From assembly GCF_002263495.1 (NCBI RefSeq), contig NZ_CP022753.1, forward strand, positions 1,116,001-1,180,000: a stretch of DNA of 64,000 nucleotides, given 5' to 3'. The position numbers were made by a program, and so were the translations under genes. The DNA is from Nocardiopsis gilva YIM 90087 (GTDB taxonomy: Bacteria; Actinomycetota; Actinomycetes; Streptosporangiales; Streptosporangiaceae). The notes below the pieces were generated by a model. The model was given only the letters and a program-made list of their open reading frames with translations. It did not search any database and was not told where the DNA came from. How positions within the stretch are numbered: position 1 is the stretch's first letter; each line of letters begins with the position of its first letter. Positions 1 through 64,000 of this stretch are shown in pieces.

Positions 1-158
1 CTCTTGACCCATAAAAGGTGCGGGACCTGCAGCGTGTACGCCCCATCCGCATTCCCTGCGAGCCAGGGACTCCCGGGTGTGCGGCCGTCCCCTAGTCGAC
101 AGAGATCTGCGCCCAACCCAGCGCTCGGCGACCGCGTTCCGGTCCACCCTTTCCTATG

Positions 159-512
159 TCAGGCGGGTCGGTGGGATCGCCGGTAGGCCTCCAGCACCGC
201 CGAGAGGAGGCCGGGGAAGAGCACTTCCAGGTCGTCTTCGCGCAGTCGGCTCATGCGTGCCGTTCCCTCGTAGTGCTGGCGGATGACGCCCGCCTCCCGC
301 AGCACCCGGAAGTGGTGCGTGGACGTCGACTTGCTCACCGGCAGGTTGAAGGCGATGCAGGCCATCTCGGTGTGGCCGTCGGTCAACTCGCACACGATGC
401 GCAGTCGGATGGGATCGGCCAGCGCATGCAGCACGGCCTCCAGCTGGATGTCCTCCCGGTCCGGGTGTGCCAACCGGCGCCCGGACCCGGCGGTCCGCTC
501 GGGGGTGGGCAT
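159..512 (-). CDS. ArsR-family winged-helix repressor
   Basis: A 117-residue protein with a single ArsR-type winged helix. The recognition region reads PVSKSTSTHHFRVLREAGVI (about residues 60-80), and the upstream HALADPIRLRIVCEL is typical of the family. The classic metal site ELCVCDL is absent, so metal sensing is unlikely and a small organic or redox ligand is more plausible (inference). I chose the ATG at 512, although the frame runs further upstream, because the longer form would cross the divergent promoter region and add residues unlike the family. It is divergent from the Old Yellow Enzyme gene and separated from it by two palindromes, so it probably represses both genes. Confidence 0.85.
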   Translation of the reverse strand: MPTPERTAGSGRRLAHPDREDIQLEAVLHALADPIRLRIVCELTDGHTEMACIAFNLPVSKSTSTHHFRVLREAGVIRQHYEGTARMSRLREDDLEVLFPGLLSAVLEAYRRSHRPA

Positions 513-543
513 GGCGACCTCCGTGCGTTGAGACTCACCGCAC

Positions 544-567
544 AAAGTACGAGTGACGTCGTACTTT
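544..567. promoter_or_regulatory. Operator-like perfect inverted repeat 1
   Basis: AAAGTACGA-N6-TCGTACTTT, with perfect 9-bp arms. It lies 32 bp upstream of the ArsR start and about 85 bp upstream of the OYE start. Probable binding site for the adjacent ArsR protein (inference). Confidence 0.6.
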
Positions 568-578
568 GACAAACATCG

Positions 579-600
579 TAGTACGTCGATTATCGTACTA
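579..600. promoter_or_regulatory. Operator-like inverted repeat 2
   Basis: TAGTACG-N8-CGTACTA, with 7-bp arms. The half-site (CGTACT) matches that of the palindrome at 544-567, twelve bases away, suggesting two operators read by one regulator. Confidence 0.5.
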
Positions 601-650
601 ACGCCTGGCCGGTCGCGGTCAGCCGTTCCCCTGCAGTGAGGAGACCATCG

Positions 651-1757
651 GTGAGTGCTCTGTTCACACCCGTGACCCTGCGGTCGCTGGAGATTCCCAA
701 CCGCGTCTGGATGTCCCCGATGTGCATGTACTCCGCGGCCCCCGAAGGCCCGGAGACCGGCGCCCCAACGGACTTCCACCTCGCCCACCTAGCCGCCCGC
801 GCCGCTGGCGGCGCGGGGCTGGTGATGGCCGAGGCCACGGGCGTGCGCCCCGACGGTCGCATCAGCCCGTGGGACCTGGGCCTGTGGAACGACCGCCAAC
901 AGCAGGCGTTCGCCCGCGTCACCTCGGCGATCCGCGAGTACGGGGCGGTGCCGGCCATCCAGCTCGCGCACGCCGGGCGCAAGGCCTCGACCGACAAGCC
1001 CTGGCTGGGCGACCGGTACCTGCCCGAGCCCGAGGGCGGCTGGCGGACCGTCGGTCCCACCGCAGAGCCCTTCCCCGGCCTCCCGGCGCCCCGCGCGCTG
1101 ACAGCGGCGGAGATCGGCGAACTCGTCCGCGACTTCGCCGACTCGGCCCGGCGCGCACTCGCCGCCGGCTTCGAGGTCGTGGAGGTGCACGGCGCCCACG
1201 GCTACCTGATCAACTCGTTCCTCTCCCCGGCGACCAACGACCGCACCGACGCCTACGGCGGCAGCTTCGAGAACCGTCTGCGCTTCCCGCTGGAGGTCGT
1301 CGATGCCGTGCGCGAGGTGTGGCCCGACCACCTTCCGGTCTTCTTCCGGACCTCTGCCACGGACTGGCTGACGGAGAACCCCGCCGACGCCCGCCAGGGC
1401 TGGACGGGGGACGACACCGTCCGGCTCGCCAAGGAACTCCAGGCGCGCGGCGTCGACCTGCTCGACGTGTCCACCGGCGGCATGGTCCCGGATGCCGAGA
1501 TCCCGGTGGAGCCCGGCTACCAGGTCCCCTTCGCCGCCCAGGTCCGCGACGCGACGGGGCTGGCCACCGGCGCCGTGGGCCTGATCACCGAGGCGCGGCA
1601 GGCGGAACAGATCGTCGCCTCCGGCCAGGCCGACGCCGTCCTGCTCGGCCGCGAACTGCTCCGTGACCCCTACTGGCCCCAGCACGCCGCCACCGAGCTC
1701 GGCGCCGACCCGCGCTGGCCGGAGCAGTACGGTTACGCCGTTCGGCGCCGCAGGTGA
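651..1757 (+). CDS. Old Yellow Enzyme family NADPH:flavin ene-reductase (YqjM-like)
   Basis: A 368-residue FMN TIM barrel. The signature SPMCMYS places Cys25 and Tyr27 like the active-site Cys/Tyr of YqjM. HGAHGYL supplies the substrate-anion histidine pair, and NDRTDAYGGSFENRLRF is the family hallmark. It would reduce activated C=C bonds of enones, maleimides or quinones with NADPH in the cytoplasm; the natural substrate is unknown. The GTG at 651 is preferred over the in-frame GTG at 636 because GAGGAG (638-643) sits 7 nt before it. The divergent ArsR gene and the two palindromes suggest substrate-induced derepression. Confidence 0.88.
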   Translation: MSALFTPVTLRSLEIPNRVWMSPMCMYSAAPEGPETGAPTDFHLAHLAARAAGGAGLVMAEATGVRPDGRISPWDLGLWNDRQQQAFARVTSAIREYGAVPAIQLAHAGRKASTDKPWLGDRYLPEPEGGWRTVGPTAEPFPGLPAPRALTAAEIGELVRDFADSARRALAAGFEVVEVHGAHGYLINSFLSPATNDRTDAYGGSFENRLRFPLEVVDAVREVWPDHLPVFFRTSATDWLTENPADARQGWTGDDTVRLAKELQARGVDLLDVSTGGMVPDAEIPVEPGYQVPFAAQVRDATGLATGAVGLITEARQAEQIVASGQADAVLLGRELLRDPYWPQHAATELGADPRWPEQYGYAVRRRR

Positions 1758-1764
1758 GGTGATC

Positions 1765-1792
1765 GCACGGTGGGTGTCGTCACCCCCCGTGC
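1765..1792. terminator. Hairpin between convergent OYE and plsX
   Basis: GCACGG-t-GGGTG, loop TCGT, CACCC-c-CCGTGC: an 11-bp stem with one mismatch in a 57-bp convergent gap. Likely a bidirectional terminator. Confidence 0.55.
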
Positions 1793-1814
1793 CTAGGGAG
1801 AGGCCGGCCGTCGG

Positions 1815-2906
1815 CTATTCCTCGCTGTGGCTCAGCCGGTGCAGCCAGCTCTGCGGGCGGGGAGCGGTATGGAGACGGCGGCGGACCTGGTCGACGATGT
1901 GGCCCCCCGCCAGGTCGTTGGCGAGGAGGCAGGCGCGTTCGATGCCACGGGAACTGCTGGCGCCGTGGGCGATGACGACCGTTCCGTTGAGGCCGAGGAG
2001 GACCGCGCCGCCGTAGGTGTCGCTGTCGAAGCGGTCGCTCAGGTCGCGGAGGGCGCTGCGCTGGAGGAGCGTTCCGGCTTTGGCCAGGCGACTGGAGGTG
2101 AGGGCCTCGTGGATGGTGTCGAAGGCGAAGCTCACCGCCCCCTCCACCGACTTCAGGGCGACGTTGCCGGTGAATCCGTCCGTGACCACCACGTCGACCT
2201 CTCCCGCGAGGAGGTCGTGGCCCTCGATGTTGCCTCGGAAGTCGAGGCGGGGCGCGCCCGCGGTGGTGTCCGCGGCCGTGGCGTGGAGGAGTTCGGCGGC
2301 CTTGCGCGCGAGCTTGTTGCCCTTTCCCGGTTCCGAGCCGATGGTCAGTATCCCCACCCGCGGCTCGGCGACCCCGTAGGCGGTCTGCGCGTACGCCGCG
2401 CCCAGGTGGGCGAACTGCACCAGCATCTCCGGTTTGGCATCGGCGTTGGCCCCGGCGTCCAGCAGGATCGTGGGAACCGGACGGGTTGGAAGCGCCACGG
2501 CCAGTGCCGCGCGCAGCACGCCGGGTTGGCTGCGCAGCCGCACGGTGGAGGTCGCGACTACCCCGCCCGTCGACCCCGCCGACACGAGCACGGCGGCGTC
2601 CCCCTGCCGGATGAGTTTGCAGGCGACGGCAACACTCGACCGCGGTCGCCGCCAGCTCGCCAGCGCGCCCTCGTTCATGGCGAGCGTGTCCTCCGCGTGC
2701 ACGACCGGGATCTCGCGGGCGGCACCCTGCTCGGCGAGCAGCGCCGTGATCTCCCGCGCCCGTCCGACCAGCACCAGCCGCAGCCCGTGCTCGCGGACCG
2801 CGTGCACCGCCCCCTGGACGACCGCGGCGGGCGCATGGTCGCCCCCCATGGCGTCGACCGCGATGACCGGCGTCTCGGAGCGTCTCGCCGGGGATCCGCC
2901 GCTCAA
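1815..2906 (-). CDS. plsX: Phosphate acyltransferase PlsX
   Basis: Acyl-ACP:phosphate acyltransferase supplying acyl-phosphate to PlsY for phosphatidic acid synthesis. It opens with VIAVDAMGGDHAP and carries DAGANADAKPE, FRGNIEGHD and VVTDGFTGNVALK, all PlsX hallmarks. The proposed start is a TTG at 2906 (363 residues), because AGGAGAGCGAGGA lies about 6 nt upstream. A GTG at 2954 would add 16 atypical residues. In many actinobacteria plsX sits between rpmF and rnc, but here it is alone and convergent with the OYE gene. It may be a second copy, which cannot be judged from one window. Confidence 0.88.
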   Translation of the reverse strand: MSGGSPARRSETPVIAVDAMGGDHAPAAVVQGAVHAVREHGLRLVLVGRAREITALLAEQGAAREIPVVHAEDTLAMNEGALASWRRPRSSVAVACKLIRQGDAAVLVSAGSTGGVVATSTVRLRSQPGVLRAALAVALPTRPVPTILLDAGANADAKPEMLVQFAHLGAAYAQTAYGVAEPRVGILTIGSEPGKGNKLARKAAELLHATAADTTAGAPRLDFRGNIEGHDLLAGEVDVVVTDGFTGNVALKSVEGAVSFAFDTIHEALTSSRLAKAGTLLQRSALRDLSDRFDSDTYGGAVLLGLNGTVVIAHGASSSRGIERACLLANDLAGGHIVDQVRRRLHTAPRPQSWLHRLSHSEE

Positions 2907-3330
2907 ACAGGTTCCTCGCTCTCCTCTGGACAGCGCTCTCCGGGCTGTCCACACGGTCCGACCGGCCTACCGGCTGTGCTGGGGGTGGGGATGGCGAGGG
3001 TCCTGTGGCGACCTTCGGTTCCCAGGTCCCGACGTCTGCTCCCTTGTGTCGCCCTCCCCGGGGTCAGGCTACGGGAGACCTGGGAGTCTCCCGTAGACGG
3101 TACGAATAAACCCAGGTCAGCGATTTATCTTCGTAAAGTGGGTAAGTATCGGCCTAGTCGGGTATGTCCGTTTGCTGGCCCGGCCCTGCATCACCCTCCG
3201 GGTCTGGGCTTTAACCACATCGTTCACATTGTGGGTGGTCCGCTGGCGTGCGAACACGCCATGACCCCTGTGCCAGCGCCGCCCCGTGGACCCGCCTGGG
3301 CGGCCTGTCGGTTGTCATGAGAGGAGACGC
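2907..3330. other. Gene-free divergent region between plsX and kamA-like gene
   Basis: A 424-bp region presumably holding both promoters. No convincing -35/-10 pair stands out. Positions 3100-3160 are AT-richer than the surroundings. It contains the structured element at 3069-3118. Confidence 0.5.
3069..3118. promoter_or_regulatory. Candidate hairpin or H-type pseudoknot leader
   Basis: CTACGGGAGA (3069-3078) pairs perfectly with TCTCCCGTAG (3087-3096) around the 8-nt loop CCTGGGAG. The loop CCTGGG can pair with CCCAGG at 3111-3116. An alternative helix, GACCTGGG (3077-3084) with CCCAGGTC (3111-3118), would disrupt the first stem. A further CCCAGGTC lies at 3021-3028. It could regulate kamA on the plus strand or plsX on the minus strand; function unknown. 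Confidence 0.35.
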
Positions 3331-4695
3331 GTGAGCTTGACGCACGACGCGGCACTGTCCCCGTCCGCCGGACGTCGGTTTCGTGCCTACACGACGAAAC
3401 ATCTGGACGAGCTGACGGCCCGTGCCGGCCTGAGCGCCGAGGAACGTCTGGCGGTGCGTGCGGTGGCCACAGTGCTGCCGTTCCGGGTCAACACCTACGT
3501 CATCGACGACCTGATCGACTGGGACGCCGCACCCGACGATCCGATCTACCGGTTGGTGTTCCCGCAGGCGGACATGCTCCCGAGCGAGGACGTCGCCAGG
3601 ATCGCCGACCTGCTGCGTCGGGAGGCCCCCCGCAAGGAGCTCAACGAAGCCGCCAACGAGGTCCGCGCGCGACTCAACCCCCACCCCGCCGGGCAGATGG
3701 AGCTCAACGTCCCCAAGATCGGCAACGAGGACCCGATCCCCGGCGTGCAGCACAAGTACGCCGAGACGGTGCTCTTCTTTCCCAAGCAGGGGCAGACGTG
3801 CCACGCGTACTGCACCTACTGCTTCCGCTGGGCCCAGTTCGTCGGCGACGCCGACCTGAAGTTCGCGTCCAGCGACATCGACCAGCTGGTCGAGTACCTG
3901 CACCAGCACCCCGAGGTCACCAGCGTCCTGTTCACCGGCGGCGACCCGATGATCATGGGCGAGGGCGTCCTCTCCCGCTACATCGAACCGCTCCTCGGCA
4001 TCGAGACCCTGGAGTCCATCCGGATCGGTACTAAGGCGCTGGGCTACTGGCCGCAGCGCTTCGTCACCGACCCCGACGCCGATGACACCCTCCGCCTGTT
4101 CGAGAAGGTCGTCGAGTCCGGCAAGAACCTCGCGTTCATGGCGCACTTCTCGCACCCCAACGAGCTGCTGCCCGACCTGGTGCACGAGGCGGTGCGCCGG
4201 ATCCGCGACACGGGTGCGGTGATCCGTACGCAGGCCCCGCTGATCCGTACGATCAACGACGACCCAGCCACCTGGGAGACCATGTGGCGCACCCAGATCC
4301 GCATGGGCATGGTCCCCTACTACATGTTCGTCGAGCGTGACACCGGTCCCCAGGACTACTTCGCCGTCCCGCTGGGGGAGGCCTACGAGATCTTCCGCGC
4401 CGCCTACACCAAGGTCTCCGGCCTGGCCCGCACCGTGCGCGGCCCGTCCATGTCGGCCACGCCTGGCAAGGTCTGCGTGGACGGCGTCACCGAGATCGCC
4501 GGCGAGAAGGTCTTCGTGCTCCACTTCATCCAGGCGCGCGACCCGGAGCTCGTGGGCAAGCCGTTCTTCGCCAAATACGACGAGAACGCCAGCTGGCTGT
4601 TCGACCTGGAACCGGCGCTGGGGGCGACCCACTTCCCCTACGAGTCGGCGCCGCCGGCCGACGCGTCCGAGCTGGTGACCCCCACGCGGCTGTAG
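3331..4695 (+). CDS. KamA-family radical SAM aminomutase
   Basis: A 454-residue protein of the lysine 2,3-aminomutase family (radical SAM plus PLP). The [4Fe-4S] motif CHAYCTYC is at Cys157/161/164, followed by FTGGDPMIM in the SAM-binding region. ATPGKV with Lys380 occupies the position of the PLP lysine loop, shorter than the PGGGGK of clostridial lysine 2,3-aminomutase. The substrate could be lysine, arginine or another amino acid; the sequence does not decide. The GTG at 3331 is preferred because AGAGGAGA (3320-3327) lies just upstream; an in-frame GTG at 3286 lacks this. It is a single-gene unit with no visible beta-lysine pathway partner nearby. Confidence 0.82.
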   Translation: MSLTHDAALSPSAGRRFRAYTTKHLDELTARAGLSAEERLAVRAVATVLPFRVNTYVIDDLIDWDAAPDDPIYRLVFPQADMLPSEDVARIADLLRREAPRKELNEAANEVRARLNPHPAGQMELNVPKIGNEDPIPGVQHKYAETVLFFPKQGQTCHAYCTYCFRWAQFVGDADLKFASSDIDQLVEYLHQHPEVTSVLFTGGDPMIMGEGVLSRYIEPLLGIETLESIRIGTKALGYWPQRFVTDPDADDTLRLFEKVVESGKNLAFMAHFSHPNELLPDLVHEAVRRIRDTGAVIRTQAPLIRTINDDPATWETMWRTQIRMGMVPYYMFVERDTGPQDYFAVPLGEAYEIFRAAYTKVSGLARTVRGPSMSATPGKVCVDGVTEIAGEKVFVLHFIQARDPELVGKPFFAKYDENASWLFDLEPALGATHFPYESAPPADASELVTPTRL

Positions 4696-4790
4696 CGACC
4701 CTGGCGGTGTGTGGCGGCGGCGTAAGAACGGCTGAGCAAGGGGGCGCCCTCACCACGTGCCACCGGCCATGCCCGACCCGAGTGGTCTTC

Positions 4791-4836
4791 GGCCCCGGCC
4801 CCGGTCCTGTCGATGCGATGCGACGGGGCCGGGGCC
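4791..4836 (+). terminator. GC-rich hairpin downstream of kamA-like gene
   Basis: GGCCCCGGCCCC (4791-4802) and GGGGCCGGGGCC (4825-4836) pair perfectly across a 22-nt loop. There is no T-run, as is common in high-GC actinobacteria. Confidence 0.5.
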
Positions 4837-4885
4837 TTCGCCGTTCAGCTCCCGTGCCGTGCTGCGCCGATAAAGTGGGCGGGTT

Positions 4886-5920
4886 ATGGCATTCTCCAGG
4901 GGAACCGGTCGGTACGTTCGCGGGCTCACGGTCGGTATCGACATCGGTGGAAGCAAGGTCGCGGCGGGCGTCGTGAACCCGTCGGGCCGTGTCCTGGCCC
5001 GGCGGCGCACGGAGACGCCCGACAAGAGCAAGAGCCCCAAGGTCGTCGAGGACACCATCGTCTCCGTCATCGAGGAGCTGCGCCGCGAGTACCCCGTGCA
5101 CGCCGTCGGCGTGGGGGCGGCGGGCTTCGTCGACGAGCAGCGCGCCAGCGTGCTCTTCGCCCCCCACCTCGCCTGGCGGAAGGAGCCGCTGCGCGAGGCA
5201 CTGACGCAGCGGCTGGAACTCCCCGTCGTCGTGGAGAACGACGCCAACGCCTCGGCCTGGGCCGAAGTCCGCGTGGGTGCCGGACGCGGCGTCGACGACA
5301 TCCTCGTGGTGAACCTCGGCACCGGTATCGGCGGCGCGATCATCCTTGACGGGAAGCTGCACCGCGGCCGCTACGGCATCGCCGGAGAGTTCGGGCACAT
5401 GACGGTCGTCCCCGGCGGCCACCGGTGCGAGTGCGGCAACCGCGGCTGCTGGGAGCAGTACGCCAGCGGCAACGCGGTCACCCGCGACGCACGCGAACTG
5501 GCCGCGGCCGACTCCCCGGTGGCGCGCGGCCTGATCCAGGCGGTCGGCGGCGACCCCGCACTGATCACCGGCCCGCTCGTGAGCGACCTCGCCCGCGAGG
5601 GCGACCGCGCGAGCGTGGAACTCCTGGAGGACGCGGGCGGCTGGCTCGGCATCGGCCTGGCCAACCTCGCCGCGGCCTTCGATCCGGAGCTGTTCATCAT
5701 CGGCGGTGGTGTCTCGGACTGTGGCGACCTGCTGCTCGGCCCCGCCCGCACGGCCTTCCGCCGCCAGCTCACCGGTCGCGGCTACCGCCCGGAGGCCCGC
5801 ATCGTCCGCGCTGAACTGGGCAACGAGGCCGGACTGATCGGCGCCTCGCTGCTGGCCCGGGATGCGACCACCCGCCGCTTCCGCCGACGCGCCCGCCGCA
5901 CCCGCTTCCGGGTGCGGTGA
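4886..5920 (+). CDS. glkA: ROK-family glucokinase
   Basis: A 344-residue ATP-dependent sugar kinase of the ROK family, most like actinobacterial glucokinase (glucose to glucose-6-phosphate). VGIDIGGSKVAAGVV forms the phosphate-1 loop. ENDANASAWAE carries the catalytic Asp, NLGTGIGGAII follows, and CECGNRGCWE is the ROK zinc signature. The last 20 residues are Arg-rich. ATG 4886 is used, which gives about 11 residues before the usual GLTVGIDIGG start. It is monocistronic and ends 15 bp before a 66-bp palindrome. In Streptomyces the homologue also takes part in carbon catabolite repression (family knowledge). Confidence 0.85.
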   Translation: MAFSRGTGRYVRGLTVGIDIGGSKVAAGVVNPSGRVLARRRTETPDKSKSPKVVEDTIVSVIEELRREYPVHAVGVGAAGFVDEQRASVLFAPHLAWRKEPLREALTQRLELPVVVENDANASAWAEVRVGAGRGVDDILVVNLGTGIGGAIILDGKLHRGRYGIAGEFGHMTVVPGGHRCECGNRGCWEQYASGNAVTRDARELAAADSPVARGLIQAVGGDPALITGPLVSDLAREGDRASVELLEDAGGWLGIGLANLAAAFDPELFIIGGGVSDCGDLLLGPARTAFRRQLTGRGYRPEARIVRAELGNEAGLIGASLLARDATTRRFRRRARRTRFRVR

Positions 5921-5935
5921 CCTCCGCCCTCACTG

Positions 5936-6001
5936 CCGTTGATCTCGGCGAAGTGCGCCCAATACCCGCGGGTATTGGGCGCACTTCGCCGAGATCAACG
6001 G
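5936..6001. repeat. Palindromic repeat family, copy 1 (perfect 66-bp palindrome)
   Basis: Two 33-bp arms meet with no spacer. The left arm starts CCGTTGATCTCGGCG and the right arm ends GCCGAGATCAACGG. It lies between convergent glkA and the DUF2165 gene, so it can act as a bidirectional terminator. The outer arm is shared with copies at 9471, 38626 and 58503. Confidence 0.9.
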
Positions 6002-6026
6002 GGGCGTGGACGTGGGAGAAGTGTCT

Positions 6027-6560
6027 TCAGTCGCCGACGCGGTCGTTGCGCAACGACAGGAAGATGAGCGCGCCGAGGAAGAACGTGGTGATCCGGTCGG
6101 CGGCCGGGAGGCCGTTCCACGCGGCGCTCATCCACATGCCGAACCACTCTCCGCCCACCACCTGGAACCCGGTGAACCACAGCAGGATCCCGGCGGCCAG
6201 CCCGATGACGCCCCAGGTCTTGGCGGCGTCGAACGCCGAGTTCTCGCCCCGGAGCGCCCGCGCCGTGCGCCATGCGCCGATCGCGCAGGCCACGGCCACG
6301 AACAGCTCGACCGCGATAATGAGGACGTAGACCGCGTGGTGCAGCGCGGGGACGGTGATCGCGCGGTAGTCGATGGTGCTGACCTTGTCCAGGTCCTCGA
6401 TGTGCGCGTCCATGGACAGCACGTGGGCGACGAAATCGAAGTTGACCCAGTAGTCGGTGACGTTTCCGAAGACGACGAGCAGGCAGAAGAGCGACACCGA
6501 GGCCAGGATGGCCGACTTGGCCGCTCGCAGGATGAACACGTACCGGGGGTTGGTCTCCAT
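6027..6560 (-). CDS. DUF2165-family small integral membrane protein
   Basis: A 177-residue protein with four predicted membrane helices: about residues 15-35, 75-95, 115-140 and 155-170. The motif NVTDYWVNFDFVAHVLSMDA (about 33-52) is the characteristic conserved block of DUF2165. Function is unknown. It reads towards glkA and is separated from it by the copy 1 palindrome. It is 35 nt downstream of the winged-helix gene and may be the last gene of the TetR transcription unit. Confidence 0.75.
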   Translation of the reverse strand: METNPRYVFILRAAKSAILASVSLFCLLVVFGNVTDYWVNFDFVAHVLSMDAHIEDLDKVSTIDYRAITVPALHHAVYVLIIAVELFVAVACAIGAWRTARALRGENSAFDAAKTWGVIGLAAGILLWFTGFQVVGGEWFGMWMSAAWNGLPAADRITTFFLGALIFLSLRNDRVGD

Positions 6561-6595
6561 GAGGGGACCAGTACCCCGGATCGGTCATTGTCGGC

Positions 6596-7774
6596 TCACC
6601 CGGCGAGTTCGCGCTCCAGTGGGGTCCGGTAGGAGGGCGTGAAGCGCGCGTCGCCGAGCCAGTCCGTGAGCTGCTCGGCCGCCGCGCTGATGGCCGCGTG
6701 TGCCTCCTGACCGGGGTCGACGCCGGGTAGCAGCCGCCAGGCGATCTCCCCGTCGCTCCGTTGCGCCCACCCGCCGATGATGCGGCCCTTCCACCAGACG
6801 GTCGGGCCGATGTTGCCCATCCGGTCGAACAGCGCGGGCCGGTGGTCGGGGTCCAGGTAGAAGTCGCGGTGCCGCCACCCCATGGGCGTGGGATCCAGGC
6901 CGGGCAGGAGCATCGCCGCGGCCTCGGGTTCCGCCCGGGGCGGTTCGAGGTCCTCGGGCAGCACGTAGCCGACGCCCTCGTCGAGCTCGACCTCCACCGC
7001 GCCGACATCGGCCAGCGCCGCCCGCGTGGCGGTGACGGTCCACCCCGTCCACCACTTCAGGTCGTCGACGGTTCCCGGGCCGAAGGAGGCCAGCCAGCGG
7101 CGGGCCAGCTCCGCGCGGCCCTCGGTCTCCGGAAAGTCCTCGAATTCGGGGCCGGGCGTCCAGGCGTGCATGTTGCTGGTCCATCCTCCGCGGCGCGGAC
7201 CGCGCATGATGCGTCCCTCGGCGGCCAGGATGAACAGGAGGAACGCGGCGACGGTGGAGCTGGACTCGTACTTCTTGCCGGGGGAGAGGGCGAACCGCTG
7301 CTCCAGCCCGGGGACGGCTTCCGCCAGCTCGGCGGTGGTCGCCGAGCCGCGCTCGCGCAGAACCCTGATGACGTCGTGGCCAACGCGTTCGAGCCACTGC
7401 TCATCGCCCACCTCCGATTCGCGGATGATGCGTAGCAGCCCCTTGGTGCGCTGTGCCGCCGCCGCGCGTCCGGAGGCCGCGATCACGGCGGGGGCCAGGT
7501 CGCGGCCGACAACGAACAGGGTCTGGCGCATGCAGGTCGTGCGGAGGAGCAGGTCGGGACGGTAGAGGGCGTCCTCGATCTCCTCCCGGGTGGCGCCGGG
7601 CAGCCGCGAGGCGACCGACAGGTAGACGGTCGCCGGATCGGTGGCGTGCAGGGCCACCAGCGCGTCGACCACCTCCGTGGTGTCGGTGGCCTTGGTGCCC
7701 GCCGCGAGAAGATGGCGCTCGGCGAGGCGGGCGCGGCGTTCGGCGGGGGTGACGCGGCGGCGGGCGCTGCTCAT
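6596..7774 (-). CDS. Winged-helix DNA-binding domain protein (AlkZ/YcaQ-like, HTH_42)
   Basis: A 392-residue protein resembling the HTH_42/DUF1006 superfamily that includes the AlkZ/YcaQ DNA glycosylases. Visible blocks are VVDALVALHATDPATVYLS near the N-terminus, FALSPGKKYESSS in the middle, and a C-terminal half with LLPGLDPTPMGW and TVWWKGRIIGGW. The QxQ/QxD catalytic signature of the interstrand-crosslink glycosylases is not evident, and LHATDPATV occupies that region, so glycosylase activity is uncertain. The start ATG (7774) overlaps the TGA of the upstream TetR gene by the ATGA arrangement, implying translational coupling. Confidence 0.72.
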   Translation of the reverse strand: MSSARRRVTPAERRARLAERHLLAAGTKATDTTEVVDALVALHATDPATVYLSVASRLPGATREEIEDALYRPDLLLRTTCMRQTLFVVGRDLAPAVIAASGRAAAAQRTKGLLRIIRESEVGDEQWLERVGHDVIRVLRERGSATTAELAEAVPGLEQRFALSPGKKYESSSTVAAFLLFILAAEGRIMRGPRRGGWTSNMHAWTPGPEFEDFPETEGRAELARRWLASFGPGTVDDLKWWTGWTVTATRAALADVGAVEVELDEGVGYVLPEDLEPPRAEPEAAAMLLPGLDPTPMGWRHRDFYLDPDHRPALFDRMGNIGPTVWWKGRIIGGWAQRSDGEIAWRLLPGVDPGQEAHAAISAAAEQLTDWLGDARFTPSYRTPLERELAG

Positions 7775-8403
7775 TCGGTCTTCTCCGTCGAGTCCTGCTG
7801 CCCGGGGGCGGGCAGGTCGGGGTTGGGGAGGAGGACGCGCCGGAGCATGTCCTCCACCTCGCCGCGGGTCGGCGCCGCCGTTCCGGCCAGGCCGCCCAGG
7901 GTGATGCCGGTGCTGGCGGCGGCTGCGGCTCGGGCGGTGAGTGGGTCGGTGTAGTTGGCCAGCGCGCGGGTGGTCAGCTCGGTGTAGCGGTCGACGATCG
8001 GCCGCAGCGCGGGGCGGTGCAGAGCGGCCAGGTACACCTCGAGCTCCACCGTCTGCTGGTCGCGCCACGGGCCGAAGCACTTCATCAGCGCGTCGGCGAG
8101 CAGCACCGCCAGCTGCTCGGCGCTGAGCTCGGGCCGGAGGGAGACCCATTCGTCCAGGTAGGCGCCGTAGCGCTCGACGGCACTCTGCAGAGCGGCGTGG
8201 AGCAGGTCGTCCTTGGTCGCGAAGTGGTAGGTGGTGGCTCCCAGCGGGACGCCGGCCTCCTCGGCGACCGCCCGATGCGTCAGCCCTTCGACTCCGCGGG
8301 CGGCGATGACGCGCTCGGTCGCGGCGATGATCTCCGCGATCCGCCGCTTGGGGTCACGGCGGCGCGGCGTCGATCCGGTGGCCGTGGCGTCGGGCCGGGG
8401 CAT
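7771..8403 (-). CDS. TetR-family transcriptional regulator
   Basis: A 210-residue regulator. The N-terminal helix-turn-helix is clear (HRAVAEEAGVPLGATTYHFATKDDLLHAAL, split here as TTYHFATKDDLL at about residues 58-69). The C-terminal half (80-200) is a TetR ligand-binding fold with no recognisable specificity. The first 15 residues are basic and probably disordered. It is the first gene of a unit with the winged-helix gene (ATGA overlap) and divergent from the reductase gene at 8752. A 12-bp sequence repeated at both edges of the intergenic region is a candidate operator. Confidence 0.85.
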   Translation of the reverse strand: MPRPDATATGSTPRRRDPKRRIAEIIAATERVIAARGVEGLTHRAVAEEAGVPLGATTYHFATKDDLLHAALQSAVERYGAYLDEWVSLRPELSAEQLAVLLADALMKCFGPWRDQQTVELEVYLAALHRPALRPIVDRYTELTTRALANYTDPLTARAAAAASTGITLGGLAGTAAPTRGEVEDMLRRVLLPNPDLPAPGQQDSTEKTE

Positions 8404-8440
8404 GCGGATCCTCCTGGGGGGAGATGGTGGGCACTATGGA

Positions 8441-8452
8441 ACAGATGTACTG
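8441..8452 (+). promoter_or_regulatory. 12-bp box, copy 1
   Basis: ACAGATGTACTG, 38 bp upstream of the TetR start. Probable TetR autoregulatory site (inference). Confidence 0.45.
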
Positions 8453-8666
8453 TACCACTCGTCGCCGGGCTGGGCAGAGCGATCGGTGGCGAGACAGGGG
8501 TCCACGGGCTGGAGGTGCCGCGTTGGAAAAGATTCTTTTACTTAGGTGTTTCCTGGCGGGCTGCGGCTGTCCGGCGCGCCTGTGCGGTGGGCGGCGTGAT
8601 GTGCCGCCAGGGGCGAACTCGCTGCGATTCGGTGCTTGTCTGTTCTCCCCGAGAGCACATTATTGT

Positions 8667-8678
8667 ACAGATGTACTG
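8667..8678 (+). promoter_or_regulatory. 12-bp box, copy 2
   Basis: Identical ACAGATGTACTG. Here it is part of the palindrome GTACA-GA-TGTAC (8665-8676), 74 bp before the reductase start. Confidence 0.45.
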
Positions 8679-8751
8679 AAAGTGCGTCGTCGTGATGAGC
8701 CCTGATACGGACGGCCCGCACCGCGCCATTCCACCCACAGGGGATACAGCC

Positions 8752-9461
8752 ATGAAGATCGCAGTCCTGGGAACCGGCGGCGGCGCCCGCTGCCATGCCG
8801 CCAAGCTCACCGAGCTGGGCCACGAGGTCACCGTCGGAACGCGCGACCCGAAGGCCACCATGGCCCGGACTGAGGCCGACATGATGGGCAACCCGCCCTA
8901 CCCGGTGTGGCTCGCCGAGCACCCCGGCATCGAGGTCGCGACGTTCGCGGAGGCGGCTGCGGCCGGGGAGCTGATCATCAACGGCATCGACGGCCACAAC
9001 GCGCTCCACGCCCTTTCGGGGGTCGGCGACCAGAACCTGGCGGGCAAGGTGCTCATCGACTACGCCATCCCCTACGTCTACAACCCCGACATCCCGCACA
9101 AGTGGGAGACCCCGTGGGGGTGGATGCCCCGGCTCGACCCCGTGGACACACCGACAGCCTCGGCGAGCAGATCCAGCGCGCGTTCCCCCGGACGAAGGTG
9201 GTCAAGGCGTTCTGTACCCAGGAGCAGGAGACCGTCGTCGATCCCAAGAGCGTCGGCGGAGGCGACCACACCATCTTCGTCGCGGGCGATTACGCGGAGG
9301 CCAAGACCGCCGTCACCGAGCTGCTGCGGTCGTATGGCTGGGACGACGTGCTCGACCTCGGTCCGCTGGTCAGCGCCCGGGGCATGGAGATGTACTCGGC
9401 CATGCACATGGCCATCGGCCTGGCCCTTGGCGGGCACTTCGGGGTGAAGATCGTCCGCTGA
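8752..9461 (+). pseudogene. NAD(P)-binding reductase (F420 reductase-like), frameshifted
   Basis: The N-terminal part (from ATG 8752) has a Rossmann fold: MKIAVLGTGGGARCHAAKL, then HEVTVGTRDPKATMAR, resembling NADPH-dependent F420 reductases and related NAD(P)-binding proteins. Coding quality continues to about 9145 (DYAIPYVYNPD, WGWMPRLDPVD). It then jumps to another frame (DSLGEQIQRAFPRTKVVKAF) through to 9461. A one-base loss near 9145-9152 explains the switch; restoring it would give about 236 residues. This is either a real recent inactivation or a sequencing error. It is divergent from tetR and followed by palindromic repeat copy 2. Confidence 0.75.
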
Positions 9462-9470
9462 ACCGCCTGG

Positions 9471-9544
9471 TCCCCCGTTGATCTCGGGGATGTCGACCGA
9501 ATACTCGCCGGTATGAGGTCGATATCCCCGAGATCAACGGGGGA
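9471..9544. repeat. Palindromic repeat family, copy 2
   Basis: 28-bp arms (one G:T wobble, 9492/9523) enclose an 18-nt loop. The left arm begins TCCCCCGTTGATCTCGGGG. It fills most of the gap between the convergent reductase and GntR genes, so it probably works as a bidirectional terminator. Confidence 0.88.
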
Positions 9545-9556
9545 TCTTGCGTTGTT

Positions 9557-10297
9557 TCAGGCCGTGAGGGTGAGTTCGAAGGAGTAGCGCGTCGCGCGGT
9601 AGACGTGCGACCCGACCTCGACCACCCGGCCGATGTCGTCGTAGGCGGTGCGGTCCATCGTGAGCAGCGGCGCACCGCGCGATTCACCGAGGATCCGGGC
9701 CTCGGCCGCCGTGGCGCCCCGGGCGCCGATGCTCTGCGAGGCCATCTTCAGCGTGATACCCGACGCGCGCAGCAGCTGGTAGAGGCCGGTCTCGGCGAGC
9801 TTCTCGCGGGTCAGCTCCACGCGGTCCAGCGTCAGGTAGTTGTGCATGAGTGCCAGCGGCTCGTCGCCCGCGTAGCGCAGGCGTTCCAGCAGGTAGACCT
9901 CGGTCCCGGGGGCGACCTCCAGATTCGCGGCGACCGCGTCCGGGGCGGGGCCCACACTCAGGTCGAGCACCTCGGTGCGCGGGCGCTGGCCGGCCTGGCT
10001 CAGGTCGTCATACAGGCTGGACAGCTCCACCGGACGGCGCACCCGGGGCGTGACCACCTGGGTTCCGACCCCGCGTTTGCGCACCAGCAGCCCACGGTCG
10101 ACCAGGTACTCGATCGCCCGCCGCAGGGTGGGCCGCGACAGGCCGAGCCGTCCGGCGAGCACGACCTCGTTCTCCAGCCGGGTCCCGGCCGGCATCTCGC
10201 CAGCCTGGATGCGCCGCTCCAGTTCCTGGGCGACCTGGAAGTACAGCGGCACCGGGCTGCTGCGGTCGAGGGGGATCGACAGGGGCGACTCTGACAC
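9557..10297 (-). CDS. GntR/HutC-family regulator with UTRA domain, likely iol regulator
   Basis: A 246-residue protein. The N-terminal winged helix (residues about 15-80) contains LSRPTLRRAIEYLVDRGLLV and ends in GVGTQVV. A UTRA effector domain follows (about 95-240; VYLLERLRYAGDEPLALMHNYL). UTRA proteins usually sense a sugar or sugar phosphate. It lies divergent to the inositol genes, so it is probably the repressor of the iol regulon, induced by inositol or an inositol metabolite (inference). The palindrome TGTCTAGACA at 10433, close to the GT-CTA-GAC core bound by HutC-type regulators, is the best operator candidate. Confidence 0.85.
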   Translation of the reverse strand: MSESPLSIPLDRSSPVPLYFQVAQELERRIQAGEMPAGTRLENEVVLAGRLGLSRPTLRRAIEYLVDRGLLVRKRGVGTQVVTPRVRRPVELSSLYDDLSQAGQRPRTEVLDLSVGPAPDAVAANLEVAPGTEVYLLERLRYAGDEPLALMHNYLTLDRVELTREKLAETGLYQLLRASGITLKMASQSIGARGATAAEARILGESRGAPLLTMDRTAYDDIGRVVEVGSHVYRATRYSFELTLTA

Positions 10298-10432
10298 GCG
10301 ACTCCGTTCTCTTGGTGCTCCTGAGGGGCGTGTAGGTGGGTCGAAGGATCTTTTACCTCGGCGCGGTCGGCCGCGGAAGCTCCCCTCCAGTCTACGTAGT
10401 CGACACGTTGCCTGGATATTACGACGTCCATA

Positions 10433-10442
10433 TGTCTAGACA
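10433..10442. promoter_or_regulatory. Candidate GntR operator
   Basis: Perfect palindrome TGTCTAGACA, five bases upstream of the putative -35 hexamer of the iol operon. Binding there would block RNA polymerase. Confidence 0.55.
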
Positions 10443-10447
10443 AACTC

Positions 10448-10477
10448 TTGACAAGATCTTCGCACCCAACGTACAAA
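10448..10477 (+). promoter_or_regulatory. Putative iol operon promoter
   Basis: TTGACA (10448-10453), 18-bp spacer, TACAAA (10472-10477), about 70 bp upstream of the first iol gene. An 11-bp direct repeat, GTTGCCTGGAT, flanks the promoter at 10407-10417 and 10514-10524. Confidence 0.5.
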
Positions 10478-10544
10478 CTTTCTCAAGGGCTGTGACCCAC
10501 AGAACAACACCCTGTTGCCTGGATCTACCTGAAAGAGGATGGGT

Positions 10545-11555
10545 ATGCGGATCGGACTCGTCGGCACCGGTCGGATCGGCGCCTCACACGCCGCCGCCAT
10601 CGCGGCGCGCCCCGAGGTCACCGAGCTCCTGCTCGCGGACGCCGACAGGGACCGCGCCCGCGACGTCGCCGGACGCGTCGGCGCCCACGTCGCCGGTGAC
10701 ATCGCCACGCTGCTCTCTCCAGGCGCCGTCGACGGCCTGGTCATCACCGCAGCGACGGCGGCGCACCCGGAGCTCATCCTCTCCGGGGTCCGCGCCGGGA
10801 TCCCGGTCTTCTGTGAGAAGCCGGTGGCGCCCGACGTCCCCGGGACCGTGGAGGTGCTGCGCGAGGTCGAGAAGAGCGGCGTGCAGGTGCACATCGGGTT
10901 CATGCGCCGGTTCGACGCCGGGTACACCCGCGCCCGCCAAGCGCTGCGCGACGGCGAGCTCGGCGAGCTGCACCGCGTGCACGCCGTCACCTGCGACGCC
11001 GCGCCCCCGCCCGCCGCCTACATCCCGACCTCCGGCGGCATCTTCCGCGACTGCCACGTGCACGACTTCGACATCCTGCGCTGGGTCACCGGCCGCGAGG
11101 TCACCGACGTCTACGCCTACGGCGCCAACCGCGGCGCCTCCTACTTCGCCGAGGCCGGGGACGTGGACACCACGGCCGCGGTGCTCCGGATGGACGACGG
11201 AACCATGGTCACCCTGCAAGGGTCGCGCTACAACGGCGGCGGGTATGACGTCCGTATGGAGCTCGCCGGCTCCCGCGGCACCATCGCCGTCGGCCTGGAC
11301 GAGCGCGCCCCCCTCCTCTCCGCCGAAGAGGGCGTCGACTTCCCGACCGGCCAGCCGTGGCAGGAGTTCTGGTCCCGCTTCACTCCCGCCTACGAAGCGG
11401 AGATCGGGGCCTTCACCCGCATGGTCGCCGACGGGGGAGAGAGCCCCTGCACCGTCGCCGACGCTCTGGAGGCCGTGCTCGTGGCCGACGCCGCCGACAA
11501 GTCGATGCGTGAGGGGCGGCCGGTCCAGGTCGCCGAGGTGCGGCCCCAGCTGTAG
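10545..11555 (+). CDS. iolG: Gfo/Idh/MocA dehydrogenase, inositol 2-dehydrogenase-like (first copy)
   Basis: A 336-residue NAD-dependent oxidoreductase. The N-terminal Rossmann fold is MRIGLVGTGRIGASHAAAI, the catalytic-lysine motif is VFCEKPVA (about residues 90-97), and GFMRRFDAGY and FRDCHVHDFDILRW match inositol dehydrogenases. It probably oxidises myo-inositol or an isomer (scyllo- or D-chiro-inositol) to an inosose. ATG 10545 is chosen over 10539 because GAGG (10535-10538) leaves a 6-nt spacer. First gene after the regulated promoter. A second family member lies at 22069, so the two may divide isomers. Confidence 0.82.
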   Translation: MRIGLVGTGRIGASHAAAIAARPEVTELLLADADRDRARDVAGRVGAHVAGDIATLLSPGAVDGLVITAATAAHPELILSGVRAGIPVFCEKPVAPDVPGTVEVLREVEKSGVQVHIGFMRRFDAGYTRARQALRDGELGELHRVHAVTCDAAPPPAAYIPTSGGIFRDCHVHDFDILRWVTGREVTDVYAYGANRGASYFAEAGDVDTTAAVLRMDDGTMVTLQGSRYNGGGYDVRMELAGSRGTIAVGLDERAPLLSAEEGVDFPTGQPWQEFWSRFTPAYEAEIGAFTRMVADGGESPCTVADALEAVLVADAADKSMREGRPVQVAEVRPQL

Positions 11556-11625
11556 CGCCACCGCGCCGATCCCGACACCGGCCGGACAGCACAGGAACCG
11601 GCCGCAGACTTCAACGGAGGTTCGA

Positions 11626-12630
11626 GTGAAACCCAGTGACCGCCGGCACTCCGATGGCCGATTCGAGGTCATCACGATGGGCCGCGTGGGCGTCGACATC
11701 TACCCGGAGCAGGTGGGTGTCGGGCTGGATCGGGTGCGGTCCTTCGGAAAGTTCATCGGGGGCAGCCCGACCAACGTCGCCGTGGCCGCCGCCCGATACG
11801 GACACAGCGCGGCCCTGATCACCCGCACCGGCGAGGACCCCTTCGGCGCCTTCGTGCACTCCGCCCTGCGCGGCTTCGGTGTGGACGACCGCTTCGTCAG
11901 CCCCGTTCCCGGCCGCCCCACCCCGGTGACCTTCTGCGAGATCTTCCCGCCCGACGACTTCCCCCTCTACTTCTACGGCCGCGACCCCAAGGCCGCCGAC
12001 CTGGAGATCGACGCCGCGGAGCTCGACTACGACGCCATCCGCGCCGCCGACATCTTCTGGGTCACCGTCACCGGCCTGTGCCAGGAGCCCAGCCGCACCG
12101 CGACCCTGGAGGCGCTCAAGGCCCGCGGCAAACGCGGCATCACCATCATCGACCTGGACTACCGCCCGATGTTCTGGGAGTCGCGCGACATCGCCCGCGA
12201 GGTCGTCGCCCAGGCGCTGCCGTATGCCACCGTGGCTGCGGGCAACCTCGACGAGTGGGACACCGCCGTCGGCCGCACCGACCCGAGGTCGGCCGCCACG
12301 GCCGCCCGGGACATCGGTATCGACCTCGCCATCGTCAAGCAGGGCCCCAAGGGCGTCCTCGCGGTGGACGACTCGGGTGAGGTGTCGGTCCCCCCGGTCC
12401 CGGTCGACGTGGTCAACGGGCTGGGCGCGGGCGACGCCTTCGGCGGCGCGCTCTGCCACGGCCTCCTCTCCGGATGGGACACCGAGCACATCATGCGCTT
12501 CGCCAACACGGCCGGTGCCATCGTCGCCTCGCGGCTCTCCTGCTCCGACGCCATGCCCACACAGGAGGAGGTCGAGGCCAAGCTGGCCGCGACCGCCGCG
12601 GGGGCGACCTCGACGGGCGGGAGCAGCTGA
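11626..12630 (+). CDS. iolC: 5-dehydro-2-deoxygluconokinase IolC
   Basis: A 334-residue PfkB-family kinase. It phosphorylates 5-dehydro-2-deoxy-D-gluconate with ATP in the inositol pathway. The family features are GGSPTNVAVAAARYG near residue 50, FYGRDPKAADL, and the C-terminal anion-hole/catalytic motif NGLGAGDAFGGAL. The start is GTG 11626, with GGAGG five bases upstream. The stop TGA shares its A with the ATG of the next gene, so translation is coupled. Confidence 0.9.
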   Translation: MKPSDRRHSDGRFEVITMGRVGVDIYPEQVGVGLDRVRSFGKFIGGSPTNVAVAAARYGHSAALITRTGEDPFGAFVHSALRGFGVDDRFVSPVPGRPTPVTFCEIFPPDDFPLYFYGRDPKAADLEIDAAELDYDAIRAADIFWVTVTGLCQEPSRTATLEALKARGKRGITIIDLDYRPMFWESRDIAREVVAQALPYATVAAGNLDEWDTAVGRTDPRSAATAARDIGIDLAIVKQGPKGVLAVDDSGEVSVPPVPVDVVNGLGAGDAFGGALCHGLLSGWDTEHIMRFANTAGAIVASRLSCSDAMPTQEEVEAKLAATAAGATSTGGSS

Positions 12631-13505
12631 TGTCGACCGACCGACTGCGCGAGATCATCGAGACGCGCGTGCACAACCCCCAGGCGATCGCCGAGGCCGC
12701 CGCGCGGCGGGTGAAGCCCGACTCCCTGGTGGGCGAGCACGGCAAGGCGATGATCATCGCCGCCGACCACCCGGCGCGCGGGGCGCTGCGCGCCGGAGCG
12801 CGGCCCATGGCCATGGCCGACCGGGCCGACCTGCTCGACCGGCTGTGCGCGGCGCTGGCCCGGCCCGGCGTCACCGGGGTCCTGGGCACCGCCGACATCC
12901 TGGAGGACCTGCTGCTGCTCGGAGCGCTGGACGGCAAGAGCGTCTTCGGATCGATGAACCGCGGCGGCCTGGCCGGGGCGTCCTGGGAGATCGACGACCG
13001 GTTCACCGGCTACGACACCGCCGGCATCACCGCCATGGGCTTCGAGGGCGGCAAGATGCTGCTCCGCCTCGACTACAACGACGACCGCACCCCCGCCACC
13101 TTCGAGGCCTGCGCCAAGGCCGTCGACGACCTCAACACGGCGCGGCTCATGGCCATGGTCGAGCCGTTCATCTCGCACCGCACCGACGGCGTCGTCAAGA
13201 ACGACCTGTCGCCGGACGCGGTGACCCGCTCGGTGGCCATCGCCTCCGGCATCGGCCGCTCCTCCGCCTACACCTGGCTGAAGGTCCCGGTGGTGGACGA
13301 GATGGAGCGCGTGCTGGCCGCCTCGACCCTGCCCGCGCTGCTGCTCGGCGGCGAGCTGGCCGCCGATCCCGAGGCCACCTACGCCCGCTGGGGCGCGGCA
13401 CTGAAACTTCCCACGGTCAAGGGCCTGACCGTCGGGCGATCCCTGCTCTACCCCGCCGACGACGACGTCGTCGGCGCCGTCGACACCGCTGTGGGGCTGC
13501 TGTGA
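12630..13505 (+). CDS. Cgl0159-family (beta/alpha)8 protein, candidate aldolase of inositol catabolism
   Basis: A 291-residue TIM-barrel protein of the DeoC/LacD-like group seen between iolC and iolB or iolA in Corynebacterium-type iol clusters. Motifs include AMIIAADHPARGAL, GVLGTADILEDL and ALKLPTVKGLTVGRSLLYP, with candidate Schiff-base lysines in the barrel (MLLRLDYN, TWLKVPV). It is well placed to cleave 5-dehydro-2-deoxygluconate 6-phosphate to malonic semialdehyde and dihydroxyacetone phosphate, the IolJ step, which otherwise has no gene here (inference). It overlaps iolC by one base and iolB by four. Confidence 0.72.
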   Translation: MSTDRLREIIETRVHNPQAIAEAAARRVKPDSLVGEHGKAMIIAADHPARGALRAGARPMAMADRADLLDRLCAALARPGVTGVLGTADILEDLLLLGALDGKSVFGSMNRGGLAGASWEIDDRFTGYDTAGITAMGFEGGKMLLRLDYNDDRTPATFEACAKAVDDLNTARLMAMVEPFISHRTDGVVKNDLSPDAVTRSVAIASGIGRSSAYTWLKVPVVDEMERVLAASTLPALLLGGELAADPEATYARWGAALKLPTVKGLTVGRSLLYPADDDVVGAVDTAVGLL

Positions 13506-14392
13506 GCACTTCCGAATCCAAGCACTACCTTCCGGCCGGAAGCACCGCCTCCGGCCCGTTCCGCACCGTCGTCACGCCCGAGTCCGCGGGATGGAGCTAC
13601 TCCGGGCTGCGCGTACTGGAACTGGCGCCCGGCGGCAGCCAGGAGGTCACCACCGGGGACTCCGAGACCCTGGTGCTGCCCCTCAACGGCGGCTGCACGG
13701 TGACCGTCGACGGCCGGACGTTCGAGGTCACCGGCCGCCAGGACGTGTTCTCCCGGGTCACCGACTTCGTCTACCTGCCGCGCGAGGCCACCGCGACCGT
13801 CGCCAGCACCGGCGGCGGCCGGTTCGCGCTGCCCGCGTCGCGCTGCGGGAAGCGTCTGCCGGCCCGCTACGGCGCCGCCGAGGACGTGCCGGTCGAGCTG
13901 CGCGGAGCCGGGCAGTCCAGCCGCCAGGTGAACAACTTCTGCACCCCGCAGACCTTCGAGTGCGACAAGCTCATCGCCTGCGAGGTGCTCACGCCCTCCT
14001 CGAACTGGTCCTCCTACCCGCCGCACAAGCACGACGAGGCCACCGAGACCGAGCGCGAACTGGAGGAGATCTACTACTTCGAGGTCGCCGACGGCCCGGT
14101 CGGCCCCGGCGTCGGCTACCAGCGGGTCTACGGCACCGAGCAGCGGCCGATCGACGTGTTCGCCGAGGTCCGCAGCGAGGACGTGGTGCTCATCCCGCAC
14201 GGCTGGCACGGCCCGTCCATGGCCGTGCCCGGCTACGACCTCTACTACCTCAACGTCATGGCGGGGCCGGGGGACGACCGCGCCTGGCTCATCTGCGACG
14301 ACCCGGCGCACGGCTGGGTCCGCCAGACCTGGGTCGACCAGGCCATCGACGCCCGCCTCCCGCTGTACACGGCCGAGGGAAAGGAGCAGTGA
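13502..14392 (+). CDS. iolB: 5-deoxy-glucuronate isomerase IolB
   Basis: A 296-residue bicupin isomerase converting 5-deoxy-D-glucuronate to 5-dehydro-2-deoxy-D-gluconate. The C-terminal cupin shows the metal ligands in YPPHKHDEATETERELEEIYYFEV and later IPHGWHGPSMAVPGYDLYYLN; these are split here as PPHKHDE and IPHGWHGP. FALPASRCGKRLP is typical of the N-terminal half. The GTG start at 13502 overlaps the preceding TGA (GTGA). Confidence 0.92.
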   Translation: MSTSESKHYLPAGSTASGPFRTVVTPESAGWSYSGLRVLELAPGGSQEVTTGDSETLVLPLNGGCTVTVDGRTFEVTGRQDVFSRVTDFVYLPREATATVASTGGGRFALPASRCGKRLPARYGAAEDVPVELRGAGQSSRQVNNFCTPQTFECDKLIACEVLTPSSNWSSYPPHKHDEATETERELEEIYYFEVADGPVGPGVGYQRVYGTEQRPIDVFAEVRSEDVVLIPHGWHGPSMAVPGYDLYYLNVMAGPGDDRAWLICDDPAHGWVRQTWVDQAIDARLPLYTAEGKEQ

Positions 14393-14397
14393 GCCCG

Positions 14398-16287
14398 GTG
14401 ACCGAGACCGTCCGGCTGACGACCGCCCAGGCGCTGGTCCGCTTCCTCGCCGCGCAGTACTCCGAGCGCGACGGCGTCGAGCAGCGCCTGATCCCCGGCG
14501 TGTGGGGCATCTTCGGGCACGGCAACGTGGCGGGGCTGGGCCAGGCCCTGCTGCAGGCCGCCACCACCGGCGAGACAGCCCCCCACCACCTCCCCTACTA
14601 CCTCGCCCGCAACGAGCAGGGCATGGTGCACAGCTCGGTGGGCTTCGCCAAGATGCGCGACCGGCTGCAGGCCTTCGCCTGCACCGCCTCCACCGGCCCC
14701 GGCTCCACCAACATGGTCACCGGCGCCGCGCTGGCCACCACCAACCGCATGCCGGTGCTGCTCCTGCCCAGCGACATGTTCGCCACCCGCGGCCCCGACC
14801 CGGTGCTGCAGCAGCTGGAGGACACCCGCGGCGGCGACGTCTCGGTCAACGACGCGCTGCGGCCGGTGTCGAAGTACTGGGACCGCGTCACCCGCCCTGA
14901 GCAGCTCGTCCCCGCCGCGCTGGCCGCCATGCGGGTGCTCACCGACCAGGTGGAGACGGGCGCGGTCACGCTGTGCCTGCCCCAGGACGTGCAGGCCGAG
15001 GCCTACGACTGGCCGGTGGAGTTCTTCCGCAAGCGGGTGTGGCACATCGACCGCCCGCGGCCGGACACCGCCGCGCTGGCCCGCGCGGTCGATGCGCTGC
15101 GCGGCGCGAAGAAGCCGCTGATCGTGGCGGGCGGCGGCGTCGTCTACTCCCAGGCCATGGCGGCGCTGTGCGACTTGGCCGCGGCGACCGGCATCCCGGT
15201 GGCCGACACCCACGCGGGCAAGGGCGCGGTCCCCTGGGACCACCCGTGCGCCGTCGGCGGGCTCGGCTCCACCGGCACCGCGGCCGCCAACACCCTGGCC
15301 CGCGAGGCCGACGTGGTGCTCGGCGTCGGCACCCGCTACAGCGACTTCACCACGGCGAGCCACACCGTCTTCGCCAACCCCGACGTCCGGTTCGTCAACC
15401 TCAACATCGCGCGCCTCGACGCCGCCAAGCACCAGGCGTCGATGCTCGTCGCCGACGCGCGGACCGGCCTGGAGGCGCTCCGCCGCGAGCTCGACGGATG
15501 GCAGGTGGAGCACGCCCACCGGCAGCGCGCCCGGGAGCTGGCCGCCGAGTGGGCGCGGATCACCGACGAGTGCTACCACGTCGACCACGGTCCGCTGCCC
15601 GCGCAGACGGCGGTGCTGGGCGCGCTCAACGAAACGCTCGGCCCGCGCGACGTCGTCATCAACGCCGCGGGGAGCATGCCCGGTGACCTGCAGATGCTGT
15701 GGCGCGCCAGCGACCCCAAGGCCTATCACGTCGAGTACGCCTACTCCTGCATGGGCTACGAGGTGGCCAGTGGCACCGGCGTCAAGATGGGCGACCCGAG
15801 CCGCGAGGTGGTCGTCCTGGTCGGAGACGGCTCCTACCTGATGATGGCCCAGGAGATCGTGACCATGGTCTCCGAGGGCATCAAGGTCATCATCGTCGTG
15901 GTGCAGAACCACGGGTTCGCCTCGATCGGGTCCCTGTCGGAAGACCTGGGGTCGCAGCGCTTCGGCACCAAGTACCGCTACCGCGACGAGAAGAGCGGGC
16001 TGCTCGAAGGCGATGTCCTCCCCGTCGACCTGGCCGCCAACGCCGCCAGCCTCGGCGCCGACGTCATCCGCGCCGATGGCATCAAAGAGTTCCGCGAGGC
16101 CATCGCGCGGGCCAAAGCCGCCGACACCACGACCGTCGTGCACATCGAGACCGACCTGTACGGGCCCAACCCGCCCGGTTCGGCCTGGTGGGACGTGCCG
16201 GTGAGCCAGGTGGCCGACCTCGACAGCACCCGTGACGCCGCCGTCACCTACGCCGAGCACAAGGCCCAGCAGCGCCACTACCTGTGA
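14398..16287 (+). CDS. iolD: 3D-(3,5/4)-trihydroxycyclohexane-1,2-dione hydrolase IolD
   Basis: A 629-residue thiamine diphosphate enzyme that opens the inositol-derived ring. It begins VTETVRLTTAQALVRFLAAQ as in family members. The N-terminal Pyr domain holds WGIFGHGNVAGLGQAL, and the C-terminal PP domain holds the ThDP/Mg motif VVLVGDGSYLMM followed by VVQNHGFASIGSLS. The GTG at 14398 is preferred over 14389, since AAGGAG (14381-14386) would be only 2 nt from the earlier codon. The coding region almost touches iolB. Confidence 0.92.
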   Translation: MTETVRLTTAQALVRFLAAQYSERDGVEQRLIPGVWGIFGHGNVAGLGQALLQAATTGETAPHHLPYYLARNEQGMVHSSVGFAKMRDRLQAFACTASTGPGSTNMVTGAALATTNRMPVLLLPSDMFATRGPDPVLQQLEDTRGGDVSVNDALRPVSKYWDRVTRPEQLVPAALAAMRVLTDQVETGAVTLCLPQDVQAEAYDWPVEFFRKRVWHIDRPRPDTAALARAVDALRGAKKPLIVAGGGVVYSQAMAALCDLAAATGIPVADTHAGKGAVPWDHPCAVGGLGSTGTAAANTLAREADVVLGVGTRYSDFTTASHTVFANPDVRFVNLNIARLDAAKHQASMLVADARTGLEALRRELDGWQVEHAHRQRARELAAEWARITDECYHVDHGPLPAQTAVLGALNETLGPRDVVINAAGSMPGDLQMLWRASDPKAYHVEYAYSCMGYEVASGTGVKMGDPSREVVVLVGDGSYLMMAQEIVTMVSEGIKVIIVVVQNHGFASIGSLSEDLGSQRFGTKYRYRDEKSGLLEGDVLPVDLAANAASLGADVIRADGIKEFREAIARAKAADTTTVVHIETDLYGPNPPGSAWWDVPVSQVADLDSTRDAAVTYAEHKAQQRHYL

Positions 16288-16314
16288 CGTGCCCCAATGA
16301 GAAGGACGCATGCA

Positions 16315-17820
16315 GTGAGCACCACCAACACCATCCAGCACTGGATCAACGGGGCCGCCACCCCGGGGGCCTCCACCCGCACCGCACCGGTGTGGAACCC
16401 GGCCACCGGCGCCGAGCAGGCCGCGGTCCTGATGGCCGAGACGAGTGACGTCGACACCGCCGTCGTCGCGGCCGCGACGGCCTTCGAGACCTGGGGCGAG
16501 TCCTCGCTCACCCAGCGGACCCGCGTCATGTTCCGGCTGCGCGAGCTGCTGGTCGAGCACGAGGACGAGCTGGCCGAGATCATCGCCGCCGAGCACGGCA
16601 AGGTGATCGACGACGCCCGCGGCGAGATCGTGCGCGGCCGCGAGATCGTGGAGTACGCCTGCGGCATCATCAGCCACCTCAAGGGCGGTTACTCCGACCA
16701 GATCTCCACCGGGATCGACTCCTTCGACTTCCGCCAGCCGCTGGGCGTGGTCGCCGGGATCACCCCGTTCAACTTCCCCATCATGGTGCCGCTGTGGATG
16801 CACCCCATCGCGATCGCCTGCGGCAACACCTTCGTCCTCAAGCCCAGCGAGCGCGACCCGTCGGCGTCCAACTTCGTCGCCGAGCTGTACAAGCGGGCCG
16901 GGCTGCCCGACGGCGTGTTCAACGTCGTGCACGGCGACAAGGCCGCCGTCGACGCGGTCCTGGACCACCCCGGCATCGAGGCGGTCTCCTTCGTCGGCTC
17001 CACCCCCATCGCTAAGTACGTGCACGAGCGCGCCACCGCCTCGGGCAAGCGCGTGCAGGCGCTGGGCGGCGCCAAGAACCACGCCGTGGTTCTTCCCGAC
17101 GCCGACCTGGAGTACGCCGCCAACCACCTGACCGCCGCCGCGTTCGGCTCGGCCGGGCAGCGGTGCATGGCGATCTCCGCCGCCGTGGCGGTGGGCGAGG
17201 CGGCCGACGCGCTGCTGCCGGTCCTCGCCGAGAAGGCCAAGGCCATCAAGGTCGGCCCCGGCCAGGACGTCGGCAACGACATGGGCCCGGTCATCACCGC
17301 CCAGGCCCGCGACCGCGTCACCTCGTATGTCGCCTCCGGCGTCGAGCAGGGCGCGGTGGCCGTGGTCGACGGCCGCGACCTCAAGGTCGAGGGGCACGAG
17401 GACGGCTTCTTCGTCGGTCCCACGCTGCTGGACCGGGTCACCAAGGAGATGGACGTCTACACAGACGAGGTCTTCGGCCCGCTGCTGGTGGTCGTCCGCG
17501 CAGCCGACCTGGACGAGGCGATCGAGCTGATCAACGCCAACCCGTACGGCAACGGCACCGCGATCTTCACCGGCGACGGCGAGTCCGCCCGCCGCTTCCA
17601 GCGCGGGGTCCACGTCGGGATGATCGGCGTCAACGTGCCGATCCCGGTGCCGATGTCGCACTACTCCTTCGGCGGCTGGAAGGACTCGCTGTTCGGCGAC
17701 AACCACATCCACGGCCCTGAGGGCGTCCACTTCTACACCCGGGCCAAGGTCGTCACCAGCCGCTGGCCGCACGTCTCCCGGTCCGTCGAGGCCGCGTTCA
17801 ACTTCCCGACCCACGGCTAG
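16315..17820 (+). CDS. mmsA: CoA-acylating methylmalonate/malonate semialdehyde dehydrogenase
   Basis: A 501-residue aldehyde dehydrogenase family member, equivalent to B. subtilis IolA. It converts malonic semialdehyde to acetyl-CoA and CO2 with NAD and CoA, the last step of inositol breakdown; it could also serve valine catabolism. HWINGAATPG starts the protein. GITPFNFPIMVPLWM is diagnostic of the MmsA branch, and the nucleophile is Cys284 in GSAGQRCMAIS. The start GTG at 16315 has AAGGA eight bases upstream. It follows iolD by 27 bp. Confidence 0.92.
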   Translation: MSTTNTIQHWINGAATPGASTRTAPVWNPATGAEQAAVLMAETSDVDTAVVAAATAFETWGESSLTQRTRVMFRLRELLVEHEDELAEIIAAEHGKVIDDARGEIVRGREIVEYACGIISHLKGGYSDQISTGIDSFDFRQPLGVVAGITPFNFPIMVPLWMHPIAIACGNTFVLKPSERDPSASNFVAELYKRAGLPDGVFNVVHGDKAAVDAVLDHPGIEAVSFVGSTPIAKYVHERATASGKRVQALGGAKNHAVVLPDADLEYAANHLTAAAFGSAGQRCMAISAAVAVGEAADALLPVLAEKAKAIKVGPGQDVGNDMGPVITAQARDRVTSYVASGVEQGAVAVVDGRDLKVEGHEDGFFVGPTLLDRVTKEMDVYTDEVFGPLLVVVRAADLDEAIELINANPYGNGTAIFTGDGESARRFQRGVHVGMIGVNVPIPVPMSHYSFGGWKDSLFGDNHIHGPEGVHFYTRAKVVTSRWPHVSRSVEAAFNFPTHG

Positions 17821-17859
17821 CGCCGCGGACAGCCACCCCGCCTACGAAAGGTCGACGCA

Positions 17860-18780
17860 ATGACGGAGATGAGCGAGAAGCTGGTCCTGGGCTCCGCCCC
17901 CGACTCCTGGGGCGTGTGGTTCCCGGAGGACGAGTACCAGACTCCGTGGAACCGGTTCCTCGACGAGCTCGCCGAGTCCGGCTACGACTGGCTCGAGCTC
18001 GGCCCCTACGGCTACCTGCCCACCGACCCGAAGCAGCTCGCCGACGAGGTCGGCAAGCGGAACCTGAAGGTCTCCGGCGGCACCGTGTTCGGCTCGCTGC
18101 ACCGCCCGGAGCGCTGGGACGACATGCTCTCCACCGTGCGCAAGGTCGCCGAGCTGACCGCAGCGGTCGGAGCGCACCACCTGGTGTTCATCCCAACGAT
18201 GTTCCGCGACGAGAAGACCGGGGAGTTCTCCGAGCCGCCGACGCTCGACGACGGACAGTGGACCGCGCTGACCAAGGCCGCCGACGAGCTCGGCAAGATC
18301 CTGCTCAACGACTACGACGTCCGGCTCTGCCTGCACTCGCACGCCGACTCCCACATCCAGACCCAGCCCGAGATCGAGCGGTTCCTCGACGGCACCGACT
18401 CCGACCTCGTCTCCCTGTGCCTGGACACCGGGCATGTCGCCTACGGGGGCGGCGACGCCGTCGACCTGATCAGCCGCTACTCCGAGCGGGTCGGATACGT
18501 GCACATCAAGCAGATGGACCCGGAGATCATCCGGCAGGTCAACGAGGAGCGCCTCTCCTTCGGCGAGGCCGTCAAGCGCGGCGTGTGCGTCGAGCCGCCC
18601 GCGGGCGAGCCCGCACCGGCCGCCGTGGTCGACGCGCTCAAGGAGGTCGACGCCCGCCTCTTCGTGATCGTCGAGCAGGACCTCTACCCGTGCGAGCCGG
18701 ATGTGCCCAAGCCCATCGCGGTGCGCACCCGCAAGTACCTCAACAGCTGCGGGCTGGGAGCCCGTTACCAGAAGGCGTGA
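17860..18780 (+). CDS. iolE: Inosose dehydratase-like TIM barrel (IolE)
   Basis: A 306-residue xylose-isomerase-like barrel. SAPDSWGVWFPED near residue 12, HLVFIP, LCLHSHADSHIQT and LCLDTGHVAYGGGD are the metal-binding strands of IolE-type proteins. It should dehydrate scyllo-inosose to the trihydroxycyclohexanedione used by IolD. An inosose isomerase (IolI) role cannot be excluded by eye. ATG 17860 has GAAAGG eight bases upstream. It is the last catabolic gene before the transporter genes. Confidence 0.85.
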   Translation: MTEMSEKLVLGSAPDSWGVWFPEDEYQTPWNRFLDELAESGYDWLELGPYGYLPTDPKQLADEVGKRNLKVSGGTVFGSLHRPERWDDMLSTVRKVAELTAAVGAHHLVFIPTMFRDEKTGEFSEPPTLDDGQWTALTKAADELGKILLNDYDVRLCLHSHADSHIQTQPEIERFLDGTDSDLVSLCLDTGHVAYGGGDAVDLISRYSERVGYVHIKQMDPEIIRQVNEERLSFGEAVKRGVCVEPPAGEPAPAAVVDALKEVDARLFVIVEQDLYPCEPDVPKPIAVRTRKYLNSCGLGARYQKA

Positions 18781-18820
18781 GATATGGCGTGAACCTCGCC
18801 TGTATCACCCACCGCTGAAC

Positions 18821-18865
18821 CCGGGCCGGATTCCCCCGCCGGCCACAAGCCCGCCGCCGGCCCGG
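18821..18865 (+). terminator. Intra-operon hairpin between iolE and the ABC importer genes
   Basis: CCGGGCCGG (18821-18829) pairs with CCGGCCCGG (18857-18865), with additional pairing possible inside the 27-nt loop. It may be an attenuator or mRNA-processing site that adjusts transporter expression. Confidence 0.35.
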
Positions 18866-18951
18866 ATTCCCCGCAAGTCGTACCACCCACCGCGACCACG
18901 AAAGGTTTCCACCGATTCACCCCACACTCCTCCTCCTGAGAGGTTCCCGTC

Positions 18952-19932
18952 ATGAACTACACCCGCAAACTCACGATCGCCCTCGCCGGTGCCGCCAGCA
19001 TCGTCCTGGCCGCCTCGGCCTGCAGTTCCGAGGGCGGTAAGCAGGAGACGGCCGCCGGCGGCGCCGACACGCCGGAGCTCACCATCGCGATGATCACCCA
19101 CGAGGTCCCCGGAGACTCCTTCTGGGACAAGGTGCGCGCCGGTGCCGAGGCCGCGGCGGAGAAGAGCAACGTCACCCTCGAGTACTCCTCCGACCCGGAG
19201 GCCACCAAGCAGGCCACGCTGATCCAGACCGCCATCGACAAGAAGGTCGACGGCATCGCGGTCACCCTGGCCAAGCCCGAGGCGCTCAAGGGCGCGATCA
19301 AGAAGGCCAACGAAGCCGGGATCCCCGTCGTCGGCCTCAACGCCGGGCTCGACCACTGGGAGGAGCTCGGGCTCACCGAGTACTTCGGCACCGACGAGTC
19401 CGTGGCGGGTGAGGCCTTCGGCGAGCGGCTCAACGAGGTCGGGGCCGAGAAGACGCTGTGCGTGATCCACGAGCAGGGCCACGTCGCCCTGGAGACCCGC
19501 TGCTCCTCGCTCGCGAAGACGTTCGACGGCGATTCCGAGACCCTGTACGTCGACGGGGCGAGCATGCCCGACGTGAAGTCGAGCATCACCTCCAAGCTCC
19601 AGGAGGACAAGGACGTCGACTACGTCGCCACGCTCGGCGCCCCCTACGCGATGGGCGCACTGGACGCGGTCGACAACGCGGGAAGCGACGCCAAGGTCGC
19701 GACCTTCGACACCGACAAGAACCTGATCGGCGCGATCCAGGACGGCCTCGTGGAGTGGGCCGTGGACCAGCAGCCCTACCTGCAGGGCTACCTGGCCGTC
19801 GACGGCCTGTGGCTCTACAACGTCAACGGCAACGTCTCCGGCGGCGGCAAGGCCGTGCTGACCGGTCCGAGCTTCATCGACAAGAGCAACATCGACGACA
19901 TCAAGGTGTTCGCTGAGAAGGGCACCCGGTGA
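18952..19932 (+). CDS. Sugar (inositol) ABC transporter substrate-binding lipoprotein
   Basis: A 326-residue periplasmic-binding-protein-like lipoprotein. The signal peptide ends in the lipobox LAASAC (lipidated Cys near residue 24). The mature protein is a type 1 sugar-binding fold: TIAMITHEVPGDSFWDKV, then KVDGIAVTLAKPEALKGAI and GIPVVGLNAG, as in RbsB/IbpA-like proteins. From its position among iol genes the ligand is probably myo-inositol. SD GAGAGG precedes ATG 18952. It is followed by the permease after 6 bp. Confidence 0.87.
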   Translation: MNYTRKLTIALAGAASIVLAASACSSEGGKQETAAGGADTPELTIAMITHEVPGDSFWDKVRAGAEAAAEKSNVTLEYSSDPEATKQATLIQTAIDKKVDGIAVTLAKPEALKGAIKKANEAGIPVVGLNAGLDHWEELGLTEYFGTDESVAGEAFGERLNEVGAEKTLCVIHEQGHVALETRCSSLAKTFDGDSETLYVDGASMPDVKSSITSKLQEDKDVDYVATLGAPYAMGALDAVDNAGSDAKVATFDTDKNLIGAIQDGLVEWAVDQQPYLQGYLAVDGLWLYNVNGNVSGGGKAVLTGPSFIDKSNIDDIKVFAEKGTR

Positions 19933-19938
19933 CCCACC

Positions 19939-21006
19939 ATGAGCCAGACACTGACCGCTAGGGAGCCCGTGTCCGAGACGTCCGAGAAGACGTTGCGGGT
20001 GGGCCAGCGCTCCCTGCTGAGTCGCTTTATGCGCCGCCCCGAAGTGGGCTCGCTCCTGGGCGCGATCGTTGTCTTCGTGCTGTTCTTCGCCCTGGCCGAG
20101 CCGTTCCGGCAGGCGTCGTCGCTGATGACGGTGCTGTACGCCAGTTCGATCATCGGCATCATGGCCGTGGGCGTCGCGCTGCTGATGATCGGCGGGGAGT
20201 TCGACCTGTCCGCCGGTGTCTCCGTCATCACCGCGTCGCTGGCCGCTGCGATCCTCAGCTTCCAGCTCAACCTCAACGTTTGGGCGGGCGCCGGCCTCGC
20301 ACTGGCCCTCGCGCTGACCATCGGGTTCGTCAACGGTGTGATCCTGGTGCGCACGAAGCTGCCCAGCTTCCTGGTCACACTGTCGATGTTCCTGATGCTG
20401 CAGGGGCTCAACATCGCGGTGACCAAGCTGATCACCGGCAAGGTGTCGACCGACAGCATCCGCAATATGGACGGGTTCGCCTCCGCGCAGGTGGTGTTCT
20501 CCTCCTACGTGCCCATTCCCGGCCTGGGCGTCAGCGTCCGGATCACCGTGCTGTGGTGGATTCTGTTCGTCGCCGTGGCCACGTGGGTGCTGATGCGCAC
20601 CAAGGTCGGCAACTGGATCTACGCCGTCGGCGGCAACGCCGAGAGCGCCCGCGCCGTCGGCGTGCCGGTGGCCAAGGTCAAGATCGGGCTGTTCATGACC
20701 GTCGGGTTCTTCGCCTGGTTCAGCGGGATGCACCTGCTGATGGCGTCCGGCGTGCAGCAGTCCGGTGAGGGCGTCGGCAACGAGCTGCTCTACATCATGG
20801 CCGCCGTGGTCGGCGGATGCCTGCTCACCGGTGGCTACGGAACCGTCATCGGCGCGGCCATCGGTTCGCTCATCTACGGCATGACCAAGCAGGGCATCGT
20901 CTACGCCGGCTGGGACAACAACTGGATCATGTTCTTCGTCGGAGCGATGCTGCTGCTCGCCGTCGTCGTCAACATGTGGGTCCGCACCCAGAGTTCGAAG
21001 AGGTGA
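19939..21006 (+). CDS. Ribose/inositol-type ABC transporter permease
   Basis: A 355-residue RbsC-family permease with about eight to ten membrane segments between residues 35 and 345. The hallmark GGEFDLSAGVSVITASLAAA (about residues 85-104) is present, as is VGGNAESARAVGVPV, the coupling-helix region for the ATPase. It would form the membrane channel as a homodimer. It sits between the binding protein (6 bp upstream) and the ATPase gene (7 bp downstream). Confidence 0.88.
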   Translation: MSQTLTAREPVSETSEKTLRVGQRSLLSRFMRRPEVGSLLGAIVVFVLFFALAEPFRQASSLMTVLYASSIIGIMAVGVALLMIGGEFDLSAGVSVITASLAAAILSFQLNLNVWAGAGLALALALTIGFVNGVILVRTKLPSFLVTLSMFLMLQGLNIAVTKLITGKVSTDSIRNMDGFASAQVVFSSYVPIPGLGVSVRITVLWWILFVAVATWVLMRTKVGNWIYAVGGNAESARAVGVPVAKVKIGLFMTVGFFAWFSGMHLLMASGVQQSGEGVGNELLYIMAAVVGGCLLTGGYGTVIGAAIGSLIYGMTKQGIVYAGWDNNWIMFFVGAMLLLAVVVNMWVRTQSSKR

Positions 21007-21013
21007 CCGCGGG

Positions 21014-22018
21014 GTGAATGCGATGACCAAGACCACCAAGCCGGAAACAGGAGTGGCCGCGCCGGCGCCCCGGCGGCACGGCGACTCCTCGGCGCCGGTC
21101 CTTCAGCTGAAGGGCGTCGGCAAGTCATTCGGCAACATCAAGGCGCTGTCCGGGATCGACCTCAAGGTCAGCTCCGGAGAGGTGACCTGCATCCTTGGCG
21201 ACAACGGTGCCGGGAAGTCCACCCTGATCAAGATCATCGCCGGTCTGCACGCGCCCACCGCGGGCGAGTACATGGTCGACGGTGAGCCGGTGCACTTCTC
21301 CTCGCCGCGCGAGGCCCTGGACCGCGGGATCGCCACCGTCTACCAGGACCTGGCGATGGTGTCGCTGATGCCGGTCTGGCGGAACTTCTTCCTCGGATCG
21401 GAGCTGCGCACCGGGTTCGGCCCGGTCAAGATGCTCGAAGTCGACAAGATGCGCCGCATCGCCGACGAAGAGCTGAAGAAGATGGGCATCGACCTGCCCG
21501 ACATCGACGCGCCAATCAGCAACCTCTCGGGCGGCCAGAAGCAGGTCGTGGCGATCGCCCGCGCGGTCTACTTCGGCGCCCGCGTCCTGATCCTGGACGA
21601 GCCGACGGCGGCGCTCGGCGTCAAGCAGTCGGGTGTGGTGCTGAAGTACATCAACGCGGCGCGCGAGGCGGGACTGGGCGTCATCTTCATCACCCACAAC
21701 CCGCACCACGCGTTCATGGTCGGCGACCACTTCGCGGTGCTCAAGCTCGGCCAGATGGAGCTGGACGCTCCCCGCTCCGAGCTGAGCCTGGACGACCTCA
21801 CGCACCACATGGCGGGTGGCGCGGAGCTCGACGCGCTGGAGCACGAGCTCACGCGCGGCGGGACACCCGAGGTCCATCCCTTGCACGACGTCTCGGCAAA
21901 GGAGCTGAAGGGCGTCGGCGCGGCGATCCAGGCGGCGGACGCGGTCTCCGAGGAGGGAGCGGAGAGCGCGTCGGCCGAAGCCTCCGGAGGCGCCGCCACG
22001 AAACCGTCGGCCGACTGA
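21014..22018 (+). CDS. Sugar ABC transporter ATP-binding protein (single NBD)
   Basis: A 334-residue ATPase with one nucleotide-binding domain: Walker A GDNGAGKST, signature NLSGGQKQ, Walker B VLILDEPTAALG and His switch ITHNPHH. RbsA-type proteins usually carry two fused NBDs. This single-domain form is like FrcA-type actinobacterial and rhizobial transporters and must dimerise. The last 80 residues are an Ala/Glu-rich tail of unknown role. GTG 21014 and ATG 21023 are both possible starts. Confidence 0.87.
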   Translation: MNAMTKTTKPETGVAAPAPRRHGDSSAPVLQLKGVGKSFGNIKALSGIDLKVSSGEVTCILGDNGAGKSTLIKIIAGLHAPTAGEYMVDGEPVHFSSPREALDRGIATVYQDLAMVSLMPVWRNFFLGSELRTGFGPVKMLEVDKMRRIADEELKKMGIDLPDIDAPISNLSGGQKQVVAIARAVYFGARVLILDEPTAALGVKQSGVVLKYINAAREAGLGVIFITHNPHHAFMVGDHFAVLKLGQMELDAPRSELSLDDLTHHMAGGAELDALEHELTRGGTPEVHPLHDVSAKELKGVGAAIQAADAVSEEGAESASAEASGGAATKPSAD

Positions 22019-22068
22019 CGGACTTGGACAGTCGGCTCCCGGAAACACGTAGCAGGAAGGACAGCCAC

Positions 22069-23073
22069 ATGACCGTCAACGTCGGCGTCATCGGCGCTGG
22101 CATGATCGGCGCCGACCACGTCCGCAGACTCTCCACCATCGTGAGCGGGGCCCAGGTCACCGCGGTGACCGACATCGACGCCGATCGGGCCGCGTCGGTC
22201 GCCGCGGGCGTGGGCGCACGATCGCTGGCCACCGGACAGGAGGTGATCGACGCCGCGGACGTGGACGCGGTGCTGGTCACCTCCTGGGGGCCGGCGCACG
22301 CGGAGTCGGTGCTCGGCGCCATCGCGGCGGGCAAGCCGGTGTTCTGTGAGAAGCCGCTGGCCACCACGGCCGAGGACTGCCACAAGATCATCGACGCCGA
22401 GACCGCGCACGGGCGGCGCCTGGTGCAGGTCGGGTTCATGCGCCGGTACGACGCCGGGTACCGCGCTATGAAGCAGGTCATCGACAGCGGGGAGATCGGA
22501 ACCCCGCTGATGGTGCACTGCGCGCACCGCAACCCGACCGTCCCGGAGCGCTACCACTCCGAGATGGCCACGCACGACACCGCCGTGCACGAGATCGACA
22601 CGGTCCGCTGGCTGCTGGGCGACGAGATCGTCTCGGCGCAGGTGCTCACCCCCCGCAGGACCAGCCACCGGTTCGAGCACCTGCAGGACCCGCAGATCAT
22701 GCTGTTCGAGACCGCCGAGGGCGCCCGCGTCGACGTCGAGGTGTTCGTCAACTGCCAGTACGGCTACGACATCCAGTGCGAGGCCGTGGGGGAGACGGGC
22801 ACCGTGCGGCTGCCCGACCCCGCCGCGCCGGTGGTGCGCAGCGCCGGGCGGCAGAGCGGCCCCGTGCTGCAGGACTGGAAGGACCGCTTCGCCGAGGCCT
22901 ACGACGTGGAGATCCAGGAGTGGGTGGACTCGGTCGCGGCGGGCGCGGTGAGCGGCCCCAGCTCGTGGGACGGCTACGCCGCGGCGATGATCTGCGACGC
23001 CAACGTGGAGGCGCTGCACACCGGGGAGATCGTCAGCACCGGCCTGAAGGACCGTCCGGCCTTCTACGCCTGA
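22069..23073 (+). CDS. iolG: Inositol 2-dehydrogenase (second copy)
   Basis: A 334-residue Gfo/Idh/MocA dehydrogenase: MTVNVGVIGAGMIGADHV Rossmann motif, VFCEKPLATTAEDC with the catalytic Lys, VGFMRRYDAGY, and THDTAVHEIDTVRWLLGD carrying the Asp/His pair of inositol dehydrogenases. It fits canonical IolG better than the copy at 10545. ATG 22069 has AGGAAGGA eight bases upstream, and the gene follows the ATPase by 50 bp. The product is scyllo-inosose, the IolE substrate. Confidence 0.88.
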   Translation: MTVNVGVIGAGMIGADHVRRLSTIVSGAQVTAVTDIDADRAASVAAGVGARSLATGQEVIDAADVDAVLVTSWGPAHAESVLGAIAAGKPVFCEKPLATTAEDCHKIIDAETAHGRRLVQVGFMRRYDAGYRAMKQVIDSGEIGTPLMVHCAHRNPTVPERYHSEMATHDTAVHEIDTVRWLLGDEIVSAQVLTPRRTSHRFEHLQDPQIMLFETAEGARVDVEVFVNCQYGYDIQCEAVGETGTVRLPDPAAPVVRSAGRQSGPVLQDWKDRFAEAYDVEIQEWVDSVAAGAVSGPSSWDGYAAAMICDANVEALHTGEIVSTGLKDRPAFYA

Positions 23074-23095
23074 CCGACACGAGGAGTCCTACGCC

Positions 23096-23962
23096 GTGAA
23101 GATCGCCCTTGATCCGTACATGTTCCGCGGTCTGCCGATGGCCGAGATGGTGCGGACCGTCGCGGACATCGGCTACCGCCATATCGAGCTGTCGCCGCGT
23201 GCGGAGTTCATGCCGTTCTTCCTGCATCCGCGGGCCGACGACGACAAAGTCGCCGAGCTGCGCAAAGTGCTGCGGGAGACCGGGGTGGAGCTGTCCAGCG
23301 TGCTGCCGCTGTACAAGTGGTCCAGCCCGATCGAGGAGGAGCGCCAGGCGGCGGTCCGCTACTGGAAGCGGATGATCGAGGTCACTGTCGAGCTGGGCTG
23401 CGACCTGATGAACTCCGAGTTCAACGGGCGCCCGGAGAAGGCGGCGGAGAGCGAGGCCGCGTTCTGGAAGTCGATGGAGGAGCCGCTGCCCGTCTTCGAG
23501 CGCGAGGGGGTCTCCCTCAACCTCGAAGCGCACCCGGGTGACTTCTGCGAGGTCAACGAGCCGGCCGTGGACCTGGTGCGGGCCATCAACAAGCCCTGGG
23601 TGAACTACCTGTACTGCGCGCCGCACACCTTCCACCTGTCCGGGGACGACCCGGGCGCGGACATCCGCGGGATGATGCGGTACGCCGGGGACAAGCTCCA
23701 GCACCTGCACATCGCGGACTCCTTCAACCACAAGGGGTCCTCGGGGCTGCGCTACATCCTCAAGCCGCCGGGGACCCCGGCGCGGATCCACCAGCACCTG
23801 GACATCGGGCAGGGCGAGGTGGACTGGGACGTGTTCTTCTCGACGCTGCGCGACATGGAGTTCGACGGGGTCGCCACCGTCTGCGTGTTCGCCTGGGAGG
23901 AGCGCGCCCGGGAGTCGAGCGAGTTCATGCTGCAGCGCGTCAGCAAGGAGCTGGCGGCCTGA
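23096..23962 (+). CDS. iolH: IolH-like sugar phosphate isomerase/epimerase
   Basis: A 288-residue TIM barrel, matching the length of B. subtilis IolH. It opens MKIALDPYMFRGL and contains NLEAHPGDFCEVNEPAVDL, YCAPHTFHLSGDD and HLHIADSFNH, giving conserved Glu/His/Asp metal ligands. IolH's exact reaction is not settled. GTG start at 23096, 22 bp after iolG. Last gene of the inositol run before a strong terminator. Confidence 0.82.
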   Translation: MKIALDPYMFRGLPMAEMVRTVADIGYRHIELSPRAEFMPFFLHPRADDDKVAELRKVLRETGVELSSVLPLYKWSSPIEEERQAAVRYWKRMIEVTVELGCDLMNSEFNGRPEKAAESEAAFWKSMEEPLPVFEREGVSLNLEAHPGDFCEVNEPAVDLVRAINKPWVNYLYCAPHTFHLSGDDPGADIRGMMRYAGDKLQHLHIADSFNHKGSSGLRYILKPPGTPARIHQHLDIGQGEVDWDVFFSTLRDMEFDGVATVCVFAWEERARESSEFMLQRVSKELAA

Positions 23963-24054
23963 CCGGCACATTCGTCCCGCACTCGGGAGAATTCTCCAGC
24001 CCGGACGCGTCGGAATGCCACGACCTCCCCGGCACAGGAGGTCGACGCGTCCGC

Positions 24055-24098
24055 GAGCACGTCACGGGGCCCGGCCGGGCCCCGTGACGTGCTCTTTT
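24055..24098 (+). terminator. Terminator of the inositol operon
   Basis: A perfect 40-bp palindrome (20-bp arms, no spacer, core CCCGGCCGGG) at 24055-24094, followed by TTTT. Best Rho-independent terminator in the window. Confidence 0.85.
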
Positions 24099-24132
24099 GT
24101 CGGGATTTTGGGTAGTTGAACCGAACAAAACC

Positions 24133-24143
24133 GAACCCGGTTC
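24133..24143. promoter_or_regulatory. Candidate operator upstream of SDR gene
   Basis: Palindrome GAACCCGGTTC, in an AT-richer stretch holding three direct ACCGAAC-like motifs (24119-24138), 37 bp before the SDR start. Regulator unknown. Confidence 0.35.
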
Positions 24144-24179
24144 TAGTTTTCGCGGCGACAAGTCTGTAGAGTGCCGCGC

Positions 24180-24953
24180 ATGGAGCTGAATGGAGTTGCC
24201 GCCCTGGTGTCCGGCGGCGCGAGCGGACTGGGTGAAGCCACCGTCAAGGAACTGGCCACGGCGGGTGCGACCGTCGTCATCGCCGACCTGAACGCCGAGC
24301 GCGGCGAGGCGCTGGCCAAGGAGGTCGGTGGCGTCTTCGTCACCACCGACGTGTCCGACGAGGACCAGGTCGCCGCTGCGGTCCAAGCCGCCGTCGACAC
24401 GGGGAAGCCGCTGCGCGTGGCCGTCTCCTGCGCCGGGATCGGCTGGGCGACCCGCACGGTCAACCGCGACGGGCAGCCGCACGACCTCGCGAGCTACAAG
24501 AAGGTCATCGACGTCAACCTGATCGGCACGTTCAACGTGGTGCGCCTGGCGGCGGCCGCGATGGGCAAGACCGACCCGATCAACGAGGACGGCGAGCGCG
24601 GCGCGATCGTCAACACCGCCTCGCTGGCCGGGATCGAGGGGCAGATCGGACAGATCGCCTACTCGTCCTCCAAGGGCGGCATCATCGGCATGACCGTCCC
24701 GGCCGCGCGCGACCTCGCCGCGATCGGCGTCCGCGTCAACACGGTGGCGCCGGGCATCCTGGACACGCCCATCTACGGCCAGGGGCCGGAGTCCGACGCG
24801 TTCAAGGAGCGCCTGGCCGCACCGGTGCCCTTCCCCAAGCGCCTGGGGACCGCCGCGGAGTTCGGCAAGCTGGTCCGCTCGCTGGTCGAGATCAGCTACA
24901 TCAACGCGGAGGTGGTCCGGATCGACGGCGGCCTGCGCATGCAGCCCAAGTAA
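24180..24953 (+). CDS. SDR-family 3-hydroxyacyl-CoA dehydrogenase-like oxidoreductase
   Basis: A 257-residue short-chain dehydrogenase. The cofactor motif [11 protein letters not shown] and [11 protein letters not shown] (Asp favouring NAD) are near the N-terminus, and the catalytic Tyr/Lys lie in [14 protein letters not shown]. The sequence resembles type 2 3-hydroxyacyl-CoA dehydrogenases (HSD17B10-like). With the crotonase 13 bp downstream it would perform consecutive hydration and oxidation of an enoyl-CoA. ATG 24180 is used; the GTG at 24171 gives a slightly longer form with no better ribosome site. Confidence 0.82.
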
Positions 24954-24966
24954 GGGAAAGGCCATC

Positions 24967-25731
24967 ATGAGCGACGAGGTGCTGTACACGGCCGAGGACG
25001 GCGTCGCCGTCATCACCATCAACCGGCCCAAGGCGAAGAACTCCGTCAACGCGGCGGTGGCGCGCGGCATCGCCGATGCCCTGGACGACCTCGACGCCCG
25101 CACGGACCTGGTTGTCGGCATCATCACCGGCGCGGAGGGCACGTTCTGCGCGGGGATGGACCTGAAGGCGTTCATGCAGGGCGAGGTCCCGATCGTCGAG
25201 GGCCGCGGCTTCGCCGGATTCGCCCAGCGTGGCCCGAAGAAGCCCCTGATCGCCGCGGTCGAGGGCTACGCCCTGGCCGGCGGCTTCGAGGCCGTACTCG
25301 CCTGCGACCTCGTGGTGGCCGCCGAGGACGCCACATTCGGCATCCCCGAGGTCACCCGCGGCCTGGTCGCCGGCGGCGGCGGACTGCTCCGTCTGCAGCA
25401 CCGCATCCCGCGCAACATCGCCATGGAACTCGCCCTCACCGGCGACAAGGTCCCGGCCCCGCGCATGGCCGAGCTCGGCCTGGTCAACCACGTCACCCCC
25501 AACGGCGGTGCCCTGGCCGAAGCCAAGGCTCTCGCCACCAGGATCGCCGCCAACGCACCGATGGCGGTCGCGGTGACCAAGCGGGTGATCACGGAATCCA
25601 CCGACTGGCCGACCGACACCATGTGGTCCCAGCAAGACGAGCTCATCAGCCCCGTCTTCACCAGCCACGACGCCATGGAAGGCGCCGCAGCCTTCGCCGA
25701 ACGCCGCCCCCCGGTCTGGAAGGGCGAGTGA
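24967..25731 (+). CDS. Enoyl-CoA hydratase/isomerase family protein (crotonase)
   Basis: A 254-residue crotonase. Oxyanion-hole segments are EGTFCAGMDLKAF and AVEGYALAGGFEAVLACDLVVA. IPEVTRGLVAGGGGLLRL contains the catalytic Glu position (E in IPEV). It acts on a short- or branched-chain enoyl-CoA; the substrate is not readable. GGGAAAGG lies upstream of ATG 24967. It forms a pair with the preceding SDR and is followed by a hairpin terminator. Confidence 0.85.
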   Translation: MSDEVLYTAEDGVAVITINRPKAKNSVNAAVARGIADALDDLDARTDLVVGIITGAEGTFCAGMDLKAFMQGEVPIVEGRGFAGFAQRGPKKPLIAAVEGYALAGGFEAVLACDLVVAAEDATFGIPEVTRGLVAGGGGLLRLQHRIPRNIAMELALTGDKVPAPRMAELGLVNHVTPNGGALAEAKALATRIAANAPMAVAVTKRVITESTDWPTDTMWSQQDELISPVFTSHDAMEGAAAFAERRPPVWKGE

Positions 25732-26036
25732 CCGGGCGCTGAAACCCGTGTCGGCCCCCATGCAGTGGAGCAGTGGGGGCCGACGTATGTCTGCGCCCGG
25801 TGACGATCCGGGTGTGCTCCGGGAGCACCCGACGGTCCGGAACGGGGTGTGAAGGTAAAAATCTACGCCTGGGTAATGTGCGGGAAGCCAGCGTGAGGAG
25901 TATTTCCGACAAACTCAGAGGGAAATCATCGGATGACCCCGTGGCGGAGTCACAGGGTGACCTGCGTTACGCTCCCTCCTGGCGTGCCGACTGGCCCGCA
26001 CTGCAACGGAGCAGAGCATATGAATGCAGGGGATCG
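25732..26036. other. Gene-free region upstream of amino-acid permease
   Basis: A 305-bp region. The first part holds the terminator at 25750-25784. The rest (25850-26030) is the presumed promoter and leader of the permease; I see no recognisable riboswitch or operator. Confidence 0.5.
25750..25784 (+). terminator. Terminator after crotonase gene
   Basis: GTCGGCCCCCA (25750-25760) pairs with TGGGGGCCGAC (25774-25784), 13-nt loop. Confidence 0.65.
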
Positions 26037-27500
26037 ATGAGCGAAGAGACGCTTTCGCGTGACCCCGAGCGGTCGACGGGGACCCCCGTCGACGCCGGAG
26101 ACGCCGGGTACAGCAAGGCGCTGCAGGCCCGCCACATCAACATGATCGCCATCGGCGGCGCCATCGGTACGGGGCTGTTCCTCGGGGCAGGCGGGCGGCT
26201 GCATGAGGCCGGACCCGCGCTCGCGCTCGTCTACGCCGTCTGCGGGCTCTTCGCCTTCTTCGTCGTCCGGGCGCTGGGCGAACTCATCCTGCACCGCCCG
26301 TCGTCCGGCTCCTTCGTCTCCTACGCGCGCGAGTTCATGGGGGAGAAGGGCGCCTACGTCGGCGGCTGGCTCTACTTCCTCAACTGGGGGACCACCGGCA
26401 TCGCCGACATCACCGCCGTGGCGATGTACACGCACTACTGGAGCATGTTCAGCGACATCCCGCAGTGGGTGATGGCGCTGGCCGCGCTGGCCGTCGTGCT
26501 CGTCGTCAACCTGATCTCGGTGAAGATCTTCGGCGAGCTGGAGTTCTGGTTCGCGATCATCAAAGTCGTCGCTCTGGTCGTGTTCATGCTGATCGGCATC
26601 GGCCTGCTGGTGAGCGGCCACCAGGTGGGCGGGTACGAGAGTGGCCCGCACCTCCTCGTCGACAACGGCGGGTTCTTCCCGACCGGGTTGCTCCCGGTCG
26701 TGCTGGTGGTCCAGGGCATCGTCTTCGCCTACGCGTCCGTCGAGCTGGTCGGCGTCACGGCGGGGGAGACCGCCGAGCCCGAGAAGATCATGCCCAAGGC
26801 GATCAACTCGATCATGTGGCGGATCGGGATCTTCTACGTCGGCTCGGTGCTGCTGCTGGCCATGCTGCTGCCCTTCGGGGTCTACGAGGAGGGCACGAGC
26901 CCGTTCGTGACGGTGATGACCGAGCTCGGCGTCCCGGCGGCGGGCGACGTGATGAACCTGGTCGTGCTGACCGCAGCGATGTCCAGCCTCAACTCGGGTC
27001 TGTACTCCACGGGCCGCATCCTGCGCTCCATGGCGATGTCCGGCTCGGCCCCCGGCTTCACCGGCGTGATGAGCCGGAACCAGGTCCCCTACGGCGGCAT
27101 CCTGCTGACCTGCGCCGTCTACGCCGTCGGTGTCGGCGTCAACTATGTGGTGCCCTCGCAGGCCTTCGAGATCGTGCTGAACTTCGCGGCGATCGGCATC
27201 ATCGGCACCTGGGGCATGATCCTCCTCAGCCACCTCGTCTTCTGGTTCCGCAGCGAGCAGGGCCTGGTCGAACGCCCCTCCTACCAGCTGCCCTGGTCCC
27301 CGTGGACGCAGATCATCACCCTGGTGTTCTTCGCGGCGGTCCTCGGCCTGATGTGGTTCGACGAACCCGCCGGCCGGATCACCGTCCTGTCGATCCCGGT
27401 GATCGCCCTCGCACTGGTAGGCGGCTGGTACCTGGTCCGCGGCAAGGTCAACGCCATCGCCGCGGAGCGGGAGAGGGCCGAGGCGACGGTCCAGGAGTAG
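26037..27500 (+). CDS. APC-family amino acid permease (GABA/asparagine permease-like)
   Basis: A 487-residue proton-coupled amino acid permease of the AAT subfamily, with about 12 membrane helices. [21 protein letters not shown] (helix 1, substrate backbone binding; quoted as [12 protein letters not shown]) and [19 protein letters not shown] are typical of GabP/AnsP-type carriers. ATG 26037 is preceded by AGGGG (26028-26032); upstream in-frame codons give sequence unlike a permease N-terminus. The substrate could be GABA, asparagine or a related amino acid. It is transcribed alone and ends before a palindromic terminator. Confidence 0.85.
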
Positions 27501-27538
27501 GCGGCGGACAACGGCCGGGAACGGCCCGCACGGCGTCT

Positions 27539-27574
27539 CGACGGGGGTGGAGCGGTACCGCTCCACCCCCGTCG
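27539..27574. terminator. Loopless 36-bp palindrome between convergent permease genes
   Basis: Perfect palindrome with 18-bp arms, centre GCGGTACCGC at 27552-27561. It lies between the APC permease (+) and NCS1 permease (-). A bidirectional terminator is likely. Confidence 0.7.
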
Positions 27575-27590
27575 GCGTTGGTGGAACCAG

Positions 27591-29177
27591 TCAGGCCGTC
27601 GGCTCGGTCTCCTCCGCTTGGGTCGGCTCGGCGGCGGCCGCCGCCGAACGGTCCTCGGTGAAGCGGCGCTCCGGGACGAACCGGCTGAGCGCCCCGTGGA
27701 TGAGCAGAGCGGCGAGGAAGCCGACCGCCCAGCTGTAGTCGGCAAGGGGTTTGAGGAAGGGAATGAGGCCCGCCTCGGGGAAGGGCCCGCTGCCGGGGGC
27801 GGAATAGGAACCGCCGATGGCGAGGACGCCGCCGACCGCGAAGGCGGTCAGGGCGCGCCAGTTCCAGCCGCCGCGGTACCAGAAGTCGGCGTCGCGCAGG
27901 TAGAGCGCGTCCAGGCGGAGGCGGGTGCGACGGAGGAACCAGTAGTCGGCGATCAGGATCCCGGCGACCGTGCCAAGCAGTCCGCCCACAGTGCCGAGCC
28001 AGGTGAAGATGTAGACGCTCGGGCTCTCGATCAGCTTCCACGGGAAGATGAGAACGCTGATGACGCAGGTGATGATCGCTCCGGTCCGGAAGCTGATCAG
28101 TCGCGGCGCCAGGTTGGACAGGTCGTAGGCCGGGCCGACGAGGTTGGCCGCGATGTTGGTGGAGATCGTCGCCATCAGCACGACGACCAGCGCGAAGATC
28201 ACGCCCACCGTGCTGTCCATGCGCGCCGCCAGCTGCACCGGGTCCCAGATCGGCTCGCCGTAGACCGCCTGCGAGCCCGAAGTCACGAGCACCGACAGCA
28301 GCGCGAACGCCGTCATCGTCGTCGGCAGGCCCAGCGACTGGCCGCGCAGTTGCGCCTTCTGGCTGCCACTGAACCGGGTGAAGTCGGAGATGTTCAGCGA
28401 GAGCGTCGACCAGAACCCGATCATCCCCATCAGTGCGGGGAAGAAGACCACCCAGAACTCCGGGCCCCACCCGAGTTGTGAGGGCTGCGACAGCATCCGG
28501 CCGAGGCCGCCCGCCTGGCGCGCCATCCACACCAGCAGCGCCACCCCGCCGATCAGCATGAACGGCGCCGCCCAGTCCTGCAGTCGGCGCACCGCCTCCA
28601 TGCCCCAGGAGATGACGGCGACCTGCAGCGCCCAGAAGAGCAGGAAGGACAGCCACATCGTCCACGGCTCGCCACCGATGGCCGCGGAATCGTTCCAGGA
28701 CGGGCCGAGCAGCCGCCCGGTCAGGAAGAAGATGCCCTGGCCGCCGATCCATGTTTGGATGCCGAACCACCCGCACGCTGTCGCGCCGCGCAGCAGGGCG
28801 GGGAGGTTGGCGCCCCGGACGCCGAACGCGGCGCGGGCGAAGACGGGGAAGGGGATCCCGTACTTCGCGCCCGCGTGCCCGGTGAGCACCATCGGGAGGA
28901 GAACGATGATGTTGCCCAGCGCGATGGTGAGAACCGCCTGCTTCCAGTCCATTCCCAGCGCGACGAGGCCCCCGGCCAGACTCCACGACGGGATGTTGAC
29001 GGCCATGCCCACCCACAGCGCGCTGAAGTCGTAGGTACTCCAGTTCCGCTGCTCCATTCGCAGGGGGCGCAGGTCGTCGTTGACGTATCCGGTGTCGGGG
29101 AGCGGCGCGTCCGGCGACAGCGACACTCGTCCATCGGGGTGCGTCACCTGGCGCGGCTGTGCTGCTGCGGTGCTCAT
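27591..29177 (-). CDS. NCS1-family nucleobase/hydantoin/allantoin permease
   Basis: A 528-residue cation symporter of the NCS1 family with about 12 helices. DLRPLRMEQRNWSTYDFSALWVGM (quoted as QRNWSTYDFSALWVGM) is the typical N-terminal block, and CGWFGIQTWIGGQ and LSLNISDFTRF line the substrate site of Mhp1-type carriers. With dihydropyrimidinase and ureidopropionase upstream, the likely cargo is uracil, thymine, dihydropyrimidine or hydantoin. ATG 29177 is used, with GAGG five bases upstream; a codon at 29219 would extend it by 14. A 250-bp gap from the LLM gene leaves room for its own promoter. Confidence 0.85.
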   Translation of the reverse strand: MSTAAAQPRQVTHPDGRVSLSPDAPLPDTGYVNDDLRPLRMEQRNWSTYDFSALWVGMAVNIPSWSLAGGLVALGMDWKQAVLTIALGNIIVLLPMVLTGHAGAKYGIPFPVFARAAFGVRGANLPALLRGATACGWFGIQTWIGGQGIFFLTGRLLGPSWNDSAAIGGEPWTMWLSFLLFWALQVAVISWGMEAVRRLQDWAAPFMLIGGVALLVWMARQAGGLGRMLSQPSQLGWGPEFWVVFFPALMGMIGFWSTLSLNISDFTRFSGSQKAQLRGQSLGLPTTMTAFALLSVLVTSGSQAVYGEPIWDPVQLAARMDSTVGVIFALVVVLMATISTNIAANLVGPAYDLSNLAPRLISFRTGAIITCVISVLIFPWKLIESPSVYIFTWLGTVGGLLGTVAGILIADYWFLRRTRLRLDALYLRDADFWYRGGWNWRALTAFAVGGVLAIGGSYSAPGSGPFPEAGLIPFLKPLADYSWAVGFLAALLIHGALSRFVPERRFTEDRSAAAAAEPTQAEETEPTA

Positions 29178-29427
29178 GTCGGCCTCGTTCTCGCTCGCGT
29201 GGGGGAATGGGCACGACACTGTGCACCGGTGCTCTGGATGACTGGAGGGCTGAGTGGGGGATGGCGGAGGTCGGGAACTGTCATTTGTGGCGAAATGACT
29301 GATGAGTCCGCGTCTTCTCTATTATCCAGGGCAACCAGCGTGCGGCGGAATGGGCGGGGTCGTACGTCGGGCCGGACGCCGTGCGCCGGGGTATCGGCGC
29401 CCGGCCCGGGTCTGTGTCGGTGCCGTG

Positions 29428-30435
29428 TCACAGGGCGGGGATGACGTGCTTTCCGTAGGCGTCGATCGTCCCGTCGATGTCGTCGTGCATGGCGTAGACG
29501 GCGAACTGGTCCACGCCCAGCTCGCGCAGCCGCCGCAGCTTCTCGACGTGGGCTTCCGCCGGGCCGATCAGGCAGAACCGGTCTACGATCTCGTCGGGCA
29601 CGAATGCGGTGTCGGGGTTTCCCGTCCGGCCGTGGTGGCGGTAGTCGTAGCCCTCTCGCTCCTTGATGTAGGCGGTGAGGGCCTCGGGCACCACGTCGGA
29701 GTGCTCGCCGTAGCGGGAGACCAGGTCGGCCACGTGGTTGCCGACCATGCCGCCGAACCAGCGGCACTGTTCCAGGGCGTGCGCCCGCTGCTCCGCTCCG
29801 CCGTCGGTGACGTACGCGGGCGCCGCCACGCAGACGGTCACGTCGTCCGGTCGCCGTCCAGCCTCCGCCGCCGCCTCGCGCACGGCCTTGACCATCCACT
29901 CGGTCAGATAGGGGTCGGCCAGCTGCAGGATGAAGCCGTCGGCCTGGTGCCCGACCAGGGCCAGCGCCTTGGGTCCGTAGGCTCCCATCCACACCGGCAG
30001 CCGACCGTCGCGCACCCACGGAAACCGCATGGGCGACCCGTCGACCTCGGCCTCGCGCCCCTCGGCCAGATCCTTGATGGCGTGCATGGCTTCGCTGAGC
30101 CGGGCGAGTGTGGCCGGTCGGCGCCCGGCCACGCGCATCGCCGAATCGCCGCGCCCGATGCCGCAGACCGTGCGGTTGCCGTACATGTCGTTGAGCGTGG
30201 CGAACGTGGAGGCCGTCACCTCCCACGTCCTGGTGTGCGGGTTGGTCACCATCGGGCCGACGACCATCCGCTCGGTTTGGTCGAGGACGCGGCTGTAGAT
30301 GACGAACGGCTCCTGCCACAGCACGCAGGAGTCGAAGGTCCACCCGTGGCTGAACCCGGCCCGCTCGGCGCTGCGCATGCGTTCCACCAGCGTGCTCGCC
30401 GGCGGGTCGGTCTGGAGTACGAGACCGAAATCCAC
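29428..30435 (-). CDS. LLM-class F420-dependent oxidoreductase (CPS_4043-like, pyrimidine cluster)
   Basis: A 335-residue luciferase-like TIM barrel. MDFGLVLQTDPPAS, HGWTFDSCVLWQEPF, GPMVTNPHTRTWEVTASTFA and CGIGRGDSA are typical of deazaflavin-dependent LLM enzymes. The sequence resembles the CPS_4043 subfamily (TIGR03842), which I recall as neighbouring dihydropyrimidinase genes. The reaction is unproven. It sits 33 bp downstream of the dihydropyrimidinase gene in the same direction, so it may supply a pyrimidine redox step, using F420 or FMN. No classical dihydropyrimidine dehydrogenase is in the window. Confidence 0.8.
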   Translation of the reverse strand: MDFGLVLQTDPPASTLVERMRSAERAGFSHGWTFDSCVLWQEPFVIYSRVLDQTERMVVGPMVTNPHTRTWEVTASTFATLNDMYGNRTVCGIGRGDSAMRVAGRRPATLARLSEAMHAIKDLAEGREAEVDGSPMRFPWVRDGRLPVWMGAYGPKALALVGHQADGFILQLADPYLTEWMVKAVREAAAEAGRRPDDVTVCVAAPAYVTDGGAEQRAHALEQCRWFGGMVGNHVADLVSRYGEHSDVVPEALTAYIKEREGYDYRHHGRTGNPDTAFVPDEIVDRFCLIGPAEAHVEKLRRLRELGVDQFAVYAMHDDIDGTIDAYGKHVIPAL

Positions 30436-30468
30436 GGTTCCTCCCCGTAATTCAGCGTCGGAAAAGCG

Positions 30469-31884
30469 TCAGGTCAGGTAGTCGCAGGTGGAACGCGGCA
30501 CGTAGCGGCCGTGGCCAGCGCTGCCGACGTAGGCGTCGTCGTCGATGACCACCCGGCCCCGCGAGAGCACCGTGCGCGGCATCCCCGTGACCCGCTTGCC
30601 CTCGTAGGCGGAGTAGTCCACGTTCATGTGGTGGGTCGACGCGGAGATGGTGTGGCGCGCGTTCGGGTCGTAGACGACGATGTCGGCGTCGGCGCCGGGG
30701 GAGATGCTCCCCTTGCGCGGATACAGTCCGAACATGCGCGCCGGGGTGGTGCAGGCGAGCTCGATCCACCGGCGGCGCGAGATGTGCCCGTCGACCACCG
30801 CCTGGTGCAGCAGGTCCATCCGGTTCTCCACCCCCGGCAGCCCGTTGGGGATCTTGGCGAAGTTCCCGCGACCGAGCTCCTTCTGCCCGGAGAAGCAGAA
30901 CGGGCAGTGGTCGGTGGAGACCACCGACAGGTCGTTGGTGCGCAGCGCCCGCCACAGCGTCGCCTGGTGCTCGACCGGCCGCAGCGGGGTGGAGCACACG
31001 TACTTCGCGCCCCCGAAGTCCGGTTCGGCCAGGTTGTCGACGGACAGGAAGAGGTACTGCGGGCAGGTCTCGCCGAAGACGTTCAGACCCATGTCGCGGG
31101 CCTGGGCGAGTTCGGCCACCGCCTCGGACGCCGACACGTGCACGACGTACAGCGGCGCCCCGGCGACGCGGGCGAGCTGGATGGCGCGGTGTGTCGCCTC
31201 TGACTCCAGCAGTTCGCGGCGGACCTCGCCGTGGTAGCGCGGGTCGGTCTTGCCGGCCGCCAGAGCCTGCTCGACCAGGACGTCGATGGCGATGCCGTTC
31301 TCCGCGTGCATCATGGTCAGCGCGCCGTTGTCGGCGGCCCGCTGCATGGCGCGCAGGATCTTGCCGTCGTCGCTGTAGAACACGCCCGGGTAGGCCATGA
31401 ACATCTTGAACGAGGTGACGCCCTCGTCCACGAGGACGTCCATCTCCTTGAGGGTGTCCTCGGTGACGTCGGAGACGATGGTGTGGAACGCGTAGTCGAT
31501 GGCGCACGTGCCCTCGGCCTTGGCGTGCCAGGTGTCCAGCCCTTCGCGTAGGGAGGAGCCGACGGTCTGCACCGCGAAGTCCACGATCGTCGTGGTCCCG
31601 CCCCAGGCGGCGGCCCGCGTCCCGGTCTCGAAGGTGTCGCTGGACTGGGTTCCGCCGAAGGGGAACTCCATGTGGGTGTGGGCGTCGATCCCGCCCGGGA
31701 TGACGTAGTGCCCGGCGGCGTCGATGACGCGCGCGTCGCCCGATGTCCACGACTCGGCGAGGGTGCTGCCGGTGGCGGCCAGCGCGGTGATGCGCTCGCC
31801 CTCGACCAGGACGTCGGCGTGCATCTCCTCGGTCGCGCTGATGACGAGTCCGCCGCGGATGACGGTTCGGCCGGTGTCGCTCAT
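30469..31884 (-). CDS. hydA: Dihydropyrimidinase / D-hydantoinase
   Basis: A 471-residue cyclic amidohydrolase that opens 5,6-dihydrouracil, dihydrothymine or hydantoins to N-carbamoyl acids. Metal ligands: GGIDAHTHMEFPFGG (His69, His71), the carbamylated Lys160 in VTSFKMFMAYPG, VVHVSA, and VVSTDHCPF with the catalytic Asp region. ATG 31884 has GGGAGG nine bases upstream. It lies between the ureidopropionase gene (100 bp upstream) and the LLM oxidoreductase (33 bp downstream), all minus strand. Confidence 0.9.
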   Translation of the reverse strand: MSDTGRTVIRGGLVISATEEMHADVLVEGERITALAATGSTLAESWTSGDARVIDAAGHYVIPGGIDAHTHMEFPFGGTQSSDTFETGTRAAAWGGTTTIVDFAVQTVGSSLREGLDTWHAKAEGTCAIDYAFHTIVSDVTEDTLKEMDVLVDEGVTSFKMFMAYPGVFYSDDGKILRAMQRAADNGALTMMHAENGIAIDVLVEQALAAGKTDPRYHGEVRRELLESEATHRAIQLARVAGAPLYVVHVSASEAVAELAQARDMGLNVFGETCPQYLFLSVDNLAEPDFGGAKYVCSTPLRPVEHQATLWRALRTNDLSVVSTDHCPFCFSGQKELGRGNFAKIPNGLPGVENRMDLLHQAVVDGHISRRRWIELACTTPARMFGLYPRKGSISPGADADIVVYDPNARHTISASTHHMNVDYSAYEGKRVTGMPRTVLSRGRVVIDDDAYVGSAGHGRYVPRSTCDYLT

Positions 31885-31984
31885 GCGGATGTGCCTCCCT
31901 GTTCGCCGTTCGCCTGGTCCGCTGCTGCGCTGCCCTGCCATGTCCTGCTGGTCCGCCCGCGGCTCGGCTCTTCCCCGGTGCCGG

Positions 31985-32827
31985 TCAGCTCTCGGTGAGC
32001 AGGTCGTAGGCGTCCGGCCGCCGGTCGCGGTAGAAGGCCCACTGGTGGCGCACCTGGTCGATCAGCCCGAAGTCGAGGTCGCGGACCACCAGCTCGGCCT
32101 TGGAGTCGGAGGCGACGTCGCCGACGAACTGGCCGCGCGGGTCGACGAAGTAGCTGGTGCCGTAGAAGTCGTTGTCGCCGTACTCCTCCACGCCGACACG
32201 GTTGATGGCCGCGATGAAGTACTCGTTGGCGACGGCGGCCGCCGGCTGCTCCAGCTTCCACAGGTAGGCGGAGAGCCCGCGGTGGGTGGCCGAGGGGTTG
32301 TAGACGATCTGGGCACCGGCCAGGCCGAGGGCGCGCCACCCCTCGGGGAAGTGCCGGTCGTAGCAGATGTAGACGCCGACCCGGCCGACCGCGGTGTCGA
32401 AGACCGGCCAGCCGAGGTTGCCGGGCCGGAAGTAGAACTTCTCCCAGAAGCCGCGGACCTGGGGGATGTGGTGCTTGCGGTACTTGCCGAGGTAGGAGCC
32501 GTCGGCGTCGACGACCGCGGCGGTGTTGTAGTAGAAGCCGGGCCCTTCCACCTCGAAGACGGGCAGGACCATCACCATGCCCAGCTCCTTGGCCAGATCC
32601 TGGAAGCGGACGATGGTGGGGCCGTCGGGGACGGGCTCGGCCCAGCGGTAGTGCTCCTCGTCCTGCACCTGGCAGAAGTAGGGGGCGTTGAAGACCTCCT
32701 GGAAGCCGATGACCTTGGCACCCTGGTCGGCGGCGGCGCGGGCGTAGGCCTCATGCGCGTCGTTCATGGACGCGGTGTCGCCGGTCCATTCCGTTTGTAC
32801 GAGTGCGGCGCGAACGGTGTGCGACAT
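31985..32827 (-). CDS. Beta-ureidopropionase / N-carbamoyl amidohydrolase (nitrilase family)
   Basis: A 280-residue nitrilase-fold enzyme with the catalytic triad Glu44 (GFQEVF), Lys118 (KYRKHHIP) and Cys155 (VYICYDRHFPEG). It hydrolyses N-carbamoyl-beta-alanine to beta-alanine, CO2 and ammonia. N-carbamoylputrescine amidase (AguB) is a close relative, but the adjacent dihydropyrimidinase favours the pyrimidine role. First gene of the minus-strand catabolic run. SD AGGAGAGG is just upstream of the start. Confidence 0.85.
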   Translation of the reverse strand: MSHTVRAALVQTEWTGDTASMNDAHEAYARAAADQGAKVIGFQEVFNAPYFCQVQDEEHYRWAEPVPDGPTIVRFQDLAKELGMVMVLPVFEVEGPGFYYNTAAVVDADGSYLGKYRKHHIPQVRGFWEKFYFRPGNLGWPVFDTAVGRVGVYICYDRHFPEGWRALGLAGAQIVYNPSATHRGLSAYLWKLEQPAAAVANEYFIAAINRVGVEEYGDNDFYGTSYFVDPRGQFVGDVASDSKAELVVRDLDFGLIDQVRHQWAFYRDRRPDAYDLLTES

Positions 32828-33170
32828 GGCCTCTCCTTTGCGCTGTGCCGCCCTGTGGCAGGGGTTTCCGCCCAGGAAGGCAGTGGCTGCGGACGCGCAT
32901 CGGACCGCGTGCGTCGAACTTAGATACGCAATGTCGTAAAGGTCAATACGCGCGATGTGTCGCCTGGAAGTCGGCCGTGTTTCCTAGATTCGGATTCACG
33001 GCGAATTGGGTGGAATGTCCGTCGCGGGGGTGGGGAGGACTGTAGGTTTCGACGATCAGTCGCGCCGTTGGCGGCGCTATTTGGTGGTCGACTACAGGTG
33101 GGGGCGAGGCGGATCGCCACCGCCTCGCCCCCACTGTTCGGCTCCTCGGATGTGACAGGAGCGTTCCGGG
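32828..33170. other. Gene-free region upstream of pyrimidine genes
   Basis: A 343-bp region holding the promoter of the minus-strand pyrimidine genes near 32900-32960 (AT-richer, TACGC repeated at 32926 and 32947) and the terminator of the LPXTG gene at 33098-33134. Nothing else was recognised. Confidence 0.5.
33098..33134 (-). terminator. Terminator of the LPXTG gene
   Basis: GTGGGGGCGAGGCGG and CCGCCTCGCCCCCAC pair over 15 bp with a 7-nt loop, 37 bp beyond the LPXTG stop codon on the minus strand. Confidence 0.75.
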
Positions 33171-33968
33171 TCAGCGCGCATGCCGGCCGCGCCGTCGGGG
33201 CCGCTTGGTGAGCTTCATCAGCGCGGCGCCGAGCGTGGCCGACCCCATGCCGAGGAGCGCGATCCCCGCGACCGGTGCACCGGTGACCGGGAGCTTGGGC
33301 TCCTCCGGTGGCTCCGGCTTCGGCGGTGTCGGTTTCGGTGGCTCCGGCTTGGGCGGGTTCGGTTTCGGTGGCTCCGGTTTCGGAGGCTTCGGTTTCGGTG
33401 GCTTGGGCGGTGGTGGCGGCTCGTCGTCGTAGTAGCCGTCGAAGCTGCCAGGCCCCCCAGGACCGCCATGCGGGCCAGGCGGGCCAGGCCCGTCCAACGG
33501 ATGTGGCGGCGGCCCTGGTACGTGGACGTCCGGGCCGCCGAACGGATCGAATGGATGCGGTACGTCGATCGGCGGAATGAACGGATGCGGAATGTGGATC
33601 GGCGGCGGGCCGCCCTTCTTCTCGCCCGCGCCGTCCTCCGCGGACGGCGTGCTGCCGGACGATTCCTCCGCCGGCTCCCTCGACGGCGCGCTGGAGGACT
33701 CACTGGAGGAGTCCTCGGGCGCCTCGCTGGACGAGTTGGCGGAGGATGTGTCGGACGACTTCCCGCTGGTGCCGGACTGGAGCTCCGAGACGTCAGGCAG
33801 GATGTCGGCCACCTTGGCGGCCTCCTCCGCCGGGTCCGTCACCGGCTCGGCCACCGGTTTCGTGGCAGGGATCCGGGCCCTTTCGTCCTCCGCCAGGGCG
33901 GTGGGCGCCCCGAGGGCGACGACGGCCGTTGTGATTCCCACCGCTGTCATTCCGATTATGGGTCTCAT
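33171..33968 (-). CDS. LPXTG cell-wall-anchored proline-rich protein
   Basis: A 265-residue exported protein. The signal peptide MRPIIGMTAVGITTAVVALG ends at ALA|ED near residue 27. A Ser/Glu-rich stretch follows (about 60-125), then a Pro/His/Gly segment with PHPFIPPIDVPHPFDPFGG, then about ten PKPP/PKPE repeats (190-222). It ends with sortase motif LPVTG (226-230), a hydrophobic helix and the Arg-rich tail TKRPRRRGRHAR. A stalk-like wall protein with no enzymatic domain. ATG 33968 is chosen because GGGGG lies 7 nt upstream; codons further up lack this and precede the signal peptide. It interrupts the pyrimidine/beta-alanine gene set. Confidence 0.85.
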   Translation of the reverse strand: MRPIIGMTAVGITTAVVALGAPTALAEDERARIPATKPVAEPVTDPAEEAAKVADILPDVSELQSGTSGKSSDTSSANSSSEAPEDSSSESSSAPSREPAEESSGSTPSAEDGAGEKKGGPPPIHIPHPFIPPIDVPHPFDPFGGPDVHVPGPPPHPLDGPGPPGPHGGPGGPGSFDGYYDDEPPPPPKPPKPKPPKPEPPKPNPPKPEPPKPTPPKPEPPEEPKLPVTGAPVAGIALLGMGSATLGAALMKLTKRPRRRGRHAR

Positions 33969-34317
33969 CAATTTACCCCCAATTTCGGTAAAGACGACGC
34001 GTGCCCGGTGACGAGACATGAACCGTCAAAAGCGTCATCTCTGCGTACATAGGAACATCAGAAATAGGTGTTCTTGATGCAGGACACGCCGGAAAGCTGA
34101 CATCAGCTGTGCAGGTGGGAGGGTATGTCGGGGTGGTGCGGATTTTCTATTGAATGTCCGTTCGGTGGGATTCTGTCCCCGTGGAAACAGCGTCGAATCC
34201 GCGCCGGGAGAACGTCGGATTTCGTTGTGGTGGAGGGGATCGCGGAATGCGCGAGGGGTCCGACCCGTGGTCGGGCCGGACCCCTCGTTCTGTTCGTTCG
34301 GTTCGTTCCGTGTCGGG
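33969..34317. other. Gene-free region upstream of the LPXTG gene
   Basis: A 349-bp region, AT-richer than flanking genes between 34020 and 34220, with the LPXTG promoter presumably near 34030-34080. The hairpin at 34252-34287 belongs to the aminotransferase gene. No further element was recognised. Confidence 0.45.
34252..34287 (-). terminator. Terminator of the aminotransferase gene
   Basis: CGAGGGGTCCG (34252-34262) pairs with CGGACCCCTCG (34277-34287). A small inner stem (CCCG/CGGG) extends it. Confidence 0.65.
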
Positions 34318-35706
34318 CTAGAGCATGCCCCAGGCCTCGGTGAGGACCCCGCGCAGGATCTGCTCGATCTCGTCGAAGTGCTCCTGGCCGCAGACGAGCG
34401 GCGGCGAGAGCTGGATGACGGGGTCGCCGCGGTCGTCGGCGCGGCAGATCAGCCCCGCGTCGAACAGTGCGGGCGACAGGAATCCCTTGAGCAGGCGGGT
34501 GGCCTCCTCGCCGGTGAAGGTCTCCTTGGTCGCCTTGTCCTTGACCAGCTCGATGCCGTAGAAGTAGCCGTCGCCGCGCACGTCCCCGACGATCGGCAGG
34601 TCGAGCAGCTTCTCCAGGGTGGCGCGGAACGCCGGGGCGTTGTGCCGGACGTGGTCCGGCAGCTTCTCCTTCTCGAAGATGTCCAGGTTGGCCAGTGCCG
34701 CCGCGGCCGCCACCGGGTGCCCGGCGAAGGTGATGCCGTGCAGGAACGCCGCCCCCTTGCGCTGGAACGGCTCCATCAGGCGCTCGCGGGCGATGACCCC
34801 GCCCAGCGGGACGTATCCCGAGGTCGCGCCCTTGGCGAAGGTGATCATGTCCGGCAGGTAGCCGAACCGCTCAGCGCCGAAGTACGCACCGACCCGCCCG
34901 AAGGCGCAGATCACCTCGTCCGACACGAGCAGCACGCCGTGCCGGTCGCAGATCTCCCGGACCCGCTCGAAGTAGCCGGGCGGCGGCGGGAAGCAGCCGC
35001 CGGAGTTCTGCACCGGCTCCAGGTAGACCGCGGCGACGGTCGCCGGGTCGTTCTGCACGATCGCCTCCTCGATCTGGTCGGCGGCCCAGCGGCCGAAGGC
35101 CTCGGGGTCGTCGCCGTGCACGGGGGCGCGGTAGATGTTGGTGTTCGGCACCTGGACCGTGCTCGGCACCAGCGGCTCGAACTGGGTCTTCAGCGCCTGC
35201 ACGCCGGTGATCGACAGCGCGCCGAGCGACGTGCCGTGGTAAGCGATCCGGCGGCTGATGACCTTGTGCCGGGTGGGCTGGCCGATGGCCTTGAAGTACT
35301 GCCGCGCCAGCTTCCACGCCGACTCCACCGCCTCGGACCCGCTGGTGGTGAAGAAGACCCGGTTTAGGTCACCGGGGGCCAGGGCGGCGAGGCGCTCGGC
35401 GAGCTCGATCGCGGTGGGGTGGGCGTAGGTCCAGATGGGGAAGTAGGCGAGCCGTTTGGCCTGGTCGGCGATGGCCTCAGCGATCTCGGTGCGCCCGTGG
35501 CCCACCTGGGAGACGAACAGCCCGGCCAGGCCGTCGAGGCGGCGCCGCCCGTCCGCGCCGTAGACGTAGGCGCCCTCGCCGTGGGTGATGACCGGCACGT
35601 CGGTGTCGGCGTAGGCGGCCATCTCGGTGAAGTGCATCCACAGGTGGTCCTTGGCCGCCTGCTGCAGTTCGGGCATCGAGCGGCCGACGGTTGGCTGTGC
35701 TGTCAC
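34318..35706 (-). CDS. Class III omega-aminotransferase (beta-alanine/putrescine:pyruvate type)
   Basis: A 462-residue PLP enzyme. FFTTSGSEAVESAWKLARQY binds the cofactor phosphate, SDEVICAFGR holds the Asp that pairs with the pyridine N, and Lys292 in MITFAKGATSGY is the Schiff-base lysine. It probably transaminates beta-alanine to malonic semialdehyde, or putrescine to 4-aminobutanal. GTG start at 35706 with AGGGGGAG five bases upstream. It is divergent from the aldehyde dehydrogenase gene, which would oxidise its product. Confidence 0.87.
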   Translation of the reverse strand: MTAQPTVGRSMPELQQAAKDHLWMHFTEMAAYADTDVPVITHGEGAYVYGADGRRRLDGLAGLFVSQVGHGRTEIAEAIADQAKRLAYFPIWTYAHPTAIELAERLAALAPGDLNRVFFTTSGSEAVESAWKLARQYFKAIGQPTRHKVISRRIAYHGTSLGALSITGVQALKTQFEPLVPSTVQVPNTNIYRAPVHGDDPEAFGRWAADQIEEAIVQNDPATVAAVYLEPVQNSGGCFPPPPGYFERVREICDRHGVLLVSDEVICAFGRVGAYFGAERFGYLPDMITFAKGATSGYVPLGGVIARERLMEPFQRKGAAFLHGITFAGHPVAAAAALANLDIFEKEKLPDHVRHNAPAFRATLEKLLDLPIVGDVRGDGYFYGIELVKDKATKETFTGEEATRLLKGFLSPALFDAGLICRADDRGDPVIQLSPPLVCGQEHFDEIEQILRGVLTEAWGML

Positions 35707-35991
35707 GTGGCTCCCCCTGGGGTGGTGTGGAGATCGCGGGGACGGGGCCGCTCGGCGGCCGGTCGTCGCGGGGGACCATCCGGTGGTCGACCCAATGAAA
35801 TAGTCGCATCCGATCGTGTTCTGTCAAGTATCAGTGGTGAAACCCGATTTTTACTGCGGAATCCCTTGCGCTGGTAGGGGGTGTCTGTCAGTGTTGCGAA
35901 TCACAACCGATCCGCGACCCGCCACAACCCCGCACCCCAGCACCCCTGTAACCCCCCTGGACGAGCAGCAGACCAGCAGAGGAGATGGCGC

Positions 35992-37446
35992 GTGTCCCAG
36001 CACCCCGAACCGCCCCGGCGACTGCGCAACTTCGTCAACGGCGCCTACGTCGACGCCGCTGACGGCCGCACCACCGACATCGTCGATCCGGCCACCGGGG
36101 AGGTCTTCGCCGAGGCGCCGCTGTCCTCGGCCGCCGACGTCGACGCGGCCTTCCGCACCGCCTCCGACGCCTTCGAGAACGGCTGGCGCGACACCACACC
36201 GGCGGAACGGCAGATCGCGCTCAACAAGTTCGCCGACGCCGTCGAGGAGCGGGCCGACGAACTCGTCGCGGCGGAGGTCCGCAACTGCGGCAAGCCGGTG
36301 CAGATGACCAAGGACGAGGAGATCTGGCAGGTCACCGACGCCCTGCGGTTCTTCGCCGGGGCCGCCCGCAACCTGGAGGGCAAGGCCGCGGGCGAGTACA
36401 TGGCCGACCACACCTCCTGGATCCGCCGCGAGCCCATCGGCGTCGTCGGCCAGATCACGCCGTGGAACTACCCCATGGCGATGGCCGCATGGAAGATCGG
36501 GCCGGCGCTGGCCGCCGGGGACACGATCGTGCTCAAGCCCTCCGACACCACACCCGTCTCCACGCTCCTGCTCGCCGAGATCGCCGCCGAGTTCCTGCCG
36601 CCGGGCGTCTTCAACGTCGTCACCGGCGACCGCGACACCGGCCGCGCCCTCGTCGAGCACGCCGCGCCCCGGCTGATCTCGCTGACCGGCTCGACCCGTG
36701 CCGGGTTCGAGGTCGCGCGGAGCGGATCGGCCGACCTCAAGCGCCTCCACCTGGAACTGGGCGGCAAGGCCCCGGTCATCGTGTTCGACGACGCCGACGT
36801 CGAGAAGGCGGCCGAGGGCATCGCCGGGGCCGGGTACTTCAACGCGGGCCAGGACTGCACCGCCGCCACGCGCGTGCTCGCCGCCCCCGGCGTCCACGAC
36901 GACCTCGCCGCGGCGCTCGCCGACCAGGCAGCGAAGACCACGACCGCCGGCCCCGACGTCGCCGACGCCGACTACGGCCCACTGAACAACGCGAACCAGC
37001 TCGACCGCGTCAGCGGCTTCGTCGACCGGGTGCCCGACCACGCCGAGGTGCTGGCCGGCGGGTCACGCGTCGGCGACCGCGGCTACTTCTACGCCCCCAC
37101 CGTCGTCTCCGGTCTGCGCCAGGGCGATGAGATGGTCACCGACGAGGTCTTCGGCCCGGTCATCACCGTGCAGCGGTTCGACTCCGAGGACACCGCCGTG
37201 AACTGGGCCAACTCGGTACGCTACGGACTGGCCTCCAGCGTGTGGACCCGGGACCACGCCCGCGCCCTGCGCGTCTCGCGGCGGCTGGACTTCGGGTGTG
37301 TCTGGATCAACACGCACATCCCCCTCGTCGCGGAGATGCCGCACGGCGGGTTCAAGCACTCCGGCTACGGGAAGGACCTCTCCCTTTACAGCCTGGAGGA
37401 CTACACCCGGATCAAGCACGTCATGAGCTACATCGGCCAGGACTGA
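35992..37446 (+). CDS. Aldehyde dehydrogenase (gamma-aminobutyraldehyde dehydrogenase-like)
   Basis: A 484-residue NAD-dependent aldehyde dehydrogenase. Glu255 in LELGGKAP is the general base and Cys289 in NAGQDCTAATRVL the nucleophile. The GQDCTA form resembles PuuC/PatD-type aminobutyraldehyde dehydrogenases, so the product may be GABA. GTG 35992 with AGAGGAGA upstream. It leads a plus-strand operon with the polyamine-type importer (16 bp downstream) and a PuuB-like oxidase. Confidence 0.87.
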   Translation: MSQHPEPPRRLRNFVNGAYVDAADGRTTDIVDPATGEVFAEAPLSSAADVDAAFRTASDAFENGWRDTTPAERQIALNKFADAVEERADELVAAEVRNCGKPVQMTKDEEIWQVTDALRFFAGAARNLEGKAAGEYMADHTSWIRREPIGVVGQITPWNYPMAMAAWKIGPALAAGDTIVLKPSDTTPVSTLLLAEIAAEFLPPGVFNVVTGDRDTGRALVEHAAPRLISLTGSTRAGFEVARSGSADLKRLHLELGGKAPVIVFDDADVEKAAEGIAGAGYFNAGQDCTAATRVLAAPGVHDDLAAALADQAAKTTTAGPDVADADYGPLNNANQLDRVSGFVDRVPDHAEVLAGGSRVGDRGYFYAPTVVSGLRQGDEMVTDEVFGPVITVQRFDSEDTAVNWANSVRYGLASSVWTRDHARALRVSRRLDFGCVWINTHIPLVAEMPHGGFKHSGYGKDLSLYSLEDYTRIKHVMSYIGQD

Positions 37447-37462
37447 CAGGAAACCACGGACC

Positions 37463-38614
37463 ATGGCGGCAACCTTGCACGAGACCCCCGCCCGCCCGGC
37501 GGCCGACGCGGCGGCGCGGGCAGACGCCCCCGCTATCAGCCTGGAGGGCGTCGCCAAGACGTACCGGACCGGCCACGAGACCGTCACCGCCGTGTGCGGC
37601 ATCGACCTCACGATCCCCCAGGGGGAGTTCTTCTCCCTGCTGGGGCCGTCCGGCTGCGGCAAGAGCACGACGATGCGGATGATCGCCGGGTTCGAGGAGC
37701 CCACCGCCGGAACCGTGCGGCTGGCCGGGCAGGACGTCACCCACGTCCCGCCGAACCGGCGCGACGTCAACATGGTCTTCCAGAGCTACGCGCTCTTCCC
37801 GCACATGACCGTCTTCGACAACATCGCGTTCGGGCTGCGCCGCAAGAAGCTGTCCGAGCCGGAGATCCGGCAGCGCGTCGGCGAGATGGTGGAGCTGGTC
37901 GAGCTCGGCGGGCGGGAGAAGACCCGGCCCGGACGGCTCTCCGGCGGCCAGCAGCAGCGGGTGGCGCTCGCCCGCGCCCTGGTCAACCGGCCCAGCGCGC
38001 TGCTGCTCGACGAGCCGCTGGGAGCCCTCGACCTCAAGCTGCGCCAGTCCATGCAGATCGAGCTCAAGCGCATCCAGCGCGACATCGGCATCACGTTCGT
38101 CTACGTCACCCATGACCAGGGCGAGGCGCTGACCATGTCGGACCGGATCGCCGTGCTCAACCAGGGGATCATCGAACAGCTCGGCGCGCCCGCCGAGATC
38201 TACGAGCGCCCGGCGACCCGGTTCACCGCCGGGTTCATCGGCACCTCCAACCTGCTCACCGGGACGGTCGCGGAGCGGAGGGGCGAGGGCGCCCTCCTCG
38301 ACTTCAGGGAGGCCGGGCGCGTCATCGCCGCCGCCGACGCGGCACCCGGCGATGAGATCGACGTGACGGTACGGCCGGAGAAGATCACGCTGGCGGCGGA
38401 GGAACCGTCGGCGGAGTGGTCGCGGCTGCGGGGGACCGTCACCGAGGTCGTCTACCTGGGGTCGACCACCCACTACACCGTCCGCGCCGACAACGGGGCA
38501 CAGATCGTGGTGTTCCGACAGAACGCCTGTGACGCCAGCGCCCTGAGCGCCCGCGGCGAGAAGGTGTGGCTGGCCTGGCGCCCGGAGTCCGCCTACGTCC
38601 TGCCGCGCCCCTGA
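37463..38614 (+). CDS. potA: Spermidine/putrescine-type ABC transporter ATPase (PotA-like)
   Basis: A 383-residue ATPase with a C-terminal TOBE regulatory domain. Walker [11 protein letters not shown]-loop [12 protein letters not shown], signature [15 protein letters not shown], Walker [12 protein letters not shown] and [14 protein letters not shown] are intact. The TOBE domain spans about residues 265-375. It couples ATP hydrolysis to import of a polyamine or amino-acid-like cation. Palindromic repeat copy 3 follows within the operon. Confidence 0.88.
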
Positions 38615-38625
38615 CCCCGCCCCTC

Positions 38626-38697
38626 CCTCCGTTGATCTCGGCAGTATCGACCGAATTCTCGACGAAATTACGTCGATATCCCCGAGATCAACGGAGG
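38626..38697. repeat. Palindromic repeat family, copy 3
   Basis: The outer 16-bp arms CCTCCGTTGATCTCGG / CCGAGATCAACGGAGG match perfectly. A short mismatch follows, then an inner ATCGAC/GTCGAT pair. Unlike the other copies it sits between two co-directional operon genes, potA-like and the binding-protein gene, so it may attenuate rather than end transcription. Confidence 0.87.
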
Positions 38698-38731
38698 TAC
38701 CGCATCCCCCAGTAGTGAGAGAGCCAGCGCC

Positions 38732-39955
38732 GTGACCAGATTCGATCCCGCACTCGCGCGCGGACTGACCCGTGCGCGCCTCAGCCGCCGATCCATGCTC
38801 CAGATGTCCGGCCTGACCGCCGCCGGACTCGCCCTGACCGCCTGCGGTGTGCAGGGCCAGGGAGCCAAGCAGTCCCCCGACGCGTCCTTCTGGGAGGGCA
38901 AGAAGAGCAACGGGAGCCTGAGGTTCGCCAACTGGCCGCTGTACATGGACTCCGAGCGCACCCAGCTCAAGCAGTTCACCGAGCGGACCGGCATCAAGGT
39001 CACCTACGACGAGGCCGTGCAGGAGAACCACTCCTGGTTCGGCAAGATCCAGCCCAAGCTGGCCCAGGGCGAGTCCATCGGCTACGACCTGATGGTGCTG
39101 ACCAACGGCATCGAGCTCACCAAGCTCATCGAGCTGGGCTTCCTCGCCCCGCTCGACCACGAGCAGCTGCCCAACTTCGACGCCAACGCCGGGGAGCTGT
39201 ACAAGAACACGTCGTATGACCCCGGGAACACCTACACCGTTCCCTACACGTCGGGGGTCACCGGCATCGCCTACAACCCGGAGTACGTGGACCGGGAGAT
39301 CACCTCCATCGCCGACCTGTGGGACCCGAAGTTCGAGGGCAAGGTCGGGATGATGCGCGACCCGCAGGAGATCGCCAACTTCGGGCTGCTGCTCAACGGC
39401 GTCGACCCCGCCGAGTCCACGGAGAAGGACTGGAAGAAGGCGGTGGAGAAGCTGGAGGAGCAGCGCGACAAGGGGATCGTGCGCCGGTACTACGAGCAGG
39501 ACTACATCCAGCCGCTGACCAACGGGGACGTGTGGATGTCCATGGCGTGGTCCGGCGACGTCTACCAGCAGAACGCCGAGGAGGGGACGAACCTGAAGTT
39601 CGTCGTCCCGGAGGAGGGCGGGACGATCTGGACCGACTGCCTGATGATCCCGACCACCGCGGAGAACCCGGTCGACGCGCTGATGCTGATGGACTTCCTG
39701 TACGAGCCGGAGATCGCCGCCGGGCTGACGGAGTACATCACCTACATCACGCCGGTTCCCGAGGCCCAGGAGATCCTGAAGGAGAAGGCCGCCGAAGCTT
39801 CAGGGAAAGAGAAAAAGGAGCTCGACGGCCTGGTCGACAGCCCGCTGGTGTTCCCGAGCGAGAAGGACTACGCGCGGCTGCACAACTACGTGCCGCTGAC
39901 CACGGACAACGAAAAGTCCTTCACGCCCCTGTTCCTCTCGGTGACGCAGTCCTAG
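38732..39955 (+). CDS. potD: PotD-like polyamine-binding lipoprotein
   Basis: A 407-residue extracellular binding protein. LSRRSMLQMSGLTAAGLALTAC combines a twin-arginine motif with a lipobox (quoted as SRRSMLQMSG and LALTAC), suggesting Tat export as a lipoprotein. The mature part has RFANWPLYMD and the SBP_bac_8-like fold of PotD/PotF (YTVPYTSGVTGIAYN, SMAWSGDVYQ). The ligand is likely putrescine or spermidine. GTG start at 38732. The permease gene begins 2 bp after its stop. Confidence 0.85.
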   Translation: MTRFDPALARGLTRARLSRRSMLQMSGLTAAGLALTACGVQGQGAKQSPDASFWEGKKSNGSLRFANWPLYMDSERTQLKQFTERTGIKVTYDEAVQENHSWFGKIQPKLAQGESIGYDLMVLTNGIELTKLIELGFLAPLDHEQLPNFDANAGELYKNTSYDPGNTYTVPYTSGVTGIAYNPEYVDREITSIADLWDPKFEGKVGMMRDPQEIANFGLLLNGVDPAESTEKDWKKAVEKLEEQRDKGIVRRYYEQDYIQPLTNGDVWMSMAWSGDVYQQNAEEGTNLKFVVPEEGGTIWTDCLMIPTTAENPVDALMLMDFLYEPEIAAGLTEYITYITPVPEAQEILKEKAAEASGKEKKELDGLVDSPLVFPSEKDYARLHNYVPLTTDNEKSFTPLFLSVTQS

Positions 39956-39957
39956 CC

Positions 39958-40875
39958 ATGGCCATGGAAACGACGACGACCCCCGAGGGCGGACCGAGCC
40001 CGACCCCGACGCCACCGCGACGCGTCGCGGCCGCCGCACCCTACTTCCTCGTCCTCCCGGGCTGGCTGTGGCTCGCGATCTTCTTCGTGGTGCCCATCGT
40101 CAGCATGGTCACGATGTCGCTGATGAGCGGCAACCTCGTGCGCGGGTTCAGCCTCACCTTCGAGTTCGGCAACTACGCCGACGCGGTCGCGACGTACTGG
40201 GAACAGATCCTGCGCTCGCTGTTCTACGGCGGCTGCGCCACGCTGCTGTGCATCGCGATCGGCTACCCGGTGGCCTACTGGATCGCGTTCCGCGGCGGCG
40301 CCTACAAGTCGACGTATCTGCTGCTGCTCCTGCTGCCGTTCTTCGTCTCGTTCGTGCTGCGCACGATCTCGTGGGGGTTCCTGCTCGCCGACGACGGGGT
40401 GCTGCTGGGGACGCTGAAGGACATCGGCCTGGTTCCGGACGGCACGCGCGTGCTCAACTCCGCCCCGGCGGTGGTGTTCGGCCTGGCCTACAACTTCCTG
40501 CCGTTCATGGTGCTGCCGATCTACGCGGTGCTGGAGCGGATGGACCACCGGCTGGTGGAGGCCGCCCGCGACCTGTACGCCGGGCGTGTGCAGGCGTTCG
40601 TGCGCGTGGTGCTGCCGATCTCGCTGCCGGGCGTGTTCGCCGGGGTGATCATGACGTTCATCCCGAGCAGCGCCGACTACATCAACGCCAAGGTGCTCGG
40701 CGGTACCCACAACACGATGATCGGCCAGGTCATCGAGTCGCAGTACCTGGTGAACAACGCCTACCCGATGGCCGCGTCGATCACGTTCATCCTCATGGCC
40801 GTGCTGCTCATCGGGATCTTCAGCTACGCACGGGCGCTGGGCACCGAGCAGGTCATGGAGGCACAGGCACGATGA
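39958..40875 (+). CDS. potB: PotB-like ABC transporter permease
   Basis: A 305-residue membrane protein with six predicted helices. The EAA coupling loop is EAARDLYAGRVQAFVRVVLP at about residues 200-219. PYFLVLPGWLWLAIFFVVP is the first helix. It starts at ATG 39958, immediately after the binding-protein stop (a second ATG lies at 39964), and overlaps potC by 4 bp (ATGA). Confidence 0.87.
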   Translation: MAMETTTTPEGGPSPTPTPPRRVAAAAPYFLVLPGWLWLAIFFVVPIVSMVTMSLMSGNLVRGFSLTFEFGNYADAVATYWEQILRSLFYGGCATLLCIAIGYPVAYWIAFRGGAYKSTYLLLLLLPFFVSFVLRTISWGFLLADDGVLLGTLKDIGLVPDGTRVLNSAPAVVFGLAYNFLPFMVLPIYAVLERMDHRLVEAARDLYAGRVQAFVRVVLPISLPGVFAGVIMTFIPSSADYINAKVLGGTHNTMIGQVIESQYLVNNAYPMAASITFILMAVLLIGIFSYARALGTEQVMEAQAR

Positions 40876-41723
40876 GCAGTACGGACCTCCCCGTCTCCAC
40901 CGACACACCGGATCCGTTCGCGCGGACGGGACCGGCCCCGCGGCGATCGCGTCGGGCCGTCGACTGGGGCAAGTACTTCACCTGGCTGGTGATGGCTTGG
41001 CTGTTCGCGCCGATCCTCTTCATGATCGCGTTCAGCTTCAATGATGTGCAGGGGCGGCACAACGTCACCTGGCAGGGTTTCACGCTCCGCTGGTACGAGG
41101 ACGCCCTCGCCTACCCCGATCTGACGACGGCGCTGCTCAACTCACTGGCCATCGCGCTGCTGACGATGGTGATCGCCGGCGTGCTGGGCAGCCTGCTGGG
41201 CCTGGCGCTGGGCCGCTACCGGTTCCGCGGGCAGGGGACGACCAACCTGGTCATGTTCGCGGCGATCTCCGCGCCGGAGGTGGTGCTGGGGGCGGCGCTG
41301 CTGTCGCTGTTCCTCACGATGAACGTGGCCACCGGTTTTCTGACCATCCTGCTCTCGCACGTGATGTTCACGGTGTCGTTCGTGGCGATCACGGTCCGGG
41401 CGCGGGTCCTGACGCTTGACCCCAGCCTGGAGGAGGCAGCCCGCGACCTCGGCGCCACGCCGTTGACGACGTTCCGGCTGGTGACCCTGCCGATGCTGGC
41501 CCCGGCGATCATGGCCGGTGGGCTGATCGCCTTCGCGCTGTCGATCGACGACTACATCATCACGTCGTTCGTCAGCGGCAACGTCCAGACCTTCCCGCTG
41601 TGGATCTGGGGCGCCACGCGTGTCGGCATCCCGCCGCAGGTCAACGTCATGGGGACACTGATCTTCGCGATCGGTGTGGTGCTCGCGATCGTCAACATCG
41701 TCCTGGCCCGACGCCGGGCCTGA
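40872..41723 (+). CDS. potC: PotC-like ABC transporter permease
   Basis: A 283-residue permease with six helices. Its EAA loop is EEAARDLGATPLTTFRLVTLP, and SIDDYIITSFVSG near residue 230 is typical of PotC. Partner of PotB in the heterodimeric channel. ATG 40872 overlaps the potB stop codon, implying coupled translation. Confidence 0.88.
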   Translation: MSSTDLPVSTDTPDPFARTGPAPRRSRRAVDWGKYFTWLVMAWLFAPILFMIAFSFNDVQGRHNVTWQGFTLRWYEDALAYPDLTTALLNSLAIALLTMVIAGVLGSLLGLALGRYRFRGQGTTNLVMFAAISAPEVVLGAALLSLFLTMNVATGFLTILLSHVMFTVSFVAITVRARVLTLDPSLEEAARDLGATPLTTFRLVTLPMLAPAIMAGGLIAFALSIDDYIITSFVSGNVQTFPLWIWGATRVGIPPQVNVMGTLIFAIGVVLAIVNIVLARRRA

Positions 41724-41826
41724 CACAACGCCATCCACCGACGGGCAGGGGAGAGACCCCTGCCCTCGGAGGCCACATCTCCCCATCATCACATCACGTA
41801 ATACTGGAATGAGGGAGTGATAAGCC

Positions 41827-43254
41827 GTGCCCAGGCCCTTCGCATCATCAGCCGCCGCGGCGGCCCTGGCCGTGTCCAGGCCCCTGGCCTTCTGGCTGGA
41901 CCCGGAGATCAACGGGCACGACGTGCCCGAACCCGCACCCGCGCTCTCTGGCGACGTCACCACTGACCTCGCCGTTGTCGGTGCCGGATTCAGCGGACTC
42001 TGGGCCGCATTGATCGCCAAGGAGCGCGATCCCGGCCGCGACGTCGTGCTGATCGAGGCGCGGACCGCCGGATGGGCGGCATCCGGGCGCAATGGAGGGT
42101 TCTGCGCGTCCAGCCTGACCCACGGCTTCGGCAACGGGGCGAACCGCTGGCCGGACGAGATCGCCGACCTGGAGCGGTTGGGCCGCAAGAACCTCGACGA
42201 GATCGAGGCGGCCATCGCGCGGTACGGGATCGACTGCGAGTTCGAACGGACCGGTGAGCTGCTGGTCGCCACCGAACAGTGGCAAGCCGACGACCTCGCC
42301 GAAGAAGCCGCCAACCTGAGAGAACTCGGCTACAACACGGAACTCCTCACCGAAGAGCAAACCCGAGCCGAAGTCGACTCGCCTACGTACGTGGGCGGCA
42401 TGTTCGACCCCGGAGCGGTCGCCATGCTCCACCCGGCCAAGCTCGCCTGGGGCCTGCGCGAGGCGTGCCTGCGACTGGGCGTGCGGATCTTCGAGCAGAC
42501 CCCCGTCCGCAAAATCCACTCCATCGCAGGCGGCCTCCGCCTGGAAACCAAGCACGGCTCAGTGACAGCCCGGCGCGTCGCCTGGGCAACGGGCGCGTTC
42601 CCCGGCCCACTGCGCCGCATCCGCCACTTCGTGGCCCCGGTCTACGACTACGCGCTGATGACCGAGCCGCTGAGCGCTGACCAGATGGCGGCCATCGGCT
42701 GGAAGAACCGCCAGGGACTCTCCGACTCCGCCAACCAGTTCCACTACTACCGACTCAGCGCCGACAACCGCATCCTGTGGGGCGGCTACGACGTCATCTA
42801 CCACTACGGCGGCAAGGTCCGCCCGGAGTACGACCAGCGCCCGGAGACCTTCGAGCGGTTGGCCGAGCACTTCTTCGAGACCTTCCCCCAACTCGAAGAC
42901 CTGCGCTTCACCCACGCCTGGGGCGGAGTCATCGACACCTGCAGCCGCTTCTGCGCCTTCTTCGGCCAGGCCTACGGCGGCCGCCTGGCCTACGCCTCGG
43001 GCTACACGGGCCTCGGCGTCGGCGCCACCCGCTTCGGCGCCGAAGTTATGCTCGACTTCCTGGCCGGGGAGTCCACCGAACGCACCCGCTTGCAGATGGT
43101 GCGCTCCAAGCCCGTCCCGTTCCCACCCGAACCCCTGCGCTATACGGGAATCGAGCTGACGCGCCGGGCCATCGCGACTGCCGACCGCAACGGCGGCCGC
43201 CGCAACCTCTGGCTGACGGCGCTCGACAAACTCGGCCTGGGTTTCGATAGCTGA
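41827..43254 (+). CDS. FAD-dependent oxidoreductase, PuuB-like (DAO family)
   Basis: A 475-residue flavoenzyme. DLAVVGAGFSGLWAALIAKE is the FAD dinucleotide motif at about residue 47. GWAASGRNGGFCASSLTHGF is the family block seen in gamma-glutamylputrescine oxidase PuuB, and GYTGLGVGATRFGAE closes the FAD site. It would deaminate a polyamine or its gamma-glutamyl conjugate to an aldehyde, fitting the upstream importer and aldehyde dehydrogenase. No gamma-glutamylputrescine synthetase is present in the window. GTG start with GAGGGAG upstream. Last gene of the operon. Confidence 0.83.
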   Translation: MPRPFASSAAAAALAVSRPLAFWLDPEINGHDVPEPAPALSGDVTTDLAVVGAGFSGLWAALIAKERDPGRDVVLIEARTAGWAASGRNGGFCASSLTHGFGNGANRWPDEIADLERLGRKNLDEIEAAIARYGIDCEFERTGELLVATEQWQADDLAEEAANLRELGYNTELLTEEQTRAEVDSPTYVGGMFDPGAVAMLHPAKLAWGLREACLRLGVRIFEQTPVRKIHSIAGGLRLETKHGSVTARRVAWATGAFPGPLRRIRHFVAPVYDYALMTEPLSADQMAAIGWKNRQGLSDSANQFHYYRLSADNRILWGGYDVIYHYGGKVRPEYDQRPETFERLAEHFFETFPQLEDLRFTHAWGGVIDTCSRFCAFFGQAYGGRLAYASGYTGLGVGATRFGAEVMLDFLAGESTERTRLQMVRSKPVPFPPEPLRYTGIELTRRAIATADRNGGRRNLWLTALDKLGLGFDS

Positions 43255-43327
43255 GGACATCAGCCGGCCGGTCCGCTGTTGAGGAGGTCGAGAGCAGAGC
43301 CACGGGTCCACCGAATGCACGCCACTT

Positions 43328-43351
43328 GGACCGTCCCTTCGGGGGCGGTCC
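43328..43351. terminator. TTCG-tetraloop hairpin between convergent genes
   Basis: GGACCGTCCC, loop TTCG, GGGGCGGTCC: a 10-bp stem with one G:T pair, ending the FAD-oxidase operon and the small GntR gene. Confidence 0.75.
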
Positions 43352-43367
43352 TCTGCTATGTCTGCGG

Positions 43368-43622
43368 CTACTTGTCGGTGCCGGAACCGGTGGAATCGAC
43401 GACGAAGATGCCCATGCCGGTGACTGTCTCCACCAAGCCTTCGTCTTTGAGGACCTTCACGGCCTTGCGCAGGGTGTCACGCGCGACCTCGAACTCTTGC
43501 TCCAGCTCAACCAAGCTTGGAATCCGGCGGCCGGGAGGGATCGTCCCATTCGCGATGCGACCACGCAGAACTCCTGCGATCTGGAGGTAGGGCGGAACAG
43601 GTCCTTCCCGGTCAATGCTCAT
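43368..43622 (-). CDS. Mini GntR-type DNA-binding protein (winged helix only)
   Basis: An 84-residue protein that is a GntR winged helix with no effector domain: PPYLQIAGVLRGRIANGTIP, then PSLVELEQEFEVARDTLRKAVKVLKDEGLVE, ending in GMGIFVV just after the wing. Such stand-alone GntR proteins in actinomycetes often lie beside small ORFs or integrated plasmid genes. It is divergent from three small ORFs, and a tandem 10-bp repeat in the gap is its probable operator. Confidence 0.8.
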   Translation of the reverse strand: MSIDREGPVPPYLQIAGVLRGRIANGTIPPGRRIPSLVELEQEFEVARDTLRKAVKVLKDEGLVETVTGMGIFVVDSTGSGTDK

Positions 43623-43661
43623 GACCGGCGACCGTAGTGGACCACGAGAGAGGAGCCATAG

Positions 43662-43687
43662 CTACCCACGGGGGTAGACGGGGGTAG
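43662..43687. promoter_or_regulatory. Tandem operator in the mini-GntR intergenic region
   Basis: ACGGGGGTAG occurs twice in direct tandem (43668-43677, 43678-43687), exactly one helical turn apart. CTACCC (43662-43667) makes an inverted pair with the first copy. This suggests side-by-side regulator binding. Confidence 0.55.
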
Positions 43688-43719
43688 TACGCCTCCTTTA
43701 AGCTGCTGTGACAAAAAGA

Positions 43720-43757
43720 CCCCGGCGAGTCGGCCAGGACTCCCGGGGCGTGGCCCC
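43720..43757 (+). promoter_or_regulatory. Leader with two mutually exclusive hairpins
   Basis: Hairpin A: CCCCGG-c-GAGT pairs with ACTC-CCGGGG (43720-43748). Hairpin B: GGGGC-GTG-GCCCC (43745-43757). Both use bases 43745-43748, so they exclude each other. Hairpin B ends 6 nt before the AGGAGG ribosome site of the first small ORF. It could control access to that site. Confidence 0.4.
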
Positions 43758-43777
43758 ACTCGCAGGAGGAGTGAGAC

Positions 43778-43918
43778 GTGTCCATCTTGCCATCGCGGCG
43801 CAGTCGCCGTATCCGCCCCTACATCTCGGTGCTGGAGCATCGTCGTACCATCGAGGAGCGCCGCTTCCGGCGGTTCGCTGAGACTGCTGCCGTGCGGGGC
43901 GCGGAGGCGGTCCGATGA
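43778..43918 (+). CDS. Small basic protein, first of three-gene micro-operon
   Basis: A 46-residue ORF beginning VSILPSRRSRRIRPYISVLE. It has an Arg-rich N-terminus followed by an amphipathic charged helix (EHRRTIEERRFRRFAETA). A strong AGGAGG (43764-43769) precedes its GTG by 8 nt. Its stop overlaps the next ATG (ATGA). The ribosome site and overlap support translation. Family unknown; it could be a nucleic-acid-binding or regulatory peptide. Confidence 0.6.
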   Translation: MSILPSRRSRRIRPYISVLEHRRTIEERRFRRFAETAAVRGAEAVR

Positions 43919-44136
43919 GCTCCTTCGTCACTCGCGCGCGACACGGCGACGTGACGGTCGCCTACGATTCCTCTCTCCCGCCCCTGCAGCAGTTCACTGT
44001 GCGTGGGCTCGGCGGGCGGATCGTGTGTCTTCGGTCCCCGTACAACGAGGCCCACCGTGCTTTGGTCCGCGAGTGCGGGCTCTCTAAGGCCGAGGCGTCC
44101 CGGCTCCTCGACAAGGCGGTTGGAGCCGACGCATGA
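43915..44136 (+). CDS. Small conserved-type protein of unknown function
   Basis: A 73-residue ORF. The N-terminal half resembles a short beta-rich segment (TRARHGDVTVAYDSSLPP, then FTVRGLGGRIVCLRSPYN). The C-terminal half is an alpha-helical segment (ALVRECGLSKAEASRLLDKA) that could be a helix-turn-helix-like fold. It overlaps both neighbours by ATGA, so the three ORFs are translationally coupled. I do not recognise the family. Confidence 0.65.
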   Translation: MSSFVTRARHGDVTVAYDSSLPPLQQFTVRGLGGRIVCLRSPYNEAHRALVRECGLSKAEASRLLDKAVGADA

Positions 44137-44345
44137 CCTCCACCGACGACGGCCCACTGCTGCGCCTGCTCCGCGAGCACTACGGGCACCGGTGGACCAT
44201 TTGGCACACCGAGAACCTGTGGATCGCCACCGCCAACGACTCCGAGGCCGACCACGCGCCCACGATCATCCAACCCGACGTCAACGAATTCCTCGATGAG
44301 CTAGACAACCCGCCCGACCGGGCAGGAAAGCCTCCGGCACGGTGA
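44133..44345 (+). CDS. Small acidic protein of unknown function
   Basis: A 70-residue ORF, third of the coupled micro-operon. LLRLLREHYGHRWTIWHTENLWIATAND is Trp-rich and likely folded (quoted as HRWTIWHTENLWIAT). The C-terminus is acidic, then Pro/Arg-rich. No recognisable domain. A hairpin terminator lies 16 bp after its stop. Confidence 0.65.
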   Translation: MTSTDDGPLLRLLREHYGHRWTIWHTENLWIATANDSEADHAPTIIQPDVNEFLDELDNPPDRAGKPPAR

Positions 44346-44360
44346 TTCGGAGAGTTCGGG

Positions 44361-44391
44361 CGGCCGTCACCCGTGGCACAGGTGACGGCCG
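44361..44391 (+). terminator. Terminator of the micro-operon
   Basis: CGGCCGTCACC pairs with GGTGACGGCCG: a perfect 11-bp stem with a 9-nt loop. Confidence 0.7.
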
Positions 44392-44514
44392 TCGTCTACT
44401 TCGGCGCGGCTCCACGCGATGACATCTGTCATCGTCGGGTGCTGACGAGTTCACGGCTTGACGGTGACATCGGCGTCTGCCGCGGAGAAGTGCTGATTCG
44501 CGAGACTGCCGGAC

Positions 44515-45525
44515 ATGAGCACGGCACAGCAGAGTCCAGCCCCCGCGAGCGACGCGCACCCCGGTGGTGACGGCGACCTCGGCGCCGCGATCAGCGTGCG
44601 CGACCTTCGGCAGAGTTACGGCGACTTCGAGGCGGTCAAGGGCGTCTCGTTCGACGTCGCACCCGGGGAGCTGTTCGCGCTGCTCGGGACGAATGGGGCT
44701 GGGAAGACCACCACGATCGAGACGCTGGAGGGCTTCCGGCGTCCTACGAGCGGGACGGTGCGGGTCTTCGGCACCGACCCGTACGGGCAGCCGCCCGCAC
44801 TGCGTGAACGGATGAACGCGGTGCTGCAGCACAGCGGACTCTTCGGCGAGCTGACCGTGGCCGAGACCATCGATCTCTCCCGGGACCTGTGCGCCGACCC
44901 GCTGAGTCGCGATGAGGTGCTGGGGTTGACCGGTCTCACCGACAAGGCCCGGATCGCCGTCCGGCAGCTGTCGGGTGGGCAGAAGCGCCGACTCGACCTG
45001 GGGCTGGCCGTACTGCCCCAGCCCGAGGTGCTGTTCCTCGATGAGCCGACCACCGGCATGGATCCTGAGGCGCGTCGCGAGACGTGGACGCTCATCGCCG
45101 ACCTCGTCGCCGACGGCGTCGCCGTCCTACTCACCACGCACTACCTCGAAGAAGCCGAGCGCCTGGCCGATCGGCTCGCCATCATGCACCGGGGTGAGGT
45201 CAAGGTCGCGGGCACACTCCGCGAGGTTGTCGTCGGCCACGGCGACCGGATCGCCTTCCGGCTGCCCGCCGATGTCCGCTTCGACGACCTGCCCCAGCTT
45301 CCCGGCGCCACTGCGGAGGTGGAGATGCGCCAGGAGGAGGCATGGGTCAGCTACACGGTCCGGGGTGAGGACACCGAGGGACGGGCCCACGGCGCGCTGG
45401 CTCCGCTGCTCGCCTGGGCGGAGGTCCACAGCATCACCCTGCACCGGCTGGAGCTGCGCAGTGCGTCGCTGGAAGACGTCTTCCTCAGCGTCGCTGACGG
45501 TGCCTCCGATCTGGTGTCCGGTTAG
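44515..45525 (+). CDS. ABC-2 exporter ATP-binding protein (DrrA-like)
   Basis: A 336-residue ATPase: Walker A GTNGAGKTT, signature QLSGGQKRRLDLGLAVL, Walker B VLFLDEPTTGMDPEAR and His switch LTTHYLEEAERLADR. The ALFALLG and DPEARRETW features place it with antibiotic or lipid exporters of the DrrA type. A C-terminal extension (about 245-336) is usual in the family. ATG 44515 has only a weak ribosome site. The permease gene follows after 49 bp, then a two-component system. Confidence 0.85.
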   Translation: MSTAQQSPAPASDAHPGGDGDLGAAISVRDLRQSYGDFEAVKGVSFDVAPGELFALLGTNGAGKTTTIETLEGFRRPTSGTVRVFGTDPYGQPPALRERMNAVLQHSGLFGELTVAETIDLSRDLCADPLSRDEVLGLTGLTDKARIAVRQLSGGQKRRLDLGLAVLPQPEVLFLDEPTTGMDPEARRETWTLIADLVADGVAVLLTTHYLEEAERLADRLAIMHRGEVKVAGTLREVVVGHGDRIAFRLPADVRFDDLPQLPGATAEVEMRQEEAWVSYTVRGEDTEGRAHGALAPLLAWAEVHSITLHRLELRSASLEDVFLSVADGASDLVSG

Positions 45526-45574
45526 ACGCTCCCGAACGCACTCGACTCACCCCACACCGCGAAGGACCGACGCC

Positions 45575-46426
45575 ATGGCCGCCACCGCTCCGCACACGAC
45601 CGAAACGCCCCGGCCCCTACGCACACCTGTGAGTGCGGTGCGCCAGCTCTTCCGGCTGACGCGCACCGAGCTCACCCTCTTCCACCGCTACCGGACCGCG
45701 CTCTACATGGCGTTCATGCCGCTGGTGCTGCTGCTTCCGGCCTTCTCCATGCCCGAGGCGGAGGTCGGGCCCGGCATCCTCAACACGGCCTACCTGGTGA
45801 GCGGGGTCCCTGTCCTGTCGGCGATGACCCTGGCCGTCCTGCACATGCCCAACGTGTACGCCGCGAGGCGCGAGACGATGGTCCTCAAGCGGTTCCGGGT
45901 CAGCGGTGTCCCGCCGGTCGCCTTGTTCGGCGCCACGGCGGTGGCGGTGTTCCTCGTGACCGTCGTTCTCACCGCGCTGATCGCCGCTCTGATGGCGGCC
46001 CGCTTCGACACACTGCCGAGCGATCCGCTGCTGCTCCTGCTCGCCGTCGCGCTGACCACCGCCATCGTCAGCATGCTCGGGCTCGTCTTCACCAACCTCG
46101 CCCGGAACTCCGAAAGCGCGCAGATGATCAGCATGGTCCCGTTCCTGCTGTTCTTCGCCATCAGCGGCACGTTTGTCCCGACGGACCTGATGCCCGCCCC
46201 GGTGGCCACCGGGGTCTCGTACCTCCCCATGCTCCCGGCGATCGACATCGCCCGCAGCGCCTACTTCGGCGTGGACACGTTCGGCGGACTGGATGGCGCC
46301 AGCGCCACGACCGGACTTGATCTGTGGGCCGCTGCCGCACCGTCGCTGCTGGTCCTGCTCGTCTGGCTGGGGATCTCTATCTACCTCCTGCGCTTCTTCC
46401 GCTGGGACCCGCGCCAGGCGGGCTGA
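45575..46426 (+). CDS. ABC-2 type membrane permease
   Basis: A 283-residue membrane protein with six predicted helices. The N-terminal LTRTELTLFHRYRTALYMAFMP precedes helix 1, and RRETMVLKRFRVSGVPP is the cytoplasmic coupling segment found in ABC-2 exporters. FAISGTFVPTDLMP resembles the ABC-2 signature near helix 5. Partner of the preceding ATPase; the cargo (drug, lipid or peptide) is not evident. Confidence 0.82.
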   Translation: MAATAPHTTETPRPLRTPVSAVRQLFRLTRTELTLFHRYRTALYMAFMPLVLLLPAFSMPEAEVGPGILNTAYLVSGVPVLSAMTLAVLHMPNVYAARRETMVLKRFRVSGVPPVALFGATAVAVFLVTVVLTALIAALMAARFDTLPSDPLLLLLAVALTTAIVSMLGLVFTNLARNSESAQMISMVPFLLFFAISGTFVPTDLMPAPVATGVSYLPMLPAIDIARSAYFGVDTFGGLDGASATTGLDLWAAAAPSLLVLLVWLGISIYLLRFFRWDPRQAG

Positions 46427-46580
46427 GCCGGAGAGGAAGCGGCACACCACCGCCGGGAGAAGCTCGGGCGCGCCTCCCGGCGGTACGGTGAACGGCGGTC
46501 GGGAGGACGGACCGGCCGCCGCTCACCGCTGCGCCGCATGCGCGCGCAGACAGACGGTCGACGCACGGGGGAGGGGCCGA

Positions 46581-47834
46581 ATGCCGAATGCCGCGGAGTG
46601 GAACGGGGCGCCCATGGCGGTGCCGCAGGCGGCACTGCGGCGGCTGCGCCACGCCCGCTGGGTCGTGGTCGGCAGCTACGCCTTCTTCGTGCTGTTGATC
46701 CCCTTCTTCGGTCTCACCCAGGTGGCGAACGCCGTCAACAACGAGGGCGTGTCGCTGTGGGGCGCCGTCGTCGGAACGCTCCTGTCACTGCCGCTCGCCG
46801 GGATCGTCATGTGGATGATGCTCGTCCGAATGAGGCGGCGGACGGACCCGCAGGACGTCGCGTACTGGACATCATTGACGCTGCTCGCCGCCGTGCTCGT
46901 GGCGATCGATGTGTACTACTCGAGCCTGCTCATCGCTTCCGTGTGGTGGGCCACGGTGATGATGGTGCGGCCCCGTCGGCGGACCGTCGTGGTGACAGTC
47001 GTCCTCGTCGTCGGGCCGTGGGTCAGAATCCTCGCCCTTCCGGAGCCCGACGTGGCTTTGATGGCGTTTGTCTGGGGAGTGCCCGCGGTCTGGGCGGTGA
47101 TCATGCTCGTCACCAACTACGGCATCCTGTGGCTCTGGGAAGTTGCCAACGAAGCGACCGCTGCGCGCGAAGCACAGGCCCGGCTCGCCGTCACCGAGGA
47201 GCGGCTCCGGTTCTCCCGCGACATGCATGACCTGCTCGGGCACAGCCTCTCCGCGCTGTCGGTGAAGAGCGAGCTCGCGGCCAGGTTGGCCGAGCGGGCG
47301 CCCGAGCGTGCCGCGCAGGAGATGCTGGAGGTGCAGCGTCTCGCCCGCGACGCCCTGCGCGAGGTGCGCACCGCTGTCAGCGGGTACCGGGAGGTCGACC
47401 TCGACGCTGAGATCGCCAGCGTGCGGGCCGTGCTTGGCGCCGCCGGGGTTGAGTGCACCATCACCGGCGCCGACATCGACGTCCCCGCCGACCTCCGGGC
47501 GCTCACCGCCTGGCTGGTCCGCGAGGCGGGCACCAACGTGCTGCGGCACAGCACCGCCTCCCGCTGCGACATCACGCTGCGGCGCGACGATCGGGCACTG
47601 GTCGTCGAGGTGTACAACGATGGTGCGCGTGCCGCGCACGACGGCGCGGTGCGCTTCGGCAACGGCCTCACCGGTCTGTCCGAACGTGCCGGCGCGGTGC
47701 GGGGAGAGGTGTCGGCCAGCCCAAGCGGCAAGGACGGTTTCCTGCTGCGGGCGGTGCTGCCCCTACCGCGCCGGGAAACCGAGCGGCGGCCGGACCCCGC
47801 GCCGCCCGAAGAACGAGAAGGAGCGACGGGTTGA
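46581..47834 (+). CDS. NarL-type sensor histidine kinase (HisKA_3)
   Basis: A 417-residue membrane kinase. About five hydrophobic segments occupy residues 25-190. The dimerisation motif RFSRDMHDLLGHSLSALSVK carries the phosphoacceptor His216. The HATPase domain ends the protein with LVREAGTNVLRHS (N-box) and FGNGLTGLSERA (G-box). There is no extracytoplasmic sensor domain, so it may sense membrane stress or the adjacent exporter. ATG 46581 follows a GGGGGAGGGG ribosome site. Its stop overlaps the TTG start of the response regulator. Confidence 0.87.
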   Translation: MPNAAEWNGAPMAVPQAALRRLRHARWVVVGSYAFFVLLIPFFGLTQVANAVNNEGVSLWGAVVGTLLSLPLAGIVMWMMLVRMRRRTDPQDVAYWTSLTLLAAVLVAIDVYYSSLLIASVWWATVMMVRPRRRTVVVTVVLVVGPWVRILALPEPDVALMAFVWGVPAVWAVIMLVTNYGILWLWEVANEATAAREAQARLAVTEERLRFSRDMHDLLGHSLSALSVKSELAARLAERAPERAAQEMLEVQRLARDALREVRTAVSGYREVDLDAEIASVRAVLGAAGVECTITGADIDVPADLRALTAWLVREAGTNVLRHSTASRCDITLRRDDRALVVEVYNDGARAAHDGAVRFGNGLTGLSERAGAVRGEVSASPSGKDGFLLRAVLPLPRRETERRPDPAPPEEREGATG

Positions 47835-48436
47835 TCCGCATCGTCCTGGCCGACGACGAGCACCTGATCCGCGGTGCCATCGCCGCTCTGCTGGGGTTGG
47901 AGGAGGACCTGGAGGTCGTCGCCGAGGTCGGCCGCGGGGACCAGGTGGTCGCGGCGGTCACCGAGAACGACGCCGACATCGCGGTTCTCGACATCGAGAT
48001 GCCCGGCGCCACCGGCCTGGAGGTCGCCGCCGAGCTGAAGCAGACCGCCCCGCACTGCGGCGTCCTCATCCTCACCAGCTTCGGCCGCCCCGGCTACCTG
48101 CGCCGCGCTCTGGCCGCCGGAGCCCGCGGGTTCCTGGCCAAGGACGCCCCCGTCGAGCAGCTCGCCGGAGCCATCCGCAAGGTGCACGAAGGCGGCCGCT
48201 ACATCGACACCGAACTCGCCGCCGCCGCGATGGCGGCGGGCGAGAGCCCGCTGACCCCGCGCGAGGTCGACGTCCTGCGCGCCGCGGCCGACGGCGCCTC
48301 GGTCGCCGCGATCGCCCGAACCCTTCACCTGGGCGAGGGAACGGTGCGCAACTACCTGTCCAACGCCATCAGCAAGACAGGGGCGGACAACCGCATGTCC
48401 GCCATCCGTACGGCGCAGGACATGGGGTGGCTCTGA
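47831..48436 (+). CDS. NarL/LuxR-family response regulator
   Basis: A 201-residue regulator. The receiver domain (1-120) has the phosphorylation site Asp54 in VLDIEMPG, with Thr in LTSFG and Lys in LAKD. The LuxR helix-turn-helix is at about 140-195 (SPLTPREVDVLRAAADGASV). A TTG start at 47831 is well supported: AAGGAG (47818-47823) is 7 nt upstream and the codon overlaps the kinase TGA. It probably controls the adjacent ABC exporter operon (inference). Convergent with the OsaC-like gene, 14 bp away. Confidence 0.88.
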   Translation: MIRIVLADDEHLIRGAIAALLGLEEDLEVVAEVGRGDQVVAAVTENDADIAVLDIEMPGATGLEVAAELKQTAPHCGVLILTSFGRPGYLRRALAAGARGFLAKDAPVEQLAGAIRKVHEGGRYIDTELAAAAMAAGESPLTPREVDVLRAAADGASVAAIARTLHLGEGTVRNYLSNAISKTGADNRMSAIRTAQDMGWL

Positions 48437-48450
48437 CCGGCTGCGCCGCT

Positions 48451-50637
48451 CTACAGGAAGCGCAGCACCAGCATGGCCGTGTCGTCGGTGTGGCCGCCCG
48501 GGGCGAATTCCTCCAGGTCGCGGTCGAGGCGGACGATGACGGCCTGGGCCGTCAGGCCCGAGCAGCCGGAGTAGATGCGCATCAGGCCCTCGTCGCCGAG
48601 CATCTGGGTGCCGTTGCGGCGCTCGGTGACGCCGTCCGTGACCGCCAGCAGCACATCGCCCGAGGTGACCTCGATGGTCTCGGTGTAGAAGTCGACGTCC
48701 TCGAAGGCGCCCAGCAGGGGCTGGGACGTTCCGACCGGTGTGACCTCGCCCTTCTGGTTGAGGAGCAGCGGCAGCGGGTGGCCCGCCGAGACCAGGCGGA
48801 TCCGGAAGCCCTCGCCCGGTTCGCCGATCGGGGTCATCTCCCCGTAGAGCATCGTGAGGAAGCGTGTCGTGGTGTTCTCGTCCAGGATGGCGAGGTTCAG
48901 CCGGTGCATGATGTGCGCCGGGGAGAAGCCCTCGCGTGCCAGGGCGCGCAGGGTGTGCCGGGCCAGGCCGGTCACCGCCGCGGCGGCCGGGCCGGTGCCG
49001 CAGACGTCGCCGATCGCGAAGCACCACCGGCCGTCGGTGGCGAACAGGTCGTAGAAGTCGCCGCCCACCACGTTGCGCTCGTCCGCCGAACGGTAGAACA
49101 CGGAGTGGTCCACGCCGGGGATGTCGGGCACCTTTTCCTTGGCGGGCAACAGGCTCCGCTGCAGCGCCTCGCTCATCGAGGTCTGACCCGCGTACAGCCG
49201 CGCGTTCTCCATCGCCGAGGACACGCGGCGCGCGAGGTCGTCGGCCACGTCCACGTCTTCGCGGGTGAAGTCCTCGTCGGGCTTCTTGCCCATGGTCAGC
49301 CGGCCCAGCGTCTGGCCGTGGGCCACCAGCGGGATGCTGATGGCCGGGGACTGCGCCAGCTCGTGCGTCAGGTCGTCCTCGATGCCCGACGCCAGCAGCA
49401 TGTCCCGGCTCCACAGCGAGCGGGGCGTGTGCTGTTCGGGCGGCGGCAGCGTGGACAGCAGGGACTGGAGGACGTCGTTGTAGTTCTCGTTGCTGTGCAC
49501 GACATAGGCCAGCCGCGAGGCCCCGAGGTCGTTGTTGACGTGCACCGCGCACCAGCTGCCCAGCCGGGAGGTGATCAGCTGCGCCGCCAGCGCCGCGGTC
49601 ATGTGCTCGTCGAGCGTCCCCGTCAGCAGGTCGCTCGCCTCGGCGAGGAAGCTCAGCGACGCCCGCCGGGCCAGCTCCACCTCGGCCAGTCGGGCGCGCT
49701 CCACGGGCAGGGCGATGCGGTCGGCGCCGTCCTGCAGGCGGCGGGCCGCGGTCTCTCCGAAGTGCCGGATGCGCCGCGAGGCCACACCGATCAGACCGGT
49801 GATCCGGCCGTCCACGATGAGCGGGGCGGTGACCAGCGAGCGCATGCCCGCCTTGGAGAGCCGTCCCCGGTGCGCCCGGGCGATCATCAGGTCGTCGTTG
49901 ATCACCGGTCCTGGGGCCGGGGCGGCCGAGGGAAAGGTCTCCTCGGTCCGGCTGCGAAACGCCCGCCAGGGGCTGTTCGTCAGCCCGACGGCGGTGCGCA
50001 CCTCCCACTCGGTCTCGTCGGTGGTGGCCAGCGCGATGTAGGCGGCGTCCCCGCCCAGCGCGGTGCGCGCGTAGTCGACGGTCCGGTCCAGCAGGTCGGG
50101 AAGGGACAGCCGCGCCGTCAGCGCGGCGTCCAACGGGGCCCACGGGCCGGGGCGCTCGGGGCGCCGCCGGTTGGGCCGTACCGGAAGCGGCGGGGCGAGG
50201 TCGGTGTTCGACTCGGCCGCCACTTCGTCCTGCAGCCGGACCCAGACCGCCTTGTCGTCCTTGCTGTAGCTGACGCCCCACGAGCAGGCGAGTGCGGAGG
50301 CCAGGGCCAGCCCCAGCCCGCCGTGGCGCTGGCCATCGGTCGACGGGGTGACGTCTACCGCCAGCGGTCCCGCCTGCGGAACCGCGCGCTCGGGCACTCT
50401 GTCGGCGACGACGACCTCGATCGAGTCCGGAAGCCGCCGTACGGTCACCTCCAGCATGCTCTGGGCATGGATCACCGCGTTGGTGACGAGTTCGCTGACG
50501 AGCAGCACGACGTCGTCGCACGACCGTTTGACGCCCCAGTCCTTCAGCGTCTCGCGGACGAAGAGGCGGGCGTCGCCTGCGGTCTCGGGGGCCGGGGAGA
50601 ACTCCCGGCGGGCGACCTTCATCGCATCATGTGGCAT
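48451..50637 (-). CDS. osaC: OsaC-like multidomain regulator: HATPase, GAF, SpoIIE phosphatase
   Basis: A 728-residue soluble protein. The N-terminal RsbW-like HATPase (about 10-135) has LLVSELVTNAVIHA and GGLGLALASALA. One or two GAF domains follow (about 175-330 and 345-490; LVTAPLIVDGRITGLIGVAS). The C-terminal PP2C/SpoIIE phosphatase (about 510-728) shows NVVGGDFYDLF, GDVCGTGPAAA and GGHTDDTAMLVLR, the metal-binding Asp motifs. This matches S. coelicolor OsaC, which modulates the osmotic-stress sigma factor and is divergent from osaAB, as here. It could both phosphorylate and dephosphorylate anti-sigma antagonists. Confidence 0.82.
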   Translation of the reverse strand: MPHDAMKVARREFSPAPETAGDARLFVRETLKDWGVKRSCDDVVLLVSELVTNAVIHAQSMLEVTVRRLPDSIEVVVADRVPERAVPQAGPLAVDVTPSTDGQRHGGLGLALASALACSWGVSYSKDDKAVWVRLQDEVAAESNTDLAPPLPVRPNRRRPERPGPWAPLDAALTARLSLPDLLDRTVDYARTALGGDAAYIALATTDETEWEVRTAVGLTNSPWRAFRSRTEETFPSAAPAPGPVINDDLMIARAHRGRLSKAGMRSLVTAPLIVDGRITGLIGVASRRIRHFGETAARRLQDGADRIALPVERARLAEVELARRASLSFLAEASDLLTGTLDEHMTAALAAQLITSRLGSWCAVHVNNDLGASRLAYVVHSNENYNDVLQSLLSTLPPPEQHTPRSLWSRDMLLASGIEDDLTHELAQSPAISIPLVAHGQTLGRLTMGKKPDEDFTREDVDVADDLARRVSSAMENARLYAGQTSMSEALQRSLLPAKEKVPDIPGVDHSVFYRSADERNVVGGDFYDLFATDGRWCFAIGDVCGTGPAAAAVTGLARHTLRALAREGFSPAHIMHRLNLAILDENTTTRFLTMLYGEMTPIGEPGEGFRIRLVSAGHPLPLLLNQKGEVTPVGTSQPLLGAFEDVDFYTETIEVTSGDVLLAVTDGVTERRNGTQMLGDEGLMRIYSGCSGLTAQAVIVRLDRDLEEFAPGGHTDDTAMLVLRFL

Positions 50638-50962
50638 TGTGAAGCCGTACGGTTTCTTTCAGCGTCGAACAGGGCGGATGAGTCCCTTGGCGGCATCGGC
50701 ATGTTTGACCCCTACCCCCAATCTCGACTTCCGCTGAGTCTGCGGTGTCGGAACGACGACTTTCGTGGGCACAGTAGGAACAACGCAGTCATGATGTCAG
50801 AACGTCCATGTAATGAGCAGCCCGGCCGACCTTTTGCAGGTGGCACGATCCGTCCGGCGTCGGAGGATACGGGTGGCGCGAGCAGCGGAGCCGCCGCCTC
50901 CCTCCGGCTCCCCCGCCGGGCGGCTGGGGTCGGCGTAGGTAGTTGCTGAAGGAGGGGGATCC
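50638..50962. other. Divergent osaC/osaA promoter region
   Basis: A 325-bp region. A strong ribosome site (AAGGAGGGGG) ends it before osaA. A GGGGGTAG motif on the minus strand (near 50717) resembles, but does not match, the sigma-B type -10 GGGTAY. No other element was identified. Confidence 0.45.
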
Positions 50963-55264
<4,302 letters not shown>

Positions 55265-55266
55265 CC

Positions 55267-55911
55267 GTGCCGCGTAAGGCCAACATCCTCCTTGTGGACG
55301 ACCGCGACGAGAACCTGACGGCACTCGAGGCGATCCTCACGTCCCTCGATCAGAACCTGGTACGCGCGAGTTCGGGGGAGGACGCGCTCAAGGCGCTCCT
55401 GGAGGAGGACTTCGCGGTCATCCTGCTCGACGTCGTGATGCCCGGGATGGACGGCTTCGAGACCGCCGCCCACATCAAGCAGCGGGAGCGGACCAAGGAC
55501 GTCCCGATCATCTTCCTGACCGGCGCCGGAATCGACCGCCACCAGGTGTTCCGCGGGTACGCCTCGCGCGCCATCGACTACCTCACCAAGCCGTTCGACC
55601 CGTGGGTGCTGCGGTCCAAGGTCGAGGTGTTCGTGGAGCTCCACCAGGTCAAGCAGCAGCTGCGGGAACAGTCGCGGATGTTGCGCAAGGAGCTGGCCGA
55701 GGAGACCGGCGGGCCGGTGTCGGGTGTCGCAGGGCGCCTGTCGCGGCGCGTCGCCGAGGTCAACACCAACCTGGAGCTGCTGCGCGATCTGGTGGTGACC
55801 GAGGAGCGCGACGACGACAGCCGAACCATCGAGGCGGTCCGCGACCTCGACCGCTCCGTGGCGCAGCTGACGACGCTGGTGGAGGCGCTGCACGGCCCGG
55901 GCCCGGAGTAA
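55267..55911 (+). CDS. osaB: OsaB-like response regulator (receiver plus coiled coil)
   Basis: A 214-residue protein. The receiver domain has acidic pocket LLVDDRDEN, phospho-Asp55 in VILLDVVMPG, FLTGAG and the Lys in YLTKPFD. The C-terminal half (about 125-214) is helical and probably coiled-coil, with no DNA-binding domain, as in Streptomyces OsaB. GTG 55267 is favoured because AGGAG (55254-55258) is 8 nt upstream; the GTG at 55261, overlapping the osaA stop, is too close. Likely output partner of the OsaA-like kinase. Confidence 0.83.
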   Translation: MPRKANILLVDDRDENLTALEAILTSLDQNLVRASSGEDALKALLEEDFAVILLDVVMPGMDGFETAAHIKQRERTKDVPIIFLTGAGIDRHQVFRGYASRAIDYLTKPFDPWVLRSKVEVFVELHQVKQQLREQSRMLRKELAEETGGPVSGVAGRLSRRVAEVNTNLELLRDLVVTEERDDDSRTIEAVRDLDRSVAQLTTLVEALHGPGPE

Positions 55912-56420
55912 GGGGCAAGGAAGACGAAGAAGCGGGGCGGGACACCTGTGCGGGGTGTCCCGCCCCGCGTTGTGTCGCGCGACGGTCGCGATCGGTCCGT
56001 TGGGGAGGGCGGGGCCGGATGCGGTCGCGCGGCCGTTCGTATGTAAACCACCCCGGTTCCGATCCACCGGGGATCACTCTGGGTCGCTGGATTCGAGTGT
56101 TGTCGCAGTTCGCGAATCTCCAATCGTCGCGTTGCGTGACGGCGGCCATGAAAAATGTGATGTCTACCGCAATCGCAACGTCCTGATAACTGATCACATT
56201 CTTCTTGGTTTGTGGTGATTTCTGGGTCTAGAGTTCTGCTTGTTCGGCAGGTTCACGACCGCCGAACAGCGCCAGGTGCGAAACCTCGCTCGGGTTTCCC
56301 TGATGCCGTTCGCAGCCCCGCTCCGCTCGAACCGCCTGGCAGACCACTCGGGAGTACGCCCGCCATACCGCGCAGGCGCCACCGACCCCGTTCTTCAACC
56401 CCCACATTTGGAGCTTTACC
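55912..56420. other. Gene-free region and long leader of the LPXTG gene
   Basis: A 509-bp region. A terminator occupies 55932-55968. Positions 56030-56240 are AT-rich for this genome and probably hold the promoter. Two hairpins lie in the presumed leader: TGTTCGGC/GCCGAACA (56241-56268) and GAAACC/GGTTTC (56280-56298). No known riboswitch class was recognised. Confidence 0.5.
55932..55968 (+). terminator. Terminator of the osaAB unit
   Basis: GCGGGGCGGGACACC and GGTGTCCCGCCCCGC form a perfect 15-bp stem, 7-nt loop, followed by GTTGTG. Confidence 0.8.
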
Positions 56421-57584
56421 GTGTCGCGAACGATGACCCGCACGGCCGCCGGCTTCGCCGTCGCCACCTTCGTCGGCCTGGGCAGCGTCTTCAGCGCGCC
56501 CCTCGCCCTGGCCGACGCCCCCGCGGAGAAGCCCGAGGTGAACGCCGAGGGCACCGGCGCCGAGTCCGGCGAGCAGCAGGACGCCGGCAAGGACACCTCC
56601 GCCGAGGGCGGCAAGGAGACCACGACCCCCGATGGCGACAGCGGCGCGGGCGCGCCCAGCGACGCCGACAAGGCCGAGGACACCGGCGCGGGGGACAAGG
56701 GCAAGGACGAGGGGGACAAGGACGAGACCCCCGCTGAGGAGCAGGCACCCGAGAACGTCGATCCCGAGCCCCTGACGCTCGACACCGACATCGAGGAGGA
56801 GCTCGACTTCGACGGCGACTACATCGCCCAGAAGACCTACGCCTACACCTGCACGGCGGGCTCCCAGACCGACAGCGCCAAGATCCTCTGGACCCTCGCG
56901 CACTCGGGCGACGGCAAGACCGGCGAGCCGTACGTCTGGGCAGCGGGCGTCGACAACTTCCCCTACTACTACGCCGACGAGCCGGTCACGAATGGGACGT
57001 TCTCCGGTGCGCTCAACCTGAGTGGTGCCGCAGCTCCGCAGAAGTCGCTGACCGCGACAGCGACGGCTCAGGGGCCGGTCGACGAGCACGGTAACTTCCC
57101 GGCCGACAAGTGGAACTACGACAAGACGACGGGCACCTTCACCCCGCTGAAGCCGGGCAAGCTGACCTTCACACCCGGCACTGTCACCATCAAGATCGAG
57201 CAGGCGTCCGGTACTGTCACCACGACCTGCACCCCGTCCGAGCCCGCCACCCTGGCCAGTGTCGACATCACCGGCAAGGACATGAGCGACAAGGACAACG
57301 GGAACGGCAACGGTTCCGGTTCCGACAAGGACAACAACGGCGAGACGGGTTCCGGCGGCGAGAAGGGCGACGGCTCCGGTTCCGGCTCCGACGGTGACAA
57401 GAACACGGAGGCCGACACCAGCAAGCCCGCCGCCGACAAGGCCGGTGCCGGCCTTCCGGTGACCGGTGCCGCGCTGGGCGGCCTCGTGGCCGCCGGTGCC
57501 GCCGCGCTCGGCGGTGGCGGTGCCGCGATGTACTTCTCGCGGAAGAAGAAGGCCGCCGCGGCGGACGCGACCGACGCCTCCTGA
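56421..57584 (+). CDS. LPXTG cell-wall-anchored surface protein
   Basis: A 387-residue exported protein. The signal peptide is MTRTAAGFAVATFVGLGSVF to ALA|DAP (cut near residue 32). An acidic Glu/Asp/Lys-rich stretch (35-115) follows. A folded domain spans about 125-285 with two cysteines (YTCTAGS, TTTCTPSE) that could form a disulfide. Then comes a Gly/Ser/Asp/Lys-rich linker, sortase motif LPVTG at 345-349, a hydrophobic helix and SRKKKAAAADATDAS. The domain family was not recognised. GTG 56421 has GGAG seven bases upstream. Confidence 0.82.
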   Translation: MSRTMTRTAAGFAVATFVGLGSVFSAPLALADAPAEKPEVNAEGTGAESGEQQDAGKDTSAEGGKETTTPDGDSGAGAPSDADKAEDTGAGDKGKDEGDKDETPAEEQAPENVDPEPLTLDTDIEEELDFDGDYIAQKTYAYTCTAGSQTDSAKILWTLAHSGDGKTGEPYVWAAGVDNFPYYYADEPVTNGTFSGALNLSGAAAPQKSLTATATAQGPVDEHGNFPADKWNYDKTTGTFTPLKPGKLTFTPGTVTIKIEQASGTVTTTCTPSEPATLASVDITGKDMSDKDNGNGNGSGSDKDNNGETGSGGEKGDGSGSGSDGDKNTEADTSKPAADKAGAGLPVTGAALGGLVAAGAAALGGGGAAMYFSRKKKAAAADATDAS

Positions 57585-57626
57585 TAACCGGGAGCGACGG
57601 CCTCTCCCCTCGGCCGTCGTGACCGC

Positions 57627-57656
57627 GGCGGGCGCCCGTAACGACGGGCGCCCGCC
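57627..57656 (+). terminator. Terminator after LPXTG gene
   Basis: GGCGGGCGCCCGT, loop AACG, ACGGGCGCCCGCC: a perfect 13-bp stem 42 bp past the stop codon. Confidence 0.75.
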
Positions 57657-57704
57657 TGACGCGCTCCTCTGCCGTGAACAGGCCCCGCGTAGTACAAGGG
57701 AGAG

Positions 57705-58484
57705 ATGAGCTTCCCCCGAGACGCCTCGCCGCGGCAGCGGCTGATCAGTCCCTCCGGCATCGGGCTGGTCCTGATCTGCCTCTTCCTCCCCTTCATCGGC
57801 GTCTCCTGCGACACCGGCCTGGGCACCCTCGACGTCCAGGCTTCGGGGTGGGACCTCGCCGTCGGCGGTGAACCCTCGGTCTCCGGAGGCGGTGGGCTGG
57901 GACGGGACGTCCCGCGCGGCTTCGACCCCACTGGCGGCGGGGCCAGCGTGGGGGAGGAGCCCGGCGACGTCGGCGTCCACCCCCTGATGCTGGGCGGGAT
58001 CCTCGCCCTGCTGACCGGTGCCGTGCTGGGGATCGTTCTGCCGTCGCGCCTCGGCCGCGCCCTGGGCGGACTGTCCACCAGTGCCCTGGCGCTCCTACTC
58101 TTCGCCATCAACGAGGTGCTGGTGTACAGCGCCTTGGAAGAGCGCATGGCCTCGGAGGCCCTCTGGCTCTCCGGCAGCTCCGAGGTGGGAACCCGCTTCG
58201 GGTTCTGGGTGACGATCGCGCTGCTGATCGCGGTCGGCGCCTACAACGCCGTCGAGCTGCGCGTGGCCGCGCAGCAGTCGCCCCTACCGTACGGCGGACC
58301 GCCCCACGGATCCGTGCCGCCGCCCCCAGCACCGCCGCAGCCTCCGCCGCACCCACCGCCCCCGCCCTACGGTGCGCCGCCGCCCTGGCAGCCGGGACCA
58401 CCGCCGGGCGCGCAGCCTCCGGGGATGCACCCGCCGCCCTCGTCCACCGGACGAGACGACCCCTACGGCCCGCCCTACGGCTGA
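57705..58484 (+). CDS. Membrane protein with proline-rich C-terminal tail
   Basis: A 259-residue protein of unknown function. Four hydrophobic segments (about 20-36, 95-113, 118-140, 162-182) are separated by a Gly-rich extracytoplasmic loop (37-92). The last 70 residues are Pro/Gly-rich (PPPPAPPQPPPHPPPPPYGA), a typical disordered actinobacterial tail. SD AGGGAGAG lies just upstream of ATG 57705. The gene ends 18 bp before palindromic repeat copy 4. Confidence 0.72.
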   Translation: MSFPRDASPRQRLISPSGIGLVLICLFLPFIGVSCDTGLGTLDVQASGWDLAVGGEPSVSGGGGLGRDVPRGFDPTGGGASVGEEPGDVGVHPLMLGGILALLTGAVLGIVLPSRLGRALGGLSTSALALLLFAINEVLVYSALEERMASEALWLSGSSEVGTRFGFWVTIALLIAVGAYNAVELRVAAQQSPLPYGGPPHGSVPPPPAPPQPPPHPPPPPYGAPPPWQPGPPPGAQPPGMHPPPSSTGRDDPYGPPYG

Positions 58485-58502
58485 CCGGCGCCCGCCTCCC
58501 CA

Positions 58503-58582
58503 CCTTCCCCCGTTGATCTCGGGGATATTGGGGTTTCACAGCCGATTTTTACCCCAATATCTCCGAGATCAACGGGGGAAGG
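58503..58582. repeat. Palindromic repeat family, copy 4
   Basis: 32-bp arms with one G:T wobble (58523/58562) and a 16-nt loop. The left arm contains CCCCCGTTGATCTCGGGGA. It sits between the convergent membrane-protein and PAS/GAF genes; likely bidirectional terminator. Confidence 0.9.
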
Positions 58583-58613
58583 GGCGACACAGAGAGACAG
58601 TTGAGCGGTGCGG

Positions 58614-59774
58614 TCAGTCAGTGGCCCGCGGCGGCAGCGCCAGCCCGATGTGCTCGCCGATCTCCTCGATCAGCCCGAGGTCGGCGAGCCGGAACGAGCC
58701 CCGGTTGCTCCGCCGGATCAGTGTCAGCGCGCCGCGCACGCCGCGGCTCCCCTTCAACGGGACGCACATCAGCGACCCGGCGCCCAGCGCGCTGAGCATC
58801 GGCGCGCCCTCCTCGCTGTACCCCAGCGTGCTCTCGTCCTCGATGAACTGGTGCAGGACGGACTGCCCGCCGGTCAACACGTCGCGCGGGACCTCCGACC
58901 CCAGCGGGTCCAGCGACTCCACGAGTTCGCGCTGGTCATCGTCGCCCGGCCCGGCGACCACCGCGCGGCGCGCCTGGCGGGCGTCGGCCGGAAGGTCGCA
59001 CACGTCGATGATCACCCAGTCGGCGTAGGAGTCGGCGAGCAGCGCCGCCGCGTCGTCCAGCGCGAGCGGGCTTCCCGCGCCGCCCGGTCCCGCGCTGCCC
59101 AGTAGCAGCCGGGTCATCCGCGTGAGCACGTCGAGCCGCCGCGCCGCCAACACCACGACCTGGTCCTCGACCTCTGACTCCAGCGGCGCCGGCCCCTCGT
59201 CCTCGGCGGCCAGCGGCGGCGACATGACGACCAGCACGATCGGGTGGGCCTCGGTGGGCACCTCCACCCGGCTCAGAGTCAGGTGCACATCCTCGGACCA
59301 GCCCCGCTGTGCCAGCCGGGACTCGAACGAGGCCGGTTCACCGCCCCGCACCACGGCCGCCAGCCACGACCGCATCGCGGCGCGTCGCCGCAGGTCCACG
59401 AAGTTGGAGAAGGGCTTGCCGGTCAGGTACCCGCTCAGCCCGCCCAGCCGTTCGGCGCCGATGGCGTTGATGCGGCGGATGTAGCCCTCGTGGTCGAGCA
59501 GCACCACCGGGACGCTCAGCTCGTTGAAGACCGCCCGCAGCACCGAGCGCTCGTCCTCGCTCCCCGTGCGGCGCGGTGCGGCGGACTCGGCGTCGGCGGT
59601 GAGCCGTGTCCCGCAGTCGACCAGCAGCTGCTCGGCGTATCCGAGTTCGGCCAGCGCGGCCTCGGCCGTCCCAGCGGCGTCGTCCGGGTACATCGCGTGC
59701 GCGGCGCGCAGCGCCGCGATGCGCTCGCGCAGTTCTGAGATCTCACGCTCGAGCTCGGCCAGATTCTCCGGCAC
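58614..59774 (-). CDS. PAS/GAF signalling protein without an output domain
   Basis: A 386-residue soluble protein. It has an N-terminal coiled coil (ENLAELEREISELRERIAAL), then a PAS domain at about 75-200 (PVVLLDHEGYIRRINAIGAE). A GAF domain lies at about 220-380 (LMCVPLKGSRGVRGALTLIRR), where the protein stops. Related Streptomyces proteins continue into a SpoIIE phosphatase, and here no such domain follows. It may act through protein contacts with the nearby GAF-ANTAR, STAS and HATPase proteins. It is divergent from the ANTAR gene. Confidence 0.75.
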   Translation of the reverse strand: MPENLAELEREISELRERIAALRAAHAMYPDDAAGTAEAALAELGYAEQLLVDCGTRLTADAESAAPRRTGSEDERSVLRAVFNELSVPVVLLDHEGYIRRINAIGAERLGGLSGYLTGKPFSNFVDLRRRAAMRSWLAAVVRGGEPASFESRLAQRGWSEDVHLTLSRVEVPTEAHPIVLVVMSPPLAAEDEGPAPLESEVEDQVVVLAARRLDVLTRMTRLLLGSAGPGGAGSPLALDDAAALLADSYADWVIIDVCDLPADARQARRAVVAGPGDDDQRELVESLDPLGSEVPRDVLTGGQSVLHQFIEDESTLGYSEEGAPMLSALGAGSLMCVPLKGSRGVRGALTLIRRSNRGSFRLADLGLIEEIGEHIGLALPPRATD

Positions 59775-59953
59775 GCGAGGGCCTCCTGGCTTCTCGGATC
59801 CGGGGCCCTTCCGCGACGCGCGTGAACGTCGTGCCCCGTTGTTGACGCTAACGCATGCACAGCGAAGTCCGGTTCCTGGTTACCGTGGAAGTCAGCCGGG
59901 ACGGCCGCCGTCCGAACTGATCGTGAGGGGTCGTGTTGACGGGGGGATGGGAC

Positions 59954-60700
59954 GTGCCGATGTGGATCGAACGCCTCGCGCGGGATATCGGCGATCTCGG
60001 GCAGCGCTCCCCGGAGCGGGCGCTGGACCAGATGAGCATGGCCGCCGCGCGCGGGGTCCCGGGATGCTCCGCGGCCCTCGTCGTCATCTGGCGGGAGGTC
60101 GCTCCCGGGGACGAACCCACGGCGGGCGGTGGGCAGCACGTCGTCGTCGACTACGGGGCCTCCCACTCCGACCTGGCGACCGCCTTCGAGTACCAGTACA
60201 CGACGGACGAGGGCCCGACGGTCGCGGCGGTTCGCGAGATGCGCGCGGTGACCGTGGGGGATGTGCTGCGCGAGGACCGCTGGCCCGGCTACACGAGCAT
60301 GGCCGTGCAGTGCGGGGACCGTTCCTCGGTGACGTTCCCCAGCGAGCTGGAGGGCGAGGTCGTCACGTTCGGCGTGCACTCCGGGCGCGCCGGGGTGTTC
60401 GACGACGCGGTGGTCACCCCGCTGGTGGCGCTGCTCGCCGAGCACGCGGCCATGGCACTGCACTCGGCGGGCCGCTACTCCGACGTCGAGCGCGAGGCGG
60501 CGCACATGCGGCGGGCGATGTCGGCGCGCGCCGTGATCGACCAGGCCAAGGGGATCATCATGCACGCCCGCGGGTGCGACGCCGCGGAGGCCTTCGCCGA
60601 GCTGCGCAAGGTGGCCCAGCGCAACCGGCTGAAGGTGGTCGAGGTGGCGCGGAGCCTGGTCGCCGAACACGCGGAAACCAACGCGAAGGCGCTGGGCTGA
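59954..60700 (+). CDS. GAF and ANTAR domain RNA-binding antiterminator
   Basis: A 248-residue regulator. A GAF domain (about 15-170) precedes the ANTAR three-helix bundle (about 185-240; ARAVIDQAKGIIMHARGCDA followed by AFAELRKVAQRN), which binds paired hairpins in mRNA leaders to prevent termination. GTG 59954 is used because GGGGGGA lies 6 nt upstream. Its targets are unknown, but hairpin-rich leaders in this window are worth testing. Transcribed towards the STAS gene. Confidence 0.83.
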   Translation: MPMWIERLARDIGDLGQRSPERALDQMSMAAARGVPGCSAALVVIWREVAPGDEPTAGGGQHVVVDYGASHSDLATAFEYQYTTDEGPTVAAVREMRAVTVGDVLREDRWPGYTSMAVQCGDRSSVTFPSELEGEVVTFGVHSGRAGVFDDAVVTPLVALLAEHAAMALHSAGRYSDVEREAAHMRRAMSARAVIDQAKGIIMHARGCDAAEAFAELRKVAQRNRLKVVEVARSLVAEHAETNAKALG

Positions 60701-60887
60701 TGGGCGTTGTCGCGGATCGGCACAACGCGCAGTATCGGTGTGATGACGGCCTCGCGCCGAATCTGTCTCGGCTTGGGCATTGGCGCTAAGGTGGCCGCGT
60801 GGAGTTCAGGAGCGGTGCGAGGGCACGTAGGCGGTCGGAACCGCCGACGCCCGCGGCGATCCCCGGTTACCGGCGAGGAGCGTGAGC

Positions 60888-61238
60888 GTGGCGTCCGATG
60901 TCTCGATCCGGACCGAAGGCGATGTCGTGGTGGTGACACCGGCAGGGGAGCTGGATGCCATCAGCTCGCCCCTACTCGCCGAAGCTCTGGACGGAATCCT
61001 GGGCGCGGCCGAGCCGTGCCGGGGGATCGTGATCGACTTCTCCAAGGTGAGCTTCTGCGACTCGCGCTGTATCGGCGTCCTCGTCTCCTCCTACCGGCAG
61101 GCCCGTGACCTGGGCATCGGCCTGGCGGTCTCCGCGCCGCAGCGCGCCGTGCACCGGCTGTTCGTGATCGCCGGGATCGACCAGGTCATCACGATCGAAG
61201 AGGACACCGCGCACGCGATGGAGGCGGTGCTGGCCTAG
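60888..61238 (+). CDS. STAS-domain anti-sigma factor antagonist
   Basis: A 116-residue SpoIIAA/RsbV-type protein. The phosphorylatable serine is Ser59 in SKVSFCDSRCIGVL. Unphosphorylated protein binds an anti-sigma kinase and frees its sigma factor. GTG 60888 is favoured since GAGGAG (60875-60880) is 7 nt upstream; the GTG at 60882 is too near. It is convergent, with a 5-bp gap, to a HATPase-containing protein that could be its kinase. Confidence 0.87.
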   Translation: MASDVSIRTEGDVVVVTPAGELDAISSPLLAEALDGILGAAEPCRGIVIDFSKVSFCDSRCIGVLVSSYRQARDLGIGLAVSAPQRAVHRLFVIAGIDQVITIEEDTAHAMEAVLA

Positions 61239-61243
61239 CCGCG

Positions 61244-62188
61244 CTAGAGCCGGAAGTACATCCGGACCAGGGAGCCGCGCGAGCCGCCGCTGATCTCCAT
61301 GAAGTCGCAGACCTGGCGGGTGATCCACAGGCCGTAGCCGCGCGGGCTGAGCGGGTCGGCGGGGTGATAGCCGCTGAGCGGGTCGGTCAGGTCCCCGCAC
61401 TCGTCGAAGACCTCGCAGATCATCCGCCCGGCCGCGTGCCACATCGTGACCGTGCCCTTGCCCGCGCCGTGCTCCAGGACGTTGGCGCTCAGCTCGTTCA
61501 CCGCCACGACGAGGTCGCCGATGCGAGGCCCGGGCAGGCCGGTCTCGGCGGCGAGGTCGCGGACCTCCTCGCGCAGTGACGGCAGATCGGAGTGGATGTC
61601 GAGTCTTCGCGTCTCACCCGCTGGGGGCGGCAGAGCGTGCGCGGCGTCGGGCACCAGGGGCGTCGATCGGTAGTCGGGGTTGGCGCGGCTTCCGCCGCAG
61701 GTGAGCAGGACCGGGTGCGTGCTGCGCGCCGACTCCAGCACGTCGGCGGGGGTGGTGCGGCTGTCGTGCAGACACAGCAGCCGCATGCGCACGTCGGACA
61801 GCGCCGTCATCAGCGCGGAGTCCAGCCGGTGCCACTCACGGAGCTCCATGGGATCGTGCGGCGGCAGGACCGGTTCGCCGACGACCGTGACCCGGCGCGG
61901 TTCGGCGCGCGCCAGGCGGTGCAGGGCTGCCACGGTGCGCCCGGGGGCGTCGTAGAGCGCCGTTCGGTCCGCGAAGCGCACAGTGGCGCTCTCAGCGGCG
62001 TCCAGCGTGCACCGGATGTCGTCGCGCAGCCGCTCGCTCACGGCGACGACGACGTGCTCGCTCGCGTCGAGGGCGGTCCGGAGCACCGGGAGGACCGCCT
62101 CACGGAGGTCCCGGGCCGAATCGAAGAATACGCCGTGGTGCTCGAATCCTCCGGTTCCCGCGGTCGCGGACTCCGCGCGCGACGTCAT
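61244..62188 (-). CDS. MEDS sensor plus RsbW-like HATPase protein
   Basis: A 314-residue protein. The N-terminal two-thirds (about 15-185) resembles the MEDS domain of methanogen/methylotroph DcmR-type sensors (HGVFFDSARDLREAVLPVLR, then HDPMELREWHRLD). The C-terminal part (about 200-314) is an anti-sigma HATPase with VAVNELSANVLEHGAGKG and PRGYGLWITRQVCD. It probably phosphorylates a STAS antagonist such as the convergent neighbour. ATG 62188 is used; an upstream in-frame ATG at 62278 would add 30 atypical residues. No cognate sigma factor is visible in the window. Confidence 0.8.
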   Translation of the reverse strand: MTSRAESATAGTGGFEHHGVFFDSARDLREAVLPVLRTALDASEHVVVAVSERLRDDIRCTLDAAESATVRFADRTALYDAPGRTVAALHRLARAEPRRVTVVGEPVLPPHDPMELREWHRLDSALMTALSDVRMRLLCLHDSRTTPADVLESARSTHPVLLTCGGSRANPDYRSTPLVPDAAHALPPPAGETRRLDIHSDLPSLREEVRDLAAETGLPGPRIGDLVVAVNELSANVLEHGAGKGTVTMWHAAGRMICEVFDECGDLTDPLSGYHPADPLSPRGYGLWITRQVCDFMEISGGSRGSLVRMYFRL

Positions 62189-62264
62189 GACATCACCCCG
62201 GGGATCCCTCCCGGCCCGTGCCCACTGCTGTCCGATGTTCGTGGTGCTGCTCCCCGTCCGCGGA

Positions 62265-63509
62265 CTAGTGTGCATCATCGCCGACCGCGGCGAGCAGCTC
62301 GTCCTCCTGCGGGCGCGCCCGCGTGTACACGCGCTCGGTCTCCGCAGCCACGCGCTGCCAGGTGAACCGCGACTCCGCGCGGTCGGCCCCGGCGATGCCG
62401 TAGGCGCTGCGCATGGTCGCCTCCGAGAGCAGCCCGCGCAACGCCGCGCCCAGGGCCTCGGGCCGGGCCGAGCGCAGCAGGATCCCGGTCGTGCCGTCGA
62501 GCACGGCGCCGGTGGCGCTGCCGACGGCGGTGGCGACCACGGGCAGCCCGCACGCCATGGCCTCCAGCAGGCCGCCGCCGTAGGGGTCGTAGGGCGCGGC
62601 CGAGACGTAGATGTCGGCCGAACGCAGCAGCCGCGGCATCTCCTTGCGGTCGACGGGCCCGGTCAGCGTGACGCGGTCGTCGACCCCCGCCTCCTTGGCG
62701 AGCAGCTCCAGGCGGCGGGCGTCGTCGTCGAGCGCGAGCTCTATCGGCGCCGGCCCGGCCACGATGACCAGCTCGGCCTCGGGGATGCGGACCATCGCCT
62801 CGATCAGCGCGTCGGCTCCGCCGCCGGCCAGCCCGGTCACCGAGATGATGCGGGGGCGCTCCTCGCGGCGGCCTTTCCACGGCTCGGTGGCCACGCCACC
62901 CTCGACGGTGAAGTGGTCGGTGTCCACGCCGTAGGGGACGACGCTCACGCGGGTGCGCGGCAGGCCCATGCGGGCGAGTTCGAAGCGCTGGTCGGCGGAG
63001 TTGACGACGACGGCGTCGGCGCGCCCGGCGATCGCGGCCTCCAGGCGGACCCGCTCCTGGCGCTCGGGCAGCCCGGCGCGCTGCTCGCTGGCGTTGAGCG
63101 AGTGGAAGGTCTGCACGATCGGCGTCTCCTCGCTGACCCCCTCGGCGGTGCGCGCGGCCGACAGCGCGGCCAGGCCGCTGGTCCAGCCGAACGCGTGGAT
63201 GACGTCCGGGGTGTCCTCGTCCAGGCGGGTGGCGAGGGCGGAGGCGAAGGCGCCGGTGTGTTCGGAGATCTCGTGTTCGCCCAGGGTGTAGTGCGGGCCG
63301 GCCGTCAGGTATTCGACGTTGACGCCGCGCCCCATGCGGGAGCGGCCGGGCAGGTCTTCGGCGTCCTTGCGCGAGTAGACGGTGACGCGGTGTCCGAGCT
63401 TGGCCAGATGGCGGGAGACCGAGGCGATGTGCACGCTTTCACCGCAGGTCGGTTCCCCTTTGTGGGCGGGTAGGGGGCTGGTGTGCTCGGCGACCAAGGC
63501 GATCTTCAC
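62265..63509 (-). CDS. GT4-family glycosyltransferase
   Basis: A 414-residue GT-B glycosyltransferase. The N-terminal domain starts MKIALVAEHTSPLP and contains GESVHIASVSRHLAKLGHRV. The C-terminal nucleotide-sugar domain has VVPYGVDTDHF, SADIYVSAAPYDPYGGGLLEAMACGLPVVA with the EX7E-type motif, and retaining GT4 organisation. Donor and acceptor are not readable; mannosyl or trehalose-type products are possible in actinomycetes. GTG 63509 with GAGGAG five bases upstream. It precedes the MEDS-HATPase gene by 76 bp in the same direction. Confidence 0.85.
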   Translation of the reverse strand: MKIALVAEHTSPLPAHKGEPTCGESVHIASVSRHLAKLGHRVTVYSRKDAEDLPGRSRMGRGVNVEYLTAGPHYTLGEHEISEHTGAFASALATRLDEDTPDVIHAFGWTSGLAALSAARTAEGVSEETPIVQTFHSLNASEQRAGLPERQERVRLEAAIAGRADAVVVNSADQRFELARMGLPRTRVSVVPYGVDTDHFTVEGGVATEPWKGRREERPRIISVTGLAGGGADALIEAMVRIPEAELVIVAGPAPIELALDDDARRLELLAKEAGVDDRVTLTGPVDRKEMPRLLRSADIYVSAAPYDPYGGGLLEAMACGLPVVATAVGSATGAVLDGTTGILLRSARPEALGAALRGLLSEATMRSAYGIAGADRAESRFTWQRVAAETERVYTRARPQEDELLAAVGDDAH

Positions 63510-64000
63510 GTGTTGCTCCTCATTGCGAGACGGCGACCCGGCGCATGGGAAAACCGCCCGCGGGCGCGGCCGTTCCGACGCTGCGGGTACGGGGGCCGGT
63601 GGGCATGCGAACGGCAGCCCGGGCGGGCGGAGAGGAAGTGTCGGGAGGACAGGAGGGAATTGGGCAGACGCAAAAGGACCACACCTTGACCGTTCGGAAG
63701 AAAGCACAGAACGCGCTCATCACGGCGCGGGCGGGAGAGCCGCGCGGGAGCGTGCGAAGGAGAGGTGTGTCTGCGTCTTAGACACCCATCACTGCGTCAT
63801 TCTGCCAGACCGCGCGACGGGCGCCAAACTCCGCTGTAACGTGCGGTTGTGTGAGGAAGTGATCGCGGAGCGTGCCAAAGTGTGCGGTGGTGGGGGTGTG
63901 GCGGGCACGCGTCGGCATGGGGAAGGAAACGGGTAAGGAACAGGCCCGGATGCTCGCCGGGACGGGTCCGGAACCATACGTTGGACGATAAGGATCCGTT
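63510..64000. other. Gene-free terminal region
   Basis: A 491-bp region up to the window edge. The promoter of the glycosyltransferase gene should lie near 63510-63600 on the minus strand. Several overlapping reading frames exist but none has a ribosome site or a recognisable protein. Any gene starting beyond the edge is not visible. Confidence 0.4.

Follow-up and report, generated by a model that had tools for sequence, protein, structure and literature searches.

The chemistry of the inositol breakdown pathway is established. In Bacillus subtilis its aldolase reaction (EC 4.1.2.29), the same as the one we propose here for the Cgl0159 family, is carried out by IolJ, which we take to be a class II enzyme of family PF01116. 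Class I aldolases, in turn, carry their Schiff-base lysine on strand beta-6. Cgl0159 of Corynebacterium glutamicum (PF22649), presumably the gene that is also labelled cg0198, is known from the solved structure 3FOK, whose entry title is 'uncharacterized protein Cgl0159'. In the accessible text of PMC4609165, cg0198 appears only as 'conserved hypothetical'. For nine bacteria with fitness data, Price and co-workers (PMC9007349) have proposed that the aldolase is DUF2090, fused to the kinase IolC; according to the available portion of that 2022 study, Lys126 and Glu164 of LacD are conserved in DUF2090, and its 26 inositol users comprise 16 with IolC-DUF2090 and two IolJ genomes, so that by subtraction eight genomes, which may or may not be actinobacteria, would be left without an aldolase.

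The window analysed here, 64,000 nucleotides of the Nocardiopsis gilva YIM 90087 genome (contig NZ_CP022753.1, positions 1,116,001 to 1,180,000), contains an inositol cluster (Table 1) in which a gene for a protein of the Cgl0159 family lies between iolC and iolB. The open reading frame is a real gene of 291 residues that starts with ATG. The last base of the iolC stop codon TGA (12628-12630) is the first base of this ATG, and its own stop overlaps the GTG start codon of iolB by four bases (13502-13505), as iolB and iolD likewise do (14389-14392). The first-pass annotation had described the gene as joined to both iolC and iolB, and joined it is, by overlaps of one and four bases that may couple translation of the three genes. 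The accompanying list of inositol genes stands for iolB, iolC, iolD and mmsA, which score above their NCBIfam cut-offs; iolE and both iolG genes score below theirs, and the gene called iolH is recognisable only as a sugar-isomerase-type barrel. The window IolC scores 185 bits against NF047869, the model of the kinase-DUF2090 fusion that requires 600, and does not qualify as a fusion. As far as sequence matches go, the aldolase step is the single inositol step for which the cluster holds no other candidate.

Table 1. Features of the inositol cluster and of the aldolase candidate (window coordinates)
Feature	Position	Strand	Basis
Divergent GntR/UTRA regulator, candidate inositol regulator	9557..10297	-	PF00392 and PF07702; putative role
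iolG-like inositol 2-dehydrogenase (first)	10539..11555	+	TIGR04380, 311 bits, below cut-off 355
iolC, 5-dehydro-2-deoxygluconokinase, 334 aa, without DUF2090	11626..12630	+	TIGR04382, 366.5 bits (cut-off 300); start by inspection
TGATG, iolC stop and aldolase-candidate start sharing one base	12628..12632	+	Sequence; putative coupling
Cgl0159-family class I aldolase candidate, 291 aa	12630..13505	+	PF22649, 3FOK, model
Codon of Lys142, beta-4, proposed counterpart of LacD Lys126	13053..13055	+	38/38; strand 140-147; putative role
Codon of Glu178, beta-5, proposed counterpart of LacD Glu164	13161..13163	+	38/38; strand 174-185; putative role
Codon of Lys218, proposed Schiff-base lysine, beta-6 (TWLKVP)	13281..13283	+	38/38; strand 215-220; putative role
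GTGA, aldolase-candidate stop and iolB start, 4-base overlap	13502..13505	+	Sequence
iolB, 5-deoxyglucuronate isomerase	13502..14392	+	TIGR04378, 308 bits (cut-off 205)
iolD, trihydroxycyclohexanedione acylhydrolase	14389..16287	+	TIGR04377, 910 bits (cut-off 715)
mmsA/iolA, CoA-acylating (methyl)malonate-semialdehyde dehydrogenase	16315..17820	+	TIGR01722, 717 bits (cut-off 448.5)
iolE-like inosose dehydratase	17860..18780	+	Best NCBIfam TIGR04379, 150 bits, below cut-off 290; PF01261
Second iolG-like dehydrogenase	22069..23073	+	NF052679, 482 bits, below cut-off 540
iolH-like sugar-phosphate isomerase/epimerase barrel	23096..23962	+	PF01261, 178 bits

The three genes at 18952-22018, flanked by iolE and the second iolG, resemble, by eye, the lipoprotein, permease and ATPase of a sugar ABC transporter, and probably serve inositol uptake. 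Directly 3' of the inositol genes on the plus strand (24171-25731) lie what appear by eye to be a short-chain dehydrogenase gene and an enoyl-CoA hydratase-like gene. What looks like a set for reductive pyrimidine or hydantoin breakdown lies on the minus strand at 27591-32827, where genes resembling, by eye, those of a permease, a luciferase-like oxidoreductase, a dihydropyrimidinase/hydantoinase and an amidohydrolase are found.

In a Pfam search at E 0.1 the only family that the 291-residue protein matched was PF22649, Cgl0159-like (405.2 bits, cut-off 27), with positions 2-251 of the 251-position profile, that is, the whole domain, covered; PF01116, the family of class II IolJ, gave no match in that search, and no NCBIfam model matched the protein. 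Its sole close solved relative is 3FOK (E 3.9e-92). The genome, a single contig of 6.14 Mb rated 100% complete, has one PF22649 gene. It also has one PF01116 gene, which lies outside the window and is the housekeeping aldolase FbaA (TIGR01520, 423 bits, above cut-off; also PRK09197), and a hidden IolJ is thereby ruled out. The first-pass annotation had noted that the cluster lacks a class II IolJ, which is so, and had named a separate iolJ elsewhere as the finding that would overturn its proposal; the search of the complete genome was negative. A hidden DUF2090 aldolase is ruled out as well, with no PF09863 match in the complete genome at E 0.001.

We predicted the structure of the protein from 38 aligned family sequences, its own included. 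The model is a TIM barrel (mean pLDDT 93.1) with strands at residues 40-45, 83-86, 104-108, 140-147, 174-185, 215-220, 236-240 and 263-268. When solved structures were searched with this model, 3FOK ranked first (Z 44.4, rmsd 1.1, 288 aligned residues, 54% identity) and MJ0400 second (Z 27.1, rmsd 2.5, 237 aligned), with further matches to archaeal class I FBA (Z 25.6-25.8), LsrF (24.8-25.2), YihT (22) and LacD (about 21); Foldseek placed the same group (MJ0400, archaeal FBA, LsrF, YihT and LacD) first. Apart from 3FOK, all of the best 50 matches (Z 17.8-44.4) bear the title aldolase, ADH synthase, LsrF or YihT, and we take these to be class I; the absence of DeoC structures from these 50 has no bearing against a likeness to DeoC. 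The earlier label 'DeoC/LacD-like' was roughly right in that LacD is among the best solved matches, but PF01791 found no match in the protein at E 0.1. Archaeal class I FBA (1W8S, 2YCE), MJ0400 (2QJG) and LsrF (3GLC) have the fold in common with the Cgl0159 family at Z 25-27, and its Gly-Arg motif is aligned in archaeal FBA and MJ0400, whereas the identity to these proteins is 12-18% and their substrates are different.

Asp46, His47, Lys142, Glu178, Lys218, Gly240-Gly241 and Gly269-Arg270 are invariant in all 38 sequences, the window protein included. Asp46-His47 follows beta-1, Gly240-Gly241 sits at the end of beta-7 and Gly269-Arg270 comes after beta-8; the only invariant lysines are Lys142 on beta-4 and Lys218 on beta-6. 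The model has both a barrel of the type expected of a class I aldolase and an invariant lysine, Lys218, on strand beta-6. In low-scoring alignments to archaeal FBA (E 0.06-0.2), Lys218 falls opposite a glycine, beside the lysine motif, and for this reason the putative Schiff-base lysine was assigned by strand.

The same comparison can be extended to DUF2090, the alternative partner of IolC, for which the same reaction has been proposed and which differs by its fusion to the kinase. The DUF2090 domain of ten actinobacterial IolC fusions was modelled less surely (pLDDT 74.8), its model being nearest to 8TNF and LacD. Invariant in all ten are Asp32 (beta-1), Lys129 (beta-4), Glu167 (beta-5), Lys199 (beta-6) and Gly257-Arg258 (after beta-8), and thus, by predicted strands and not by superposition, DUF2090 and Cgl0159 have the order Asp, Lys, Glu, Lys, Gly-Arg along the barrel in common. 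The motif around Lys199 is WWKLPP in most of the fusions and the Cgl0159 consensus is TWLKLP, each then followed by Gly-Arg. Comparison of the two profiles gave a weak match (probability 7%, E 0.0048) over a C-terminal stretch with the TWLKLP/WWKLPP and Gly-Arg motifs, and the DUF2090 profile had no match among solved chains at E 1. Since the link by sequence is weak, it is the predicted fold and the order of the residues that connect the two families.

To see how the families are distributed, we used 296 genomes of the window's phylum, counting any match at E 0.001 as IolB, matches above 600 bits as IolD (two of these in pieces), and matches above 300 bits as Cgl0159 or DUF2090. Cgl0159 was present in 29 of the 51 genomes with IolB and IolD and in none of the 245 others. 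Ten of the 51, and a single genome from outside this group, carried DUF2090, and the two families occurred together in none of the 296 genomes. Fisher's test gives 1.2e-26 for the co-occurrence and 5e-5 for the exclusion, with relatedness between genomes ignored. These counts leave out weak PF22649 matches of at most 34.4 bits (17 of 46 genomes, eight over the 27-bit cut-off) and PF09863 matches below 135 bits (31 of 42 genomes). Among 14 named control genomes, three had an IolB match: C. glutamicum, which also matched PF22649 (as did Haloferax), a Caulobacter, which also matched PF09863 (as did Lactococcus), and B. subtilis, whose IolJ is known and which matched neither. For PF22649, as for PF09863, one of the two matches was over cut-off. 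Note that stand-alone proteins of about 300 residues with modest DUF2090 similarity (127-134 bits) are found in other Actinomycetota (loci L127-L130).

When the best 25 of 31 strong Cgl0159 copies were viewed as loci, iolC was just upstream in 24; in the remaining one (G083) Cgl0159 is the first gene of an operon that also contains iolB and mmsA, and a divergent GntR-type gene precedes it. Over 105 loci, the window included, iolC ends at most 15 nt from the Cgl0159 start in 97, and the distance is -14 to +97 nt in 100; choosing the start closest to the iolC stop biases these distances towards small values, and the closest relatives account for 80 of the loci. The adjacency of iolC and Cgl0159 is more than chance. 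Nine plasmid records, all actinobacterial, also matched, in which the gene is named aldolase, deoxyribose-phosphate aldolase (three of the nine) or hypothetical protein.

The predicted fold, the conserved residues, the gene order, the phyletic pattern and the exclusion of DUF2090 all agree and thereby support the suggestion of the first-pass annotation that this gene supplies the missing inositol aldolase. Judging from this sequence and model evidence, the Cgl0159 family very probably uses a Schiff-base mechanism to split 5-dehydro-2-deoxygluconate 6-phosphate, as a stand-alone aldolase of EC 4.1.2.29. The enzyme would be a metal-independent class I aldolase acting on the product of IolC, 5-dehydro-2-deoxy-D-gluconate 6-phosphate, in which the C5 ketone would form an imine with Lys218 on beta-6, acid-base chemistry would fall to Lys142 and Glu178, and the Gly240-Gly241 and Gly269-Arg270 loops would hold the 6-phosphate. 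Cleavage between C3 and C4 would yield dihydroxyacetone phosphate and malonate semialdehyde, the latter to be turned into acetyl-CoA by MmsA, encoded next door.

More broadly, Cgl0159 is likely to be a third, separately recruited family of inositol aldolases, in addition to class II IolJ and fused DUF2090, and to be the main one among Actinomycetes, with kinase and aldolase inherited and exchanged as a unit, either fused or as overlapping genes. One family of genomes (f19) seems, by sequence comparison, to have swapped kinase and aldolase in this way. Two of its members (G174 and G216) have IolC fused to DUF2090, and a third with the same genus label (G184) has iolC and Cgl0159. Identity between G184 and the other two is 80-84% for iolD, 70% for iolB and 38-40% for iolC, and the G184 iolC is 60% identical to that of the window. 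The G184 assembly has many contigs, with iolD in two pieces; in G155, of the same family, the Cgl0159 arrangement lies within a single contig.

Twelve of the 51 genomes with IolB and IolD have neither Cgl0159 nor DUF2090 (G055, G059, G066, G070, G108, G179, G193, G196, G200, G223, G235 and G285). Profiles of Cgl0159, DUF2090, LacD-like and class II aldolases found no match in the regions examined around their clusters, some of these regions being cut by contig ends; the loci of all but G285 (L165-L176) showed no Cgl0159, DUF2090 or class II aldolase in their clusters. Twenty neighbouring ORFs from 11 of these genomes, picked by codon-position GC, included no aldolase (one matched no family), and neither did four more in G200, a genome whose iolC shares 89% identity with the one in G184. 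In G285 (L177, 9700-10700) iolC runs straight into an iolB that misses its first ~30 codons, and it looks from the sequence as if Cgl0159 and the start of iolB had been deleted together. In genomes with neither family the aldolase step can apparently be supplied from elsewhere. These twelve genomes indicate that the step can become unlinked from the cluster, or be lost altogether, and position in the cluster alone is therefore no proof of function.

It is also these genomes, with no aldolase in the cluster parts examined and with G200 retaining nearly the same iolC without Cgl0159, that speak for the possibility that cleavage of the inositol intermediate is a side activity of FbaA and that the Cgl0159 protein has some other job in the cluster. 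We consider this improbable: it would leave no step for a gene that is conserved, overlaps its neighbours and encodes an aldolase-like active site, it does not explain why 29 of 29 Cgl0159 genomes have IolB and IolD, why there is no overlap with DUF2090 or why the f19 pattern arose, and some of the genomes with neither family show no PF01116 gene among the matches listed. Quite improbable, too, is that the protein is a class I aldolase of inositol catabolism for a neighbouring substrate, such as a phosphate derived from a different isomer of inositol, and that the main cleavage takes place elsewhere. A second Cgl0159 copy in Streptomyces coacervatus (L041) fits such a role, having no iolC within its 18.9 kb and being surrounded by a sugar ABC transporter and by IolG-like and short-chain dehydrogenases; yet the same genome also has a standard copy (L072), and in nearly all loci the gene is paired with the one for IolC, which makes the classical substrate. 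That the protein is a deoxyribose-phosphate aldolase, as three of the nine plasmid records name it, can be dismissed almost outright, given that it matches no NCBIfam model and neither TIGR00126 nor PF01791 at E 0.1, that the only PF01791 gene of the genome is a separate DeoC (TIGR00126, 175 bits, over cut-off), and that its neighbours in nearly all loci are inositol genes.

The aldolase reading of Cgl0159 has a precedent in a name. The '[form 2]' name of 5-dehydro-2-deoxygluconate-6-phosphate aldolase, a SEED/PATRIC designation, is given in one paper for a protein family that Clavibacter has in common with plasmids; the accessible text of that paper contains no locus tags and cites no experiment for the name. 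On plasmid pCI3 the one annotated gene that fits it is the homologue of Cgl0159 that follows iolC; in the part viewed, 100,000 of 103,451 bases with an incomplete gene table, no other gene has an aldolase-like name except for a transaldolase. We infer that SEED/PATRIC apparently already names the Cgl0159 family as this enzyme. The names 'Cgl0159' and '3fok' were not found in the open-access literature searched, and searches on iolJ and C. glutamicum, on DUF2090 and on the enzyme name returned no test of the family in the accessible text of the papers, PMC9430895, PMC2597717 and PMC11065229 included. To this the present analysis adds the test across the complete genome, the pattern of mutual exclusion, the residues proposed for catalysis and phosphate binding, and the apparent exchange of kinase and aldolase as one unit.

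Inositol clusters occur in 48% of 5,473 Actinobacteria species, as stated in the available portion of PMC9430895, and annotated genomes of this bacterial group often leave the aldolase gene without a name. Naming the Cgl0159 family would correct the 'deoxyribose-phosphate aldolase' labels, would give a function to 3FOK, a structure released in 2009 without one, and would close the aldolase step in many actinobacterial inositol genomes.
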